Source of the DNA: a virus
Direction: 5' to 3' (one strand)
IMG/VR virus record: IMGVR_UViG_3300027759_000050
Span: 1-64,000 of that record
Length of the DNA stretch: 64,000 nt
Positions 1-64,000 of the stretch are shown one piece after another. Positions within the stretch are counted from its first letter, which is position 1. Every line of letters begins with the position of its first letter. Made by a program: the position numbers and the translations under genes. Below the pieces are notes generated by a model that did not search any database, was not told the DNA's origin, and saw only the letters and a program-made list of their open reading frames with translations.

Positions 1-854
1 TATTGTTCTGCTTTCAACTTAGGTAGATTACCCACATCGATATAGAAAATACGGCGTTCAGGTGCTCTAGAGATACGATAGATAACTGTCGCATCTTCAA
101 TCATACGCAACTGATTTAACGGTTTGATTGCTTTGTGTAAATATGATAAGACAACAGCCCTACGAGAATCCATAAGACCAGAAACCACAGAAACCACTGA
201 ATCTGTAGTAATTCTTGTACCAACTGGGCCATAATTTGTAGAACTCCCTGTAGTTACTTTGTCGTTGTAGATATAATACTCATTCACAACATTCATAACT
301 TCTACACCGGTACGCTCATCTTTTTGTTTCTTAACTTCACGAATCTTACGCATTTTTCGTGGGTCAATATATCTTAATTCTCTAATACCTTTTGTTGGTT
401 CTTCACGGTCAACAATAATATGATAATAAAGTTTTCCGTCAATATAGTATCTACGGAATATGTCTTGTGCCATTTTCGTATAATTCAACATACGCAAAAT
501 AGTACCGAATTCGTCTTTGATAGCCTTCTTAATTTTATCAGGCTGTTCTAGGTCATCTAAGATAATCTGAATGTTTTTGCCATCATCATCTTGGCATATT
601 GCTTCATTCACAATATCATCTATTGCAGATTCAATTTCTGGTTGCATTGCCATTTCACGATAACGAGAAATTAATTCAACTTCATTCTTTGCAGTGCCAT
701 CTAAGTCAACATAAGTTCCATAATATGCGGCAGATGTAATCGTTAATGCACCATCATCATTGCTCGGAGGTGAGAATGATTGTTGAGTATCTTGTTTGTC
801 CTCATTCTCTTGACGAGATATTGTGAAGCCAAAAAGTGAAAATTTATTTGCCAT
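1..854 (-). CDS. 20: Portal vertex protein gp20 (partial, C-terminal part beyond the window)
   Basis: An open frame begins with ATG at 854 (N-terminus MANKFSLFGF) and stays open to the left edge, giving about 284 residues of a protein that in T4 has about 520. The sequence fits T4-like portal proteins: an early segment with EVELISRYREMAMQPEIE and a conserved IVNEAI, then YYIDGKLYYHIIVD and ELRYIDPRKMRKI, ending inside the RISRAPERRIFYIDVGNLP block. Twelve copies of this protein form the ring through which DNA is packaged and to which the neck attaches. It lies directly downstream of the tube gene gp19, as in T4, separated by a hairpin terminator. The end of the gene is not in the window. Confidence 0.95.
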   Translation of the reverse strand, partial: MANKFSLFGFTISRQENEDKQDTQQSFSPPSNDDGALTITSAAYYGTYVDLDGTAKNEVELISRYREMAMQPEIESAIDDIVNEAICQDDDGKNIQIILDDLEQPDKIKKAIKDEFGTILRMLNYTKMAQDIFRRYYIDGKLYYHIIVDREEPTKGIRELRYIDPRKMRKIREVKKQKDERTGVEVMNVVNEYYIYNDKVTTGSSTNYGPVGTRITTDSVVSVVSGLMDSRRAVVLSYLHKAIKPLNQLRMIEDATVIYRISRAPERRIFYIDVGNLPKLKAEQ

Positions 855-884
855 TTATTTTTAAGTCCGTTCAAAAAATCATTA

Positions 885-906
885 AAAGAGGACCGAAGTC
901 CTCTTT
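885..906 (-). terminator. Hairpin terminator with UUCG loop between gp19 and gp20
   Basis: A perfect 9-bp inverted repeat (AAAGAGGAC / GTCCTCTTT) encloses a four-base loop. On the minus strand the loop reads TTCG closed by C-G, the very stable cUUCGg tetraloop. The transcript continues with TTTTAATGATTTTTT. It lies just after the gp19 stop codon and before the gp20 start, so it probably reduces read-through of abundant tail-tube mRNA into the portal gene. Confidence 0.85.
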
Positions 907-921
907 ATATAGTAGACTAAA

Positions 922-1506
922 TTACGTTGTAATTCCTAAAGTTTGTCCGTTCTGACCTGTTGTCCAGTATTGGTACGCAAATGTAACTGAAAATTCTTCA
1001 ATTGAATCATTTGATGCCCAATCCAAATCAATTGGTGACAAATCAACAGGGAACATACCAACAAAATTATAACCTTTTAATGCACCATTTGCTGCGTTTG
1101 CAGAAGTTGGTCCAGCTTTTCCGTATTGGAAAACCTGTGCATCGGTTGTGTAATTTTGTCCTGTTTCAGAAATAGAAACACCTGGATTGCCCCTAACATT
1201 GGACTCATTGCTATTGATAGCATTCATCCAACTCTCAAAGGCGTTGCGGATCATAAAATCTTCATCGTTAATAATGGTGATTGTCCAGTCCGCGAATGTT
1301 CTGTTTCCCGCAAACTTCATTTCACGACCAAAGTAATACATAGGAACTGTACCAATTGTTGATCCAGGTAACTGTGCAGACTTTGCCATGAAAGATAGTT
1401 TGTTTCCCGTAATTCCAGGAATGTTAGACATAACAACCTGGAATAAATTAGGACGAGCGCCATCTCCTGTTAATCTTTGCGTAAAATCGCTAATTTGAAA
1501 AGCCAT
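922..1506 (-). CDS. 19: Tail tube protein gp19
   Basis: The 194-aa product has the size and pattern of T4-like tail tube subunits (T4 gp19 is 163 aa). Supporting segments are FTQRLTGDGARPNLFQV at the N-terminus, a central FADWTITIINDEDFMIRNAFESWMN in two overlapping parts, and the C-terminal PIDLDWASNDSIEEFSVTF. The protein stacks as hexameric rings to form the inner tail tube inside the sheath. The start is supported by a GGAG site eight bases upstream. It follows the sheath gene gp18 and precedes a terminator and gp20. A second, diverged member of the same family lies on the plus strand at 55299-56000. Confidence 0.95.
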   Translation of the reverse strand: MAFQISDFTQRLTGDGARPNLFQVVMSNIPGITGNKLSFMAKSAQLPGSTIGTVPMYYFGREMKFAGNRTFADWTITIINDEDFMIRNAFESWMNAINSNESNVRGNPGVSISETGQNYTTDAQVFQYGKAGPTSANAANGALKGYNFVGMFPVDLSPIDLDWASNDSIEEFSVTFAYQYWTTGQNGQTLGITT

Positions 1507-1528
1507 TTTTTTCTCCTATTCGTTGGTT

Positions 1529-1536
1529 TATTTATT
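1529..1536 (-). promoter_or_regulatory. Probable late promoter for gp19 (AATAAATA)
   Basis: The minus strand reads AATAAATA, one base from the T4 late consensus TATAAATA. Its last base is 22 bases ahead of the gp19 ATG, leaving room for a short leader with the TAGGAG ribosome site. It overlaps the end of gp18. Confidence 0.6.
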
Positions 1537-3304
1537 ACGCTGTGGTGTTAGTAATTGTTGTAAAATTAACACCTGTGCCAACCGCAACAAAATTCAACTG
1601 GATAAAGTTAATAGAACGAGCAGGTTGAATGTAAATATCACCAACAAACTGGTTATTATTAACAACAGATGGTGTGTTATTTGTAGAATCACATACAACT
1701 TGGAATGCATTGATACCTCTTTGCGCTTGTACAGAACGAAGATAAGGAGTTACCAATGAAACAAACTGTGCTTGTGTAAACGCATCGTTAAATTCGAATA
1801 GTGAATATTTAGCAGCTCTTGCAATTGCTTGCTCAAGTACGATAAACAATCTACGAACATTGATACGGTCAAATGCAGAAGGTTGTGTTTGCATGGTCTT
1901 GTCACCAAACAGAATTGTACCTGAACCAGGGAATGAAACAACTGGGTTTACAGCAACTTGATACAATGCATCACGGTTTGCTTGAGTTGGATTCCATGCC
2001 AATTTAATGACATTTTTGATTGCACCGCGAGTATAACCAGCAGGTGAGTACCATGGACTTGTAGTTACATCGGTGTTAACACACAAACCTGCAATGTCAC
2101 CATTTAATGGAACATAAACATATTTGTTATTGTAACGGTCAAACAGATATTTCCAACCAGAATCTGCAAATGCGTATGATCCTGCTGGTCCACCAGATAA
2201 TGAGGAAAGTTCTGTCATCCAAGCTAGTACAGCTGTTTGTTCACTTCCTGAGTTATTAGCAACTGCACCTTTGTGCGGTGAAACAAACGCTACACAATCT
2301 TTACGAGTTGATGCTATGTTAATAGCTGCTGTCTGAACGGCTACATTTGTATATGGACCAGTCATCAATAATGAAATTGATGTTTGTGCAGTATCTGTGA
2401 AACTCGCCATTGCAGAAATAACATTTGCATTTGATACAGCAACATCAACACCACCAGCCAGGTTGCAACTTACTATTCCAACATTTTGAAAATTTATGTT
2501 AGCCGAAGTTTGTCCCCATGTTGTGTTTGAATTAGCATAATCTACAGGATCAACTGCATAAATATACCTTGAGTTATTGAAAATCGCATTCTTGTAGTAA
2601 TTTGACTGTCCTAATGAATCAAGAGAATCGACGGCTTTAGAAAGATATGAATAAGTTTCTAGAACTGTACCTTTTGTTCCAGAGAACAAACCACCAGTGT
2701 CAACAACTGCAACGTGAATTTGGTCATTTGCACCACCAACTTGTTTTGTATTGTAACTTGTACTTGGTAGTCCATTGAAATAACCTGCAAGAGATACATT
2801 CGCGTAGTTTGTTCCCGCAACATTGACCAATGCGATATTCCAAGAATTGAATTGTACAGTATTTGCACCAGCATCAATTACAGAAACGGTCAATGAATTA
2901 CCAAGTGCCCCTGGGTATCTTCCCATAAATGCACCATGAGCATTTGCATTGTTACCATTCAATAGTGTATATTGGAAAGCGTCTTTATTGAGAACCTGAA
3001 ACCCTGTACCACCATCACTAACAGAATTCAAGGTTCCTGTGTTAACTGCACGAACAACTTGAAGATTATTGCCGTAAGCCAAGAAAGAAGCCGCTGTCCA
3101 GAAAGATGCTTCAGTGTTGGAATCTGGGGTTGTAAAAATGTTAACAAGCGTTCTTTCACTGTCAACTGATGTAATTGTTAGTCCTGGTCCCCATTTAAAG
3201 GCTCCAGCATACGCACCGGCTGTAGTCAAAACTGAAGGAACAACTGTTGTTAAGTTGGTTTCGGTTGTAATTACGCCTGGAGATAATTGAGCTATTTGCG
3301 CCAT
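1535..3304 (-). CDS. 18: Contractile tail sheath protein gp18
   Basis: The 589-aa protein is a T4-type tail sheath subunit (T4 gp18 is 659 aa). The N-terminus has the family signature LSPGVITTETN, followed by a WGPG segment, SERTLVNIF and a FLAYGNNLQVVRAV block. The C-terminal third has the conserved FDRINVRRLFIVLEQAIARA region and the GDIYIQPARSINFIQLNF ending that forms the assembly-competent core with the neighbouring arms. The middle is the variable, surface-exposed part. Sheath subunits contract around the gp19 tube and drive it through the cell envelope. A GGAGAAG ribosome site precedes the ATG. The gene sits between gp17 and gp19 exactly as in T4. Confidence 0.96.
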   Translation of the reverse strand: MAQIAQLSPGVITTETNLTTVVPSVLTTAGAYAGAFKWGPGLTITSVDSERTLVNIFTTPDSNTEASFWTAASFLAYGNNLQVVRAVNTGTLNSVSDGGTGFQVLNKDAFQYTLLNGNNANAHGAFMGRYPGALGNSLTVSVIDAGANTVQFNSWNIALVNVAGTNYANVSLAGYFNGLPSTSYNTKQVGGANDQIHVAVVDTGGLFSGTKGTVLETYSYLSKAVDSLDSLGQSNYYKNAIFNNSRYIYAVDPVDYANSNTTWGQTSANINFQNVGIVSCNLAGGVDVAVSNANVISAMASFTDTAQTSISLLMTGPYTNVAVQTAAINIASTRKDCVAFVSPHKGAVANNSGSEQTAVLAWMTELSSLSGGPAGSYAFADSGWKYLFDRYNNKYVYVPLNGDIAGLCVNTDVTTSPWYSPAGYTRGAIKNVIKLAWNPTQANRDALYQVAVNPVVSFPGSGTILFGDKTMQTQPSAFDRINVRRLFIVLEQAIARAAKYSLFEFNDAFTQAQFVSLVTPYLRSVQAQRGINAFQVVCDSTNNTPSVVNNNQFVGDIYIQPARSINFIQLNFVAVGTGVNFTTITNTTA

Positions 3305-3357
3305 TTGTTTCTTCTCCTTGATTTTATTCTGTTAGTTGGCAGTCTATACCAATGAAT

Positions 3358-3365
3358 TATTTATG
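3358..3365 (-). promoter_or_regulatory. Probable late promoter for gp18 (CATAAATA)
   Basis: In the 72-base gap between gp17 and gp18 the minus strand reads CATAAATA, seven of eight bases of the T4 late promoter. It lies about 54 bases before the gp18 start codon. A separate promoter here would allow high sheath and tube expression independent of terminase. Confidence 0.6.
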
Positions 3366-3376
3366 AAACATTATTT

Positions 3377-5059
3377 TTACATATTTCTAATCATATCTCG
3401 CACGAAGGAACCATAGGTATCTCCTCCAACGCTAGAATCCCACAAATCACCACCAATCAATTCAAGTTCCGTTTGTCTACCGTCGTCCATTATCATTTCT
3501 GGTAGACCCTCATCGTCAACTTGATTCATTCTTTCTAATTGAATCTGTTTACGAATGTCGTGGCTTACAATTTCTTTGAAATAGGTTTGAGTAGTCAACC
3601 ATGCAAAAATCACTAAAGACATAACTAAGTCATCATTTGAACCTTCTTCCGCACAGAAGGAGTTTTTCTCTGCAACAAAAGTGGTCAATTCGGAAATGGT
3701 ATCAAAATCATTGATTAAAAGTTTATCACCCTCAATCAACATTTTAAGATTAGAACAACCAATTCGTTTGACTTGTGGTGACATTTTCAGACCTAACTGG
3801 ATACCTCTTGCAAATCCAGCCGACAGTTGTTGTGGTTTCTTATTGCCTGTGAACACTTTCCAAAGATTTTCATATTCCAAATCATTGTGTAAAGTTTCAG
3901 CCACCTGTGGTGTGTTGTTAATCTCGACAAGAACATACGCATCATTGTACAATTTTGCGGTATTATAGATTACAGTTGGAAATAACACAGGTGAAATAGA
4001 TGAACTGTGATATGTTGCAACCTGTTTATATGGTGTATGTGAAATGTCCATTACATTAAATGCCGAACAGTCCATGTTTCTACCTTCAGAAACGTCAACT
4101 GTTATTGCATACAGATGGTCTTTTTGATTGTCTCCGTCGGACTCTTTGATGGGTTGTTCGTAGATTTTAACCTTGTCGTGTTCATAGATAGCATCCATGT
4201 AAGCCAATTGTTGGAGTTTTTCACCTGAGATAAGAGTATTGGTAGAACCCAAGAACTCACATTCAAACTCTTGCCTGAACTGTTCAAGTGAGGTATTTTT
4301 GATAGTTTCTTCTTTCCACTTTTCATCACGACCTGGAACCATGGACCAATGAATAGAGAAAGTCTTGTATCCATTCTTCTTACCAATTGCATCCATCCAC
4401 AATTTGTAGAATAGATTCATGCCGTTTGGTGTAGATACAATAATAATCTTGGTAGATTTACCAGATGAGATAACAGGATAAACTGAGTTAAAGAATTCGT
4501 TTGCGATATTTGCAGGAACGAAAGCAAATTCATCTAAGAATACTACATTGAAAGAACCTCCACGAACTGCGGATGATGAGGTTGATGCGGCAATAATCTT
4601 AGAACCATTTTCTAATTCAACATTACCTTTGTTCCAAGTAATGATACCTTGTTGCAACCACATTGGAAGGTTCTCATAAGCCAATTGATACTTAGCCAGA
4701 ATGTCTCTTGCAAGCGATCCTTTGTTTGCCAGGACTGCAATGTTCTGTGAGTCTGTGAACAGAGTCAACCAAAGAAGATATGCTACCGAGGTTGTTGTTT
4801 TGCCAACCTGACGAGGACATTTTGTAATGGCAAATCGATTCTCATGGTATAAACGAATCATGTCTTTCTGGAATGGCCACATATTGAACGGCATTAAACC
4901 TTGGTCTACGTTGACAATCTTAATGTAGGTTTCTGCAAAGTAAACTGGATCCTTTGCACATTTCATGTATTCTTCTACTTGCTCTTTGGAGAACTTGATT
5001 TGCACTCCTGCTTTTTTTAGAAGTGGATTATCGCGGTATGACGATTTAGGATCCAGCAT
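3377..5059 (-). CDS. 17: Terminase large subunit gp17 (packaging ATPase and nuclease)
   Basis: The 560-aa protein has the full two-domain layout of T4 gp17 (610 aa). The ATPase domain shows Walker A RQVGKTT at residues 83-89, Walker B VVFLDE with D176 and E177, and the coupling motif IIVSTPNG around 206-213. The nuclease domain has VDVSEG with D322, a second acidic position in VEINN (E379), and NDDLVMS with D476/D477; these correspond to the RNase H-like catalytic triad of T4. The enzyme docks on the portal, translocates DNA into the prohead and cuts the concatemer. It starts 2 bases after gp16 ends, indicating co-translation with the small subunit. Confidence 0.97.
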   Translation of the reverse strand: MLDPKSSYRDNPLLKKAGVQIKFSKEQVEEYMKCAKDPVYFAETYIKIVNVDQGLMPFNMWPFQKDMIRLYHENRFAITKCPRQVGKTTTSVAYLLWLTLFTDSQNIAVLANKGSLARDILAKYQLAYENLPMWLQQGIITWNKGNVELENGSKIIAASTSSSAVRGGSFNVVFLDEFAFVPANIANEFFNSVYPVISSGKSTKIIIVSTPNGMNLFYKLWMDAIGKKNGYKTFSIHWSMVPGRDEKWKEETIKNTSLEQFRQEFECEFLGSTNTLISGEKLQQLAYMDAIYEHDKVKIYEQPIKESDGDNQKDHLYAITVDVSEGRNMDCSAFNVMDISHTPYKQVATYHSSSISPVLFPTVIYNTAKLYNDAYVLVEINNTPQVAETLHNDLEYENLWKVFTGNKKPQQLSAGFARGIQLGLKMSPQVKRIGCSNLKMLIEGDKLLINDFDTISELTTFVAEKNSFCAEEGSNDDLVMSLVIFAWLTTQTYFKEIVSHDIRKQIQLERMNQVDDEGLPEMIMDDGRQTELELIGGDLWDSSVGGDTYGSFVRDMIRNM

Positions 5060-5061
5060 TT

Positions 5062-5478
5062 TTATTCTTTGCCCTTAATTAATTTGTTGAGTTCAGAAGT
5101 TGAACCAACAAATATGGCTTTATCTATATGTGTTGCACCTGATGGTTGATTTTGTTTATTCATTTCTCGCATCTGCTTCTGTACTGCAAGAAGTTCTTTG
5201 TTTGCATCTACAACATTTTTAAGTAGAGTTCCGTACACTTCAAATGCTCTTGGATGTTGACCTGCTTTTGCAATATTTAAAATTTCTTCCATTGCATCTT
5301 TGCCTTGGTCAATTAGGTCTTGAAGATTGGTTTTAGTCTGCTCATATGCATCTGTTAAATCTTCTTCTAAATTAGAATCCAATATTGAAATTGGTGTTTC
5401 TTCTTTTGGAACAATTGGTGTTTCTGGTTTCGGAGCAATATCAAATATTTCTTCCATGTTTTTTTCAAATGTGTTCAT
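5062..5478 (-). CDS. 16: Terminase small subunit gp16
   Basis: The 138-aa product matches T4-like gp16 in size (T4 164 aa), position and helical character. The central segment from about residue 40 to 110 is predicted as two long helices, including ILNIAKAGQHPRAFEVYGTL, the conserved block of this family. Small subunits form a ring that recognises packaging substrate and regulates the ATPase and nuclease of gp17. The N-terminus is acidic and proline-rich, the C-terminus lysine-rich. It is directly upstream of gp17. Confidence 0.9.
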   Translation of the reverse strand: MNTFEKNMEEIFDIAPKPETPIVPKEETPISILDSNLEEDLTDAYEQTKTNLQDLIDQGKDAMEEILNIAKAGQHPRAFEVYGTLLKNVVDANKELLAVQKQMREMNKQNQPSGATHIDKAIFVGSTSELNKLIKGKE

Positions 5479-5505
5479 ATTGTTTTCTCATCAAAATTAA
5501 TGGTT

Positions 5506-6375
5506 TTAGAATGATATTGACCCCGAACCTGAAGTGAAAGTGTAAACTCTGTAACCTGGACGGCTTGTGGTACTAACAGAATATGTCAATCCAGTTATTG
5601 TTGGTAAAGCCGGTAATGTTGCCATGTAAGCAATAATGACAACACCTGATCCTCCTGCACCGCCAGCACCGTTAGATGTTCTGCCGCCACCGCCGCCACC
5701 GCCTTTGTTTGTTGCACCCGCCGCAACAACTGTCGTTTGGTCACCGCCTCGGCCGCCGGTACCATTTACACTACCTAAACCACCAGCAGAACCATTGGCG
5801 CCGCCACCTCCGCCGCCAGCATACCATACTAATGATCCTGTTATTGTTGAAGAAGCATCTGGGCCACCTCTTCCCGATCCGGTGTAAGTTGCATTAAAAC
5901 CAACACCACCGGCGCCGCCGCCGCCTGCCGCGAAAGCTGTTCCTGAACCTTGATTTAAACCTGAACCACCATTATATCCCTGTGAACCTAAACCATAATT
6001 GTTTATTAAAGTTCCTGGACTGGCTGTTCCGTTTGCTGCGCCACCACCACCGCCACCGGAACCTCCATTCAAACCTGCGAAGCCGGTTCCTCCACTATTA
6101 TAACCACCGCCGCCGCCACCTAAAGCGGTAAATGAACCTAAGGTTGATGGATTACCTGTTACTCCGAAATTTGATCCTGCAGCACCTCCGGTACCAATAC
6201 TTAATGAAATGCTTCCTAACGGTTTACCTATAAATCCTGTTAAGAAACCGCCTCCACCGCCACCTCCACCCCAGTTAAGGCCGCCACCTCCACCGCCACC
6301 AACAATCAAATATTGAATTGATTCGGGAGATATTGTTATTCCATTTCCAATTGTTATGCCTGGTCCTATTATCAT
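5506..6375 (-). CDS. Glycine-rich virion or adhesin protein inserted between gp15 and gp16
   Basis: The 289-aa protein is dominated by glycine, with runs of up to nine, and resembles the glycine-rich domain found at the ends of many phage tail fibres and in bacterial surface proteins. The core starts with IQYLIVGGG and ends with GGSGVVIIAYM, the usual borders of this domain; about 40 further residues follow, with SRPGYRVYTFTSGSGSISF at the C-terminus. Such domains can fold as polyglycine-helix sandwiches, as in the gp38 adhesin of phage S16, but homology to gp38 is not shown here. Its start overlaps the gp15 stop codon (ATGA), so translation is coupled. In T4 gp15 is followed directly by gp16, so this is an inserted gene. 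Role in receptor binding is inference. Confidence 0.8.
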   Translation of the reverse strand: MIIGPGITIGNGITISPESIQYLIVGGGGGGGLNWGGGGGGGGFLTGFIGKPLGSISLSIGTGGAAGSNFGVTGNPSTLGSFTALGGGGGGYNSGGTGFAGLNGGSGGGGGGAANGTASPGTLINNYGLGSQGYNGGSGLNQGSGTAFAAGGGGAGGVGFNATYTGSGRGGPDASSTITGSLVWYAGGGGGGANGSAGGLGSVNGTGGRGGDQTTVVAAGATNKGGGGGGGRTSNGAGGAGGSGVVIIAYMATLPALPTITGLTYSVSTTSRPGYRVYTFTSGSGSISF

Positions 6376-7358
6376 AAATTTTCCTGTATAACAGTGGTAT
6401 ATGTATAATTTGAATTTGCGTTTGCTGTTGTTGGATTTGGTGTTATTGTTATTGTTGCATAATTTTTCTGTACAATATTATATGAATTAAACACCCATTT
6501 TGCATTCGATGTTCCACCAATAAGTGGTGAATTATTTGATACAAAATTCCCCGAGATGTTTGTTAGTGTCAATTGATTGTTCGCAGGCAACCAAGCAACA
6601 ACCTTACCGGATGCTGTTGAAAGGGAAGGATTCATTCCCTGATAAACTAATTCGTTGAGTAAGTAACTACCATTTCCACCAGAATTCATGTTGAAAACAA
6701 TATTTTGGTCTTCTGGAATATTATTGAGAATGTTTGTGATAGATGTTTTTATCAAACCAGCAGTAGATGTTGCACCAAATATGAAACCTTTGACAGTGAA
6801 ATTCAATGTCCAAATAACAGACCTAGTGTCTGATGTAAAATCACCTTCATATGTTACTTCATATTTTGTGTCGTTCAATATTACAGGCACTTCTTTGACT
6901 ATTCCCATTTCAGGAATCATATTAACTTTAATTGTATAGTCTGGTGCAAAGTATGGTAAAATATGTTCTATGATTTGATTACCATCTTCAATGTTTCTTA
7001 CATAAAGATATAAAGAAAAATCAAAATTGTAAGGAACAGGTACATATTGGGAAGATGTTGTATTTCCATTTTGGTTAAAATGTTTGATATTTGTCATCTG
7101 TTTTCTAGATGAATCATATTCTATGCCATTCAACTCATATGACATCCTAGGCAAAGTCATCATAACCTTTTTGTCAAGGTTTGGGTCACCTTGTATACGC
7201 ATAACATAAAGTTCTTTGGCTGCATAATCAATTGGAACAATGAATCTTTCTTGTTCCGTATCATCAGAATTATAACGAACCAATGTTATGTTATTGAACA
7301 AATCACCAAAGGCGACTGTTATTTTCCTTATCATTCTGTTGTAAAATGTACTAGCCAT
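6372..7358 (-). CDS. 15: Tail completion and sheath terminator protein gp15
   Basis: The 328-aa protein matches T4 gp15 (272 aa) in the N-terminal half: FYNRMIRKITVAFGDLFNNI, VPIDYAAKELYVMR, TLPRMSYELNGIEYD, and a central SLYLYVRNIEDGNQIIEHIL block followed by PYFAPDYTIKVNMIPEMG. The segment VIWTLNFTVKGFIFG also matches. The extra C-terminal part (about residues 230-328) is specific to this lineage. In T4, gp15 caps the last sheath ring and the tube and joins the tail to the neck. The start codon overlaps the gp14 stop (TAATG), and the stop overlaps the next start (ATGA). Confidence 0.92.
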   Translation of the reverse strand: MASTFYNRMIRKITVAFGDLFNNITLVRYNSDDTEQERFIVPIDYAAKELYVMRIQGDPNLDKKVMMTLPRMSYELNGIEYDSSRKQMTNIKHFNQNGNTTSSQYVPVPYNFDFSLYLYVRNIEDGNQIIEHILPYFAPDYTIKVNMIPEMGIVKEVPVILNDTKYEVTYEGDFTSDTRSVIWTLNFTVKGFIFGATSTAGLIKTSITNILNNIPEDQNIVFNMNSGGNGSYLLNELVYQGMNPSLSTASGKVVAWLPANNQLTLTNISGNFVSNNSPLIGGTSNAKWVFNSYNIVQKNYATITITPNPTTANANSNYTYTTVIQENL

Positions 7359-8260
7359 TATAATCCCCCAATCGGATTAGTTTCTGTAGTATTTACATAT
7401 GTTTCAGAATCGGTTTCAATTAACTTATTTGCATATGGTTCTAGATGACTTGGGTTCTCTAATGGATCAGTTGGTAAACCGTTGAAATAGTAATAAGCTT
7501 TACTATTCACACCGATAACGGGAGAAATATCATTTACCAAAAATTCACCCCAAATATTGGTAATTGATAGTATTCCTGTTGTTGTGGACCAAGAAGAAAT
7601 TGTACCTTTGGCGTGTGCATTTCCGAGTGTATTATCTATAGATTGATAAACTTCTTCTTTAATGATATATATTCCTAAACCTAAATTTTGATTCAAGTTC
7701 AGATGTAAGGTGTATGCGGAATCTGTAGACGCAATATCTATGTCTGCCATACCTGTAGAAATAACTTCTTGTGAGTATTTGAATTTTTCCATTTCTAGTT
7801 CATAGTAGTATGGATTTTTTCTTCCTAGGGTAAAACCGTCTTTATTTTGGTCAACATACTTAATCTCATACAACTCACCGCCGCCGTTTAGGAATGGAAC
7901 ATATACCAAATCACCCTCTAACGGTCTTAGATATGTTGTTTGCGGTGTTCTCTGATAAAAAGCTTTGCGAGAAACTAGAACGTGTACTTGGTTGCGAATC
8001 TCTAAACCAAATTTAGAAAAGAAATCTTTTTGACCTTCATGACCCATAACACTAGATAGATACATTTCAACAGGAAAAGCCGATGTGAATTTCTTTACAG
8101 GATCTTCACCATACAATAAATCTCTGGCAATTGCATTATTATTGGGAATATAATACGCATCAAACCCTTGAATCTTAATTGATTCTGAAATCAAATCATC
8201 AACGAGCCTTTGTTCGTTGTATTTGGCTTTATAGTTATTGAAATAATTACTTGTTGCCAT
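7358..8260 (-). CDS. 14: Neck protein gp14
   Basis: The 300-aa protein fits T4-like gp14 (256 aa) by position between gp13 and gp15 and by the N-terminal pattern: FNNYKAKYNEQRLVDDLISE, GFDAYYIPN, RDLLYGEDPVKKF, and then FSKFGLEIRNQVHVLVSRK and RPLEGDLVYVPF. These are the segments usually conserved in the family. gp14 attaches with gp13 to the filled head and makes the site for tail joining. A 60-residue C-terminal segment from about residue 210 resembles part of the gp15 insertion (SGKVVAWLP versus KGTISSWST), perhaps a shared small beta domain. Confidence 0.92.
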   Translation of the reverse strand: MATSNYFNNYKAKYNEQRLVDDLISESIKIQGFDAYYIPNNNAIARDLLYGEDPVKKFTSAFPVEMYLSSVMGHEGQKDFFSKFGLEIRNQVHVLVSRKAFYQRTPQTTYLRPLEGDLVYVPFLNGGGELYEIKYVDQNKDGFTLGRKNPYYYELEMEKFKYSQEVISTGMADIDIASTDSAYTLHLNLNQNLGLGIYIIKEEVYQSIDNTLGNAHAKGTISSWSTTTGILSITNIWGEFLVNDISPVIGVNSKAYYYFNGLPTDPLENPSHLEPYANKLIETDSETYVNTTETNPIGGL

Positions 8261-8261
8261 A

Positions 8262-9035
8262 TTAGCTCATGAACCATTCTAGTGCGCCGCCGTAATTGTT
8301 TTCCATTTCATCATGCAGTTGTTTGATTTCTTCAACAGCTTCATCAAACACTTCTTTGCCGTTTAATGTTATTCCACCTGGAAGTTGAATGCCACCAAAT
8401 TTCTTCATGTTCTCACCCCAATTTTTCTTAATTAGGGCGGTAGCATAAAGTTTTAGGAAACGGTCTTGCCAAATATTGGGATATGATTCTGGGTTAATAC
8501 CACCATAAGCTTCAGCCACAACTATTGTACCAACAGGAGCTTCTTGGTCACCCCAAGCCCAATCGATATGTAGTCTTTGTGTTACTCTATTCCAACGAAT
8601 AGGAACTTCACCTGTGAACATTATCTCTAAGGAACGAAGATGTTGTTGAGTTAGAACATAATTGACGTAGGACGCTGAGGTGAAGTCATACAGTTCATTT
8701 AGGCGAAGTTGGTATCTCAAGTCAAACATGTTAACATTGGCCTGAGAATCATTCACTGGAAATATACGAGAAATGCCAACAATCTGTATCGCATTGTTGC
8801 TTTCATCCAAAACTCCTGCGGCTGACAAATACTTGTTATCAATATCTTCTTGAGTTACAGAATGAATCCAATAGAATTTTTGAGTACCATCAAAATGGTA
8901 ATCTTGCCAATATTGAATTGCATCGTCAAGCCTATCTTCAACTTGGTCATCATCCATATTGATGTCAATAACAGGCGCACCTAATCTACGAAGGCAGTAA
9001 TCTTTGAATTCTTGTCTATTGTTAATTGTTGGCAT
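8262..9035 (-). CDS. 13: Neck protein gp13
   Basis: The 257-aa product matches T4-like gp13 (309 aa). The N-terminus has FKDYCLRRLGAPVIDINM and an acidic DDQVEDRLDDAIQYWQDYH helix; further on are FDLRYQLRLNELYDF and RLHIDWAWGDQ, typical of the family. gp13 and gp14 form the neck that seals the head after packaging. An AGGAG site stands before the ATG, preceded by a late-promoter-like octamer. It is the first gene after the giant adhesin gene and heads the neck-terminase group. Confidence 0.93.
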   Translation of the reverse strand: MPTINNRQEFKDYCLRRLGAPVIDINMDDDQVEDRLDDAIQYWQDYHFDGTQKFYWIHSVTQEDIDNKYLSAAGVLDESNNAIQIVGISRIFPVNDSQANVNMFDLRYQLRLNELYDFTSASYVNYVLTQQHLRSLEIMFTGEVPIRWNRVTQRLHIDWAWGDQEAPVGTIVVAEAYGGINPESYPNIWQDRFLKLYATALIKKNWGENMKKFGGIQLPGGITLNGKEVFDEAVEEIKQLHDEMENNYGGALEWFMS

Positions 9036-9055
9036 GAGAAACTCCTATTATCTTC

Positions 9056-9063
9056 TATTTATC
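9056..9063 (-). promoter_or_regulatory. Probable late promoter for gp13 (GATAAATA)
   Basis: Minus strand GATAAATA followed by GAAGATAATAGGAG, ending 20 bases before the gp13 ATG. The same layout (octamer, AAGATA, TAGGA, start codon) is found before the gene at 20874. It opens the neck-terminase-sheath group. Confidence 0.65.
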
Positions 9064-9080
9064 TAACATAAAATGTATCA

Positions 9081-12000
9081 TTAAAAGAAAGCAAAGAAGT
9101 TGCCACTATAAGTGACACCTGAAGGAGCACCGGAAAAAACCCATCCTGAATTGTTTGAGACATTAACGGAGTATGCACCAGCATACCATGAAGCACCTCC
9201 GGTTGCAATAGAATCTTGAATGTACAAATCATCGACATTAACTATACCACTGGATTTGGATAATGTTGCAGCAATTCCTGGTATTGTTGAATTGATGTAA
9301 ACCTTGAAAGGTTGGAAAGATGAAGTAACAACAACACCAACATTGGTTACAGTCAAAGCACCGGAACTAGTGTCTGTAAGGAAAGATGCACTATTTGGTG
9401 TATTCAATAACAATGAAGTTTGTGTACCAGTTACTGCAACTATATTTGTTCCAGATGATTGTGTGGTGTCCAATGGATTCATCGGAACAGTGAAATTACC
9501 TGTATATACACCAACTCCTTTAGTTATGCGAATATTGGAAAAAGTCGCACTAAGAAAACCTGTACCGCCTGCACCAGATGAGTTGTGTGCTATAGCTGGA
9601 GTACCACAAAGATAAGTGTTTGTATCTGTATATGTTGTTCCAACTTGAACACCATCCACAAACATTCTTGTGGATGATCCACTTTTTGAAATTGCTAAAT
9701 GATACCAAGTGTCAGTTGTCAATGTTCTTGTTGGATTTGCACCTCCGCCACCTAAAACTGCAACATTATTAACCATAAAAGATGGTTGTCCACTTGACAT
9801 ATAAAAATATGGTGCTACAGAAGTAGCAGCAGTTCTTGCATCATATATTGTTCCATCAGTTAATGAATTTAATCTACACCAACATTCAAATGTAAATTCG
9901 CCTGTACCAAATGTGAGCGTTGCCGGAGCCGCAGGCAATGTCAAATACTGTGATGTACCATTAAAAGTTACGGAGCCTAATGGATATGCACCTGCTGGCC
10001 CACCATTGTTGAGACCTACACCTGATATATTAAAATTACTAACTGTTTGAGTTGTACCCGATTGAAATGTTACATTCATTCCTTTATTTGCAGATGTGGT
10101 AATATCATAAAAAGTATTATTACCTCTTATGGTTAGTGTTCCACCACCACCTTGATTTAATGTTCCGTAAGATCCTCCACCTCCTGAAAATATTTTTGAA
10201 TTATTGCTCGTCAAGCTTATTGTAGAAGAAACGGTAAGATTAGGATTTATCTGTATTAATGGAGGCGCGAATGGCACAAAAGTTACGCCGCCAACATTTT
10301 CTGTACGCTTAGGCAATGCACTACTATCCGCTAAGTAAGTCAACGGAGAACTCATTGTCATTAATACAACTGTTTGTGCTCCATAAATTCCTCTTATATT
10401 TGTACTAGGGCTTTGTGTTACAGTTAATACTGTATTTGGTGGCGTAAAATTTCCATAATATACAGCATTATTTGAAGTATATCTAAAATTAGTCAAATAA
10501 CCAACCCAACAACTTGGTGAACTTCTATCAGAACCCAACATTAACATATTGCTTGCATTATTAAATGTATCTGAACCAGCTAAGTAAGAACCAACATTTT
10601 TTCCATTAAACCAAAGTGTTACTCTATTTGTTGGTGTTGAAGTTCTTGTAACTGCGTAATGGTTCCATCTATTAATTAATGGAACATAAGGAGTTTCAAC
10701 AGAACCGGTTTCTAATCTAATACTAGAACCATACCAAAGTTGCCAATGGCCGTTTTGCATATTAATAACACTTCTGAGAGAACCTGACGAAGAAGTACCC
10801 GTATCTCCCCAAGAAAAATGATGTTGCGCGGTTGTGTTACTTGTACCATAAGCCCACACCTCAAGTGTAAAATCATTAAGGTCTGCGAATGGAGCACTAG
10901 GAATACTAACAAGATTTGCTGTTGTTGGATTGGAATTAAATATACTACCTCCAACTCCATTAGCTTCCCAAGATGCAGCAAGTGAATTAATAGTATTTCC
11001 ATTAACAACTATATCTGAACCTGTAATTGTTCTTGTAATTGTACCTGTAGTATATACATTCTTGCTTGTTAAAGGTCCGGAAAGAGTTAATGAACCACTT
11101 GAAAATGTTATTGTATTTGCTGTTGTAGCATCCAATGAAGCGGTTGAGGTGGTATTAATATATAATGTGGATAGTGGTTTATTATTTGTTTCGATAACTT
11201 TGTCGGTACCAAAAACATTTGCAGAAAAATCTGTATAAGTTCCTGTAGCTGATAAAGTTAAATTGCCTTGCACAGATACAGTATTAGCTGGTATCAATGA
11301 ACTACTTCCTGTAAAATCTAAATTATTAAAATAACTATTAAGACCAAACGTAGGTGAACTCGAACCGCCGTTAATAGACAAATCTACTAATTTTCCACCA
11401 ATTGGTAATGAAGCTTCAAACGGTGATGAAGTTGATGATGATGTTCCGACATTTGTTATTGTAAAATTATTTAAACTATTATCTACTAAATAAGTGCTAG
11501 CGCCTGGAACTGTATTTAATAACAAGGTTGTCTGTGATGCAAGTATAGAATTAACATTGGTACTTGCACTTTGAGAAGTTGTTAGTGGGCTGGTGGGAAC
11601 TGTGAAATTTCCAACATATGCACCAACGCCTTTAACTATACGCACATTAGAAAAATATGCAAATAGGGTTCCATCACCTGCACCACCCGATGAATTGTGT
11701 CCTATTGCTGGTATAGCACCTGATACATTATAATTAGTTGTATCCGTAAATTCAAGGTCTTTTATACCATTCAGAAATATTCTTGTTGTAGTTCCAGTTC
11801 TACAAAGCGCCACATGATACCAATTAGTTCTAAATAACTTTGTTGAAGCTGTAGTAAATGTACCATTAATTAAAATATTAAGTCTATTTCCGCCAACACC
11901 AAAATAAGGTCCAGGTGAAGTGGAGCCAGTTCTTAAATCAACAACGGCACCATCACCAGGCGCCACAAGACGAATATAAGCTTCAATTGTAAAATCACCT

Positions 12001-15000
12001 GTGCCAAATACAAATCCAGCATTAGCTGGAGCTGTTACATATTGACCTGCAGAAATAGCTGAAATACTACCGGTAGTAGTGGTGCTTATGGTATTTGCAC
12101 CATTATATGAACGAGCAACAGACATATTGCTAGTGAATCCACCTAGGCCAGTCCAAGTGAAATTATTGGAATTACTTATATCTAATGCAGTTGTTCCAGC
12201 GGTTGAATGTATAAGATTGATGTTACCTGCACTTGTACTACCAAATGCAATTGAACGGACATTACTATTACTTGAACTGAATGCACCTACACTTAATGTT
12301 ACTCCGTCCGCTAATGTTATTGTACCTGTGGTGAAAGTATATGTACTGGTTGCTCCTAAAGATCCTGTGTTGTTGAATGTTACCGAACCTGAGGTGTGTG
12401 TAAATATTGGTATTGAACCAAGAGTTACTGAACTACCAAAATTAATTGAACCTGAATTCAATATAAGACTAGTGCTAGCACTAAATGTACCAGGACCAAT
12501 AACACTAATTGTAGATCCATTAACTGTAAATGTTGTACAATTACAGTCTATAATTGTAATTGCAAATGCACCTGCTGTAATTGTTGATGTTGTTTTTCCG
12601 TTATATGTTAATGTTCCTGAAGCAAATAAGATTAAAATTAATGCAGTATATGTACCACCGGATGATAATGTTAAACCTTTTATATTTAATGTTGTTGCAG
12701 GTAATGTAAATGATGTGGTGCCAAAATCAATTGTACCAAACCAACTACCGGATGTTATTGTTGCAACACCGGCCCCTGTAGTAAATGTAAGATTTCGCGC
12801 ACTGGCTGCAAACCCTGCGGCCGATCCAAAAGTAAATGTCCTAGCAACTGACATGTCATTTACAGTGAATCCACCTGGACCTGTAGTCGTAAGTGAATTC
12901 GTATCAGCCATACTCAATACTGTTGTGGCCGCGGTGGTATGTGTGAGATTGATGTTACCTGCACTTGCACTACCAAATGCAATTGTTCTGGTAGAACTAT
13001 TAGATGAACTGAATATGCCTGTAGTTAATGTTACCCCATTGGCTAGTGTCAGTGTACCCGCCGATAGTGTGTAAGTACCTGTGGTTGTTAGTGCGTATGA
13101 TTGATTCAATGTAACAGTACCAGCACTATGAGTAAATAACGGTGTTGCACCTAATGTGGCGGTTCCTCCATATGTAAATGATCCTGATGTTAGAACAAAA
13201 CTAACTGATGCATTAATCGTACCACTTGTAAAGTTAAATGTTGGACCATTGATGGTAAAAGTTGTACATGATATAGTTCCAATATTACTTAAAGTGCCGG
13301 CGGTATATGTTGCTGTACTTGAACAAGTTAAGTTAAATGTGGCAAAATCAATAGTACCTAATGTTTGTGTCCAAGTTGTCACACCTAATGCAGCAGCTAA
13401 AGTAACAGTACCTGCGGTATTAACTGTAAGTGCTGCAATAGTTTTACCGTTAGGTGTAATAGTTCCGGTTCCAATTGCATTGATACTTAATCCAGTATAA
13501 GTTCCAGTAGCTGACAATGTAAAACCTTTTACATTTAATGTTGTTGCAGGTACTGCAAATGATGTGGTGCCAAAATCAATTGTACCAAACCAACCTCCTG
13601 AAGTTATTGTTGCAATACTAGCCCCTGTAGTAAATGTAAGATTGGGTGCTTGGAATACGGCGCCAGCTGCGCTACCGCAAGTCAATGTTTTTGTAGCTGA
13701 CATTGCGGCCACAGTAAAACCACCCGGACCTGTAGGCGTAAAAGAATTCAAATCAGCCATACTCAATACTGTTGTGGCCGCGGTGGTATGTGTGAGATTA
13801 ATATTGCCTGCACTTGCACTACCAAATGCAATTGTTCGGACATTACTATTAGATGAACTGAATATACCTGTTGATAGTGTAACACCACTACTTATATTCA
13901 ATGTGCCTATTGTAAAAGTATAAGTGGAAGTTACCGGCAATGTACATGTTGCTGTTATTGTTACCGAACCTGCGGTATGTACAAATGACGGTGTTGTAAT
14001 TGTACCACCACTGTATGTAAATGAACCAGAGGTTACTGTAAAACTGGTGGAAGCTGATATTGTACCAGATGATAATGTAAATGTAGAACCCGCAGAATGT
14101 GTCCAAGTAGTACATGATATAGTTCCAATATTACTTAAAGTGCCAGCTGTATATGTTGCTGCACCTGAACTAGTTAAGTTAAATGTGGCAAAATTGATAG
14201 TACCGGCTGTCTGTACATACGATGTACATCCAAACGCCGCAGCCAATGTAACTGTACCTGCGGTATTAACTGTGAGTGCTGCAATAGTTTTACCGTTAGG
14301 TGTGATGGTTCCAGTACCAACAGCATTGACACCTAAAGCAGTAAAAGTTCCACCAGATGATAGTGTTAAAGCATTTAAGTTTACTGTTGTAGATGCTATG
14401 GTGCTTGTAGTGGTACCAAAACTTAATGTATCGAACCAGCTACCTGAACCAAATGTGAGCACGGCAGAACCGGTTCCTGTAAATGATAAATTCGGTGAGT
14501 TTGTTGTTGTGCCACCCGTGGTGCCCCATACAAATGTGCGGGTAACAGATGCATCAGAAATAAATGTTTGAGTACCAGTAAAGGTATAATTGGTAAGATC
14601 GGGTACATTTAATATAAATTGTGCAGCTGTACTATGATTCAATGTCATCGAGTATATGTTCCATGCAATACTTCGGACATTAGTATTATTTGAAATAAAT
14701 GAAGCAGTTGTTAAATTCGCACCTAATGTTATTGTGCCTGCTGTGAATGTATAAACACAAGTTGCAGGTAATGTCCATGATACCGTTGTTGTTACCGAAC
14801 CTGCGGTATGTACAAATGACGGTGTTGTAATTGTACCACCACTGTATGTAAATGAACCAGAGGTTACTGTAAAACTGGTGGAAGCTGATATTGTACCAGA
14901 TGATAGTGTAAATGTAGCTGAAGCTGCATGAGTCCAAGTAGTACAACTTATAGTTCCAATATTACTTAAAGTGCCAGCTGTATATGTTGCTGCACCTGAA

Positions 15001-17396
15001 CCTGTTAAGTTAAATGTGGCAAAATTAATAGTACCAGCTGTTTGAGTATATGTTGTACAACCTAAAGCCGCAGCCAATGTAACTGTACCTGCGGTATTAA
15101 CTGTGAGTGCTGCAATAGTTTTACCGTTAGGTGTGATGGTTCCAGTACCAACAGCATTCATACCTAAAGAAGTGTAGGTTCCAGTAGCTGATAATGTCAA
15201 ACTATTCAAGTTTAACACCGTTGCTGGCACAGCAAATGCAGTAGTACCAAAACTTAATGTATTGAACCAACTTGCAGTTGTGAAAGTTGCTATTGCTGTG
15301 CCGCTACCAGTTAATGATAAATTCGGTGAGTTTGTTGTTGTACCACCCGTTGTACCAAATACATATGTTCTAGTGACCGCCGCATCACTAATGAATGATT
15401 GTGTTCCAGTAAAAGTGTAACTAGTAACAATAGCCATGTTCAATACAGTTGTTGCAGCTGTACTATGATTCAATGTAATGGTATAAGTGCTCCATGCAAT
15501 AGAACGAATATTGGCATTTGTAGAACTAAAAGCACCAGTTGATAAATTACCACCTAATGTTATTGTACCTGCTGTAAATGTATAGGTGCAAGTTGCTGCT
15601 AATGTCCATGTTGCTGTTGTTGTTACTGTACCGGCAGTATGTACAAAAGATGGTGTTGTAATTGTTCCACCACTATATGTAAATGAACCAGAGGTTACTG
15701 TAAAACTGGTAGAAGCAGATATTGTACCAGATGATAAAACAAATGTAGCTAAAGCTGCATGGGTCCATGTTGTACAAGATATAGTTCCAATATTACTTAA
15801 TGTTCCAGCTGTATATGTTGCTGCACCTGAACTAGTTAAGTTAAATGTGGCAAAATTGATAGTACCAGCTGTTTGAGTATATGTTGTGCATCCAAAGGCG
15901 GCCGCCAATGTAACTGTACCAGCACCATTATTTACAGTAAATGCTGCTATAGTTTTACCGTTAGGTGTAATGGTTCCAGTACCAACAGCATTCATACCTA
16001 AAGAAGTAAAAGTTCCACCACTCGATAATGTTAAACCATTCAAGTTTAATGTGGTCGCAGCCATAGCAAAAACTGTTGTACCAAAACTCAATGTATTGAA
16101 CCAACTAGCGGTTGTTATGGTAGCGATTGCAGTACCCGTACCTGTTAAAGAAAGGTTTGGTGCATTGGTTGTTGTACCGCCGGTTGTACCAAAAGTAAAT
16201 GTTCTGGTAATTGAAGCATCAGCTGAAAATCCACCCGCACCTGTAAAAGTAAATCCAGTTGCATTAGCAAAATTCAATACAGTTGTTAAAGCTGTTGTAT
16301 GTGTTAGTAATATATTACCTACACCAAACAAAATAGAACGTGTAGCTGTACCTGTGGAAGTAAATATACCAGTATTTAAATTGAAATCATTGAGTGCTAA
16401 TGTACCACTTGTTATTGTTGTGGTTGCATTAGTAACTAAAGTTAATGCATCACCAAGTGTAGTTGTACCTGATGTACTATTAATGTTTAAAGCTGCTATA
16501 GTCTTAGCAACGGAAACTATAGTACCTGTACCAACCATGTTAATAGTTAATCCAGTATATGTTCCACCAGTCGCAAGTGTTAAATTTCCAGCTATATTTA
16601 ATGTCGCTGCTGGTGGTGTGGTACTACTGCCTGTAAAAACTAAACTCTTAAACCAACTGGCTGTGGTGAGTGTTGATACCGCAGCACCACTTGGAATAAA
16701 TAAATTGGCTGTAGTTGTTGCTGAACCTCCAGTTGTGCCAATAGTATATGTTCTAGTAATTGAAGCATCAGCTTTAAAACCACCCGTACCTGAAGAAGAA
16801 AACAAGGTACTATTCGCCATACTCACGACAACGGATCCCACAGTTGTGGTAATCAAATTAATAAAATTTGCGCCAAATGCAACAGACCTTGCGCTGGCCA
16901 CATTTGAACTGAATATACCAGTGGACCAATCAAATCCATTAAGTGTCAATGCACCGTTGGTCAATGTAGTGGTGAGTGTTGCACCAGTTACTAATGCGCT
17001 ACCTAAACTCCAACCACCACCTACACCGTTGAATGTGATTGCACCATTTATCGTTGTACCATTGGTCGTAATTGTTTTGCCGGTGGTTGTGGCGTTGAAT
17101 GTTATTGCACCGGTACTTGTCCAAACAGTTCCTGCAACCAATGACATAGAACCGGTAACGGCCAAGGTGGGTGTTGTGCCTGTTGCGAAAGTTACGACAC
17201 CTGCACTAACTGTAATATCTAAACACAGTAAAGCACCTGTCATTGTGACGGTGTATGTACCTGCTTGATTAAAGAAAACGGAATCTGCGGCTGTAGGTAC
17301 AGATGCACCACCACCTCCACCCGAAGTCGCAGACCAGTTGGTGGTTAATGTGGTATTCCAAGTACCTGCGCCGCCTACCCAATATCTATCTGCCAT
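9081..17396 (-). CDS. Giant repetitive virion adhesin with LamG-like domains (2771 aa)
   Basis: One uninterrupted frame of 2771 residues, rich in threonine, serine, glycine and alanine. The N-terminus (MADRYWVGGAGTWNTT, then NWSATSGG and PTAADSVFF) is a start often seen in repetitive phage and bacterial surface proteins. Residues 70-1750 are beta-strand-like repeats, suggesting a beta-solenoid or stacked beta-sandwich shaft; part of them repeat with a 277-aa unit. Three LamG/concanavalin-like domains can be recognised at roughly 1790-1945, 2165-2325 and 2490-2645, each with F-T-x-E-x-W/Y, W-x-H-x-A and FSN-x-R or L-T-N-F-R elements. These domains typically bind sugars. It lies between fibre genes and the neck gene gp13. 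Location in the virion and receptor role are inference. Confidence 0.9.
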   Translation of the reverse strand: MADRYWVGGAGTWNTTLTTNWSATSGGGGGASVPTAADSVFFNQAGTYTVTMTGALLCLDITVSAGVVTFATGTTPTLAVTGSMSLVAGTVWTSTGAITFNATTTGKTITTNGTTINGAITFNGVGGGWSLGSALVTGATLTTTLTNGALTLNGFDWSTGIFSSNVASARSVAFGANFINLITTTVGSVVVSMANSTLFSSSGTGGFKADASITRTYTIGTTGGSATTTANLFIPSGAAVSTLTTASWFKSLVFTGSSTTPPAATLNIAGNLTLATGGTYTGLTINMVGTGTIVSVAKTIAALNINSTSGTTTLGDALTLVTNATTTITSGTLALNDFNLNTGIFTSTGTATRSILFGVGNILLTHTTALTTVLNFANATGFTFTGAGGFSADASITRTFTFGTTGGTTTNAPNLSLTGTGTAIATITTASWFNTLSFGTTVFAMAATTLNLNGLTLSSGGTFTSLGMNAVGTGTITPNGKTIAAFTVNNGAGTVTLAAAFGCTTYTQTAGTINFATFNLTSSGAATYTAGTLSNIGTISCTTWTHAALATFVLSSGTISASTSFTVTSGSFTYSGGTITTPSFVHTAGTVTTTATWTLAATCTYTFTAGTITLGGNLSTGAFSSTNANIRSIAWSTYTITLNHSTAATTVLNMAIVTSYTFTGTQSFISDAAVTRTYVFGTTGGTTTNSPNLSLTGSGTAIATFTTASWFNTLSFGTTAFAVPATVLNLNSLTLSATGTYTSLGMNAVGTGTITPNGKTIAALTVNTAGTVTLAAALGCTTYTQTAGTINFATFNLTGSGAATYTAGTLSNIGTISCTTWTHAASATFTLSSGTISASTSFTVTSGSFTYSGGTITTPSFVHTAGSVTTTVSWTLPATCVYTFTAGTITLGANLTTASFISNNTNVRSIAWNIYSMTLNHSTAAQFILNVPDLTNYTFTGTQTFISDASVTRTFVWGTTGGTTTNSPNLSFTGTGSAVLTFGSGSWFDTLSFGTTTSTIASTTVNLNALTLSSGGTFTALGVNAVGTGTITPNGKTIAALTVNTAGTVTLAAAFGCTSYVQTAGTINFATFNLTSSGAATYTAGTLSNIGTISCTTWTHSAGSTFTLSSGTISASTSFTVTSGSFTYSGGTITTPSFVHTAGSVTITATCTLPVTSTYTFTIGTLNISSGVTLSTGIFSSSNSNVRTIAFGSASAGNINLTHTTAATTVLSMADLNSFTPTGPGGFTVAAMSATKTLTCGSAAGAVFQAPNLTFTTGASIATITSGGWFGTIDFGTTSFAVPATTLNVKGFTLSATGTYTGLSINAIGTGTITPNGKTIAALTVNTAGTVTLAAALGVTTWTQTLGTIDFATFNLTCSSTATYTAGTLSNIGTISCTTFTINGPTFNFTSGTINASVSFVLTSGSFTYGGTATLGATPLFTHSAGTVTLNQSYALTTTGTYTLSAGTLTLANGVTLTTGIFSSSNSSTRTIAFGSASAGNINLTHTTAATTVLSMADTNSLTTTGPGGFTVNDMSVARTFTFGSAAGFAASARNLTFTTGAGVATITSGSWFGTIDFGTTSFTLPATTLNIKGLTLSSGGTYTALILILFASGTLTYNGKTTSTITAGAFAITIIDCNCTTFTVNGSTISVIGPGTFSASTSLILNSGSINFGSSVTLGSIPIFTHTSGSVTFNNTGSLGATSTYTFTTGTITLADGVTLSVGAFSSSNSNVRSIAFGSTSAGNINLIHSTAGTTALDISNSNNFTWTGLGGFTSNMSVARSYNGANTISTTTTGSISAISAGQYVTAPANAGFVFGTGDFTIEAYIRLVAPGDGAVVDLRTGSTSPGPYFGVGGNRLNILINGTFTTASTKLFRTNWYHVALCRTGTTTRIFLNGIKDLEFTDTTNYNVSGAIPAIGHNSSGGAGDGTLFAYFSNVRIVKGVGAYVGNFTVPTSPLTTSQSASTNVNSILASQTTLLLNTVPGASTYLVDNSLNNFTITNVGTSSSTSSPFEASLPIGGKLVDLSINGGSSSPTFGLNSYFNNLDFTGSSSLIPANTVSVQGNLTLSATGTYTDFSANVFGTDKVIETNNKPLSTLYINTTSTASLDATTANTITFSSGSLTLSGPLTSKNVYTTGTITRTITGSDIVVNGNTINSLAASWEANGVGGSIFNSNPTTANLVSIPSAPFADLNDFTLEVWAYGTSNTTAQHHFSWGDTGTSSSGSLRSVINMQNGHWQLWYGSSIRLETGSVETPYVPLINRWNHYAVTRTSTPTNRVTLWFNGKNVGSYLAGSDTFNNASNMLMLGSDRSSPSCWVGYLTNFRYTSNNAVYYGNFTPPNTVLTVTQSPSTNIRGIYGAQTVVLMTMSSPLTYLADSSALPKRTENVGGVTFVPFAPPLIQINPNLTVSSTISLTSNNSKIFSGGGGSYGTLNQGGGGTLTIRGNNTFYDITTSANKGMNVTFQSGTTQTVSNFNISGVGLNNGGPAGAYPLGSVTFNGTSQYLTLPAAPATLTFGTGEFTFECWCRLNSLTDGTIYDARTAATSVAPYFYMSSGQPSFMVNNVAVLGGGGANPTRTLTTDTWYHLAISKSGSSTRMFVDGVQVGTTYTDTNTYLCGTPAIAHNSSGAGGTGFLSATFSNIRITKGVGVYTGNFTVPMNPLDTTQSSGTNIVAVTGTQTSLLLNTPNSASFLTDTSSGALTVTNVGVVVTSSFQPFKVYINSTIPGIAATLSKSSGIVNVDDLYIQDSIATGGASWYAGAYSVNVSNNSGWVFSGAPSGVTYSGNFFAFF
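13275..15900 (-). repeat. Tandem long repeats inside the giant adhesin gene (831-846 bp unit)
   Basis: The marker AGTTCCAATATTACTTAA occurs on the plus strand at 13275, 14121, 14952 and 15783, giving spacings of 846, 831 and 831 bases (282, 277 and 277 codons). A stretch of 115 bases at 13960-14074 is identical to 14791-14905, and the matching site in the next unit begins at 15622, again 831 bases on. Units are in frame and encode the repeated phrase LSNIGTISCTTWTH. Confidence 0.9.
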
Positions 17397-17402
17397 TAAT
17401 TA

Positions 17403-17630
17403 TTACTCAGTTGGTGTTGTTTCTGAAATAATTTCTTCTGTTGGCAATGAATTAACAATAACCAACCAATTATCAAATCTTTCTTGTTGCATTGTTGAAA
17501 TTTGTTCAGGTGTTAATGCATCATATTCTTCTTGTTTAAACCACAGAGCATCTCTATATGTTTTATCTCCGTCTGTCTTTTCAAAAATTATTTGGACTTG
17601 TCCGTCAATTTGATTTATAATATCTTCCAT
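17403..17630 (-). CDS. Small protein of unknown function beside the giant adhesin
   Basis: A 75-aa acidic protein, starting MEDIINQIDGQVQIIF and containing DALWFKQEEYDALT and RFDNWLVIVNSLP. Small proteins with a DALxF...RFxNW pattern are often found next to tail fibre genes in T4-like phages of aquatic bacteria, from memory; no function is known to me. It lies in a tight series (22 bases after the 964-aa fibre, 6 bases before the giant adhesin), so it may be a companion or assembly factor of one of these fibres. The start is ATG with an AAGG-type site in front. Confidence 0.75.
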   Translation of the reverse strand: MEDIINQIDGQVQIIFEKTDGDKTYRDALWFKQEEYDALTPEQISTMQQERFDNWLVIVNSLPTEEIISETTPTE

Positions 17631-17651
17631 TTTATTTTCCTTAACAAGTGA

Positions 17652-20546
17652 TTAGAAACCAAAATTCTTAGCTATTATGTGCCATTTTGTGGTATCTGAA
17701 TTATATATGAAACCCATATAATCAGTCTTAGTTGAACCTGAAGAAACTGTTGGTAAAGTTAAATCAGTTGAACCGAGAAAAACTGGATTCCAAGAAAATG
17801 TTTGTATATTTGTTGATTTAAGTTTAAGAATAATTTTTTGGCCATCAGTCAATGTACCCGAAACAGTATTAATTGTTAATGTTCCAGCAGTTTGTGTATT
17901 TATCTGATAAGCAATATCTGTAGTATCGCCATCCATAGTAATTGAAGTTCCATCGGTTATTGATACCACTCTGGTTGGTGTTGAAGTATTAGCTTGTAAG
18001 AATGCTGCATTAGCAAATAGTGCTCCAGAATTGGCTGCATCAAAAGAAGAATTAGCTTTAATAAAAGCACCGTTAGCGAATGTGCCAGCTGAATTGGCTT
18101 TATCAAAAGCAGCATTAGCAAATAAACCATCTGAATTGGCTTTAAGATAGGAAGCATTGGCAAATAATGCTCCGGAATTGGCTGTATCAAAAGCAGAATT
18201 AGCAAATAAACCATCCGAATTGGCTTTAAGATAAGAAGCATTCGCAAATAATGCTCCGGAATTGGCTTTATCGAATCCTGAATTTGCTGTAACAAAAGCA
18301 CCGTTAGCAAATATGCCTGATGAATTGGCTGTATCAAAAGCTCCATTAGCAAAGATACCAGCTGAATTGGCTTTATCAAATCCAGAATTGGCTTTAACAA
18401 AAGCACCATTAGCAAAGATACCAGCTGAATTGGCTTTATCAAAAGCAGAATTAGCAAATAAACCATTCGAATTGGCTTTAAGATAGGAAGCATTGGCAAA
18501 TAAAGCTGCTGAGTTAGCTGTATCAAAAGCAGCATTAGAAAAGACACTAGTTACAGCTGCTGTAGTTTGTACTGTTGAGTCTGAAAATGTTATGCCTGCT
18601 GATGTATTTGCAAAAAATCCATTTGCGTATATTGCACTAGCACCAGTGATACTTCCAGAAGTACCTAATGTGTTAATCGAGTCAACATAAAATACACCAG
18701 AAACTGTTAAGTCAGCGTTGGTTACTATTGAAGCTGTGTTTTGTAAAGATGTATTGGCCTTGTCAAAAGCACTGTTAGCAAATACACCAGCTGAATTAGC
18801 TTTATCGAATCCTGAATTTGCCTTAACAAAAGCCCCATTAGCAAATATACCAGCTGAATTGGCTTTATCGAATCCTGAATTTGCTGTAACAAAAGCCCCA
18901 TTAGCAAATACACCAGCTGAATTGGCCTTGTCAAAAGCACTGTTAGCAAATACACCAGCTGAATTAGCTTTATCAAACGCGCCGTTGGCTGTTTCTCTGG
19001 CGTAAGTGTCTATTGAAGAAGATACTAATGTATTAGCTAAAGCAAAAGCACCATTAGCAAAGATACCAGCTGAGTTAGCTTTATCGAAAGCTGCATTAGC
19101 CCAAACACCAGAACTACCTCCAGTATTTGCTTGCAAGAATGCTGCATTGGCAAATAATGCTCCAGAATTTGCTGTATCGAATCCAGAGTTTGCTGTAAGA
19201 AAAGAACCATTGGCGAAAGTACCAGCTGAATTGGCTTTATCGAATCCCGAATTTGCCTTAACAAAAGCCCCATTAGCAAATATACCAGCTGAATTGGCTT
19301 TATCGAATCCAGAGTTTGCTGTAAGAAAAGAACCATTGGCGAAAGTACCAGCTGAATTGGCTTTATCAAAAGCACCATTAGCAAAGATACCAGCTGAGTT
19401 AGCTTTATCGAAAGCACTGTTAGCAAATAAAGCTGCTGAGTTAGCTGTATCAAAAGCAGCATTGGCCCAAAGACTAGCACTTCCTCCAGTATTTGCCTGA
19501 AGGAAAGCCGCATTAGCAAATAAAGCTGCTGAGTTAGCTGTATCAAATCCAGAATTTGCTGTTAAAAAAGCTCCATTAGCAAATAAAGCTGCTGAGTTAG
19601 CTTTATCAAATCCAGAGTTTGCTTTAGTGAAGGCACCATTAGCAAATAAAGCTGCTGAGTTAGCTGCAACAAAAGCTCCATTAGCAAATAAAGCTGCTGA
19701 GTTAGCTGTATCAAAAGCAGCATTGGCCCAAAGACTAGCACTTCCTCCAGTATTTGCTTGCAAGAATGCTGCATTGGCAAATAAAGCTGCTGAGTTAGCT
19801 GTATCAAAAGCAGCATTAGAAAAGACACTAGTTACAGCTGCTGTAGTTTGTACTGTTGAGTCTGAAAATGTTATGCCTGCTGATGTATTTGCAATAAAAC
19901 TATTTGCATATATTAAGCTGGCGCCAGTAATACTTCCGTAGGATCCTGTTGTGTTAATCGAGTCAACATAAAATACACCAGAAACTGTTAAGTCAGCGTT
20001 GGTTACTATTGAAGCTGTGTTTTGTAAAGATGTATTGGCCAAATCAAAAGCACTATTGGCAAATACACCATCTGAGTTAGCTTTATCAAAAGCAGCATTG
20101 GCAAAAGTGCCAGCAGAGTTGGCTTTATCGAAACTGGAATTAGCTTTTACAAAAGCAGCATTAGCAAATATACCATCAGAATTTGCCTTAACAAAAGCAC
20201 CATTTGCAAATATACCAGCTGAATTGGCTTTATCGAAACTGGAGTTTGCTGTAATGAAGGCACCATTGGCCGTTTCTCTAGCATAATTATCTACAGAAGA
20301 TGTTACCAATGTATTAGCTAAATCGAAAGCTGCATTGGCAAACAATGATCCAGAATTGGCTGTATCAAAAGCAGCATTAGCAAATATGCCATCGGAATTT
20401 GCCTTAACAAAAGCACCATTTGCAAATATACCAGCTGAATTGGCTTTATCAAATCCTGAATTTGCTGTAATGAAGGCACCGTTAGCAAATAATCCAGCTG
20501 TGTTTGCTTCTTTATTTTGTTGATTGCCAATATAAGTAAATGTCAT
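17652..20546 (-). CDS. Long tail fibre with heptad-repeat shaft (964 aa)
   Basis: Most of the protein consists of seven-residue units of the type ANSAGIF, ANGAFVK and ANSGFDK, in long unbroken register, which suggests a trimeric helical shaft. The shaft is interrupted twice by nearly the same module of about 90 residues (TNADLTVSGVFYVDSINT ... SAGITFSDSTVQTTAAV); the two copies are 427 residues apart. The last 110 residues (from about 855) are non-repetitive: VVSITDGTSITMDGDTTD through WNPVFLGSTDLTLP to WHIIAKNFGF, and form a likely tip domain. The N-terminus is short (MTFTYIGNQQNKE). It is 1 base after the 108-aa gene. Role as a tail fibre is inferred from the repeats and context. Confidence 0.88.
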   Translation of the reverse strand: MTFTYIGNQQNKEANTAGLFANGAFITANSGFDKANSAGIFANGAFVKANSDGIFANAAFDTANSGSLFANAAFDLANTLVTSSVDNYARETANGAFITANSSFDKANSAGIFANGAFVKANSDGIFANAAFVKANSSFDKANSAGTFANAAFDKANSDGVFANSAFDLANTSLQNTASIVTNADLTVSGVFYVDSINTTGSYGSITGASLIYANSFIANTSAGITFSDSTVQTTAAVTSVFSNAAFDTANSAALFANAAFLQANTGGSASLWANAAFDTANSAALFANGAFVAANSAALFANGAFTKANSGFDKANSAALFANGAFLTANSGFDTANSAALFANAAFLQANTGGSASLWANAAFDTANSAALFANSAFDKANSAGIFANGAFDKANSAGTFANGSFLTANSGFDKANSAGIFANGAFVKANSGFDKANSAGTFANGSFLTANSGFDTANSGALFANAAFLQANTGGSSGVWANAAFDKANSAGIFANGAFALANTLVSSSIDTYARETANGAFDKANSAGVFANSAFDKANSAGVFANGAFVTANSGFDKANSAGIFANGAFVKANSGFDKANSAGVFANSAFDKANTSLQNTASIVTNADLTVSGVFYVDSINTLGTSGSITGASAIYANGFFANTSAGITFSDSTVQTTAAVTSVFSNAAFDTANSAALFANASYLKANSNGLFANSAFDKANSAGIFANGAFVKANSGFDKANSAGIFANGAFDTANSSGIFANGAFVTANSGFDKANSGALFANASYLKANSDGLFANSAFDTANSGALFANASYLKANSDGLFANAAFDKANSAGTFANGAFIKANSSFDAANSGALFANAAFLQANTSTPTRVVSITDGTSITMDGDTTDIAYQINTQTAGTLTINTVSGTLTDGQKIILKLKSTNIQTFSWNPVFLGSTDLTLPTVSSGSTKTDYMGFIYNSDTTKWHIIAKNFGF
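18040..20500 (-). repeat. 21-bp heptad repeat array in the 964-aa fibre, with a 1281-bp internal duplication
   Basis: The coding sequence repeats in steps of 21 bases (7 codons) with variants of GCNAAY-TCN. A non-heptad module near 18541-18759 recurs at 19822-20040 with an offset of exactly 1281 bases (427 codons), including 90 identical bases at 18670-18759 and 19951-20040. This points to duplication of a long shaft segment. Confidence 0.88.
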
Positions 20547-20547
20547 C

Positions 20548-20874
20548 TTAACTTATTTCCAATAAGCTCAATATAACATCCGCAGATGAAGCATTACTTG
20601 TTGATACTACAATATAGTCACCTGCTTCTAACACCAATTTCTGGTCTCCACCAATTGGAACTAAAGAATTTCCTGGATCTATTGATGCTTTTTTTACCAT
20701 ATAGTAATTTGAACTACCTATATTCACAATAACATTTGCAGTTATTGATGTTTCTAAAATATTAGATACAGTCATACCAATAACTGTGGCTTGAACACCT
20801 CCGCCAGCTGTGTATATTGTGGTAGGACTTGTTCCTACCGCAGCTTGACCAAAATTTTTAAAATTGTTTGCCAT
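20548..20874 (-). CDS. Small virion-associated protein of unknown function (108 aa)
   Basis: The 108-aa protein is predicted as mostly beta-strands, with the phrases TTIYTAGGGVQATVIGM, TANVIVNIGSSNYYMVKK and LEAGDYIVVSTSNASSADV. The pattern (a short strand-rich domain with an L-E-A-G-D-x-I loop) is seen in small phage structural or fibre-associated proteins, but I cannot name a family with certainty. It is placed between two long fibre genes, ends 1 base before the 964-aa fibre starts, and has its own late-promoter-like octamer upstream, so it may be made in quantity with that fibre. Confidence 0.8.
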   Translation of the reverse strand: MANNFKNFGQAAVGTSPTTIYTAGGGVQATVIGMTVSNILETSITANVIVNIGSSNYYMVKKASIDPGNSLVPIGGDQKLVLEAGDYIVVSTSNASSADVILSLLEIS

Positions 20875-20894
20875 TTTTAATTCCTAGTATCTTG

Positions 20895-20902
20895 TATTTA
20901 TG
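20895..20902 (-). promoter_or_regulatory. Probable late promoter (CATAAATA) for the 108-aa and 964-aa genes
   Basis: In the 30-base gap between the two fibre genes the minus strand reads CATAAATA, followed by CAAGATACTAGGA and the ATG at 20874. Distance and flanking bases match the octamer before gp13. Confidence 0.65.
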
Positions 20903-20904
20903 TC

Positions 20905-23900
20905 TTAACCTAAAGCTATAGAATAGGCCAACGCATCTGAAATTGCTGTGTTTGCTTGATTAAAAGCTCCATTAGCAAAAACACCAGCTGATACCGCTGT
21001 TGAGTTTGCTGTGTTTGCTTGAATGAAAGCTGAATTTGCAAAAACACCAGCTGATACCGCTGTTGAGTTTGCTGTGTTTGCTTGGTTAAAAGCACCATTG
21101 GCAAAAACACCAGCTGATACCGCTGTTGAGTTTGCTGTGTTTGCTTGAATGAAAGCTGAATTTGCAAAAATTGCTGTGTTATTCTGTGCATCAAAAGCAC
21201 TATTGGCTTGTAAGAAAGCTGAATTCGCTGTGGTGTAGGAGTCAATTAGATTGTTTGACCATACAGTGTCATAGTTAGTAGAACTGTTTTTGATTAGGAC
21301 TTGTCCTACTGTTCCTCCTGAAGACACGCCGTTACCTGTAGCGCCTGTTGCACCGGTAGCACCAGTCGGTCCTCTTGGTCCTTGTGGTCCTTGGTAAGAT
21401 TGTTCAAGTGCAATGTAATCAATACTTGTTTGATGTGCAGCATTTCCTGCGTTACTGTGATATAATCTTAATTGTACTTTGGATAATCCACTAACATAGG
21501 CCGTTTCATCAATTACTTCTAAAGCGAATGCATAATATGAACCAAGACCAGTATATGTTCCAATATTGTCCCAAGCACTTGTTACAAAATTATACAGTTG
21601 AACATATATTGTATGTCCTGAAGCTTGAGTGTAATTGATATTCATTACAACTCTATTGAATTTCACAACATTAATAAAGTCAAAATCGATATACCAAGCA
21701 GGTGCTGAACCTGTACCGTCTGTTAGAACATAAACACCATTTGTAGCTGTATAGTCACCAAATACTTGTGTACTCCACAAATTACCAGAAACATATACGC
21801 CGTTTGTTTGTATTAATGTGTTTGCTAAATAAGTAACGGTGTTTGGTGTTGGTAGGTCAATAAAACTAATATTACCTGTTCCATCTGTTGTCAATAGTTG
21901 ACCAGTGTTACCACCGTAGATGTGAACATTACTTACATTACCCAATGCAACATTTGCGGATGATGTTGATATTAAGTTACCTTTAAATACAATGTTTCTC
22001 TGCGTATTGATACGAAGAACTTCATCTTCCACATTCAATGAACCTGCACCACCTGTAGCAAATACAATATCGTTATGGATACTACCAATGATAGTGTTAC
22101 CACCATTAGTAACTGTATTACCATGAACGAAGAAATAACCATCATTTGGTTTGATTAAGGTAAATGGATCACCATAGTTATATGTACTGCTTCCTAAACC
22201 TATATCCAAATAACCTTCAAGAGAAGTTCCGTTATCTGCGGTTATGAACATATCAAATGAAGCATTTGGTGCTGTATTAATATTTTGCATATTAATACTG
22301 GTATAACCATCATAATTGGAAGTTAGTTGTTGTACAGTTTGTGGTTGTACCAAATATCCTGTTGGAACACCAGCATATAACGCATTGAAACCATTTGCAG
22401 CATAACCAAAGAATTGACCTGTGTTACCTGTAATTTGATAAGATGTTGCATTACCGGTGAAGGTAACATTACCTTGCACCGTAAAATTTTGTTGTATTAC
22501 CACATCACCTGATATTGTTCCACCAGTTAATGGCAATGCATTGTTAGCTTTTACAAAAGCGCCATTTGCAAATAGTCCAGCTGATGTAGCTGAAGAATTA
22601 GCCGTATTCGCTTGTGTGAATGCAGTAGTGGTGTATGCAAATAAATCAACACCGTTACTGGTTATAGAATAACCAGCAATATTTGCAATCAAAGTTCCTA
22701 CATTGGATGATGTTGCGGTTCCAGGTGTTATTACATTTGTTGATGGGTCTTGAGTTAACCCTTTAAATAACAAGAAATTATTTGATCCGGCTTGTCTAGC
22801 AAGACCATGATATGTTGGTGCTGTAGAACCTGATGTTAATGCAGTTCCATAAAATCCAATATCAAGTGTATCACTGTATATGTTATTATTTGCTAATTTA
22901 ATTAATGAGTCGGTTGTTTGAACAACTGTTGTATTAATTGATGTGGTTGTTCCATTGATAAACAAATTTCCAGTAACAGTTACATCACCGGTGATTGTTC
23001 CTCCAGTTTGAACATTGAGTGAATTATTCGCTCTACTAAAAGCACCATTAGCAAATATGCCAGATGAATTTGCTGTTATAAAAGCTCCATTAGCAAATAA
23101 AGCTGCTGAGTTAGCTTTATCGAATCCAGAATTTGCTTTAACGAAGGTTCCATTAGCAAATATACCAGCTGAATTAGCTGTATCAAAAGCCCCATTAGCA
23201 AAAATACCAGCTGAGTTAGCTGTATCAAATCCAGAATTTGCTGTTATAAAAGCTCCATTAGCAAATAAAGCTGCTGAGTTAGCTTTATCGAATCCAGAAT
23301 TTGCTTTAACGAAGGCTCCATTTGAGAAGGTACCAGCTGAGTTAGCTTTATCGAAACCTGAGTTTGCTTTGATGAAGGCGCCATTAGCAAATGTACCAGA
23401 TGAATTTGCTGTATTAAATCCAGAATTTGCTGTTTCAAAAGCACCATTGGCAAATAGTGCAGCTGTGTTAGCGGTATCGAAAGCACTAACAACAAATTCA
23501 CTAAATGTATTGGCTAAATCAAAAGCACCATTGGCGAATAGTGCAGCTGAGTTAGCCGCATCAAATCCTGAGTTTGCTTTGATAAAAGCAGCATTAGCAA
23601 ATAAACCATCCGAATTGGCTTTAAGATAAGAAGCATTCGCAAATAATGCTCCGGAATTGGCTTTAACAAAAGCTCCATTAGCAAAATTACCGGATGAGTT
23701 AGCTTTAAGATAAGAAGAATTGGCCGTATCGAAAGCACTATTAGCAAATACACCAGCTGAGTTAGCAGATTCAAAACCTGCATTAGCCGTTTCAAAAGCA
23801 CCATTAGCCACATCGAAAGCACCAGTGGAATAAATGTTGATTGAATTGGCAGTTTCAAAAGCACTGTTAGCAAAAATACCTGCTGAATTGGCTGCACCAA

Positions 23901-25467
23901 AACTTGAATTGGCTTTAACAAAAGCACCATTGGCAAATGTACCAGAAGAATTGGCCTTGTCGAATCCAGAATTTGCTTTTACAAAAGATGCATTAGCAAA
24001 GATGCCATCGGAATTGGCTTTAAGATAAGCTGCATTGGCCGTTTCTCTAGCGTAAGTGTCCACTAAAGATGAAGATAGTGTATTTGCTAATTCGAAAGCA
24101 CCATTTGCGAACAATGCGGCCGAATTAGCTTTATCGAATCCTGAATTTGCTGTAACAAAAGCACCGTTAGCAAATAGTCCAGCTGAATTGGCTTTAAGAA
24201 AAGCTCCATTGGCCGTTTCTCTAGCATAACTATCTACAGAAGATGTTACCAATGTATTAGCTAAATCAAAAGCCGCATTGGCTTTAACGAAAGCTCCGTT
24301 AGCAAAATTACCGGATGAATTGGCTGTGTTGAAACCTGAATTTGCTTTAATAAAAGCACCATTAGCAAATGTGCCAGCTGAATTGGCTGTATCATAACCT
24401 GAATTCGCTGTAACGAAAGCACCATTTGCAAAGGTTCCAGCTGAATTGGCTTTATCGAATCCAGAATTTGCTGTAACAAAAGCTGCATTGGCAAATACAC
24501 CAGCTGAGTTAGCTTTATCAAATCCTGAGTTTGCTGTAACAAAAGCTGCATTAGCAAAAATTGCTGTGGTGTTTTGTGCGTCAAAAGATGCATTAGCTTG
24601 ATTATAAGAACCATTTGCACTACCAACAATGTCAATCGAGTCTCCTGTATTCGCAGTAATAATCAATGCACCACTAGTATTACTTAAAACGATACCGTCA
24701 ACATCAATAGAGCCTGGACCAACGAATAAAGATTTGAAAGGCTTCGCTTTTGAACCAAGAAAATAAGTATTTGCTGTTGTCGGAATAATATTTCCAGTCA
24801 TCAACAAATCACCCTGCATTGTATCGCCGGCTCTATTTAATTTTGTGTTTGAACTGATGAAAGCTGCTTGAGCTAAAATATTTGCACTGTTTGCTTTATT
24901 GAAAGCTGCATTAGCTTGAGAGTAGGCTAAATTGGCTTGTGGAAATACAACAGTTGATGAGTAGGTGTAAACTGAATTTGAATTTGCAAAAATGGTGTTA
25001 GCATATGCATAGACTGAATTAACATTTGATGTTGCGGAATTTGCTTGAAGATACGCTGCATTAGCTCTTTCTCTAGCATAATTATCTACAGAAGATGTTA
25101 CCAATGTATTAGCTAAATCGAAAGCTGCATTAGCAAATATTCCAGTGGTATTTTGTGCAGCAAAAGCTGCATTAGCTACTGCTCTCGCTTCAACGTCAAC
25201 CCCAGAATTGGAAATTGTATTAGCTAAAGCGTAAGCTGCATTAGTTTTATCATAAACTTCCGTTGTATAGACTAATGCAGTATTTGCATTACTTTCTATT
25301 TCAGTTTGTAGAATTGCAACATTTGAAGCAAGTTCTTGTTCCAATCTAATTGTATTTGCGGTTTGGTCGGGACCTGTAAAAGTCGCAATCGATTGTACAG
25401 CAGCAGGAGAACCAGGACCAACCCTTACACTAATTTGATTTACTGGTTGTACTATAATATTTGGCAT
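20905..25467 (-). CDS. Long modular tail fibre with heptad shaft, beta-sandwich and collagen-like segments (1520 aa)
   Basis: Modules in order: an N-terminal segment (about 1-250); LNRAGDTMQGDLLMTG and FLGSKAKPFKSLFVGPG, common in fibres of T4-like marine phages; a heptad shaft (about 300-812, ANSAGTF / ANGAFVK units); a module with DSLIKLANNN and DIGFYG (about 836-930); a module with KPNDGYFFVHGNT (about 1076-1140); a beta-sandwich, carbohydrate-binding-like stretch (about 1225-1352); collagen-like triplets GPQGPRGPTGATGATG (about 1354-1379); and a final heptad tail. Two of the modules are shared with other fibres in the window. The start codon overlaps the stop of the 122-aa gene (TAATG). 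It is surely a virion fibre by composition; which receptor it binds is unknown. Confidence 0.9.
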   Translation of the reverse strand: MPNIIVQPVNQISVRVGPGSPAAVQSIATFTGPDQTANTIRLEQELASNVAILQTEIESNANTALVYTTEVYDKTNAAYALANTISNSGVDVEARAVANAAFAAQNTTGIFANAAFDLANTLVTSSVDNYARERANAAYLQANSATSNVNSVYAYANTIFANSNSVYTYSSTVVFPQANLAYSQANAAFNKANSANILAQAAFISSNTKLNRAGDTMQGDLLMTGNIIPTTANTYFLGSKAKPFKSLFVGPGSIDVDGIVLSNTSGALIITANTGDSIDIVGSANGSYNQANASFDAQNTTAIFANAAFVTANSGFDKANSAGVFANAAFVTANSGFDKANSAGTFANGAFVTANSGYDTANSAGTFANGAFIKANSGFNTANSSGNFANGAFVKANAAFDLANTLVTSSVDSYARETANGAFLKANSAGLFANGAFVTANSGFDKANSAALFANGAFELANTLSSSLVDTYARETANAAYLKANSDGIFANASFVKANSGFDKANSSGTFANGAFVKANSSFGAANSAGIFANSAFETANSINIYSTGAFDVANGAFETANAGFESANSAGVFANSAFDTANSSYLKANSSGNFANGAFVKANSGALFANASYLKANSDGLFANAAFIKANSGFDAANSAALFANGAFDLANTFSEFVVSAFDTANTAALFANGAFETANSGFNTANSSGTFANGAFIKANSGFDKANSAGTFSNGAFVKANSGFDKANSAALFANGAFITANSGFDTANSAGIFANGAFDTANSAGIFANGTFVKANSGFDKANSAALFANGAFITANSSGIFANGAFSRANNSLNVQTGGTITGDVTVTGNLFINGTTTSINTTVVQTTDSLIKLANNNIYSDTLDIGFYGTALTSGSTAPTYHGLARQAGSNNFLLFKGLTQDPSTNVITPGTATSSNVGTLIANIAGYSITSNGVDLFAYTTTAFTQANTANSSATSAGLFANGAFVKANNALPLTGGTISGDVVIQQNFTVQGNVTFTGNATSYQITGNTGQFFGYAANGFNALYAGVPTGYLVQPQTVQQLTSNYDGYTSINMQNINTAPNASFDMFITADNGTSLEGYLDIGLGSSTYNYGDPFTLIKPNDGYFFVHGNTVTNGGNTIIGSIHNDIVFATGGAGSLNVEDEVLRINTQRNIVFKGNLISTSSANVALGNVSNVHIYGGNTGQLLTTDGTGNISFIDLPTPNTVTYLANTLIQTNGVYVSGNLWSTQVFGDYTATNGVYVLTDGTGSAPAWYIDFDFINVVKFNRVVMNINYTQASGHTIYVQLYNFVTSAWDNIGTYTGLGSYYAFALEVIDETAYVSGLSKVQLRLYHSNAGNAAHQTSIDYIALEQSYQGPQGPRGPTGATGATGATGNGVSSGGTVGQVLIKNSSTNYDTVWSNNLIDSYTTANSAFLQANSAFDAQNNTAIFANSAFIQANTANSTAVSAGVFANGAFNQANTANSTAVSAGVFANSAFIQANTANSTAVSAGVFANGAFNQANTAISDALAYSIALG
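23030..24570 (-). repeat. 21-bp heptad repeat array in the 1520-aa fibre
   Basis: About 1.5 kb of coding sequence made of 7-codon units in which ANS or ANG recurs at position 1-3 and phenylalanine at position 5 or 7. It is of the same type as the array in the 964-aa fibre at 18040-20500, with many near-identical stretches between the two genes. Confidence 0.85.
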
Positions 25468-25835
25468 TATGCATCGGTACCATAGGAATTAATTACTCCA
25501 GTCACACCAGGTGCAACATATATTTGCCCTTCAAGAACCCTAGTTATTAAATTAGTGTCTGGCGCCTGAATAGTCACATCATATACATATTTACCATAAG
25601 GTACATTTGCAGTTGTGGCTGCATCTAAAGATAGTGTTATTATTCCATTATAAGGATCGGTAACTTGTGCATCAAAAGTGAAAGCAACATTAGCTGTCGT
25701 ATAAGATTTTTTTGCTCTTGAATTTATGATAAAACCCTGTAGGTCATAATTAGCACCATAATCATCCTTTAATGTTAACTGTGTGTTGAATGAAGCCCCT
25801 TGTTCCAAATATTGGTCTGAGTATCCTGCGGCCAT
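25467..25835 (-). CDS. Small Ig-like protein, probable fibre or baseplate attachment factor (122 aa)
   Basis: The protein begins YSDQYLEQGASFNTQLTLKD and contains DLQGFIINSRAKKSYTTANV, a pattern of beta-strands like the N-terminal Ig-like domain of baseplate upper proteins (BppU type): an opening with a GxxF motif, a G-x-x-I-x-S-x-x-R strand, and VPYGKYVYDVTI followed by ITRVLEGQIYVAPGVT. In several T4-like aquatic phages a protein of this kind stands in front of a long fibre. Here its stop codon overlaps the start of the 1520-aa fibre, so the two are coupled and may assemble together. An ATAAATA octamer stands upstream. The function is inferred. Confidence 0.82.
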   Translation of the reverse strand: MAAGYSDQYLEQGASFNTQLTLKDDYGANYDLQGFIINSRAKKSYTTANVAFTFDAQVTDPYNGIITLSLDAATTANVPYGKYVYDVTIQAPDTNLITRVLEGQIYVAPGVTGVINSYGTDA

Positions 25836-25866
25836 TTGTTGTACCTTTTATTTGATGCGTTAATCA

Positions 25867-25874
25867 TATTTATG
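25867..25874 (-). promoter_or_regulatory. Probable late promoter (CATAAATA) for the 122-aa and 1520-aa genes
   Basis: In the 66-base gap between 25835 and 25902 the minus strand reads CATAAATA, 32 bases before the ATG of the 122-aa gene. Seven of eight bases match the T4 late promoter. Confidence 0.6.
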
Positions 25875-25901
25875 ATTCTTATTGTTCACCAAATCATATT
25901 T

Positions 25902-26192
25902 TTATTGTTTTGGGTATTTAGCTTTCACCGCCAAACAAGCATCAATATATGCCTGCATTTGTTCTGCATCACCCTTTACAAGTCCATCGAGGTAATCGGT
26001 CATAGGAGGATATTCTCCAACACGTTTTTCTACATAAGATAAGGTATTAAAATTGGATAATTGTTTTTGAGATATGATTTCATCCGCCTGTTCTTTGGTG
26101 ATGGAAACCATGTCAGATTTGATTAAGTGGTCTTGACTACCATCCAGTTCAAATGCACATACTGTATTGTTTGAATCTTTAAATAATTTCAT
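25902..26192 (-). CDS. Tail fibre assembly chaperone-like protein, copy 2 (96 aa)
   Basis: Starts MKLFKDSNNTVCAFELDGSQ and ends in DACLAVKAKYPKQ. It is clearly a paralogue of the 93-aa product at 26975-27256: both share MKLFKDS-N, AFELDGSQDHLI, DMVS-T-E-AD and SY-EKR--EYP. The C-terminal part (EYPPMTDYLDGLV ... VKAKYPK) resembles phage tail assembly chaperone domains (Phage_tail_APC type), although here the usual DQLD is DYLD. It follows the 255-aa fibre by 12 bases, so each fibre of this pair has its own small partner. Confidence 0.82.
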   Translation of the reverse strand: MKLFKDSNNTVCAFELDGSQDHLIKSDMVSITKEQADEIISQKQLSNFNTLSYVEKRVGEYPPMTDYLDGLVKGDAEQMQAYIDACLAVKAKYPKQ

Positions 26193-26204
26193 AATTTTTA
26201 CCTT

Positions 26205-26972
26205 TTATCTTAATTCCCACCAATTAGTTATACCAGAACCACCTTGGAATAAATCGAATTGGTAAGTGGCACCAACTGGAATTAGAAACGTGTTTCCACC
26301 ATAATAATCACCACCACCAGTACCAGCAATAAACAGTTGACCTAATGTTACACCGTTAATGATTGGTCGAATATTCATCATAGCTTGATTAGAAGAATGG
26401 CCCGAAATGAAAACAACAATCGGTCTACCTGTTGTATTTGTGTATTGTGCTCCTAAGGCTCTTTGTGATCCTGTGGTGAATTGTGTCCAAGTCTGATTTA
26501 TACCTATAGAAGCTAATGTGTTTAGTGCTGAACCTGCAGCTTGCGAACCCCAAATAGTTCCATCACTAACTAAAAGATTACCTGAAGTTGACGGAACTGG
26601 TAAAATATAAGGTGAAATAGCTGTGAAAGGATACCAAGTTAATTTGTTTGAATTATAAACATATGATACGGCCGTTTTAGCTTGAAATGGTGTTCCAGTA
26701 AAACCACCAGAAACTGATTGCCCTACACTACCTGAAACAGTAAATGCAGTAATCTGTTGTGTTGTACTAATAGATACAGTCATTCCATCAACTGCACTTG
26801 CAGGTAGAATAACAGCTCCTAATGCAAAAGTGTTAGGAGGATTCAATATAACTTTCTGAACACCAGAAGGAACTGTATATGAGAAGTTGTTTGCTATGGA
26901 TGGAGTTGTTGTTCCATCCAAATAAATGTAATTTTGTATTAGACCATTTGTTCCGTCAATTTTTGATGCCAT
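26205..26972 (-). CDS. Short tail fibre or receptor-binding protein, copy 2 (255 aa)
   Basis: A 255-aa protein that starts MASKIDGTNGLIQNYIYLDG. The C-terminal 100 residues are homologous to the 308-aa protein at 27266-28192: both have N-Q-x-W-x-x-FTTG, YxNTTGRPI, a central glycine-rich GGDYYGG or GGDFYIDG, and a terminal W-x-ELR. The N-terminal halves are unrelated in sequence. Such proteins with a TGRPI core and an aromatic C-terminus are common as short tail fibres. It is followed by its chaperone-like partner. Receptor binding is inferred. Confidence 0.82.
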   Translation of the reverse strand: MASKIDGTNGLIQNYIYLDGTTTPSIANNFSYTVPSGVQKVILNPPNTFALGAVILPASAVDGMTVSISTTQQITAFTVSGSVGQSVSGGFTGTPFQAKTAVSYVYNSNKLTWYPFTAISPYILPVPSTSGNLLVSDGTIWGSQAAGSALNTLASIGINQTWTQFTTGSQRALGAQYTNTTGRPIVVFISGHSSNQAMMNIRPIINGVTLGQLFIAGTGGGDYYGGNTFLIPVGATYQFDLFQGGSGITNWWELR

Positions 26973-26974
26973 GT

Positions 26975-27256
26975 TTAACCCTTAGGATATTTTGTTTTGA
27001 TTGTATCTATAACTTCTTTCCATGATTCAATACCACCATGATATATCAAATCTAATTGGTCTGTTATGGATGGATATTCAGCAGCACGTTTTTCCGCATA
27101 AGATAATGCATTGTATTGATCCAGTTGTTTTTGGTGTGTGATTGCATCAGCTTCTTCTTCGGTAACGGAAACCATATCAGGTCTGATTAAATGGTCTTGA
27201 CTACCATCTAGTTCAAAAGCCCACATTTCATTTGTTGAATCTTTAAATAACTTCAT
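26975..27256 (-). CDS. Tail fibre assembly chaperone-like protein, copy 1 (93 aa)
   Basis: Starts MKLFKDSTNEMWAFELDGSQ. The C-terminal half, AAEYPSITDQLDLIYHGG followed by W-KEVIDTIKTKYPKG, is the typical signature of the phage tail assembly chaperone family (Phage_tail_APC), whose members are usually encoded directly after a tail fibre. It lies 9 bases after the 308-aa fibre and 2 bases before the 255-aa fibre. Paralogue of the 96-aa product at 25902-26192. Confidence 0.85.
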   Translation of the reverse strand: MKLFKDSTNEMWAFELDGSQDHLIRPDMVSVTEEEADAITHQKQLDQYNALSYAEKRAAEYPSITDQLDLIYHGGIESWKEVIDTIKTKYPKG

Positions 27257-27265
27257 ATTTTTTCC

Positions 27266-28192
27266 TTACCTCAATTCATTCCAAGATTGCACACCACCAC
27301 CAAGGTTTTGCACAAATCTATAATTGCTGCCGTTTGGTACTATACCTCCACCGTATCCATTGGCATTTGAAGCGCTTGCGTACCAACCTGAACGTACTGC
27401 GCCGTCGATATAAAAATCTCCGCCTGCATCACCAGTGCCTGATCCTCGAAGGCTTACAAATATAGGTCTGCCAGTAGTATTATAGTATGTTGTTCCATAA
27501 ACTCGTTGTAGGGCCGCATTAGTGCCAGTCGTAAAAGTTTGCCAACTCTGATTATAACCTAATGAATTCATGGAAGCCAACGCTTGGCCGCCAATACCCT
27601 GAACTGTTGTTGTTCCTGATGGTGCTGGAATAATCCAATAACCAGCAGTTGTTTGTGTTGATTGTATAAGACCTACAACTCTATATGGCACAGATGTACG
27701 AGCTGTTGTGGAATATACGGCAGTATTTGAAGAAGAAGATGCGCCTATAGCTATTGTAGTGAGTAAATTAGTTTCATCCAATCTATTACTTCCTGATCCA
27801 TTGGTTAAAGCTAATTCAACTGTTCCTGCATTATCTATAGCGAGAACCATAATGCTCGATAAATTTGCTCCAATTGTTCCTAATGTTGAACCTTGAAGTA
27901 CAGTTATTGATATTGCACTATTAATATTTCTTGTATTGACTGCACCACTTGATGTCGTGGCAGAACGAAAATCCAATACAGTCGGATTAAGAGTTACTGT
28001 CATTGAACCTGCACCATTAGTGATTGCATCTATAGGTTGTATTTTACTTCCTAAATTAACAGTTGAACCAGAAGTTAATAGTGTTCCATTTTCCGCAGGT
28101 AGGTTTAAAGTGTAATTTGTTGAAGTTGAAGGAGTGGCTATTGTAAAAACTCCTGCTCCTCCAGAATTTGGTTGTATTGATACTGAACTCAT
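27266..28192 (-). CDS. Short tail fibre or receptor-binding protein, copy 1 (308 aa)
   Basis: Begins MSSVSIQPNSGGAGVFTIA with the segment TNYTLNLPAENGTLLTSG, a frequent start of phage fibres (a strand-rich T-x-x-LP-x-x-x-GTLL element). The middle has a strand-rich domain (VLDFRSATTSSGAVNTRNI ... YRVVGLIQST), and the C-terminus shares the TGRPI / GGDFYIDG / W-ELR domain with the 255-aa protein. It is followed by a chaperone-like gene. The gene follows the 1323-aa fibre by 9 bases. A role as a receptor-binding fibre is likely but not proven. Confidence 0.85.
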   Translation of the reverse strand: MSSVSIQPNSGGAGVFTIATPSTSTNYTLNLPAENGTLLTSGSTVNLGSKIQPIDAITNGAGSMTVTLNPTVLDFRSATTSSGAVNTRNINSAISITVLQGSTLGTIGANLSSIMVLAIDNAGTVELALTNGSGSNRLDETNLLTTIAIGASSSSNTAVYSTTARTSVPYRVVGLIQSTQTTAGYWIIPAPSGTTTVQGIGGQALASMNSLGYNQSWQTFTTGTNAALQRVYGTTYYNTTGRPIFVSLRGSGTGDAGGDFYIDGAVRSGWYASASNANGYGGGIVPNGSNYRFVQNLGGGVQSWNELR

Positions 28193-28201
28193 TTTTTTCC
28201 T

Positions 28202-31200
28202 TTAAACGATTGTCCAAACAGCACCAGAAGAAACGGTAACAATTCTATTGGAAGGTACTGTTATCGGTCCGGCTGATAGTCCATTATTTCCTGCAGCAAT
28301 TGTGGCGTTAGCTGATACTGTATTACTATTCTGAATCATTCCGTTAGTTGCAATGAAAGTATTTGAACTAAATTCACCAGTAGATGGTTTATATAGTAAC
28401 CTTGCATTGGCGGTGTATAATGAGGACGCAGCACCCGTTGTAACAGATGAGAATAGTGGATACAACTGTGTTGCTGTTGCTATATCATTACTGAATGAAA
28501 CTGTTGGTGCTGCAGCACCTGAGTACCAATTTGTACCATCAGACATTACAACATTTCCTGATGATCCTGGCGCAACTAAACTCATTGCACCTGTTCCATT
28601 TGCAACCAGTAAACTATTAGCTGTGGGTGAAGAAATACCTGTACCACCCGATGCAGCATCAATTGCTACAGTGGATGTTATTGAGCCAGCTTCAATATTT
28701 GATTTAAGTGTTCCGTAATCTGAAGGTGATATAGTACCAACTGTATTGCCTGTTGGATTTGTAGTAATTCCATCAAACAATATCCAACCGTTAGCTGGTT
28801 GTTTAACTAAACCAGAATACTTTACTCCTCCAGAATTGTATTTGCCGTAGAAACCAATATCAATCGTATCTGATAATGAATTATTTGATGCCAACGAAAT
28901 CAGTGAATCAACTGTCTGTATTGTTTGAACATTTAAAGTTGTTGTATTGCCGTTAACTATTAAATTGCCTGTAATACTCAAATCACCAGTCATTATACCA
29001 CCAGCTTTTGGTAATGCATTATTGGCTGTTGTAAAAGCTGCATTAGCAAAGGTACCAGATGAGTTAGCTTTTTCGAAAGCAATATTGGCTGTTGAAAAAG
29101 CTGCCACAGCAATATTTTGAGCCGTTGGTGAACCTGCTGTATATTGTATGGTACCATCAGGGAATGTTATACTATTGTTTGCACCTGTAATTACAACATT
29201 ACCAGTGTATACATTACCTCTGACACCTAAACCGCCTGCAATCACTACAGCACCAGTGGTGTTTGAAATTGAACTGCTTCCGTTAGCGAAAGTAAAGATG
29301 GTGTTGCCATTAGCTATCACTGATGCGCCAATATTAGCTATACCTGATGTGATTTGTCTAGTGCCGTCTTGGAAAGTAATACCATTAGAAGTACCACCAG
29401 TGATTACAATGTTACCTGTATAAACATTACCTTTAACGCCAAGACCACCAGTAATCACTACAGCACCAGTGGTGTTTGAAATTGAATTACTTGTGTTAGC
29501 AAAAGTAAAGATGGTGTTACCATTTGCTATTACTGATGCACCAATATTAGCTATACCTGATGTGATTTGTCTGGTGCCGTCTTGGAATGTAATACCATTG
29601 GCTGATCCACCTGTGATTACGATGTTACCGGTATATACATTACCCCTGACACCAAGACCACCAGTAATTACTACAGCACCAGTAGTATTCGATATAGCAC
29701 TATTAGCATTAGCAAAAGTATAGATGGTATTACCATTAGCTGTCACCAATGTACCAGTATTAGCCAATGCACTATTAGCTACTTCAAAGGCACCATTAGC
29801 AAATATACCAGCTGAATTAGCTGTATCCCAAGCAGAATTAGCAGTATTTGCTGCTGTTGGTGAACCTGCTGTAAATTGTATGGTACCATCGGGGAATGTT
29901 AAACCATTGTTTGCACCTGTGATTACAACATTACCGGTATATACATTACCTTTAACACCAAGACCACCTGAAATCACTACAGCACCAGTGGTGTTTGAAA
30001 TTGCACTGTTAGTATTAGCGAAAGTAAAGATGGTATTACCATTAGCTGTTACCAATGTACCTGTATTGGCTATAGCTGTTGTAATTTGTCTGGTGCCGTC
30101 TTGGAATGTAATACCATTAGAAGTACCACCTGTGATTACAATGTTACCGGTATAGACATTACCCCTAACGCCTAAACCACCAGTAATCACTACAGCACCG
30201 GTAGTATTTGAAATTGAATTACTTGTGTTAGCAAAAGTAAAGATGGTATTACCATTAGCTGTTACCAATGTACCTGTGTTCGCCAATGCACTATTAGCTA
30301 CATCAAAGGCACTGTTAGCAAATATACCAGCTGAATTAGCTTTTCCATAAGATAGAGTTAAAACTTTGTTTGTTGGTACTGTTGTTGTACTTGTAGATGT
30401 TGTATTATCTGAAATCATATTCGCAGTCATAATTTGCGAATATTGTGTGTATGTATTACTGTTATTTACATCAATAATATCAAAATATTTACCTGATTCA
30501 TTCCAACGAATCGAAGCATTTGCATTTGGAATACCATTATATTGATTATTTGCAGTACCTCTATTAACACTAAAATAACTTGTAATAGGTGTAAATGTAT
30601 TTGCGTTTATTGTAAAATTATTTGTTGTATAGATTGTGGTTCCATTAATAGTGAAAGAACCACCAACAGTCAAACCACCAGTTGTAGTCAATGATTGGAA
30701 TGCACCAACAGCATTTGTTGCTGATAATGATGCACCTGAAATGGTCATTGTACTGGCAGTAATACTATTATTAGACGATATTTCATTGGCGTAAACATTT
30801 CCTGTCACGGATAAAGTGGTTGTATTAACAGAAGTATTAGCTTGAATTGTTCCTGTTACTATACTCACATTAGCTTGTAAACTTTTGCCGTAAATTGCAT
30901 TATTAACGGACAATGTGGAGGTATTGACACTTAGGTTAGCTTGAAGTGTGTTAGCATAAACTCCACCAGTTACTGTTAGAATGGATGTATTAACAGAAGT
31001 ATTAGCTTGAATTGTTCCTGTTATTACACTGGTATTAGCTTGAAGTGTGTTACTGTAAATTGCATTATTAACGGACAACACATAAGTATTGACACTTAGA
31101 TTAGCCTGAAGTGTGTTGGCGTAAAGTGTATTGGTTGTTATGATGGATGTATTAACGGAAGTATTAGCTTGAATTGTTCCTGTTATTACACTGGTATTAG

Positions 31201-32173
31201 CTTGAAGTGTGTTACTGTAAATTGCATTATTAACGGACAACACATAAGTATTGACACTTAGATTAGCCTGAAGTGTGTTAGCATAAACTCCAGTCACTAC
31301 TGACAGTACAGATGTATTAACGGAAGTATTAGCTTGAATTGTTCCTGTTATTACACTGGTATTAGCTTGAAGTGCATTGGCGTAAATGGTATTATTAACC
31401 GATAGGGTTGATGTATTGACACTTAGGTTAGCTTGAAGTGTGTTAGCATAAACTCCACCAGTTACAGATATAACAGATGTATTAACACTGGTATTAGCCT
31501 GTAATGTATTTGTGTATGTTCCACCAGTTACAGATATAACAGCTGTATTAACAGAAGTGTTAGCTTGCAATGAATTTGTATAACTGGAACCACTAACTGA
31601 TGAAGTTGCAGCTTTAATGACATTATTTACTTGCAATGAATTTGTATAAGTGTCGAGTGTGGTATTTAAATTACCTGTAATTATTGTATCTGCACCAACA
31701 CTCAATGTATTTTGGAGAACTGTTGCTTTGGTTACAGTTAACGTATTTGAAATTAGTGTTGAACCACTTACAGATAATGGACCACCTACTGTTAATGAAC
31801 CACCTATTGTAGTATTATTTGCAACAGCTAAACCAGTTCCTGTGTTACTAGCGTATACTGTACCATTTGCAGTAACTGAACCACTTGCAGTCAAACTCTG
31901 TGAAGTATTTGTAAAATATACTTGTTTACCAACTGTTAAGTTGTTGTCTATCGTTGCGGAAGAACCTGTACCAGTAACCTGTAGTTGACCTTGAACGATT
32001 GCATTATTACCAACAGATAATGAGGTTCCTGTTCCATTTAATGTTAGTGTGCCTGAATCTTTGGTCCAATCATATTTACCGATAGAATTGATTTCATTTG
32101 AATCGGCATTAGTTGCAACAATCCAATCACCAAATGTGTTGGCGTAACCTAAAATATTGACTGTATTTGCCAT
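28202..32173 (-). CDS. Long tail fibre with repeated beta modules (1323 aa)
   Basis: The N-terminus, MANTVNILGYANTFGDWIV then NSIGKYDWTKDSGTL, is one that I know from fibres of T4-like aquatic phages, and likely attaches to the baseplate. Next come strand-rich repeats built on LQANTSVNT and NNAIYSNTL (about residues 170-480), then five copies of a module with TGAVVITGGLGVRGNVYTGN and F-DGT-Q-T (about 640-1010). Around 1071-1161 it has the DSLISLASNN / DIGFYGKY module shared with the 1520-aa fibre. The end is TVSSGAVWTIV, and IVTVSSGAxW endings are common in this group. It lies 2 bases after the 73-aa gene. Confidence 0.9.
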   Translation of the reverse strand: MANTVNILGYANTFGDWIVATNADSNEINSIGKYDWTKDSGTLTLNGTGTSLSVGNNAIVQGQLQVTGTGSSATIDNNLTVGKQVYFTNTSQSLTASGSVTANGTVYASNTGTGLAVANNTTIGGSLTVGGPLSVSGSTLISNTLTVTKATVLQNTLSVGADTIITGNLNTTLDTYTNSLQVNNVIKAATSSVSGSSYTNSLQANTSVNTAVISVTGGTYTNTLQANTSVNTSVISVTGGVYANTLQANLSVNTSTLSVNNTIYANALQANTSVITGTIQANTSVNTSVLSVVTGVYANTLQANLSVNTYVLSVNNAIYSNTLQANTSVITGTIQANTSVNTSIITTNTLYANTLQANLSVNTYVLSVNNAIYSNTLQANTSVITGTIQANTSVNTSILTVTGGVYANTLQANLSVNTSTLSVNNAIYGKSLQANVSIVTGTIQANTSVNTTTLSVTGNVYANEISSNNSITASTMTISGASLSATNAVGAFQSLTTTGGLTVGGSFTINGTTIYTTNNFTINANTFTPITSYFSVNRGTANNQYNGIPNANASIRWNESGKYFDIIDVNNSNTYTQYSQIMTANMISDNTTSTSTTTVPTNKVLTLSYGKANSAGIFANSAFDVANSALANTGTLVTANGNTIFTFANTSNSISNTTGAVVITGGLGVRGNVYTGNIVITGGTSNGITFQDGTRQITTAIANTGTLVTANGNTIFTFANTNSAISNTTGAVVISGGLGVKGNVYTGNVVITGANNGLTFPDGTIQFTAGSPTAANTANSAWDTANSAGIFANGAFEVANSALANTGTLVTANGNTIYTFANANSAISNTTGAVVITGGLGVRGNVYTGNIVITGGSANGITFQDGTRQITSGIANIGASVIANGNTIFTFANTSNSISNTTGAVVITGGLGVKGNVYTGNIVITGGTSNGITFQDGTRQITSGIANIGASVIANGNTIFTFANGSSSISNTTGAVVIAGGLGVRGNVYTGNVVITGANNSITFPDGTIQYTAGSPTAQNIAVAAFSTANIAFEKANSSGTFANAAFTTANNALPKAGGIMTGDLSITGNLIVNGNTTTLNVQTIQTVDSLISLASNNSLSDTIDIGFYGKYNSGGVKYSGLVKQPANGWILFDGITTNPTGNTVGTISPSDYGTLKSNIEAGSITSTVAIDAASGGTGISSPTANSLLVANGTGAMSLVAPGSSGNVVMSDGTNWYSGAAAPTVSFSNDIATATQLYPLFSSVTTGAASSLYTANARLLYKPSTGEFSSNTFIATNGMIQNSNTVSANATIAAGNNGLSAGPITVPSNRIVTVSSGAVWTIV
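30996..31279 (-). repeat. Exact 122-bp direct repeat in the 1323-aa fibre
   Basis: Bases 30996-31117 and 31158-31279 are identical, an offset of 162 bases (54 codons). A third, shorter copy begins at 31323. The unit encodes the LQANTSVIT / GTIQANTSVNT / NNAIYSNTL strands. Confidence 0.9.
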
Positions 32174-32174
32174 C

Positions 32175-32396
32175 TTAACCTTTTATTAGTAATTGTTGCA
32201 ACAGGGATTTTATCTCATCCATATCCGACTTGATGCAATCTATTTCTGACTTTACTTTATTTATTTCATCTTTTTGCATCTTAACCAACCTAAGTTTAGC
32301 ATAGTACTCATTTTTTTCCGTGTTATCTGTAGGCATTATAACTCTACTGTTTATATCACGGACAAAATTTGTACCGGTAACTCTTACTAGTTCCAT
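32175..32396 (-). CDS. Small coiled-coil protein between two fibre genes (73 aa)
   Basis: The N-terminus MELVRVTGTNFVRDINSR is followed by a helix rich in K, E and hydrophobics (about 30-73) with a regular coiled-coil pattern (INKVKSEIDCIKSDMDEI). Small proteins with this start (M-E-L-V-x-V-x-G-T-x-F-x-R-D) are common in T4-like phages of aquatic bacteria, in my recollection, beside the DUF4815 protein; the function is not known to me. It is followed 1 base later by the 1323-aa fibre and preceded closely by the 2311-aa protein, so it may be an assembly partner. Confidence 0.8.
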   Translation of the reverse strand: MELVRVTGTNFVRDINSRVIMPTDNTEKNEYYAKLRLVKMQKDEINKVKSEIDCIKSDMDEIKSLLQQLLIKG

Positions 32397-32397
32397 T

Positions 32398-35300
32398 TTA
32401 TAATCCTGTTCCTGCTGGTAACGCTAATGCGCGGATGTCTGTTAGGAATGGAACAAGAGTATTATCACTTGTTGCCAAAACTACCTTGATTGCAAATTGG
32501 ATGAATGAATCGTATGTCTGACCTGTTGTTGAATTGGTGTAACTGATACTATTGTTAGCTTGATTGCTTGCAAAAATACCAGGAGCACACTCATATTCAT
32601 ACAAGTCGGTTCTAGATTTGGAATATGTATTTGGATTTTGGAGAGTGGTCATTAATTGCCAATTTCCAGATTCAAATGGTGATGTATCCGCTGAATTTAG
32701 AATCTTATAATAAACATAAACAGCTGTTCCCAGTGGTTTATATGCAGTATAAAACACACGCAAATCACCTGAATCATTTCCTGGTGCAAGTACAACTTTC
32801 TTGGTGAAATATTTTGCAATTGCATTACCACCTGAAGGTGATGTTTCACCTGCAACGGTTATAACAACATTTGCATTTCCTCCGCGTGTTGTTGGATTTG
32901 AAATTGTAATTGTTGGTGTGTTTATGTAACCAGCTCCCGATGTAATTGTGTATACCGAAGTGATTGCACCATTCGCATTTGCGGTTAATCCTAATGTTGC
33001 AACATTGGAACCAATGTCGGGACTTGAAATTGATATTGTGGTCGCAAGAACATTATAACCATAACCAGGATCCGCGATTGAAATGATGTTATTACCAATA
33101 CCCATGTTGTTAATATTGTAGGAAACAGTATACAATGTAAGGCCGTCATCGGAAATGATTGGAGACACATCAGGATCACTTGTACTTAATGTTGCACTCA
33201 ATGAGAATGAAGTGTTTGTGTGTTTTAATAGGACTCTTTCCCCATTTCCATCAGCCAAGTAAATATCTTCTGAAGTCGGACTTCCTAATCTACCAGGATT
33301 TACTGAATTATATCCTGTTGGAACATTTCCAGAACTTAGTGTTGTTGCATATGTGTAATTAACACCAGTTCCTGTGGGTGCAAGGTCTGTTGTAGTGATG
33401 TTTAATGCACCATATCTTCTATTTGGTGAATAATTTCCAAATAGATTTGAAGCACTGTTTGCATCCAATTTGTTCAAAATGTCTTGGCTTCCCATTTTTC
33501 GATATGGTAAATTCTTAGGAATAAGAAAAGGTATTGAAGCTGTAGTTGTTGAGAATAAACATTTTTCTATAATAAACATTAAATCTTTAGTTTGGTCTGC
33601 TGTCCATGTTATACTATTCTGCGATTCAAATAAAGCACCAACATATGGAGCTGCACCAATTTTTGTCGGATTGGTTGGATTTGGATCAGTTACTTTAGCT
33701 TTTGCTGTAGATGGTATCGCAGTTTGATTTTGTTGACCATAATAAACCACATAATCTTTGGATGTTGATTTTACTATGAAAGCATAAAGAACCCCTGATT
33801 GAATATACACAGGTGCTGCAAAAACAAATTCGGTGTAAGATGATGGGTCCAAATAATGTGGAGAAGTTGAAACATTAACTTTACTTGGTTCCAAAGTCAC
33901 TGTTGAATAATCTAATGTATCTCCTGTTGGATAACCATTGAGTGTCGGCACAACACTAATTGTTACTGGTGAATTATCTGTTGCTTTTGAATAGAAAAAT
34001 ATTTTAATAGAATATAAGAAAATTCCATTAGGATAATTATCTTTAGATACAATGAAAGTTTGTGCAAGAGGATCTGAATTATTGGGTCTGTTATCCCAAG
34101 ATGTTGTTCGGCTAGTTGTTGATGAACTAATGAATTGATTTGATATTTGACTTACTTGCGTAAACACCGATGTAGATGAATCTATTGAAGGCGCAAAATT
34201 TAATTTTTGTACTGTTGTTGATAAACCGGAAGCAGTAAATGTAGCTTCAGCAAATGTTGTTGCGGTTGTAAAATCGGTTGCAACAGTTCTATTGTCTATG
34301 CGGAACACTCTACTTCCTGTTTTGAATATTCCTGATGGTATATTGAAAATTGCAACAAAATTACCAGCTTCATCTGTAGATGGTTTAGCTAATGCAGTTC
34401 CTGCTTGAACTGCAGCATTAATTTTAGTCAAACTACCAGAAATAGAATAAACAGATGTTAAATCTCCACCAACTTGTGAATTTGTTCCCAATGATAAATT
34501 AACTGGTGTACTTAATGTGACTAATTTTGTTGAAACATCATAAGCAGTAATCACTGATTTGAATGTTTGAATTTTGTCATAATACTTGTTATTGTAAATA
34601 TAAACATATTTTGATGTGACACTTATATTTGAACCAACATAATAATTTGAAGTGTTGGAAGCTTTTGATGGATCCAATCTTAATTGTGTTGCATCAATAA
34701 ACCATTCGCCACCACCTGGCATTGCTACTTTTGTACCTGCATTTACATATGAAATTGGCGGATTGATTGTTGAATAAACAATATTACTTCCAGAATCTTT
34801 GATTGTCATACCAAAAGATGAGGTTGTTGTGCCCGAACTTGTTGCTGCGAAACCAATTTTTACTACAACTGGAGCAGTTGCAACTGTATATGTAAATGTT
34901 GTTGTCGATGCTGGTGTGCTTGATAAAGATGCACCAATACTTGTTCCATTTGCGTAAACAAAAGCTGAACCAGATGCACCAACTTCTATGGTGTATGTTC
35001 CTGCGGATGTGAATGTTACAGGTGAAGTAAAATTAAATGATGTTCCATTAGTTGCATCACCCCAAATACCATAATTATTCAGTAATGTTGAATAATTTTG
35101 TACAACAGGTGTTGCATATAATTGAGTTGTTGTACTGCCATTTAATGTATTCGACCAACCTCCACCAACACCACTAATTTTTCCTGATGGGCTTATATTT
35201 ACTATTGCTCCAGCAGGTACAGTTCCTGACGCAGAAGAAGAAACATAATTACCATTAACATCAAAAGTTGCATTTCTTAATGTTGTTGAACCTAGTGAAT

Positions 35301-38300
35301 TTGGTACACCAACCATGTCAGCAACATATAAACGAATTTTTGTTGTGTTTGGATAATAATATACGTTAATTACACGAGCAACTGGATAGAAAACATTTGC
35401 TATATAGAAACCAACAATATCATTTTTATTAAATGTTCCAGATACGCCAGTTAATTCGATGGTATTTGGATTAGACAAATACTGAGATACATCTACACCA
35501 TCAAAATATGTTGATACATTTGAATTGACTAACAGATTGGTAGCACTAATAATAATTGATTGGTTTTTAATATATGGTAATATTGCAATGTTTGTCAAAT
35601 AACCATTATTTATCCCAAAAGTTGATGATGTTGGATTATAAGTTCCTGAAACAGTATTTTTTATTTGACTAGCATAAGTTTCGGTTACAGTTGTTGTTGT
35701 TGATGATCCTTGTTCTCCATTGCCGGTTGTCGAGGTGGATGAACTGGTTTTAAAAGTTGTTGTTCCTGGTATTGTTTGATAATCACCTGAACTCAATAAA
35801 TTAACACCATCACTGGATTGATACACTTGAAAATTAGGATCAGTTACTAGAACCGCAGGAGCTTGAGTGACATCCACCCAATTATCCATTGGAGGATTTA
35901 AATTTAGAATTCCTTCTTTTACAGAAACATTAAAAGGATTAACTGAAACTGTACTACTTGCAAGTGGTTGAAACGCAACATTTTCTGTTGTAAATGGTAA
36001 AGTAAATAGATTTGTTTGAGCATTATTAATACTATTAATTCTATAACTACCTGTATTTGCCACTGTACCTAAACCAGCAAGAACAACAGGATTTTGCAAT
36101 TGGAAATTTTGAACAGATTGTAATGCCGTCATTTGATTTTTGCGTACATTGATATTTGCGGCGTAATCTGGATTATAAGTATCTGCTGTTCCAAACGATG
36201 AAAAATCATCTACTAAAATACCATTTTTAAATCTATTCAAACCATTAGCATCAGCAATTTGTTGAGAACTGGCTTTCTGTTCCAAAATACTTAAAGAAGT
36301 ATAGTATTCTAAATTATTAACACGAGTTTCTAAATCTGTAATATCTTCTTTTGCCCAACGCTTGTGGAGAACTTTATTAATCGACAGATTAGAAGTTACA
36401 CCCGGAGTACCTTCACCTGGAACAAAAGCTGTGTAAGGATCATGTGATAGATTTGCTATTACTAAAGAACCAGAAGGTTCATTTGGTAAAGAAGGATTGA
36501 CAGAAGATGTTCCTTGAATGATATTAAAACTTTTGTCTGTTGTTAAGACCAATTTATCTTTTCTACCCAAATAATATTGATAGAAACCTGTGAAGTTTGA
36601 TAGATTATTAGGTATCAACATACCAAGGTCATTGCTACTAGATTGTGCGCCTGAATATTCCCAAATGTAGGAAGTTTGGCCATTAACACGACAAGGCCTA
36701 AAGTCAATACAATCTCTTAATGCATAGTTAACACCATCTTTAGCTGTGTATGTTCCAATTTGTGCATATGCTTCCGGAGAACTTGATACGCCACCATATG
36801 TTGAACCTGAGGAATTGTATGATTGAATACTGAAATAACCATCACCAGATGATGCTTGACTGTGTGAATAGTAATCTACAACAACTAAGATGTTGCCGGC
36901 CGGTCTAGGTGCACCAGGAATCAATGATACAGATGCATGGTCGTAATAATTATCCCTTTGACCATTATCTAATGTATAGTAAGAAGTGACATCTGTGTAA
37001 CCAGATAATGATCCCGTTGGATTTGTACCTGCTACACCTGAATCAATAACTTTTGTAATTTTCTTAACATCATTCACATATAAAGACATTTTTCCGGTGG
37101 TGGCAATGTCTGAATTTTTAATTGTAATTTGGCCTGTTGTTAGGTCTTGATAGGAATTTGTACCAGAAATTAATGAAAGTGAACCAACAGTTGTAGTATT
37201 TCCTGTAACTAAACTCTTAGATTTTAGAACATAACTTGCAGAATCACCACTACTTACTTGAACTTGTGCAATAATTGTAACATTTTTACCTGTACCTACA
37301 CCTGAACCAACCGTAAATGTTGCTGTAGTTTTATCACCCGAAATGGAAATTGTATTACCTGATGTGGTAAAATCCATAACACTACCTGTTGAATTATCAA
37401 TAACCATGAACAGTTGTTGAGCTGTTGAACTATCTAAAGTTCCGGTACCTTGAAATTTTAATGGATTACTTGCATTTCCTGAAGTTGATTGTAAAGTTAA
37501 TGTTGTTCCTGTGAATGTTTTTGAACGATATACTCTTTGTGTGTAATATGAAGTTGTAATTAATTGAGCAACATAAGGATATCCAATTTGGAATATCATT
37601 TCAGGTGATACTTGTGAGTATAATATGGTATCAGAATTTGCTAGACCATTAACCTTACCACTGGATGCATTGATATTAACATTTGCGGTCATTGCATATG
37701 AACCTGAACCCGCTGTTTTAATAATGGACTCAATATCAGCATTTTTGAATATTAGGGAGAATTTTGAACTAGCTGTTGGAGTAACAGTAAAAGGTGAATC
37801 GACTGTGGCAATTTTGGTGGAACCACTATAACTTACAATTCTTCTAGAATCAATTAAACCACCTGTATTCATACTAACAGTTATTCCATAATATGCATTT
37901 GCAACCGGTGAGAAGGAACCAGTTGTATCTGTGATAGTGAATGTATTTGCAGTACCTGAAGTAACATTTCCAGTTAATGTATTTGCAGAAAAATCTGAAA
38001 TGTATGCGTTGTAAATATAATTTTTTGTAGTTGAACCTGTGCCTGAAACATATTTCATATTGCGGATAAATGCACTGCCAGCCAATGTTGCTGAATATGT
38101 TTTAGTGTTGGTTGAAACAACATTAGATGCGGGAACACAATGAAAATCAACTTGTGGCATTGTCGAAATGTCAAAAACACCATTTGAAGTATCAACAACA
38201 AAGTAATTTCCATAATCAATAAAGACTGGATTGTTACTAATATTTGCAACAGATTGTGCTCTATCGTTTGTTAATTTAATATCTGATTGACTTTCCACTC

Positions 38301-39333
38301 TATAACCATGAACATATGCAACACCTTTACCTATGTTTAAATCATATTTTGTCGATGAGATTGAGTTTGCAGAAGGTGTCAGTTTAAATTCATTTACAAT
38401 GTAATCACCGTTAGTTTCATAATCACGCTTTGCAAAGTAATCATCGATGGTTGAATAAACTGTACCGTCAACTTGTTTAAGAATACTTCCGTTTTCGATG
38501 CGAACTAATTCAATAAAATTATCATCGTTACCTAGTGTTAGTGGTAATGTTACCAGTGTTAGTGTAATAACATAACGGTCTGCACCTGGTGCTTGGTAAT
38601 TTGAAGCACCAACAGCCGGATCCAATAAAGAAGAATCATTTATATAATCATAAATCGTTTCTGTTATTTGGAGACCGACACGATAAGATGGTACATTATC
38701 ATACTTGTCTAAGATGATTGTTTGTGGGTCGACCTGTACGAAGTTACCAATTGAATATTTGATACCGGTTATGTCTGAAACGGAATAACCATTAACAATA
38801 TAGAAGACACCACTGGAAATTGAGGCAACCGAAGATAGTCCTGTAGATACACTTGATGCTGTAGTAGTTGCAACAGAAGCATAATATGTTGATCCTGATG
38901 TTGTTACAATAACAGTACCGTCTGTAAATTGAGCTCCGGATAAGTATGTTACAATCAATGTAGGTGGATCACCAGTCGTGGAACCACTGGATGTAGTTTC
39001 GGCTGTGGCTAGAACTCTAGCTAGAATTGTTCCACTTGCATCTTGAATTATTTGACCTGCAAAATTTTCAGCAGTAACAGTTAATCCATTATATGTGTTG
39101 TTTAACTTGATAAAATAACAATTTTGATTAACTGTTACTTGGCCACCAGAAACTGGAGTATTTTGGGAGAAAATTGCAGAAGCAAAATTTGAAATTTGAT
39201 TTTGCAGAATAGTCTGCGATTGGGTTAATTCACGAGCTTGAACCGCGGATCCGGGTTTAAAAAGTATGCGGTGAAAGTTTTTTGATGGATCAAAATCGTC
39301 AAAATAGGGGCCAACATTGAAATTTAAAGACAT
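32398..39333 (-). CDS. Giant baseplate/fibre protein, DUF4815 type (2311 aa)
   Basis: The N-terminus has the family signature: PYFDDFDPSKNFHRILF, then PGSAVQARELTQSQTILQNQ and an FAS-IFSQNTPVSGG segment. This is the DUF4815 N-terminus found in large structural proteins of T4-like cyanophages and relatives. Further on are VDPQTIILDKYDN, a conserved ALRDCIDFRPCRVNGQ, KRWAKEDITDLETRVNNLEY, and the WVDVTQAPAVLVTDPNFQVY region. The middle 1300-1500 carries strand-rich insertions including a PA14- or jelly-roll-like stretch, and the end is FLTDIRALALPAGTGL. It directly follows gp8, where T4 has gp9-gp10-gp11, so it may take over fibre attachment on the baseplate rim; that is inference. Confidence 0.9.
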   Translation of the reverse strand: MSLNFNVGPYFDDFDPSKNFHRILFKPGSAVQARELTQSQTILQNQISNFASAIFSQNTPVSGGQVTVNQNCYFIKLNNTYNGLTVTAENFAGQIIQDASGTILARVLATAETTSSGSTTGDPPTLIVTYLSGAQFTDGTVIVTTSGSTYYASVATTTASSVSTGLSSVASISSGVFYIVNGYSVSDITGIKYSIGNFVQVDPQTIILDKYDNVPSYRVGLQITETIYDYINDSSLLDPAVGASNYQAPGADRYVITLTLVTLPLTLGNDDNFIELVRIENGSILKQVDGTVYSTIDDYFAKRDYETNGDYIVNEFKLTPSANSISSTKYDLNIGKGVAYVHGYRVESQSDIKLTNDRAQSVANISNNPVFIDYGNYFVVDTSNGVFDISTMPQVDFHCVPASNVVSTNTKTYSATLAGSAFIRNMKYVSGTGSTTKNYIYNAYISDFSANTLTGNVTSGTANTFTITDTTGSFSPVANAYYGITVSMNTGGLIDSRRIVSYSGSTKIATVDSPFTVTPTASSKFSLIFKNADIESIIKTAGSGSYAMTANVNINASSGKVNGLANSDTILYSQVSPEMIFQIGYPYVAQLITTSYYTQRVYRSKTFTGTTLTLQSTSGNASNPLKFQGTGTLDSSTAQQLFMVIDNSTGSVMDFTTSGNTISISGDKTTATFTVGSGVGTGKNVTIIAQVQVSSGDSASYVLKSKSLVTGNTTTVGSLSLISGTNSYQDLTTGQITIKNSDIATTGKMSLYVNDVKKITKVIDSGVAGTNPTGSLSGYTDVTSYYTLDNGQRDNYYDHASVSLIPGAPRPAGNILVVVDYYSHSQASSGDGYFSIQSYNSSGSTYGGVSSSPEAYAQIGTYTAKDGVNYALRDCIDFRPCRVNGQTSYIWEYSGAQSSSNDLGMLIPNNLSNFTGFYQYYLGRKDKLVLTTDKSFNIIQGTSSVNPSLPNEPSGSLVIANLSHDPYTAFVPGEGTPGVTSNLSINKVLHKRWAKEDITDLETRVNNLEYYTSLSILEQKASSQQIADANGLNRFKNGILVDDFSSFGTADTYNPDYAANINVRKNQMTALQSVQNFQLQNPVVLAGLGTVANTGSYRINSINNAQTNLFTLPFTTENVAFQPLASSTVSVNPFNVSVKEGILNLNPPMDNWVDVTQAPAVLVTDPNFQVYQSSDGVNLLSSGDYQTIPGTTTFKTSSSTSTTGNGEQGSSTTTTVTETYASQIKNTVSGTYNPTSSTFGINNGYLTNIAILPYIKNQSIIISATNLLVNSNVSTYFDGVDVSQYLSNPNTIELTGVSGTFNKNDIVGFYIANVFYPVARVINVYYYPNTTKIRLYVADMVGVPNSLGSTTLRNATFDVNGNYVSSSASGTVPAGAIVNISPSGKISGVGGGWSNTLNGSTTTQLYATPVVQNYSTLLNNYGIWGDATNGTSFNFTSPVTFTSAGTYTIEVGASGSAFVYANGTSIGASLSSTPASTTTFTYTVATAPVVVKIGFAATSSGTTTSSFGMTIKDSGSNIVYSTINPPISYVNAGTKVAMPGGGEWFIDATQLRLDPSKASNTSNYYVGSNISVTSKYVYIYNNKYYDKIQTFKSVITAYDVSTKLVTLSTPVNLSLGTNSQVGGDLTSVYSISGSLTKINAAVQAGTALAKPSTDEAGNFVAIFNIPSGIFKTGSRVFRIDNRTVATDFTTATTFAEATFTASGLSTTVQKLNFAPSIDSSTSVFTQVSQISNQFISSSTTSRTTSWDNRPNNSDPLAQTFIVSKDNYPNGIFLYSIKIFFYSKATDNSPVTISVVPTLNGYPTGDTLDYSTVTLEPSKVNVSTSPHYLDPSSYTEFVFAAPVYIQSGVLYAFIVKSTSKDYVVYYGQQNQTAIPSTAKAKVTDPNPTNPTKIGAAPYVGALFESQNSITWTADQTKDLMFIIEKCLFSTTTASIPFLIPKNLPYRKMGSQDILNKLDANSASNLFGNYSPNRRYGALNITTTDLAPTGTGVNYTYATTLSSGNVPTGYNSVNPGRLGSPTSEDIYLADGNGERVLLKHTNTSFSLSATLSTSDPDVSPIISDDGLTLYTVSYNINNMGIGNNIISIADPGYGYNVLATTISISSPDIGSNVATLGLTANANGAITSVYTITSGAGYINTPTITISNPTTRGGNANVVITVAGETSPSGGNAIAKYFTKKVVLAPGNDSGDLRVFYTAYKPLGTAVYVYYKILNSADTSPFESGNWQLMTTLQNPNTYSKSRTDLYEYECAPGIFASNQANNSISYTNSTTGQTYDSFIQFAIKVVLATSDNTLVPFLTDIRALALPAGTGL

Positions 39334-39342
39334 TTTTTTCCT

Positions 39343-40767
39343 TTAGTATCCTAGTACAAATTTAAATTGTTCGATGCCATCATTACTTCTTTGAACACCA
39401 ACTCTATTCTCAACATAGGTTATATATCCTGAGAATGGAACGAGAGATGGTTCAGTTACAGATAAAACAACCCTAGACGCACCTGAGGTTGCACCAATAA
39501 TTGTTTGGCCAACAGTATAAGTTCCACTTGTATTTATCAACTGTAAAATATTACTTGATGTATTAAAATTTAAAACGGTTGCGTAGTAAGTTATATTACC
39601 ATTTGCATCTTTTTGTTGCACAATCTCATCGGCCGTGTATACATTTCCTTGGCCAGAAGAAAGAAGGAATTGTGTTGTTGTATTATAAATTGCACCGTTT
39701 GCTAAAACAGGACCTGATGTTCCATAAGTCTGTGGATTAACAAGTATGCCAACCTGATGATAGTTTACACCAGTTGTTGGTAAAACTCCACTCTCAGTTC
39801 CATTAAATTCAACCGAGTACATAACATGATTACAACCCAATTCAGAAATTGGATCATATGCGTGGCCACCAACTGGAGAAATTGGTGAAATTGCTGTTGC
39901 TCCAGTGCCTAAAGGTGAAATAAAAGATAAATTTGATGAGGTGTATGCAGTTATTGTGACATTTGCGCTAGTGTAATTTTTACCTGCAAAACCAGGTTTC
40001 ACTACAACATCCTTAATTACACCTGCGGTTATTTCAGAACTAGATATATTTGCAACACATCCTGTACCGTCTCCTGTAACAGAAACAACAATAAACGTAT
40101 TAACTGCATCATAACCTGTGCCACCGTTTGTTATATTGATTACCTCAACGTCTCCATAACCTGCATTGGTCAAGTAAGGTTGTGGTGTATTTGCACCTAT
40201 TGGGATAGGCATCCAATCAGTGTCTAAGAAATTTTTCTTGAGGTTGGCATCAACGGTATACATGTACTTCCACTTATACAGGTCATTACCTTGATAGATG
40301 TTGTTTGTTCCATATGAACCTGGTTGAAAATATGGTTCAGAGGTGGATAATCCGCCGTTATTATTCGCTAGACACTTGAAGACTTGGTCGTATCTATTCT
40401 TTACATAAAAATTATACATTGGAAACCCATTGGCATCCTTTGCATTCATGTTCACGGTGCCTGAATAGGCAAAAAAGTTGGTGTTATTTGCCCAATTGAT
40501 TCTTTGGATTACCGGTGAAATATTACTGGCATTTAACAATTTAACCGCAAACATATTCTTAAAGATTTTCTTTAATGAATACTGGTCTTCTTGTGGTTGT
40601 ATTGGAGTTTCTACAGAACCAACTAATGGCCATGGATCTTCTTGGCCAAGAAATATATAAGTTGAATTAATCGAAGCACCATTGAGTTTCACTGACGGAT
40701 TGTAATAATCCGTCTCAACCCTGATTACTTTTGCTTGATTTGTGAGGATGTTTTTATTTGTAGCCAT
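39343..40767 (-). CDS. 8: Baseplate wedge protein gp8
   Basis: The 474-aa protein resembles T4 gp8 (334 aa), with a longer body. The N-terminal part has YIFLGQEDPWP (T4: FGRSEPW), FVYRCL-like YDQVFKCL, and NDLYKWKYMYTVDAN, matching GDGYVWEYLFEIP of T4. The C-terminus has VPFSGYITYVENR and IEQFKFVLGY, matching the T4 end YMENRPP / EEINILFTF. A region with repeated glycine-rich strands (INITNGGTGYDAVNTFIVV and VVKPGFAGKNYTSANVTI) is inserted in the middle; similar repeats occur in gp6 and gp7 of this phage. gp8 is a wedge component that contacts gp6, gp7 and gp10. The gene follows the short fibre gene. Confidence 0.9.
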   Translation of the reverse strand: MATNKNILTNQAKVIRVETDYYNPSVKLNGASINSTYIFLGQEDPWPLVGSVETPIQPQEDQYSLKKIFKNMFAVKLLNASNISPVIQRINWANNTNFFAYSGTVNMNAKDANGFPMYNFYVKNRYDQVFKCLANNNGGLSTSEPYFQPGSYGTNNIYQGNDLYKWKYMYTVDANLKKNFLDTDWMPIPIGANTPQPYLTNAGYGDVEVINITNGGTGYDAVNTFIVVSVTGDGTGCVANISSSEITAGVIKDVVVKPGFAGKNYTSANVTITAYTSSNLSFISPLGTGATAISPISPVGGHAYDPISELGCNHVMYSVEFNGTESGVLPTTGVNYHQVGILVNPQTYGTSGPVLANGAIYNTTTQFLLSSGQGNVYTADEIVQQKDANGNITYYATVLNFNTSSNILQLINTSGTYTVGQTIIGATSGASRVVLSVTEPSLVPFSGYITYVENRVGVQRSNDGIEQFKFVLGY

Positions 40768-40771
40768 GATT

Positions 40772-40779
40772 TATTTATT
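40772..40779 (-). promoter_or_regulatory. ATAAATA octamer at the gp8 start (doubtful promoter)
   Basis: Minus strand AATAAATA ends only 4 bases before the gp8 ATG. A late transcript from it would begin at or within the start codon, so it could only serve genes further down or be a chance match in AT-rich DNA. Confidence 0.25.
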
Positions 40780-42418
40780 AAGCGTGTACAACAGAAACAA
40801 GAGTATTTGCAAGGTCACCATCTATAGAAAAGTATCTCATGTATGCAGCACTAGTCGCAGGAATAGTGAATGTTGTGGAGTTTGTTGTGGAATTAAGTGC
40901 AGAAATACCGTGTGTTACCGTTCTATTGGTACCGCTTGTATTGATTAACCACAATTCCACCACTTTACCTGCGGTAAAGTTACTATGTGAAACCGTTAAA
41001 TCTGCAACCAAATTGGCTTTAATCAAAGCGTCTGTAGCATAATCAATGGTAATTGTTGTTTGATTTCCAACAGGAAGTCTAGGTGTGTAGATGAAACCTT
41101 TTTGTGGATTAACAACACCTGTAAATTCAGCAGAATTTCCGTTTAAGGTTAGAATGTTTGTCAGTGTATTTGAACCTGTTGTGCAATTCCAAAATTTAAT
41201 CTGTGAACCTGTATTTGCATCTGTATAGTTTTCGGCCGCCATAAAATCTATGCGACCTGTTCCAAAAGCTTGATATTTTGTTGTTCCGTAACCATTGCCG
41301 GAGAATCTACATAATATATCACCAGTTTGAACAGCTGTTGGATTAGATACATTACCTCTTGCTGCACGACCTGCATATACAGCATATGCGCCGGTGCCAT
41401 AAGAATCTGAAACAATCCTTGATGGAATGCCATTTTTACCTGAAATATGAAGCATATAACCATCGTTTGATGGTGTTGCAACTGTTGGTGATGCTGTAAT
41501 TGTCACGGCAGCTTCTGTCGCAGTGAAATTTGAATTTGCAAGTATCATAGTACCATTAACAGTCAAATTGTTCAAGATGTTTAACGAACCATTAAAATTC
41601 CCTGTAGTATTTGCAAGTGCGTTATTTGCTTTAACAAACGCTGAGTTAGCAAATAAAGCTCCCGAATTTGCTGTAACAAAAGAACCATTGGCAAATAATG
41701 CTCCAGAATTTGCTGTATCGAAAGCTGAAGTAATACTTGTGTTCTGTGTGGTATTGATTGCTGATTGTGTTGTAACAGTTGTATTAGCTAACGCAAATGC
41801 AGCCTGAGAGTATGCATTAGAAGCGGCCGCAGTTGTCTGTGTTGTACCATCCGAAAAAGTAATGTAAGACTGTGTATTTAATTTCAATCCAGTGTTTGTC
41901 ATCCATGCAACAATATTTTGACTCATTGTTCCACCTGCAATGAATTGAATTCTTGCGTTTGCAGATGCTGTACCTAAGATTAGATTACCCTGAGCGCTGG
42001 CATCTGTAACTCCATGAACATACAGATACCCGTCATAAGGTTTGAATGCAGAATAATAAACTGGATCATTATATTGTGGATTACCAATACCCATGTCGAT
42101 GTATTTGGTAATATTATCAGAATCTATAGTAGATGCCACAAAATCAGACGATGAATAAATTCCGTTTGCAAAATTTTGTAGGTTTAACTGCACATAACTA
42201 TTAGCCAAACTGGAAAACTGTGCTATTGTATTTGAATAACTAATCCTGTTATTACCCACAATCAATGCAGTATTTGCAAACAGGCCTGCCGCCAATGTTT
42301 CGGCCGAAAACTGGAATGTTTGTGCGGAAGGTATATCAACACCAACAAACAGAGTATTTGCTGTGTTTGCATTGATTGTTGTAAATTGAGGTAATTCTGA
42401 GATTTTAATTGTTGACAT
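40778..42418 (-). CDS. Tail fibre-like protein between gp7 and gp8 (546 aa)
   Basis: The start MSTIKISELPQFTTINAN, followed by TLFVGVDI, is a typical opening of fibres in this phage group (xKISELPxxT ... ND/TLxVVD). Residues about 100-165 hold the module with YIDMGIGNPQYNDP and KPYDGYLYVHGVT that is also in the 1520-aa fibre. A F-DGT-Q-TTA element and a few heptads (ANSGALF, ANSAFVK) come next. The C-terminal half, from TVATPSNDGYMLHISG through RIDFMAAENYTD to AAYMRYFSIDGD, is a non-repetitive domain likely to carry binding or trimerisation functions. Insertion between gp7 and gp8 is not the T4 order. Confidence 0.87.
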   Translation of the reverse strand: MSTIKISELPQFTTINANTANTLFVGVDIPSAQTFQFSAETLAAGLFANTALIVGNNRISYSNTIAQFSSLANSYVQLNLQNFANGIYSSSDFVASTIDSDNITKYIDMGIGNPQYNDPVYYSAFKPYDGYLYVHGVTDASAQGNLILGTASANARIQFIAGGTMSQNIVAWMTNTGLKLNTQSYITFSDGTTQTTAAASNAYSQAAFALANTTVTTQSAINTTQNTSITSAFDTANSGALFANGSFVTANSGALFANSAFVKANNALANTTGNFNGSLNILNNLTVNGTMILANSNFTATEAAVTITASPTVATPSNDGYMLHISGKNGIPSRIVSDSYGTGAYAVYAGRAARGNVSNPTAVQTGDILCRFSGNGYGTTKYQAFGTGRIDFMAAENYTDANTGSQIKFWNCTTGSNTLTNILTLNGNSAEFTGVVNPQKGFIYTPRLPVGNQTTITIDYATDALIKANLVADLTVSHSNFTAGKVVELWLINTSGTNRTVTHGISALNSTTNSTTFTIPATSAAYMRYFSIDGDLANTLVSVVHA

Positions 42419-42421
42419 TTT

Positions 42422-45400
42422 TTATCCTATTAGAAGCCATTCGTTTGTTTCTGATGTTAATATATCGCCGTTCTCTGTTCCCAATTGTGCAAAATATTGT
42501 GTTCCCACTGGTCCAATGATTTGTACATTATCATATAGAGAAGTGAAACTTCTTCCTACGGAGACATATCCGTTTGCGCCACTTGTCAAAGGACCACTCA
42601 AAACAACTGAAGTAAATGGTGTATTGAATGCTGTTACTGTCTGAGCTACTCCATTAACTGTAATCTTATCTCCAACACGAATAATATCCAATATAGGGTA
42701 TGCGGTGTTACTGTAAGTACCATTATTGACAATATTATAACTCCATGTCAATGACTGTATATTTATTATCTGATTATTACCATTGGCCAAAGAAGATGAT
42801 ACAGCCACATTAGCAAAATACGTCCAAACATTATCTTCCAATGTTACTGTATTCGCGGCATTGTTTACCTTAACAACCATACTATGAACAACATCATTTA
42901 TACCTGTTCCATATGTAAAGACCAATTCTGTGGAGTTTGCAGTAATGAAATCGGAAACATTGGCACCATACATATTATTAAATTTAACAATGTTGTTACT
43001 TGGATTTGCTGCATTTCCTGCTGGAATTGTTACCGTTGCTGCAAGACCGGCATAATAACTTAATCTGTAACCAGTGTCTAAAGCATCAGATACTTCAAAA
43101 TCCATATTACTATTTGAGGCCATTGCAATACGGCCAAGAACTTTTGTTCCAGATGGATGCAATAGATTTAATAATACTTCACGATATTTTTCTATCTCTT
43201 TAGAGAGTGTAATTTGATATGTGTAGTTATTATAGTCAGTGCTTTGTAGTACATCGAACGCACTTGGTTGGCCTGTGGTATCTAAATATTGACCATCTCC
43301 TATAACTAGACCTGACAGGAAAGTTGCATTTGCTTTTGCGAATCCATCACCATATGAAATAATACCGTTAGCTGAATCAAATCTTGTATTTTCTACAGAA
43401 TTGTCAAAAGTTGTATTATGGATGTTTGTATAACCTCCGACCAATGTAACTGCGGCACCCTTTGAATCAATTTTTAATGGTAGATTTTTGTTTGGTATAG
43501 AATTGTAATTGTAAACTCTCAGTTGGTAAATACTGTTATTTGCAGGAACAAAATTCTCTAAGACATTAATCGAATCTACAAAAGCTGTATATGTTGCAGT
43601 ATTTGTATTTGCACCCTGATATATAACATCACCAGCTGAAGGAATCATTGATGAAAAAACATTAGATACAATTAAATCTTGTACTTTAAGTGATACTTTA
43701 GGTGCACCAACATAATCTTCACCGTTATCTATGATATTAAATGATGTGATTGAGCCGACACGATTCAATGCTTGTGAAAATGTTGCACCTGATCCTAAAA
43801 TACCAGGAATTAATAATGATGCTGTTCCTAGATAATACAAATTTGCATTTAGAGTATATGAAGAATTAGAAGTCAAAATCATTGAATTGGAATTTACAAC
43901 AGTCTTAACTGTTCCAATAATGATATTAGTATTAGAAACCAATAAAGCACCGTTGCTGAATTGTGATGTAAAGTTTGTTCCGTTTCCTGTAACCACATTG
44001 CTCGTGGTTGAAACTGTTACATTACCACTACCGGTGCGACCAACTACAATTGTGGGTAAATTAAAGTAACCCATTCCACCCAGTGTCATTCTGTTTGTTG
44101 AATTACTTACATAATCGACAGAAACAATTGAACCGGTACCGTTTACGGTCACATTTGCAAATGCACCATAACCTGAACCACCAATGAAAACAATTTTGTC
44201 GTTGTTAGAATAACCAGAACCTGGATTAATAATTTGGATTGGTGCAAGAATACCTAAATTTTGAAGCTTGGTCTGTGAATAAACATCAGTGGTATATTCT
44301 GAGATTGCTTGAATATCTGGCGGAGCAGAAAAACCACCACCTTGATTTTCAACAATAATAGAGGATAAAGGAAACGTAGAAAAACTAGCAAAACTGAGTG
44401 CATTTGCTAAAGTTGTATTTGCATTTGCACTGGATAGGTTTGCAAACTGATATACCTGTTGTGTCCATAGGCCAGTAGATGAGTTATATGTGTTTGCACC
44501 AGAACTGCCTGCAATATTGCCCAAATAGTGATACTGTTTTAACTGAATACTATCTGTGGGTATAAATGTTACATTTGCAATACCTACAGGATTTAAAGAA
44601 CCAACAACAGCAATAGGTGCTTGTGGATTTGTACCGACTAAATTTGAAAATTTAATAAATGTATTGGCGCCGCCTATTTGTGTATTAGCTATAGAAGTTG
44701 TATAACCATAACCTTCTGAAACAACACTAATACGTTGAATGGAACCTGAAGTAACTGAACCAACCTCAACTGTAGCTCCAGTAGGATTAGATACATTTGA
44801 ATTTAAACCACCATAAACAACAACTGGATCTTTTGCTTGATAAGCTAAACCTCTATTGTTTGGATCAATCTTAACTTGACTAATTTGACCAACAATTTGA
44901 GCTACTAATGTTTCTGATCCTGCTGTTCCAGCTGGTACAATTTCGCTGTTTAAAAAGTAAACAGGTTGATTTGCAGAATCTACAACTATTACATTTTCAC
45001 CAGATTGGAAAAGTCTTTCGATGTTTGAAATGAATACTTCGGTTTTAAGACCGTCATAAATTGCCGCTTCAACTGTTCCTATAGATTTTGAGGTTTGGCC
45101 AAACAATCTGAGATTTTGAATAGATAAGAAGTTTTTATTACTGGTCGCCAACTTCAAACTTCTAGGTACATACCATTTACCTGAAGAAGCTTTAAGAACT
45201 GCATCTTTTGTGTAGAAAAAATCTACATCAGAATTATAAAGTATTCTAAACAAAAATTTATAGGATGCAGGCGTACCTTTACTTTGATACAGTTGCTTTG
45301 CTATCTTGATTGCTTTTGTTTTGTCTGCCAATATTTCTTGTGGAAAATATGACATAAAATCATTCACATAATACTGTAAAAACTGTTCTGTGGTTGTATC

Positions 45401-45577
45401 CACATCCATGTAGTTAAGTAAATTCTTGGAAAAATCTAATGTGTTATTTTGTTGTTCCAACCACTCATAGTAAGCTTGTATGAATAGAACAAAATTGGCG
45501 TAATTTGGGTCCTCGCTAATGAATTTAGGAAGCTGAAAAGGGACCAGTAACGATGTTTTATTGGTACTTTGTAACAT
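42422..45577 (-). CDS. 7: Baseplate wedge protein gp7
   Basis: A 1051-aa protein, near the length of T4 gp7 (1032 aa). The N-terminal 120 residues carry FVLFIQAYYEWLEQQNN and then QLYQSKGTPASYKFLFRILY, matching the T4 gp7 sequence STKGIEASYKFLFKVLY. The remainder is strand-rich and includes several glycine-rich units of the type INPGSGYSNNDKIVFIGGSG and VSEGYGYTTS, the same unit type as in gp6 and gp8. Near the C-terminal third is a LLHPSGTKVLGRI segment, comparable to T4 RFVHPVGFG. gp7 forms the wedge core with gp6 and gp25. It starts 4 bases after gp6 ends. Confidence 0.9.
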   Translation of the reverse strand: MLQSTNKTSLLVPFQLPKFISEDPNYANFVLFIQAYYEWLEQQNNTLDFSKNLLNYMDVDTTTEQFLQYYVNDFMSYFPQEILADKTKAIKIAKQLYQSKGTPASYKFLFRILYNSDVDFFYTKDAVLKASSGKWYVPRSLKLATSNKNFLSIQNLRLFGQTSKSIGTVEAAIYDGLKTEVFISNIERLFQSGENVIVVDSANQPVYFLNSEIVPAGTAGSETLVAQIVGQISQVKIDPNNRGLAYQAKDPVVVYGGLNSNVSNPTGATVEVGSVTSGSIQRISVVSEGYGYTTSIANTQIGGANTFIKFSNLVGTNPQAPIAVVGSLNPVGIANVTFIPTDSIQLKQYHYLGNIAGSSGANTYNSSTGLWTQQVYQFANLSSANANTTLANALSFASFSTFPLSSIIVENQGGGFSAPPDIQAISEYTTDVYSQTKLQNLGILAPIQIINPGSGYSNNDKIVFIGGSGYGAFANVTVNGTGSIVSVDYVSNSTNRMTLGGMGYFNLPTIVVGRTGSGNVTVSTTSNVVTGNGTNFTSQFSNGALLVSNTNIIIGTVKTVVNSNSMILTSNSSYTLNANLYYLGTASLLIPGILGSGATFSQALNRVGSITSFNIIDNGEDYVGAPKVSLKVQDLIVSNVFSSMIPSAGDVIYQGANTNTATYTAFVDSINVLENFVPANNSIYQLRVYNYNSIPNKNLPLKIDSKGAAVTLVGGYTNIHNTTFDNSVENTRFDSANGIISYGDGFAKANATFLSGLVIGDGQYLDTTGQPSAFDVLQSTDYNNYTYQITLSKEIEKYREVLLNLLHPSGTKVLGRIAMASNSNMDFEVSDALDTGYRLSYYAGLAATVTIPAGNAANPSNNIVKFNNMYGANVSDFITANSTELVFTYGTGINDVVHSMVVKVNNAANTVTLEDNVWTYFANVAVSSSLANGNNQIINIQSLTWSYNIVNNGTYSNTAYPILDIIRVGDKITVNGVAQTVTAFNTPFTSVVLSGPLTSGANGYVSVGRSFTSLYDNVQIIGPVGTQYFAQLGTENGDILTSETNEWLLIG

Positions 45578-45581
45578 TTAA

Positions 45582-47657
45582 TTAACTTTTCTTAGCTGTA
45601 ACAGAAACACTTACCGCAGCTGGATCATAAGGATCGATTGTGATTATCCTATTTAACGAAGAAGAAATAATGGTGGTTGTTGGTTGCATTGAAATAGTCA
45701 GTTGACCTAAATCGTTTTCTACAGAAATAGGATTTAAATTTGCCAATGTTATTATTCCGTTTTCATAATCAATTGTGCCCACATCATTTGTAACTATAAT
45801 CTTACCCTTTACAGTATCGTTGTAATAACTTCTAACTGTACCATATTGACCTTGTAGTTTTAAAACAACAGAAGCACCTGTTCCTGTTGTGTCTCCAATC
45901 GCAGGAACAATTGTGGCTAATGCGGATGTGTAACCAACACCAGGATTCGTTACGGTGACTGAATACAACTTGTTATTCACTATCGTAGCTACAGCGACTG
46001 CACCTGTACCATCTCCATTAATTACAACAGTTGGTGTTGCGGTATAGTTGTAACCTGTGTTAATTACTGAAATTGAATCAACACCAACGGTTGAAACTGG
46101 AACTTCCTCAAAGTAAACACCAGACAATGTTGTTTCTATGTTATTTGGATTTACAATTGTTATTCCTGGATAACTAGTCAGAGAACTACCAAAAACACCT
46201 CGCTTTAATGGACTATTATAATATAGATTATAAGTTGTTGGAATACCAAGAGATGGATAAAATTTCTTTTGGACATTTATGGTAAAATCAGAAGAAATAA
46301 CCGATTTATCATATGAATTGATTGTGTTTAGAACATCATATGAACTGAAACTTGAATTAAAAGTGTTCAAATTTGTTGAAGAATAACCATAAATTGCCAT
46401 TTGTAATCCAGTTTTCAGTGAACTGGAATTCAACGTAGTTTGTGTTGCGTTATAAAGTACGTTTGCTAAAATCTGAATGTATGTATAATCAGGATCAACT
46501 ATAGTGGGTTCAACCGTCATCATACTAATTGGTTTAATTACTTGAGACAACAGTATCGATTTTTGTGTTTGCGTTAAATCATATGCACCAGTTGGTTTCA
46601 ATGAAATAAACACTTGGCCATAAACGGGTGGAACATTTTCCTCACCACCCCAAACAGATACTGCATCAAAGGTGATGCCTAAATTATTTTGTTGGAGAGC
46701 TGTGATATAATCATTTTTACTTACTGCACGGCCTTGTGATGCAAAAGCTTTTGGTGCCTGAAATTTGATAGAAGAAATTGATTCTCTGTTTCTACCTTGG
46801 GTGGCTGCATCTCTCGGGTTTATGACCAAACTGGAATAAGAACCAATGTTATCCATTAAAACAAAATTGTTTGCCAATCCACCCAATGTTCCACTGGTTG
46901 AAAGATAAGTCACACCTACAATGTTTCCGTCGGATAGTTGTTTACCTAAAACACCATCACCAAAGTAAATTTGGTAATTGCCATTTACCGCCTCTTGAAC
47001 AAAATAGACTTTATCTGTTGGTCCTAATTCCAAATAACTTGTCTCAACACTATAAACTTCATAATAACTATTTGAAGATGATTCTTGTACTGTAACACTC
47101 ATAGTTGAAATATCAATATTGGTGTCTGGTATTTCAAAGATATATTCTGAATTGGTTGTTGAATTAACAGTAAAGCTATAACTTCCAATTCTACCTTGTT
47201 TTAATTCAACTGCTGTAAAATTTGCAACATTTGCAGAAACATTAACAGTGGTATCTGTCGTAGTCACATAGTTGTAGTTTGCGTTATTGATGGGTTCAGA
47301 TAGAAAATTTGTGTATTTTGGAACAGTAAAAGTGGATGTAGTAACTCCGTTGAAAGTCATATCAATTGTTGCAACTGGACCAATTGCTGATTTTGGAACA
47401 TAGTTCATCAGTTTTGCATGAGACACAACGGAAGAACGCTGTAATGCTGAATCCAAAAACATTTCATTTGCAACCATGTTCAAATAGAAAGCATTGTATT
47501 GTGTATTGTATGCAAGAACATCCAACAAGACTGACAGGGCTGAACCAGTGAAGTTGTAATCTTTAAACGTATCTTGAGACTGCAAATAGGTAATGAAATT
47601 TTGCTTAATGTCCGCAAAATCTAGATTAGCTACTTGTATATTTGTATTTGATGCCAT
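45582..47657 (-). CDS. 6: Baseplate wedge protein gp6
   Basis: The 691-aa protein has the best conserved wedge N-terminus: NLDFADIKQNFITYLQSQ, then FTGSALSVLLDVLAYNTQY, LNMVANEMFLDSALQRSSV and a HAKLMNYVPKS motif. Further on are VYFVQEAVNGNYQIYFGDG and KAFASQGRAVSKNDYITAL, also typical. Its core domain is related to the gpJ/baseplate J family, which dimerises to build the wedge ring. Length is close to T4 gp6 (660 aa). Glycine-rich strand units (SVINTGYNYTATPTVVING) are inserted near residue 525. The start overlaps the gp25 stop (TAATG). Confidence 0.95.
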   Translation of the reverse strand: MASNTNIQVANLDFADIKQNFITYLQSQDTFKDYNFTGSALSVLLDVLAYNTQYNAFYLNMVANEMFLDSALQRSSVVSHAKLMNYVPKSAIGPVATIDMTFNGVTTSTFTVPKYTNFLSEPINNANYNYVTTTDTTVNVSANVANFTAVELKQGRIGSYSFTVNSTTNSEYIFEIPDTNIDISTMSVTVQESSSNSYYEVYSVETSYLELGPTDKVYFVQEAVNGNYQIYFGDGVLGKQLSDGNIVGVTYLSTSGTLGGLANNFVLMDNIGSYSSLVINPRDAATQGRNRESISSIKFQAPKAFASQGRAVSKNDYITALQQNNLGITFDAVSVWGGEENVPPVYGQVFISLKPTGAYDLTQTQKSILLSQVIKPISMMTVEPTIVDPDYTYIQILANVLYNATQTTLNSSSLKTGLQMAIYGYSSTNLNTFNSSFSSYDVLNTINSYDKSVISSDFTINVQKKFYPSLGIPTTYNLYYNSPLKRGVFGSSLTSYPGITIVNPNNIETTLSGVYFEEVPVSTVGVDSISVINTGYNYTATPTVVINGDGTGAVAVATIVNNKLYSVTVTNPGVGYTSALATIVPAIGDTTGTGASVVLKLQGQYGTVRSYYNDTVKGKIIVTNDVGTIDYENGIITLANLNPISVENDLGQLTISMQPTTTIISSSLNRIITIDPYDPAAVSVSVTAKKS

Positions 47658-48049
47658 TATCTGGACCTTTGAAGAATTAGGTTAACTGCTGTTGGTACTG
47701 TATTATTGCCAATGAAGAAACTCAAATAAACTGAAAATGAATTTTTATCGGGATTAAGAGTTACTTGTAAACTATCAATAGAAACTCTAGGTTCATAATT
47801 GTTGATAACATTCCTTATCTCGGATTCTAAAATGTTCGCAGTCAAGCTTGTTGCGGGTTCAAACAATAACTTATCCAAATTTGAACCAACATCAGGTTGA
47901 AAAGGTCTTTCATAGAAATTAGTTAATAAAAGACTTCTAACAGAAGCAATCACCGAATTCTCGTCATATCTCATAGCAACGTCATTGGTACCAGGCACTC
48001 TTTTGAATGTCAGGTCTAAGTCTGAATATATTTTTTTTAGTGTTGCCAT
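47657..48049 (-). CDS. 25: Baseplate wedge protein gp25
   Basis: The 130-aa product matches T4 gp25 (132 aa). Segments that fit the family are DLDLTFKRVPGTNDVAMRYD, SVRSLLLTNFYERPFQPDVG, and SNLDKLLFEP followed by LESEIRNVINNYEPR. The FYERPFxPxxGS pattern and the EPR motif are the hallmarks of the gp25/GPW fold that links wedges to the sheath. It precedes gp6 with overlapping stop and start, as a conserved pair also in T4-like and type VI systems. Confidence 0.95.
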   Translation of the reverse strand: MATLKKIYSDLDLTFKRVPGTNDVAMRYDENSVIASVRSLLLTNFYERPFQPDVGSNLDKLLFEPATSLTANILESEIRNVINNYEPRVSIDSLQVTLNPDKNSFSVYLSFFIGNNTVPTAVNLILQRSR

Positions 48050-48053
48050 CTTC

Positions 48054-48061
48054 TATTTATT
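48054..48061 (-). promoter_or_regulatory. ATAAATA octamer next to the gp25 start (doubtful promoter)
   Basis: The minus strand reads AATAAATAGAAGATGG; the octamer ends 4 bases before the gp25 ATG. The downstream bases GAAGAT match the sequences after the octamers at 9056 and 20895, but the start codon would fall at the expected transcription start. Confidence 0.3.
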
Positions 48062-48068
48062 ACTCTTA

Positions 48069-48911
48069 TTAAGAGATATTTGCGGTTTGTGTCTGAGATA
48101 GTATTCGAGTTTTCAATTTATTTGTTCCGATATAGTTATTTACCAAAAGTGTTTCAGTCGCACCCATATCACCTAATGGGGAAACTGTAGAATAATCTGC
48201 CATGACATTCTTTGTATTTGTAAAGAATGCATTATCTTGTGCAGGATAAGTTGTCATTAGTGTGTTGATTGAACTTACAGTGCTTTGTAACGCTTGGGTT
48301 TGAGCCAGTGTAAAATCTGATGTATTTGGTGAACCCATTGTAATGCTAGCGGATAATGCAATTTGTTGTGAGGATAATGAATTACTAAGTGTATTTAATG
48401 TATTACCTAAGGTTATACTAGTAAAGTTGCCCATGATTGGTGAGTTATTTTGTACATTGTCTGACTGGTAAGTGATATAGGACATTATTTTACCATATCC
48501 TATCGCCATCTTATAGTGTACTGTCGTAACATCTGTACCAGGATCAACTACATTTGATTCTCGGTTAGTAACATACAGGTAATTTGAAGCTGTTGATACA
48601 GCTGCAGCGGCTGTATTACCCAAATCATGGAGGGCCTGTGTCACAGTTGAAGAAATCGTGGACTGCACATTGACACCAATTGTTGCAGCGTTTATAGAAT
48701 TCATTGTGGATGATATTGTTGCCGTTACACCCGCAACTGGATTAACAAAATAACTACCAACATTTGATGTGGATATATCTTCGGTTTGCCAGGCGTTCAA
48801 CAACGGCGGCATTAATGCCATGTTATTTGCAACAGAACTACTGTAATTACTGACTGTTGCGTTAGTTGTTGGATCTGATGAATTAAACCCTAATCTTCCA
48901 TAAATACTCAT
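48069..48911 (-). CDS. Virion protein of unknown function between gp5 needle and gp25 (280 aa)
   Basis: The protein begins MSIYGRLGFNSSDPTTNAT and is rich in Ser, Thr, Asn and Ala with helical stretches (IGVNVQSTISSTVTQALHDL and FTLAQTQALQSTVSSINTLM). No enzyme motif can be seen. It lies in the middle of the baseplate operon between needle and gp25, so a structural or assembly role in the baseplate is likely. I do not recognise a T4 counterpart. It is preceded by the needle gene with a 9-base gap. Confidence 0.8.
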   Translation of the reverse strand: MSIYGRLGFNSSDPTTNATVSNYSSSVANNMALMPPLLNAWQTEDISTSNVGSYFVNPVAGVTATISSTMNSINAATIGVNVQSTISSTVTQALHDLGNTAAAAVSTASNYLYVTNRESNVVDPGTDVTTVHYKMAIGYGKIMSYITYQSDNVQNNSPIMGNFTSITLGNTLNTLSNSLSSQQIALSASITMGSPNTSDFTLAQTQALQSTVSSINTLMTTYPAQDNAFFTNTKNVMADYSTVSPLGDMGATETLLVNNYIGTNKLKTRILSQTQTANIS

Positions 48912-48920
48912 AATATATCC

Positions 48921-49751
48921 TTAAGCTGTAGTTTCAGAGGTTGTTGGTGGACTTGTTGGTCCATAAGGTGCAATATGTATCTGCATATTTCTTATGATAC
49001 CATTTACAATATCTTTAGATAAGAATGCTGTTGATATACCTGAAGTTATCAGTGGTGCAGACATTGAAACCTTTGAATTGATTGGGCCAGTACAGTTAAT
49101 CTCTAATGGAATAGGCGCCTCTAATGGGCCAACAGATACACCACCAAACTCGGTTGTAAAACCACCAGATGTGGCTGACATACCAGTGAGGCAATCTACA
49201 CGACCTTTAGAAAAAATCTTCTCGGCAGTAATCTCTCCTCGGACCTTTAAATCACCACGAACACTTACATATTCACCTGGAGTAATGAATAAACCTCCAG
49301 ATAATGCACCGCCCGCTTTAATGTCCATGTCACCCTGTGAAACGAAACTAGTCAATCCTTCAACTACTGTGGTATAATTCCCCTTGACATGCAGTTCATA
49401 ATTACCATCAACTTGTTCAACCACGTTTCCTAGTGTGTATAAGTTTGCATTACCTAGAACGGTAATGTTCATATTTCCATTAATCAGTATGTTTTTATCT
49501 TTGATAGTTATTTCATATCCGTCACCGTAAACCTTATGCACCTCATCACCATTAGGATGCATTTCTATGAATGTCTTTGAACGGTGTTGCAACCTGATGC
49601 GTTCCCTTGTTGGAGTGTCATCCAATTCAAAAGCGTGACCACTGGGTGTCTGGGTTGAATTGTTGAATGGAAAAATTGGTTGGTAATCTGTATTTGCCGC
49701 AGATTCAGGTTCTGTCCATCCTGCGAAGAAACTTGGTTTTTGTTCAGGCAT
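48921..49751 (-). CDS. Baseplate spike/needle protein, gp5 C-terminal-like (276 aa)
   Basis: From the ATG at 49751 (MPEQKPSFFAGWTEPES) the protein has 276 residues. Residues 50-150 contain short regular strands with D/N-G turns (HRSKTFIEMHPNGDEVHKVY, YEITIKDKNILINGNMNITV, NVVEQVDGNYELHVKG), the pattern of the triple-stranded beta-helix of gp5/VgrG needles. The C-terminal part has sugar-coat-free strands and ends THR/PRO-rich. A longer frame starts at 49799 with TTG and overlaps the upstream gene by 35 bases; the ATG at 49751, with GGAAAA before it and outside the overlap, is preferred. It corresponds to the C-terminal needle of T4 gp5 but lacks the OB and lysozyme domains. Confidence 0.85.
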   Translation of the reverse strand: MPEQKPSFFAGWTEPESAANTDYQPIFPFNNSTQTPSGHAFELDDTPTRERIRLQHRSKTFIEMHPNGDEVHKVYGDGYEITIKDKNILINGNMNITVLGNANLYTLGNVVEQVDGNYELHVKGNYTTVVEGLTSFVSQGDMDIKAGGALSGGLFITPGEYVSVRGDLKVRGEITAEKIFSKGRVDCLTGMSATSGGFTTEFGGVSVGPLEAPIPLEINCTGPINSKVSMSAPLITSGISTAFLSKDIVNGIIRNMQIHIAPYGPTSPPTTSETTA

Positions 49752-49764
49752 TATAAATTTTCCA

Positions 49765-50610
49765 TTAAGGTTTACTTGAGTTACTGAACTTGGAACCAAA
49801 GTAATCAGCTGCAGCAGCCTTACCTGATTCTATTCCAGAATTAATTGATGCACTTAGTCCATCTATTTTAGCGTTCAATGGATCAGTCACATATGATGTT
49901 ACTGTGGTCGGTTGTGGTGCTTCATCTTCATTCACTAATCCCAGTGTAAGAAGGTTTTGTGTTTGACTTAAACTTGTTGAGAATTGTGTACCAACCGAAG
50001 CAATTGCTGAATTGAAATTCAATACACAATCTTCTAGTATTTTTCTAACTCTATCCGGTAGAGATTTAATCCAATCTGTAATTTGTTGTATTTCTTGTAT
50101 TAAATAATAAACCATCGCAACATCAGCTATAACTTGAGCTACAATTTTTAATTTTTCGTTAATCTCTCTCACCTTCTCTTTAAGAAAAGAAAAATTAGCC
50201 GAAATGAGACCTGTTACGTCAGCGTTAAGAGCACCTAAAATTGCGTCGATTGCAAGCCTAAACAACTCATTTAGTTTTGTTATTGCTGTGCGAATTGCCG
50301 CTGACGCAGCATTTTTACCATTCTTGATTGCTCCAGTTAAAATTCCTAAATTTGGAATTAAAGCGGACAAAGATAGGTTTGTACTTAATCTAAATTTAAA
50401 ATCACAAACGTGAGCAACTTGACTGTTGGTAATATAAACACCTGTGTTTATTAAAGCACCTCTAGCAATACCGGGAGTAGTTTGAACACCACCAACAGAA
50501 AAAGAACCAGTCCAAGACCACTTTGGTGAATCTTTTTCTATGATTTTTCCGTTTATTACTTCAGTTTGAGCTGTATTAGTAAAACTTTGTGAGAGATTAA
50601 GAAGTGCCAT
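49765..50610 (-). CDS. Structural protein of unknown function between OB-fold hub and needle (281 aa)
   Basis: The protein begins MALLNLSQSFTNTAQTEVIN with strand-rich first 80 residues, followed by a long helical region from about 85 to 240 (SAAIRTAITKLNELFRLAID and IADVAMVYYLIQEIQQITDW). I see no catalytic lysozyme pattern such as an E-x8-D/C-T arrangement. It is encoded exactly where the middle (lysozyme) part of T4 gp5 would fall between the OB and needle parts, with 10 bases to the OB gene. It could link hub and needle or be a chaperone; I do not recognise it. Confidence 0.8.
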   Translation of the reverse strand: MALLNLSQSFTNTAQTEVINGKIIEKDSPKWSWTGSFSVGGVQTTPGIARGALINTGVYITNSQVAHVCDFKFRLSTNLSLSALIPNLGILTGAIKNGKNAASAAIRTAITKLNELFRLAIDAILGALNADVTGLISANFSFLKEKVREINEKLKIVAQVIADVAMVYYLIQEIQQITDWIKSLPDRVRKILEDCVLNFNSAIASVGTQFSTSLSQTQNLLTLGLVNEDEAPQPTTVTSYVTDPLNAKIDGLSASINSGIESGKAAAADYFGSKFSNSSKP

Positions 50611-50620
50611 ATTTTCCCTA

Positions 50621-50950
50621 TTATACAGAGTAACCAGCTTGAGGAACAGGTGCTATTCCAGGTAAGACACCCATCATAACAGGATACTGGCCACTTTCAC
50701 CATCCATAAAGAAACCAACAACCCAGTCATTGAGTTCAGGTGTATAGTAAGTTTTAGAGTTATTTATTGATAACATTGGTGTTGCCCAAGGTAGGTGGTC
50801 ATCAGGTATTAAAGTAACGTCATCGGTGTGCCAACCAAATATTCTGACCTTACAACGGCCAACACCCAATGGGTCCGCTCGGTCTCTTATTACACCAACC
50901 CACCAAATGAATCCATTCAAACCTGCAAAATTACTGGTAACCTTAGACAT
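50621..50950 (-). CDS. 5: Baseplate hub OB-fold protein, gp5 N-terminal-like (109 aa)
   Basis: The product is only 109 residues and aligns with the N-terminal OB-fold of T4 gp5: FIWWVGVIRDRADPLGVGRC and KVRIFGWHTDD match the T4 LNWFVGVVEDRMDPLKLGRV block, followed by LPWATPM and a D-W-V-x-G-F-F-M-D-G-E strand, and ending VMMGVLPGI. The gene begins with ATG overlapping the stop of the gp27-like gene (TAATG). T4 gp5 has 575 residues with OB, lysozyme and needle parts; here the OB part stands alone. Confidence 0.9.
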   Translation of the reverse strand: MSKVTSNFAGLNGFIWWVGVIRDRADPLGVGRCKVRIFGWHTDDVTLIPDDHLPWATPMLSINNSKTYYTPELNDWVVGFFMDGESGQYPVMMGVLPGIAPVPQAGYSV

Positions 50951-52338
50951 TACATATTTCCTTTAACTGCATTAGTCCAACCCGGAGAACTATTTTTAAC
51001 TGACGCATATGGTTCAGTTGTACTTTCTTTACACAATTCCAAAACTGTTCTGTATTGAAACGGTGTCAATAGGTGCCTAACCGCAGTCACCAAATAGTTA
51101 CCTGAATAAAACTTATCGGTTGCTTTTAATTGCGGGTCTGGATTTTTTGAGGTCAGATTGAAATTAATAACAACACCCGCCGTCAATGCTGGATCACCTG
51201 GAACAGAAATCTTCACTCTTGTATAGTTAGCCAAAGGTATTTGTGCTGTTCTATTCGGTATGTAGGTCTCTGCAAAAATATCATGTGCAACAGAACCTGG
51301 ATTAGATTTAACTAATGATGAGTCATTTTGGTTTGAATTAGAAAAAACCAATTTGAATGATGCTTCAGGTGTTTCGTATAGTTTATCACCAAAACGATTC
51401 TGATAGTTGTTTATGATTGGCCAAGTGTTTAGGTGCGTAGCCTTTCCTGCATACTCATTATAACTGAAATCTGTTTTCTGATACCTTCTCAAAAGAACAT
51501 CAAGTGATAATACACGGTTTGCAAAAACACCTTGATTGATTGCACCCAAGGTATCAAAAGAATCCATTATTTCATATGATAGTGCATTAGATAGGTTATA
51601 AGCCATATCTGTTACATTCAAATTCTTTGGATTGTAAAAGTATTGTCTCATTGGACTTTGAGAATACAAAGACTGCAATGACCTAAAGTTGTAACCAAAT
51701 TTATCTTCATAGAATACCATATCAGCACCAATCATACTCCAAGAACCAAAGTTGTTTTCACCTGGTCTTGCGTATGTTGATAACCAATTGATTGCATCGA
51801 AAGGTTTTAGATATGGAACAATGAAGTCATAGATGCCATATGTCTGGTCAATCTTTGAGATTTTCTTTTCAGGAACTTGAAGGTGTGTTTTCAGTATGTC
51901 TTTTATATTCGATGTTATGTCTGAACCTTTGTAGGATTTACTGATTTTGTATTGTTCCGATAAAAGCAATTCTTCCGAACAAAAGTAGATTGAGTAGGTT
52001 TCTGTACTACCTTCATTCTTAGGTTCTCGCCTTGTTATGTTGAATACACGGAAGGTTTTGTCTACAATGTTTGTGGTCGTGTCACCTTTACCAAATGATA
52101 TACGGATAAACTCGTTACCATTAAGGTGAAGATTATTGATGAAACCCATAGAATCAACAACCATCAAATAGCCAGATGCAGTATTGTTGAAAACATCTTC
52201 ATTATATGATAGTTCAACGAGAATGGAACTTACATCCATGTTGGTGATGGATGTAAATAGTGTTAGGTGTATTAATGTAAAATCATTCGGATATCTTATA
52301 CCCGGAACGCTAGGTTCAATGCTCCATGTATCTGCCAT
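50950..52338 (-). CDS. 27: Baseplate hub protein gp27-like
   Basis: The 462-aa protein stands next to the gp5 OB gene, as expected for gp27 (T4 391 aa). Segments such as LIHLTLFTSITNMDVSSILV, EFIRISFGKGD, KTFRVFNITRREPKNEGST, and the domain with YDFIVPYLKPFDAINWLSTY match the gp27/gpD hub fold (late-control protein D type), where a trimer forms a torus joining tube and spike. The C-terminus, KFYSGNYLVTAVRHLLTPFQ and YRTVLELCKES, is the closing strand set common in this family. It begins 1 base after the gp53 stop. Confidence 0.88.
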   Translation of the reverse strand: MADTWSIEPSVPGIRYPNDFTLIHLTLFTSITNMDVSSILVELSYNEDVFNNTASGYLMVVDSMGFINNLHLNGNEFIRISFGKGDTTTNIVDKTFRVFNITRREPKNEGSTETYSIYFCSEELLLSEQYKISKSYKGSDITSNIKDILKTHLQVPEKKISKIDQTYGIYDFIVPYLKPFDAINWLSTYARPGENNFGSWSMIGADMVFYEDKFGYNFRSLQSLYSQSPMRQYFYNPKNLNVTDMAYNLSNALSYEIMDSFDTLGAINQGVFANRVLSLDVLLRRYQKTDFSYNEYAGKATHLNTWPIINNYQNRFGDKLYETPEASFKLVFSNSNQNDSSLVKSNPGSVAHDIFAETYIPNRTAQIPLANYTRVKISVPGDPALTAGVVINFNLTSKNPDPQLKATDKFYSGNYLVTAVRHLLTPFQYRTVLELCKESTTEPYASVKNSSPGWTNAVKGNM

Positions 52339-52339
52339 A

Positions 52340-52999
52340 TTATAGATTCATTAATGAGTAGAATTGTGATTCAAAACTGGAAACATAAGATGAGTTTACC
52401 AAATTGATTGACCTACGGGTTTCATTCAATTCAACTTCATATTCATAGATGGTCTGTGTGTATTTTGTAATAATCTCAGTAACTTGAGCACCTGTTGTAA
52501 AATTTCTAACTTCTTCTGATTCGATGATGTTGTTATAAGAATCTAAATCCAAATAGTAATCTGTTGTTTTAGATTCTAACGAAGTGCTGTCTATTGTTGT
52601 TACATTCTTTATATAATTTTTTATTGTACTTTGCGTGTATACTATGACCTGTGTATCTGTTATTGTGTTTACGGGAATGGCCAGTGCGGCCGCAGCCTCA
52701 CTTTTGTATTTTTCCACAATATAGTTTGTTAACAGGCTTGAATTCATTGGCCAATTCCATTGCGGATCAATTAATTGGTTTGCAAACAATACAATCCAAT
52801 AACGATACGGATCACCATAGTATTTGGATGCAATTATCTCTGGTGTATCACCATCTCTTATATCATAAGAATAGAATAATAATGGATTGTTTAGTAGACT
52901 TGGTATAATTTCAGCCCTAACCATAAGATTGGTTAGAACTATGGCATTACCACTGTAATCTATTGTTGCAATTTTAGGTAAAGTATTAAAATAGTTCAT
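52340..52999 (-). CDS. 53: Baseplate wedge protein gp53
   Basis: The 219-aa product fits T4 gp53 (196 aa). The conserved core is the LysM-like segment GDTPEIIASKYYGDPYRYWI, followed by VLFANQLIDPQWNWPMNSS, which matches T4 PRPEELANAIYGNPQLYWVL and DPYYGW. gp53 clamps neighbouring wedges together when the baseplate closes. The start overlaps the stop of the upstream tube-cap gene (TAATG at 52999). Confidence 0.93.
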   Translation of the reverse strand: MNYFNTLPKIATIDYSGNAIVLTNLMVRAEIIPSLLNNPLLFYSYDIRDGDTPEIIASKYYGDPYRYWIVLFANQLIDPQWNWPMNSSLLTNYIVEKYKSEAAAALAIPVNTITDTQVIVYTQSTIKNYIKNVTTIDSTSLESKTTDYYLDLDSYNNIIESEEVRNFTTGAQVTEIITKYTQTIYEYEVELNETRRSINLVNSSYVSSFESQFYSLMNL

Positions 53000-54198
53000 T
53001 ATCTTAATCCAGATGTTGGTGAGTTGAAACCCATTTGTAGTCTTGCTTTATCAACAATCTCAACTTCATGGAAACTTAATGTTAAATGTGTTTGTATTGG
53101 AGCCCCATCACCATGCGCAGCCCAACCGTTTGGTGCATAATCGACTGTAATATCTTCTAACACACAATCAGTATATCTTGGTAGATTTTTATTTTCATTT
53201 CCATCATAATAAAACCTAACTTCAAAAAGTGCTGGTGGTGTTAAAAACATTGATTTGTTTGGAGATTGACCTGGTGTTTGTAATGTTGGTGCTGCATAAT
53301 ATTTAAATTGATGTATGATTGCTTCAACATCTCTCGCTTCAACCATCGATTTTGGTGTAAACACAAAATTCAAAGTAAATGGTCTAAAACTTGCACCATG
53401 ATAAATCATTTGTAATTGAGGATTTGAAGTATATCCTTGTGTCTGCAATATTGCATCACTTAGGCCTTGTCCAGCTTCAAACATTCTTCCAAAGGAATCA
53501 ATAGCCCATTTTATTGCCGCTGGATCTGCACCAATTGCATTACCTGCGCCGGTAAGACCATCTTGACCTATGCCTTCAAGGCCTGACCCAGCAATTGAAC
53601 CAATGGTTCTTATTGATTGTAGAGCTTGACCTAATTCATCTCTCATACTAATTGAAGCATAATCTGCGTGGTAGGTTGCTTGTAAGGTATCTGGCATATA
53701 CAGAGAAATGTATGATTTCACTGATGTTCGATTTGCTTTAATATCCATTGAACCATTCAAGGCATCAACCACACCTTTTATTTTTCCTCCGGCCGCTGTT
53801 GATTTCTCCGCTAACAATTTTTGTGTTGCAGCCAATTCAGCTCTAGCCGACTCTAAATCAGTACCTGACAATTCTCTTATTTTTTCTGTGAGATTATTAT
53901 AAGATGATTCCAATTGGGCAACTGTATAATCACGGACTGCTGCGCCAGCGCCAGCCATTCTATCATAAACATTGCTTAAAAATGCTGCACCTTTTGTTCC
54001 TGCTGCATATGATTGTGGTGTAATTTCTTTTGCCAGAAATGTAACATAGTGTTTTTTACTGTCATCTGTACCCAACTCCCTTGGATAACTGAATGTGGAC
54101 ATACCCAAAGTTCTTGAAAGTCCAGCCAAAGGTCCGGTGATAGTCGAATTTGGACCTGTAGGTGTGGAAACGCTTGAGATTTCTATAGATGCTGCCAT
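52999..54198 (-). CDS. 48: Baseplate tail tube cap/initiator protein (gp48/gp54 family)
   Basis: The 399-aa protein resembles T4 gp48 in its C-terminal part: LNFVFTPKSMVEARDVEAII, FKYYAAP, a PALFEVRFYY strand, and YAPNGWAAHGDGAPIQTHLT, LSFHEVEIVDKARLQMGF at the end (T4: FDKTPNGNFN ... ITMREIITLNRASL). Between about residues 85 and 140 is a coiled-coil stretch (LTEKIRELSGTD, LAATQKLLAEKS) and then an alanine/glycine-rich linker. Proteins of this type cap the baseplate hub and start tube polymerisation. Separate genes 48 and 54 exist in T4; which one this equals is uncertain. It is the first gene of the long minus-strand block, with an ATAAATA octamer upstream. Confidence 0.85.
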   Translation of the reverse strand: MAASIEISSVSTPTGPNSTITGPLAGLSRTLGMSTFSYPRELGTDDSKKHYVTFLAKEITPQSYAAGTKGAAFLSNVYDRMAGAGAAVRDYTVAQLESSYNNLTEKIRELSGTDLESARAELAATQKLLAEKSTAAGGKIKGVVDALNGSMDIKANRTSVKSYISLYMPDTLQATYHADYASISMRDELGQALQSIRTIGSIAGSGLEGIGQDGLTGAGNAIGADPAAIKWAIDSFGRMFEAGQGLSDAILQTQGYTSNPQLQMIYHGASFRPFTLNFVFTPKSMVEARDVEAIIHQFKYYAAPTLQTPGQSPNKSMFLTPPALFEVRFYYDGNENKNLPRYTDCVLEDITVDYAPNGWAAHGDGAPIQTHLTLSFHEVEIVDKARLQMGFNSPTSGLR

Positions 54199-54224
54199 TT
54201 ATTTTCCAAGAAGATTATACATAC

Positions 54225-54232
54225 TATTTATG
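54225..54232 (-). promoter_or_regulatory. Probable late promoter (CATAAATA) for the long baseplate operon
   Basis: In the 31-base divergent gap the minus strand reads CATAAATA, ending 27 bases before the ATG of the tube cap gene. The last three bases of the octamer's plus-strand side form the ATG of gp4, so promoter and opposite start codon overlap. This is the head of a minus-strand block of over 50 kb. Confidence 0.6.
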
Positions 54233-54664
54233 GCATACTCAGGCAAATTTATTCCCAAATATCCACAGAAGTATGTGGGTGATTACACTAACATTATTTA
54301 TCGCTCTTCCTGGGAAGCGAGAGTTATGTATTGGTTAGACTCAAATCCGAATATTGTTTCATGGGCTTCAGAGGAACTTATAATCCCTTATATATCACCT
54401 GTGGATGGTAAGAGACACAGGTATTTCCCTGATTTTATAGTCAAATCAAAGACAAAAGACAATAAAATTAAAACTATGATTATAGAAGTGAAACCAAAAA
54501 AACAGTCGATTGAACCTGAAAAGAAGAAAAGAGTGACAAAACAATACATCCAAGAGGTTATGACTTGGGGTGTCAATCAGGCAAAATGGAAAGCTGCAAC
54601 AGAATATGCATTGGATAGGGGTTGGGAGTTCATGGTGATAACAGAGGATCACTTGGGCCTCTGA
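54230..54664 (+). CDS. 4: Head completion protein gp4 (PD-(D/E)xK nuclease fold)
   Basis: From the ATG at 54230 (MAYSGKFIPKYPQKYVGD) the protein has 144 residues and matches T4 gp4 (150 aa) throughout: IIYRSSWEARVMYWLDSNP, IVSWASEELIIPY, HRYFPDFIVKSK, IIEVKPKK, and the end YALDRGWEFMVITEDHLG. The residues E29, D68, E86 and K88 form the nuclease-like D...ExK pattern. In T4 the protein is needed for a joining-competent full head. The same frame extends upstream to 54095, but that would overlap the tube cap gene by 104 bases and lacks homology, so it was not used. It is the first gene of the plus block. Confidence 0.95.
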   Translation: MAYSGKFIPKYPQKYVGDYTNIIYRSSWEARVMYWLDSNPNIVSWASEELIIPYISPVDGKRHRYFPDFIVKSKTKDNKIKTMIIEVKPKKQSIEPEKKKRVTKQYIQEVMTWGVNQAKWKAATEYALDRGWEFMVITEDHLGL

Positions 54665-54675
54665 CTAAATAGTAC

Positions 54676-55296
54676 ATGGCATCTAAATTAACATCACTGG
54701 CAGAACAAAAGACAACGGCAGGTTACAAAACCATGTCGAGGGATTCTATTGCTTGGTTGCAAGAGAAGATTGCTGAGATAAAAAGACCAGACAGAATACC
54801 TGCGGCAATCAATGCTGAAACCTTTAGAAGAAGGTCTACATTTAGTTTGGGAATGATGTATTGTTTCTTTTATGATCCTAAAACAAAAGCAGATTTACCT
54901 TACTGGGATAAGTTTCCTGTCATTTTGGTGTTGGAGAAGTATAACGATGGTTTTCTAGGAATAAATTTACATTATTTGCCAGTAAAAATGAGAATGGCAT
55001 TTATGTCCAAGTTGATGAAATTTGCACAGTTGACACCAGAAGATGACATAAAGCGTATGCGTGTGTCCTACGAAATCCTAAACTCTGCCAAGAGGTACGC
55101 TGAGTTCAGACCTATGTTGAAAAGATACTTATTCTCCCAAGTCAGGTCAAAGATGTTAATGATACAACCAAATGAATGGGATGTGGCAGCAATGTTGCCT
55201 ATACAACAATTCAAGGGTGCTAGAACATCCACTGTATGGAAAGATTCCATGCAACACCATAAAGACCATATGGCTCACTTTAACCAGGAAGAATAA
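54676..55296 (+). CDS. Protein of unknown function in the gp4-gp26 group (206 aa)
   Basis: The protein begins MASKLTSLAEQKTTAGYKTM and has a helical N-terminus (SIAWLQEKIAEIKRP) followed by a compact domain: YCFFYDPKTKADLPYWDKFP, ILVLEKYNDGFLGINLHYLP, and the helical KMRMAFMSKLMKFAQL. I recall similar F-Y-DP-K-x-x-LPY-x-D-x-FP proteins in T4-like phages of aquatic bacteria, but have no function for them. It ends with a basic, aromatic segment (TVWKDSMQHHKDHMAHF). It starts 11 bases after gp4 and is followed 2 bases later by the tube-like gene, so it is likely a head or tail structural or assembly protein. Confidence 0.85.
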   Translation: MASKLTSLAEQKTTAGYKTMSRDSIAWLQEKIAEIKRPDRIPAAINAETFRRRSTFSLGMMYCFFYDPKTKADLPYWDKFPVILVLEKYNDGFLGINLHYLPVKMRMAFMSKLMKFAQLTPEDDIKRMRVSYEILNSAKRYAEFRPMLKRYLFSQVRSKMLMIQPNEWDVAAMLPIQQFKGARTSTVWKDSMQHHKDHMAHFNQEE

Positions 55297-55298
55297 AA

Positions 55299-56000
55299 AT
55301 GCCAAGCATTACCCAATTTAGAAATTCATTTACTTCCGATATTGCTAGACCAAAACTCTTTGATGTTACCTTGACACCACCAACTGGTTTGCAGGATTAC
55401 ATTAAGACAGCAAGAAATCTTACATTCAGGTGTGAGTCTACGCAATTTCCTAGTAGGACTTTTGCAACAACTGAACAAAAGTTTGGTTCCAACCCAACAG
55501 AAAAACACGCATATCACACAACTTACAATGATATTGAAATGAGTTTTATTGTTTCAGAAGATATGTCTGAGAAGAAATTCTTTGATGCATGGATGAACTT
55601 AATCAATCCAACTGCATCTTTTGATTTCAACTATAGAGATGATTACATAACCGACTTCTATGTTTTCCAATATGATGGAACACAAACAGTAAGAACCTAT
55701 TCTATTGCATTACTTGATGCTTTTCCAATTTCCGTAAATCAATTGGACTTAGATTGGTCTAATGATAATTTCCACAAACTGTCTGTTACTTTTGCATACA
55801 GATATTGGAAAAATATAGGTGCTGAAGACCAAGCTAAAGAAACTTTTGTGGTTGCAGATAATATAAGTTCAACGGATCAAACTACTTATAGTGAAGACGG
55901 CCCGAATAGTGTACAAGACCGTAAAAACCAACCGAATTATCAATATGTTTTACAACAAGAAAGAGAAGCGGAAGCAGAACAACGCGGTGCTGACCTTTGA
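55299..56000 (+). CDS. Second tail-tube-family protein (gp19 paralogue; possible tube initiator)
   Basis: The 233-aa protein shares the whole gp19 pattern with the tube protein at 922-1506: ARPKLFDVTL versus ARPNLFQVVM, a CESTQFPSRTFATTEQKFG segment like the AQLPGST block, FIVSEDMSEKKFFDAWMNLI versus IINDEDFMIRNAFESWMNAI, and NQLDLDWSNDNFHKLSVTFA versus PIDLDWASNDSIEEFSVTFA. About 45 residues are added at the C-terminus, acidic and Gln-rich. In T4 the initiator gp54 (and gp48) have the tube fold, so this may be the gp54 role; alternatively it is a variant tube subunit. It is encoded upstream of gp26 and gp51. Confidence 0.88.
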   Translation: MPSITQFRNSFTSDIARPKLFDVTLTPPTGLQDYIKTARNLTFRCESTQFPSRTFATTEQKFGSNPTEKHAYHTTYNDIEMSFIVSEDMSEKKFFDAWMNLINPTASFDFNYRDDYITDFYVFQYDGTQTVRTYSIALLDAFPISVNQLDLDWSNDNFHKLSVTFAYRYWKNIGAEDQAKETFVVADNISSTDQTTYSEDGPNSVQDRKNQPNYQYVLQQEREAEAEQRGADL

Positions 56001-56040
56001 ATCAGCAGTACCATAATCATTAATTATTAGGAGTTTTATA

Positions 56041-56769
56041 ATGGCATTACCAAAAATTGATTCACCAGTGTATGAATTGACTTTACCTATGAGCAAGAAA
56101 CAGGTGCGCTTCCGTCCTTTCTTAGTGAAAGAACAGAGAAACTTGATGATGGCGATGGAATCAGACAGTAAAGAAACAATTGAAAAAAATATCAAACAAG
56201 TTCTCCATAATTGTACCTTGACAGAGAATATTGACATTGATGAATTGCCCATCATTGATATTGAATACTATTTCATCCAGTTGAGAGCAAGGTCTGTGGG
56301 TGAGGTTGTTGACAACAAGTACCGTTGTGAGAATCTTGTAAATGAAGATCCGTGTGGTAATTTGATGGAAGTTAAGATAAACCTACTGGACATTCAGATT
56401 ACAGACTCTGGTATTGACAAATCTGAAATTCAAATTACCGATAAGATTGCGATTAAGTTATCTTATCCTAAGTTTTCTGCACTTAATACAGTAAAAAATA
56501 CTGAAAGTGCATCTGATATGGCCTTTGAAATGATTTTGAATAGTGTCGAGCACATCTTTGACGGTGAACAATTCTATTATGCAAAAGAAACAAGCAGGGA
56601 AGAACTGGTCGACTTCATTGAATCCTTGAACCAGGACCAGTTCTCAAGAATAGAAGACTTTTTCGATAACCTTCCTACATTAAATAAGAAGGTTGAAGTA
56701 GATTGTAAGAAGTGTGGCTTTCACCACAGTATTGAAGTGGAGGGCCTCGAAAATTTTTTCGGGTCGTGA
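56041..56769 (+). CDS. 26: Baseplate hub subunit gp26
   Basis: The 242-aa product belongs to the T4 gp26 baseplate family. The N-terminus SPVYELTLPMSKKQVRFRPF and VKEQRNLMMAMES match T4 YELKLPSTGKNISYRPF and EEKVLMMAIQS; LPIIDIEYYFIQLRARSVGE matches T4 LPTFDIEYLFLQLRAKSVGE. Further C-terminal are YRCENLVNEDPCGNLMEV and VDCKKCGFHHSIEV, which may form zinc-binding cysteine pairs. gp26 is needed for hub assembly. A TAGGAG site stands 10 bases before the ATG. It is followed by gp51 with overlapping stop and start. Confidence 0.93.
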   Translation: MALPKIDSPVYELTLPMSKKQVRFRPFLVKEQRNLMMAMESDSKETIEKNIKQVLHNCTLTENIDIDELPIIDIEYYFIQLRARSVGEVVDNKYRCENLVNEDPCGNLMEVKINLLDIQITDSGIDKSEIQITDKIAIKLSYPKFSALNTVKNTESASDMAFEMILNSVEHIFDGEQFYYAKETSREELVDFIESLNQDQFSRIEDFFDNLPTLNKKVEVDCKKCGFHHSIEVEGLENFFGS

Positions 56770-56957
56770 TGCGGCATGATAACCTAAGAAATTATTATAC
56801 CACTAATTTTGCATTGATGCAGCATCACAAGTACAGTTTGACGGAACTTGAATCGATGTTACCTTGGGAAAGGGACATTTATATTACTTTGTTAACCCAG
56901 TTTATTGAAGAAGAAAATGAGAAAATAAAACAACGGAACGCAGCAAGTAAAAAATGA
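56769..56957 (+). CDS. 51: Baseplate hub assembly protein, gp51-like (62 aa)
   Basis: A small helical protein, starting MRHDNLRNYYTTNF and containing FALMQHHKYSLTELESMLPW and ERDIYITLLTQFIEEE. In T4-like aquatic phages a small protein with this HHKY ... LPWERDIY pattern after gp26 is annotated as hub assembly catalyst gp51; the pattern also recalls P2 GpE-type tail assembly chaperones. The ATG at 56769 overlaps the gp26 stop (TGATG); a GTG three bases earlier is also possible. It ends inside the next start codon (ATGA at 56954). Confidence 0.8.
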   Translation: MRHDNLRNYYTTNFALMQHHKYSLTELESMLPWERDIYITLLTQFIEEENEKIKQRNAASKK

Positions 56958-59446
56958 AAAAAGAAGTATTCGACAAGATGCTCAACTCTGGTGAGTTTGA
57001 GCAAATGTTCAACGAAAACAAAATCAACGACCTGTTGAATGACGGGAGTTTGTCTAAAGAACAGATAGACAAACTCGTCGACCTTGGTAAGAGAATGTCT
57101 AAGGATGAAATACTCAGAAGACAAAGAGACTTGGCTAAACAACCAGGTTACAAAGAGCATGTACTTACTCCGTTGATTAAAAAGATTATTGCACAACAAG
57201 GCCGCGCTCGTGACCCAATAACTGGCAAATACATCAAACAAGAAGTAACGAATCAACAAAAAACTGAAGAACAACCACAGGGTCAACCGCAAGCTGATAC
57301 ACCTAATGCAGAAAAAACAGCTGAAAAAGCTGGCCAGATGGGTCAAAAATTCAAGCCAAAGAGAATGAAAAATATGTTCTCTGGTTCCCGTGGTGCAACC
57401 GCAAAGCCAGCAACATCTAAGGTCAACACAGAGTTATATTCTAAGATAGGTCAGGTTCAAAATCCAAGACTTCTCAAAGGTGACAATGCAGCTACTGTTG
57501 CATCTAAATTATATTCCATAATGAAAAATGACATTAATGAATATAATGTCAGAAGCAAACTAGAAAGAAAGAGGGACAATCAGTACCTCGACAATGAAAG
57601 AATAAGACATAATCAGATAATAGCTGCACTTAATAAAGCTGGTGGTGGACCAGGTGGGCCTTCAACAACTACAGCTAAAACCGGTATGGGCATGGGTACC
57701 AAATTGGCTGTTGGTGCAGGTCTTCTTGGTGCTGCAGGCTTAGCAGCTGCAGGCCAAAAACCAACACCTGAAGTTTTACCATCTGAACCAAAAATTGAAC
57801 CAGTTGTACCTAAAGTTGAAACTCCTCCAGCAACACCAGTACAACCAACGGTCAATGTAGAAGCGGAGACTCGCAAAAAACAATTAGAAGCGGAAAGAGA
57901 AACTGCAGCTCAACAAGAAAAACAAAAGCGTGAACAAGAAAGTCAAGCAAGACAAGCTGAACAAGATAGAAAAGCTGCTGAACAAAAACAAGCAGCTGAA
58001 GATAAAGCAGCTAAAATTGAAGCGGACAAGAAAGCTGCAGCTCAACAAAAAGCTGCAGCGGATGAAGAAGCTCGTAAACAAAAAGAACAACAAGAAGAAG
58101 ATAAGAGAAAAGCTGCTGAAGCAAAGGCTAAAACCGAAAGAGAAGAAAAAGAAAGAAAAGCTTTAGCTGATGAGGAGAAAAGAAAGAAAGACGAAGCTGA
58201 AAGAATCGCTAAAGCTGAGGCAGATAACGAAAGGAGAGAAGCTGAAAGACTTCGTAGAGAGGAAGAAAAAACAGCAAGAGAAGAAGCTGCACGAATTAAA
58301 AAAGAAAGAGAAGATGCGGAAAAGGAAGCTGATGCTCAAAGGAAAGAAACTGCATTACAGAGAAAAAAACAAGCTGAGGCTATAGCTGCCGAAATAGAAA
58401 GACAAAGAGCTCAGAAAGAAGATTATCAACAACCAAGAAACGGTCCAAGAGAATTACCTTTTGATGAATCTATTGGTCGCAGGTATCCTACACCTATTGT
58501 ACGACCAACACCAGCACCACCTGTTGTTACTCCAGTTCCAAGACCAAATCCGCCACGCACTTTAACACCGGTTGAAGAACCTGAACCGGCACCACCTGTT
58601 GTTACCCCAGTTCCAAGACCAGCACCACCGCGCGCATCAGTAACTCGCGTGCCGGGAAGAGGTTTGTCCTTAACGAATGCTATGAAAAAGACTTTTAAGA
58701 ATGAACAAAGAGTGACCACACTTGAAGAAGCGTTAGATGCTGCGGGTAACATAACAGAAGATGTAACTGGTATTTACAATTATGGTGTTTTTGGTTTAAT
58801 TAATAAAAAAAATGAACAAGGAATTTCCAATATTGGAGAATTTGTTAAAAAGAATCCACAACTTAATCTTCCCGATCCTGATAAAGATTCTAAAAAATTT
58901 AACACAGAATGGAAAAAATTGGGAAAAGAAAATCCTGAAAAATTACTTGAAGCTCAATTAAATCGATTCAATGAAGTTTATGTTTCCGCAGCAGTAGGAA
59001 TATTAAAACAATCAAATCTACCTAAAAATATAATTGACGATCCATTGGTACAAGATTACTTAACCGACCAAGTTGTTGTTGGCCAAGCAGGATTAAAAGA
59101 AGCTCTTAAATATATTGAAAAACAAAACGTGAAAACACCTGGAGAATTTGCACTAGCATTAACTGACTGGAATTTAGTTAATACTAATAAAATATTTCCA
59201 TCAGTATATAAAAGTGAGAGTCAACGAAAAAAATGGGAAGCAGGTATCAAAAAGAGAATTACAAACAGATTGGAACAAAATTTCCCAGATATTAATTATA
59301 ATAGAACGGAAATGGAAAAATTGAAAAGAAAAGGGCCTATAGTCATAATCAATAACGGAACAACCGTAGTAGGTTCAACGAATCGTTCCGGACTATCAAT
59401 ACCAACTAGTCCAGATAATAGTGCTTACTATCCTTACGCAGCATAA
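56954..59446 (+). CDS. Large tail hub/tape-measure candidate with coiled coil and possible lysozyme-like C-terminal domain (830 aa)
   Basis: The order of parts is: N-terminal helical domain (1-130, with SLSKEQIDKLVDLGKRMSKD); a small Gly/Ala hydrophobic segment (about 248-270); a TolA-like charged helix of A, K, E, Q and R (about 303-492); a proline-rich linker with two copies of APPVVTPVPRP (about 519-569); and a C-terminal domain (about 578-790). The C-terminal domain has NYGVFGLINKKNEQ, KFNTEWKKLGKENPEKLLEA and QLNRFNEVY, which resembles the VgrG3-type lysozyme-like family (SYGxYQ, FN-x-W-x-x-LA, F-x-x-AQ-x-x-F). The end is IVIINNGTTVVGST. After gp26-gp51 T4 has gp27-28-29, so this could be a gp29-like tape measure with a muralytic part. 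That is an inference. Confidence 0.85.
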   Translation: MKKEVFDKMLNSGEFEQMFNENKINDLLNDGSLSKEQIDKLVDLGKRMSKDEILRRQRDLAKQPGYKEHVLTPLIKKIIAQQGRARDPITGKYIKQEVTNQQKTEEQPQGQPQADTPNAEKTAEKAGQMGQKFKPKRMKNMFSGSRGATAKPATSKVNTELYSKIGQVQNPRLLKGDNAATVASKLYSIMKNDINEYNVRSKLERKRDNQYLDNERIRHNQIIAALNKAGGGPGGPSTTTAKTGMGMGTKLAVGAGLLGAAGLAAAGQKPTPEVLPSEPKIEPVVPKVETPPATPVQPTVNVEAETRKKQLEAERETAAQQEKQKREQESQARQAEQDRKAAEQKQAAEDKAAKIEADKKAAAQQKAAADEEARKQKEQQEEDKRKAAEAKAKTEREEKERKALADEEKRKKDEAERIAKAEADNERREAERLRREEEKTAREEAARIKKEREDAEKEADAQRKETALQRKKQAEAIAAEIERQRAQKEDYQQPRNGPRELPFDESIGRRYPTPIVRPTPAPPVVTPVPRPNPPRTLTPVEEPEPAPPVVTPVPRPAPPRASVTRVPGRGLSLTNAMKKTFKNEQRVTTLEEALDAAGNITEDVTGIYNYGVFGLINKKNEQGISNIGEFVKKNPQLNLPDPDKDSKKFNTEWKKLGKENPEKLLEAQLNRFNEVYVSAAVGILKQSNLPKNIIDDPLVQDYLTDQVVVGQAGLKEALKYIEKQNVKTPGEFALALTDWNLVNTNKIFPSVYKSESQRKKWEAGIKKRITNRLEQNFPDINYNRTEMEKLKRKGPIVIINNGTTVVGSTNRSGLSIPTSPDNSAYYPYAA

Positions 59447-59464
59447 CCATAAAAGAGAAAAGAA

Positions 59465-61003
59465 ATGTCATATCAAAGATCCAGAGGAATAAGAACAACA
59501 AGTCTCAAAGACCTTATCTTAGACAGAACAGTGCAGGGACGTGGTTTAGGTACGTCCATTGTTAGTTCCATCAAGGATAAGACCATCGCTAATGTGAAAG
59601 GTGTAACCGAAAAGTTTGACCCACTAAACATTGCCACAGCTTTTGGTGGTTCTTTGGGTGGTTATGCATTTGGTAAACTCACAGGAAGAAGCAAAGAAGA
59701 CATTTCATATTTCACTGGCAGAGGTGGCCGTGGTTCTTTTATGGATTCCAGAAAGAATAAAAATCCATTAGTTTCAAAAGTTGGTGCAGGTGAAAATAGA
59801 CCAACCAAAAAAGGGGAAGGCCTTGCTGATATAATGGCGAGAATATTCAACCTAATTAAAAAGAACTCGGAACAGGTCAAGAAAAGACAAGAGATAACTG
59901 CAAACTTTGAAGAAGAAAAAGAAGATGAAAGAGCTCTAAGGCATAAAGAGTTACTTGAAGCCATTTCAAATATAGGCGGTGGAACTGCAACACAAGTTGG
60001 ACCCGTAAAAGAAGAAAAAGGCATTTTCAGTAAATTGCTTGGCATGATGAAGAACATGATTGAAAAAGCATTTAAAGCAATCAAACCAATACTAGACTTT
60101 GTTAAAAGTATAATGAAAGCATTAGGTGGTAAAGCAATTCAATTTTTGAAATTTTTAGCTGCATTTGGTGGTGAAGCCGCTTTAGCCTTTTTATTACCTG
60201 CAACCGCAATCATAGCTTTAAAGTTATTAGGTGACCAACAAAAAGAAGATATAAGAAAAAATCCTAATGACCCACGTTGGAAAGATACTCCTTATGCTCG
60301 CACGGTTAGAAAAGAATTTGAAGACTTAGATGCTGCAAGAGCTTTTAATGAAGCTAGAACACTTAAAGTTAAGAATAGAGCGGCTGTTCAGCTAGCTGTT
60401 GATTCTCAAATGACCGATAAACAACTCATGTCGGATCAAAATTTTGGAGCTTCAAGAGAAACTTTAAAGAAATGGTTAAAAGAACATCCTGAAGAAACAG
60501 CAAGATGGCAGGCTCCTGTTAAATATCCTGGCACCGATGTGGTTGTTATGCCTGCTTCGGATTATAAAGAGGCGAAAATTGTAACACCTGATGTATTTAA
60601 AACACCTAATCAATTGGAAATGTATCCGCCGGGTGGATCAAAGAAAACCTATACACGAAATCAGGAATCCACTGTAGGTGAATCTGAAGGTTCACCTATA
60701 GGTGAATCAGTAAGTATTCCACAAAATGAAGACCGTAGTATGTCATCCGTGTCTTCTATAGGTGCAACACAAATGGCCGCAGCACCAAGTCCTGTTACAT
60801 CAAGATATTCAGCATCACAGAGGTCTAATTTTGATTTGAATCTAACATCTGCATCTTCTCCTGAACCTATCATTATTGATAATTCGAAAGTTGTATCTGC
60901 TGGTAGTTCAGGTGGTGTTGACATTATCAAGTCCGCTTCAGTGCGAACAGATAGTCCTACACTAAAAGGCATACAGAAACAAAGCCTTAGGTCGTTTGCA
61001 TAA
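59465..61003 (+). CDS. Second large tail hub/tape-measure candidate with hydrophobic segment (512 aa)
   Basis: The N-terminus MSYQRSRGIRTTSLKDLILD has a basic, helical start, then DPLNIATAFGGSLGGYAFGK with glycine zipper-like character. A helical stretch (about 125-200) is followed by a hydrophobic segment of two helices, IQFLKFLAAFGGEAALAFLL and PATAIIALKLLG (about 222-258), as seen in tape-measure proteins that insert in the inner membrane. A helical domain with WLKEHPEETARWQAP follows. The C-terminus is disordered, ending PIIIDNSKVVSAGSSGGVD and TLKGIQKQSLRSFA, similar in style to the end of the preceding 830-aa protein. It is the last gene of the plus block. Length is near T4 gp29 (590 aa). 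Confidence 0.82.
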   Translation: MSYQRSRGIRTTSLKDLILDRTVQGRGLGTSIVSSIKDKTIANVKGVTEKFDPLNIATAFGGSLGGYAFGKLTGRSKEDISYFTGRGGRGSFMDSRKNKNPLVSKVGAGENRPTKKGEGLADIMARIFNLIKKNSEQVKKRQEITANFEEEKEDERALRHKELLEAISNIGGGTATQVGPVKEEKGIFSKLLGMMKNMIEKAFKAIKPILDFVKSIMKALGGKAIQFLKFLAAFGGEAALAFLLPATAIIALKLLGDQQKEDIRKNPNDPRWKDTPYARTVRKEFEDLDAARAFNEARTLKVKNRAAVQLAVDSQMTDKQLMSDQNFGASRETLKKWLKEHPEETARWQAPVKYPGTDVVVMPASDYKEAKIVTPDVFKTPNQLEMYPPGGSKKTYTRNQESTVGESEGSPIGESVSIPQNEDRSMSSVSSIGATQMAAAPSPVTSRYSASQRSNFDLNLTSASSPEPIIIDNSKVVSAGSSGGVDIIKSASVRTDSPTLKGIQKQSLRSFA

Positions 61004-61009
61004 TAAAAA

Positions 61010-61028
61010 ACCCCGCACTAGGCGGGGT
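61010..61028. terminator. Bidirectional hairpin terminator between the tape candidate and gp32
   Basis: A 7-bp GC-rich stem ACCCCGC / GCGGGGT with a five-base loop sits between the converging genes. The minus strand reads hairpin then TTTTTTATTA, a good rho-independent terminator for gp32. For the plus strand the hairpin follows the stop codon by 7 bases with a weaker T tract. Confidence 0.9.
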
Positions 61029-61053
61029 ATTAACTTCCATGAAAGAAAAGAGT

Positions 61054-61944
61054 TTAATCTTCTTCAGCCAACTTTGAGAAGTAGGCCATATCACTATCAT
61101 CATCACTAATTGACAATTCAGGTTCAACATTCTTAGGCTTAAATGCCTCAGGTGTTGCCTTCATTTGTTCAACAGTAGTCTTAGGTTTAATAGTTTCACC
61201 ATTCAAACCAAGAACACGATTTAGGCGAGTCGATAGTTCATCATAAGTTTTGAATTCCTTATCAGCAGTCATCTCTTTCAAAGAGTGTTCTGATTTCCAG
61301 ATTTTCTCAAGCTTTGCATCATCTGTAGACAATGGTGCAGGAGATTCAAATTCAGACTTGTCATAGTTTTGGTAACCCTCAACTTTACGAATCTTCAATT
61401 TGAAGTTAGCGCCGCCCCATAGGTCGAACGGATTGATTGCTTGTTCATCAGCAAACTGTGGGTTCATTGCTTCAGTAATCTTATCAAAGATTTTCTTACC
61501 GAAACGGAACAATTTGATTTGTCCTTCGTTCTCAGGATGTTTTGGATCCGAAACGATATAGACATTTGCAATATAGTTTAGTTTACGCTTTTGTTTGCGT
61601 ACAATTTCTTTGTTGGCTTCAATACCAGAATTCCACAATGAAGAATTGTGTTCACACACAGGACATTGTTGGTTTTTGGTTGTCAAGCAGTTGTCAATAA
61701 GCCAACCACCTGGACCTTGAAAGCCATGAGAGAACATTTTGACCCACGGAAGTGCGTCATCCCCATCTACAGCCGGAGCTGGAAGAAAACGGATAGTAGC
61801 CATGCCGTTACCAGCCTTGTCTACTTCAGGTTTCCAATAATTGTCTGATTTGTCAGAACCCTCGGATGTGTTCAAAGCTTCGATAGCTTTAGAGAGTTTG
61901 TCAAGATTGCCCGAAGAGCGTTTAAGATTTGCGAAATCTACCAT
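61054..61944 (-). CDS. 32: Single-stranded DNA-binding protein gp32
   Basis: The 296-aa protein matches T4 gp32 (301 aa). It starts MVDFANLKRSSGNLDKLSKA, a basic N-terminal domain for cooperative self-binding. The core OB region has the zinc site H73-x12-C86-x7-C94-x2-C97 (DNCLTTKNQQCPVCEHN), with the T4 pattern H-x12-C-x9-C-x2-C. KLNYIANVYIVSDPKHPENE and GQIKLFRFGKKIFDKI follow. The C-terminus ends in acidic ELSISDDDSD and KLAEED, the tail that recruits partners such as gp59. It covers ssDNA in replication and recombination. A GGAAAA site precedes the ATG; a terminator follows the stop. Confidence 0.97.
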   Translation of the reverse strand: MVDFANLKRSSGNLDKLSKAIEALNTSEGSDKSDNYWKPEVDKAGNGMATIRFLPAPAVDGDDALPWVKMFSHGFQGPGGWLIDNCLTTKNQQCPVCEHNSSLWNSGIEANKEIVRKQKRKLNYIANVYIVSDPKHPENEGQIKLFRFGKKIFDKITEAMNPQFADEQAINPFDLWGGANFKLKIRKVEGYQNYDKSEFESPAPLSTDDAKLEKIWKSEHSLKEMTADKEFKTYDELSTRLNRVLGLNGETIKPKTTVEQMKATPEAFKPKNVEPELSISDDDSDMAYFSKLAEED

Positions 61945-62016
61945 GATTTTTCCTTTATATAACGGAGTGTAAAAATTTAAAACGGATTATCCACTTTATA
62001 CATAATATAAGTGTAT
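61945..62016 (-). promoter_or_regulatory. AT-rich leader of gp32 with an imperfect palindrome
   Basis: The 72-base leader contains on the plus strand CACTTTATACATAATATAAGTG, 22 bases here split as CACTTTATA and TATAAGTG arms around CATAA (61992-62013). At 62014-62021 the minus strand reads ACTAAATA. T4 gp32 is controlled by its own protein binding an AT-rich leader with a folded element; a comparable role here is inference. Confidence 0.4.
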
Positions 62017-62508
62017 TTAGTCGCTCAATAAAGCGTCTAATGAAGCAATAGTAGATGCAGCATCCGTGTGAAGGATTGCTGTACCGCCTGCTTCAACCCA
62101 GTCATTGATAACAGATTGTGTGTCATCAATGATAATGGATTCTGGTGTTGCAAAGGTGTACTTCAGGCTTTTACCTGGTACAAAATTGCGCGGATAGTTG
62201 ATACCATGTGAAATCAACCATACTCTTTTCTGGTCTGAAATATCTGCATGTGCTTCCTGTCTTGCTGTAGAAGAAAGAATCTCTACAGGAAGCTTCAATG
62301 TGTTCAAGTGATCCAATAACATCCTTGCATCAGGCATTATATCAAGGCTTGCAAATTGTTTTGTTGCAATAAAAGTGTTAAAGAAACCACCAAAATTACG
62401 ATTCCTGTCAGCTTGTTGTGGTGTGATATGGAACAACTCTTTGTATCGTTTGGCAAAGTCAGCAATCACGCCGTCTAAATCCAAATAGATTTTTGTATAC
62501 TTACTCAT
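62017..62508 (-). CDS. HAD-superfamily phosphatase, deoxynucleotidase-like (163 aa)
   Basis: The N-terminus KIYLDLDGVIADFAKRYKE contains the HAD motif DxDGV with D10 and D12; LSSTARQ is the second motif (S/T after the beta strand); and ESIIIDDTQSVINDWVEAGG carries the DD pair of motif IV. The size and the phrase DGVIADF fit small 5'-nucleotidase-like HAD proteins found in T4-like phages, which act on (deoxy)nucleotides or on DNA ends. The true substrate is not clear. It overlaps the end of gp59 by 8 bases, so it is co-translated, and stands between gp59 and gp32, where T4 has no such gene. Confidence 0.88.
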   Translation of the reverse strand: MSKYTKIYLDLDGVIADFAKRYKELFHITPQQADRNRNFGGFFNTFIATKQFASLDIMPDARMLLDHLNTLKLPVEILSSTARQEAHADISDQKRVWLISHGINYPRNFVPGKSLKYTFATPESIIIDDTQSVINDWVEAGGTAILHTDAASTIASLDALLSD

Positions 62509-63106
62509 TTGTAATTGCCTCTTTTAAAATATTCTTAAACTTAACTTTATCGTATGTAATAAATGGTGCATACTTTTCACACTTCAATTTGTAGGATGGC
62601 CAAATAATGTCATCACTAATCTTTTTATCCCACATGGAAAAGAAGTTCATCATATCATTCAGTATCACCAATGTTTCAATCGAAATTGAATTCTGCATTG
62701 CACCAACTAGTAGGTCAGGATACTCACCAGACCTTACTTTCATCAATTCATCAGGACTATTTACCTGTTCTAAGATGCGTACTATATCAGATTCAAAATT
62801 ATATGTCAAGCTCTGAGAAATCTTTTGCCACTTTTTATATACATCTTCACCACTTGGTCCAGTCATTTCACCAACCCAAGTTGAGTCACCGTATACAAAA
62901 TTGGCCACATAGAAGTTCCTGAGTTCATCCAACGAATATTTCCGTGATAACTTGTAGAAGCTATATTTATCTTTACGCTTCAGAAAGGTATCTTTGCTTA
63001 CATTGGTCTTCCCATGGTACTTAAAGTAATCATAGGAAGACGAGGTGAAATGTAACTTCAAAGCATTATATAACGCAAAGGCCGCAAAGCCTGTACCTTC
63101 ATTCAT
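62501..63106 (-). CDS. 59: Helicase loader gp59
   Basis: The 201-aa protein matches T4 gp59 (217 aa) by pattern: ALYNALKLHFTSSSYDYFKY like T4 YKLYLMIKQHMNGKYDVIKY; FLKRKDKYSFYKLSRKYSLD like T4 YQKRRDKYFFQKLSEKYKLK; FYVANFVYGDSTWVGEM like T4 IFISNLVANQDAWIGDI. gp59 is all-helical, binds forks, displaces gp32 and loads the gp41 helicase. It is encoded right after gp33, as in T4, with the start codon overlapping the gp33 stop region. Confidence 0.93.
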   Translation of the reverse strand: MNEGTGFAAFALYNALKLHFTSSSYDYFKYHGKTNVSKDTFLKRKDKYSFYKLSRKYSLDELRNFYVANFVYGDSTWVGEMTGPSGEDVYKKWQKISQSLTYNFESDIVRILEQVNSPDELMKVRSGEYPDLLVGAMQNSISIETLVILNDMMNFFSMWDKKISDDIIWPSYKLKCEKYAPFITYDKVKFKNILKEAITNE

Positions 63107-63324
63107 AGTGGTAGCTTTGCGGCCTTTTTGATTAGATTAACTGATTGTGCTTCTTCACGGATACGAGCCTTGAGAAATGCAGAAACCAATGTTGCTGCAA
63201 TCTCTACCTCGATGCCTGTTTCACTACAATATTGGATAATGACATCCATACAAGGTTGTCCTTGTTCATCAGCCATCTCCAATATTTTAGTGGAGAAATC
63301 GGATATTTCTTCCCTAGTAGCCAT
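63103..63324 (-). CDS. 33: Late-promoter co-activator gp33
   Basis: The 73-aa protein is short and helical, with MADEQGQPCMDVIIQYCSET and GIEVEIAATLVSAFLKARIR, then EEAQSVNLIKKA. T4 gp33 (112 aa) has MVEEFGMSYLEATTAFLEEN, then a segment ending in IIEKIQSEAIDENLL, the same helix-helix-EA pattern. gp33 bridges RNA polymerase and the sliding clamp gp45 at TATAAATA late promoters. Adjacent position to gp59 and gp32 is as in T4 (33-59-32). It starts with overlap to the upstream small membrane gene (TAATG). Confidence 0.85.
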   Translation of the reverse strand: MATREEISDFSTKILEMADEQGQPCMDVIIQYCSETGIEVEIAATLVSAFLKARIREEAQSVNLIKKAAKLPL

Positions 63325-63539
63325 TAGCGTTTACCTAGAGAATAAGCTATGCAAGTTGAAGTGGGAGTTTTTTCATAGGAACATTTAATCGAAAGTGGAT
63401 CAACACCTTTTGAGATTGCTGATTCCATGTTCTTTGCAAAGTTATTTTGTTCGTTTAGGTTACCGATGGTCGCACTTGCAATAATAGAACCAAACAATAT
63501 TGTTAAACAAACGACGGCTGTCATAATATCTTTATTCAT
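63324..63539 (-). CDS. Small membrane protein of unknown function (71 aa)
   Basis: With the ATG at 63539 (MNKDIMTAVVCLTILFGSII) the product has 71 residues: a membrane segment at about 6-27 (TAVVCLTILFGSIIASATIG) and a soluble part of 44 residues with two cysteines (C53 and C62, in KCSYEKTPTSTC). The start is supported by AGGAG six bases upstream; a longer frame from 63572 lacks a ribosome site and overlaps more of the hydrolase gene. The two cysteines may form a disulfide in the periplasm. A role beside the hydrolase is possible but speculative. Confidence 0.72.
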   Translation of the reverse strand: MNKDIMTAVVCLTILFGSIIASATIGNLNEQNNFAKNMESAISKGVDPLSIKCSYEKTPTSTCIAYSLGKR

Positions 63540-64000
63540 AAAAACTCCTATTTCTGTCAATTTTATCCACACGGCTTCTATAAAAAATGTGATGACCTAT
63601 TTTCTTCACTTTTTCCAATTTCCATTGTGGATTTACATAGTCGGCATGGTAGTATGTTGCACCTTGTGTAACATCTTCCTTGAGGTCACGGTTTAGAACC
63701 ATGTCCACGGCCAACTCACGAACTTCATTATACAATGAACTATCTCTAATTGTCAAGCGTTTACTGGTAATGTTTTTATCACACAACCAGGAAAACTGAC
63801 AGGTTTCTCCCGTCTTCTGATGAACAACTCCGCAAATATCTTTACTGTAACCGGCTTGAACACGATTAATGGTAACAAAAGCAACAGCTTTCTTACCATC
63901 TAAAGGTTCATGTCCAGCTTCAAAGTAAATGTTCTCTGCAAGGCATGTAACCTGCCTTTTTGTTGCCTCAGTAAGATTTTGATAATCAGCTTTTAGGGGC
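63532..64000 (-). CDS. SleB-type cell wall hydrolase (partial, N-terminus beyond the window)
   Basis: The frame is open from the right edge through 63999 to the stop at 63532, giving 155 residues plus stop. The visible part contains CLAENIYFEAGHEPLDGKKA, then FVTINRVQAGYSKDICGVVH, TCQFSWLCD, and finally GATYYHADYVNPQWKLEKV with KKIGHHIFYRS. These are the main motifs of SleB/CwlJ hydrolases (catalytic glutamate in A-E-N-I-Y-F-E-A, the NRV strand, CQFSW, THYHADYV-like, IGxHxFY). It cuts peptidoglycan, so it could act in host lysis or at infection. The first methionine inside the window at 63786 is not the real start. The gene ends 8 bases after the start of the small membrane gene. Confidence 0.92.
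   Translation of the reverse strand, partial: PLKADYQNLTEATKRQVTCLAENIYFEAGHEPLDGKKAVAFVTINRVQAGYSKDICGVVHQKTGETCQFSWLCDKNITSKRLTIRDSSLYNEVRELAVDMVLNRDLKEDVTQGATYYHADYVNPQWKLEKVKKIGHHIFYRSRVDKIDRNRSFYE

Follow-up and report, generated by a model that had tools for sequence, protein, structure and literature searches.

The closest functional precedent for the gene described here is found in Enterococcus phage EfV12-phi1. Its large putative tail fibre gene repeatedly acquired in-frame tandem duplications of 1.8 kb while the phage coevolved with its host; these lie upstream of a predicted carbohydrate-binding domain, and their copy number varied between evolving populations (PMC6365445). Both genes carry kilobase-scale in-frame tandem copies within a large putative host-recognition gene. 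The likeness considered here is one of architecture, and the EfV12-phi1 copies arose under laboratory observation, whereas those of the present gene are natural, diverged and mosaic. Domain duplications in the tail fibre adhesin of T4 reportedly expanded host range, according to the title of a 1996 paper by Tetart and coworkers; there too the duplication lies within a T4-type adhesin, but the domains are small and the protein is a different one. In crAss-like phages, a tandem array of BACON domains in a tail-associated protein was built by internal duplication (PMC6949934). One such lineage retains a conserved domain order, as do two relatives of the present array (L094 and L103), but the domain considered here is different, its units are longer and modular (A + B) and the gene shows intragenic mosaicism. 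Finally, the host recognition cluster described for pelagimyophages and cyanomyophages is hypervariable and occupies the interval from VrlC to the neck gene gp14; tail fibres and structural proteins with a concanavalin A domain are encoded in the structural region (PMC7029224). The position of this cluster fits that of the present gene; long tandem arrays and exchange between units are not described in the portion of that source considered here. Literature searches on arrays of repeats in giant or beta-helical fibres of phages yielded no description of the array-protein family. The gene adds a large, apparently undescribed modular repeat-protein family to the few sequence-readable cases of phage adhesin recombination.

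The window analysed here (64,000 nucleotides) comes from a virus record of 160,679 bp, a metagenomic contig that may be incomplete. It contains a 2,771-residue gene, P0001. We consider it likely that the tandem units of this gene have been remodelled by homologous recombination with one another, and that its product is a giant host-recognition protein of a T4-like myovirus, probably carried on the virion. The gene and its two downstream neighbours are as follows.

9081-17396, minus strand: host-recognition protein gene P0001, 2,771 aa (open frame; PF13385; phrog_3545, E 5.5e-53)
8262-9035, minus strand: gp13-like head-tail adaptor (Ad2) gene, directly downstream of the array gene (phrog_211, E 1.7e-39)
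7358-8260, minus strand: gp14-like head closure (Hc2) gene, the syntenic anchor (phrog_460, E 4.3e-53)

According to PHROGs, the genes downstream of P0001 in its reading direction are the gp13-like and gp14-like genes followed by those for a sheath stabiliser, terminase subunits, sheath and tube, and the upstream side holds more large genes together with baseplate wedge genes. This is the neighbourhood of a contractile-tail T4-type virion, and the source phage is a T4-like myovirus. Its best annotated terminase matches are to Synechococcus phages at ∼56%, a level that does not by itself establish the host. The location of the array gene just upstream of gp13/gp14-like neck genes fits the hypervariable host-recognition position of T4-like cyanomyophages and pelagimyophages.

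The P0001 reading frame runs without interruption over all 2,771 codons. An N-terminal segment (MADRYWVGG...) is followed by the repeat array, by three LamG domains and by a C-terminus that ends in ...GNFFAFF. The array extends over ∼12117-17075 and consists of four full units (831, 831, 846 and 849 bp) and three partial ones. Each full unit comprises a module A of ∼105 residues and a module B of ∼175 residues, with module A missing from short units.

16509-17075, minus strand: U1, degenerate first unit, residues 108-296 (unit alignment and unit HMM)
15960-16508, minus strand: U2, short unit that lacks module A (the first ∼105 positions), residues 297-479 (unit alignment and unit HMM)
15129-15959, minus strand: U3, full unit of 831 bp, residues 480-756 (repeat spacing and unit alignment)
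14298-15128, minus strand: U4, full unit of 831 bp, residues 757-1033 (repeat spacing and unit alignment)
14789-14905, minus strand: 117-bp partner block in U4 (self-match)
13452-14297, minus strand: U5, full unit of 846 bp, mosaic, residues 1034-1315 (max-chi2 and module trees)
13958-14074, minus strand: 117-bp block in U5, identical to the block in U4 (self-match)
12603-13451, minus strand: U6, full unit of 849 bp, residues 1316-1598 (repeat spacing and unit alignment)
12117-12602, minus strand: U7, degenerate last unit, residues 1599-1760 (unit alignment and unit HMM)
11500-12060, minus strand: first LamG (concanavalin A-like) domain, limits approximate (PF13385, position by sequence motifs)
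10340-10930, minus strand: second LamG domain, limits approximate (PF13385, position by sequence motifs)
9525-9962, minus strand: third LamG domain, residues 2479-2624 (best PF13385 stretch)

The plus strand opposite the array gene also contains open frames at 15886-17268 (460 aa) and 12079-13074 (331 aa), which are probably a by-product of the codon usage of the array gene rather than genes.

An 831-bp periodicity had been noted in this adhesin gene and is borne out by the self-comparison. Over offsets of 20-4499 in the region 9000-17500, an offset of 831 gives the strongest self-match (778 sixty-base windows with at least 80% identity), followed by 1662 and 849, and the start-to-start spacings of the repeat families are 849, 846, 831, 831 and 834. 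The block quoted as identical at this offset is present, with a length of 117 bp rather than 115 bp. The span originally assigned to the array, 13275-15900, does contain real repeat but falls short of it at both ends.

The fixed 831 spacing and recent identity need to be kept apart. Under independent codon choice at shared residues, the expected synonymous codon identity is ∼0.44. The 831 offset of U3/U4 and U4/U5 persists without indels where synonymous sites are close to this background, as in module B of U4 and U5 (39/74 = 0.53; locally 12/28 = 0.43). The constant spacing thus reflects a fixed unit length and not recency, and this length is set by the unit itself, probably by its fold.

A model of U3-U4 obtained with AlphaFold, using eight aligned two-unit stretches, is all beta with a pLDDT of 90.0 and a pTM of 0.80, from which the repeat units are predicted to be beta-rich and, probably, solenoid-like. 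A fold search of the PDB with this model returned nothing significant, its weak matches being mostly to beta-helical proteins. Against viral models, the best match was an uncharacterised phage protein (E 2.4e-18) and the significant matches were mainly to uncharacterised phage proteins. Sequence comparison with the PDB linked the LamG region to an S-layer-domain protein and otherwise gave a single doubtful match. Hydrophobic autocorrelation of the array showed weak peaks only (2, 21, 5 and 33 residues) and we therefore claim no coil length. The LamG assignment is clear, with PF13385 (Laminin_G_3) recognizing three stretches of P0001 (E 2.4e-31, 109.4 bits against a curated cut-off of 27.6). 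Beyond these domains, the C-terminal region is conserved across array proteins (9081-9215 in the window; L094, L103, L122, L144, L145, L149, L150 and L155), and the family ends in a phenylalanine-rich tail (e.g. GNFFAFF, FFLFF or FMAFF) that is possibly an assembly or attachment signal.

U5 is a mosaic, with a first part that resembles U4 and a remainder that for the most part resembles U6, and this assignment is well supported. At informative sites the max-chi2 value is 91.0, which was equalled in 0/2000 shuffles, the left part of U5 being U4-like at 0.86 of these sites and the right part at 0.25. At synonymous sites alone the value is 25.6, again with 0/2000 shuffles as large; because the shuffling treats neighbouring sites as independent, both values are indications and not exact probabilities. 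The best breakpoint, ∼13870-13960, lies beside the 117-bp identical block, which ends about where the U4-like portion of U5 ends. The module trees show the same switch of partner: in the module A tree U3, U4 and U5 group together (support 93) with U6 outside, and in the module B tree the pairs are U3 + U4 (support 99) and U5 + U6 (support 95).

Among adjacent full units, the identity at synonymous codons is 0.71 for U3/U4, 0.75 for U4/U5 and 0.70 for U5/U6. It rises to 87/97 = 0.90 in module A of U4/U5 and is 80/114 = 0.70 in module B of U5/U6. Orthologous A modules of L094 and L103, which served as a control, mostly have values of 0.54-0.61 (0.75 in one 41-column stretch) and their orthologous B modules have values of 0.44-0.60. 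The change of partner within U5, together with this patchy elevation, establishes recombination among units as well supported and patchy along the array. The recent recombination that had been proposed is accordingly real and fairly recent in patches, namely module A of U4/U5 and the U5 mosaic, but elsewhere synonymous identity is at background. Background divergence outside the block had been named as an observation that would speak against the proposal; it was found in part, but within a pattern that shows mosaic recombination and not its absence. Identity at the DNA level does not extend over hundreds of bases as first stated, since no exact match exceeds 117 bp and this one sits within ∼300 bp of near-identity.

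The gp14-like protein served as an anchor for locating relatives that share this gene order. The terminases of the syntenic relatives L122, L088, L103 and L101 are 94-99% identical to that of the window, and the protein encoded at the array locus, where it has not been replaced, shares just 30-50% identity with P0001 over parts of its length, such that the locus in these phages is hypervariable with conserved flanks next to gp13/gp14. The combination of near-identical terminases and very different arrays makes a good natural system for examining a possible influence of array length or module content on host attachment. A unit search gave no match in the L088 and L101 records, four matches in L122, nine in L094 and eight in L103, the last two being cut by contig ends. 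In L006 (record G001, ∼4800-26900 of a 38.6-kb contig), which was found through protein similarity and not through the syntenic anchor, a single open frame of 7,358 codons contains ∼28 unit matches. Most units of L094 and L103 pair one to one, so that arrays can stay stable while drifting. The window array differs in that the closest units found for its full units U3-U6 are within their own gene.

Unit number, which according to the original suggestion may vary in the population, differs among relatives at 75-84% identity and beyond; L150 and L151 (75-84% identical) are one short unit apart. In contrast, contigs that are at least 99.97% identical have equal unit numbers wherever they can be overlaid, as found in six near-identical sets (L149/L152/L153, L145/L146, L147/L148, L139/L140, L091/L122 and L074/L075). 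This agreement is weak evidence of stability, as several of these contigs may be one phage resampled. A near-identity DNA search with the array gene gave no match in annotated phages, and an exact 30-mer of the identical block was found in none of the viral contigs searched, so that these searches gave no close strain for comparison.

Other histories could produce repeats of this kind. The units might descend from old duplications that have stayed similar through codon preference and through purifying selection on a beta-repeat fold, recent recombination playing no part. The length constraint that this account calls for is real, as the 831 period is maintained without indels where synonymous sites are near background, and the units of L094 and L103 have indeed remained orthologous. 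Selection of this sort does not, however, account for a nearest partner of U5 that switches along its length even when synonymous sites alone are considered, or for a synonymous identity in module A of U4/U5 that is well above most orthologous A modules of the relatives. Nor does codon preference explain the identical block: given the shared amino acids and the codon usage of this gene, its 38 whole codons would match by independent codon choice with a probability of ∼1e-16, and the block is therefore not due to chance. We regard old duplication without exchange as very unlikely. Slightly less improbable, although still unlikely, is a mosaic assembled mainly from units imported from other phages and not by exchange inside the gene. 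The hypervariability of the locus among phages with nearly identical terminases speaks for import, as do unit trees that mix genomes; against it, the closest units found for U3-U6 lie in the same gene, with module A of U3-U5 92-94% identical within it and at most ∼70-75% identical to any unit outside.

The least probable of the alternatives is that the array is an assembly artefact, either chimeric or collapsed, which arose when short reads from a mixed population were joined. The record is itself a contig from a metagenome, many relative contigs terminate inside the array gene and the switch in U5 adjoins the 117-bp block, all of which would be consistent with a faulty join. Yet the frame stays open through 2,771 codons, arrays of this kind are found in many contigs, and nearly identical contigs concur even when they stem from different metagenome records. 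Moreover, two exact copies allow only one linear order, and a mis-join between them would be expected to delete a unit rather than to make the observed pattern. The assembly process may nevertheless have left its mark in another way. Short-read assemblers work with k up to ∼127, and longer identical repeats would be broken or collapsed. The longest exact self-repeats in the arrays checked are 125 bp (L139/L140), 120 bp (L161) and 117 bp (window), and the absence of any above 125 bp in these arrays resembles such a limit, which suggests that identical repeats above a maximum set by the assembler go unseen. Given this limit and the contigs that end in the gene, unit numbers and identity tracts in such data are probably lower bounds, and viral collections based on short reads probably contain arrays of this kind in truncated or broken form.

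Under the favoured reading of exchange between units of the same gene, homologous recombination, by unequal crossing-over or non-reciprocal conversion, would homogenize, re-assort, add and remove units in frame. The exchange may proceed by the phage's own RecA/UvsX-like pathway; a RecA-family gene is present in the record (126059-126802), as expected for a T4-like phage. Both the enzyme and the kind of exchange are putative assignments, and a single genome does not separate crossing-over from conversion in the case of U5. The array would form an extended shaft in a protein that is likely to sit on the virion, as suggested by its LamG domains and gene position. The three LamG lectin-like domains, which are nearer the C-terminus, probably do the binding, and array length or module content may alter attachment. 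Recombination within an attachment-protein gene is a known remodelling route of such viruses, here encountered in a little-studied family. A diversity-generating retroelement was considered as a source of variation and discarded, as PF00078 finds no reverse transcriptase in the 160,679-bp (possibly incomplete) record.

More tentatively, the host-recognition gene of this phage group could serve as a modular ruler driven by recombination. Gain, loss and re-assortment of A and B modules, in a virion module that otherwise hardly changes, would then give proteins of several hundred to more than 7,000 residues. Array length itself would be an evolving trait that short-read assemblies systematically undercount. 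We consider this extended proposal doubtful.

Repeats of other kinds are present in large genes elsewhere in the window. The genes at 17652-20546 (964 aa) and 20905-25467 (1,520 aa) contain many 21/42/63-nt repeats that encode motifs such as FANGAFxxANSA and represent a second, different type of repeat-built virion gene. The gene at 28202-32173 (1,323 aa) contains tandem repeats of 213 nt (2.7 copies) and 165 nt (4.2 copies), located at 29182-29764 and 30810-31498, with copies that are ∼83% alike in each case.
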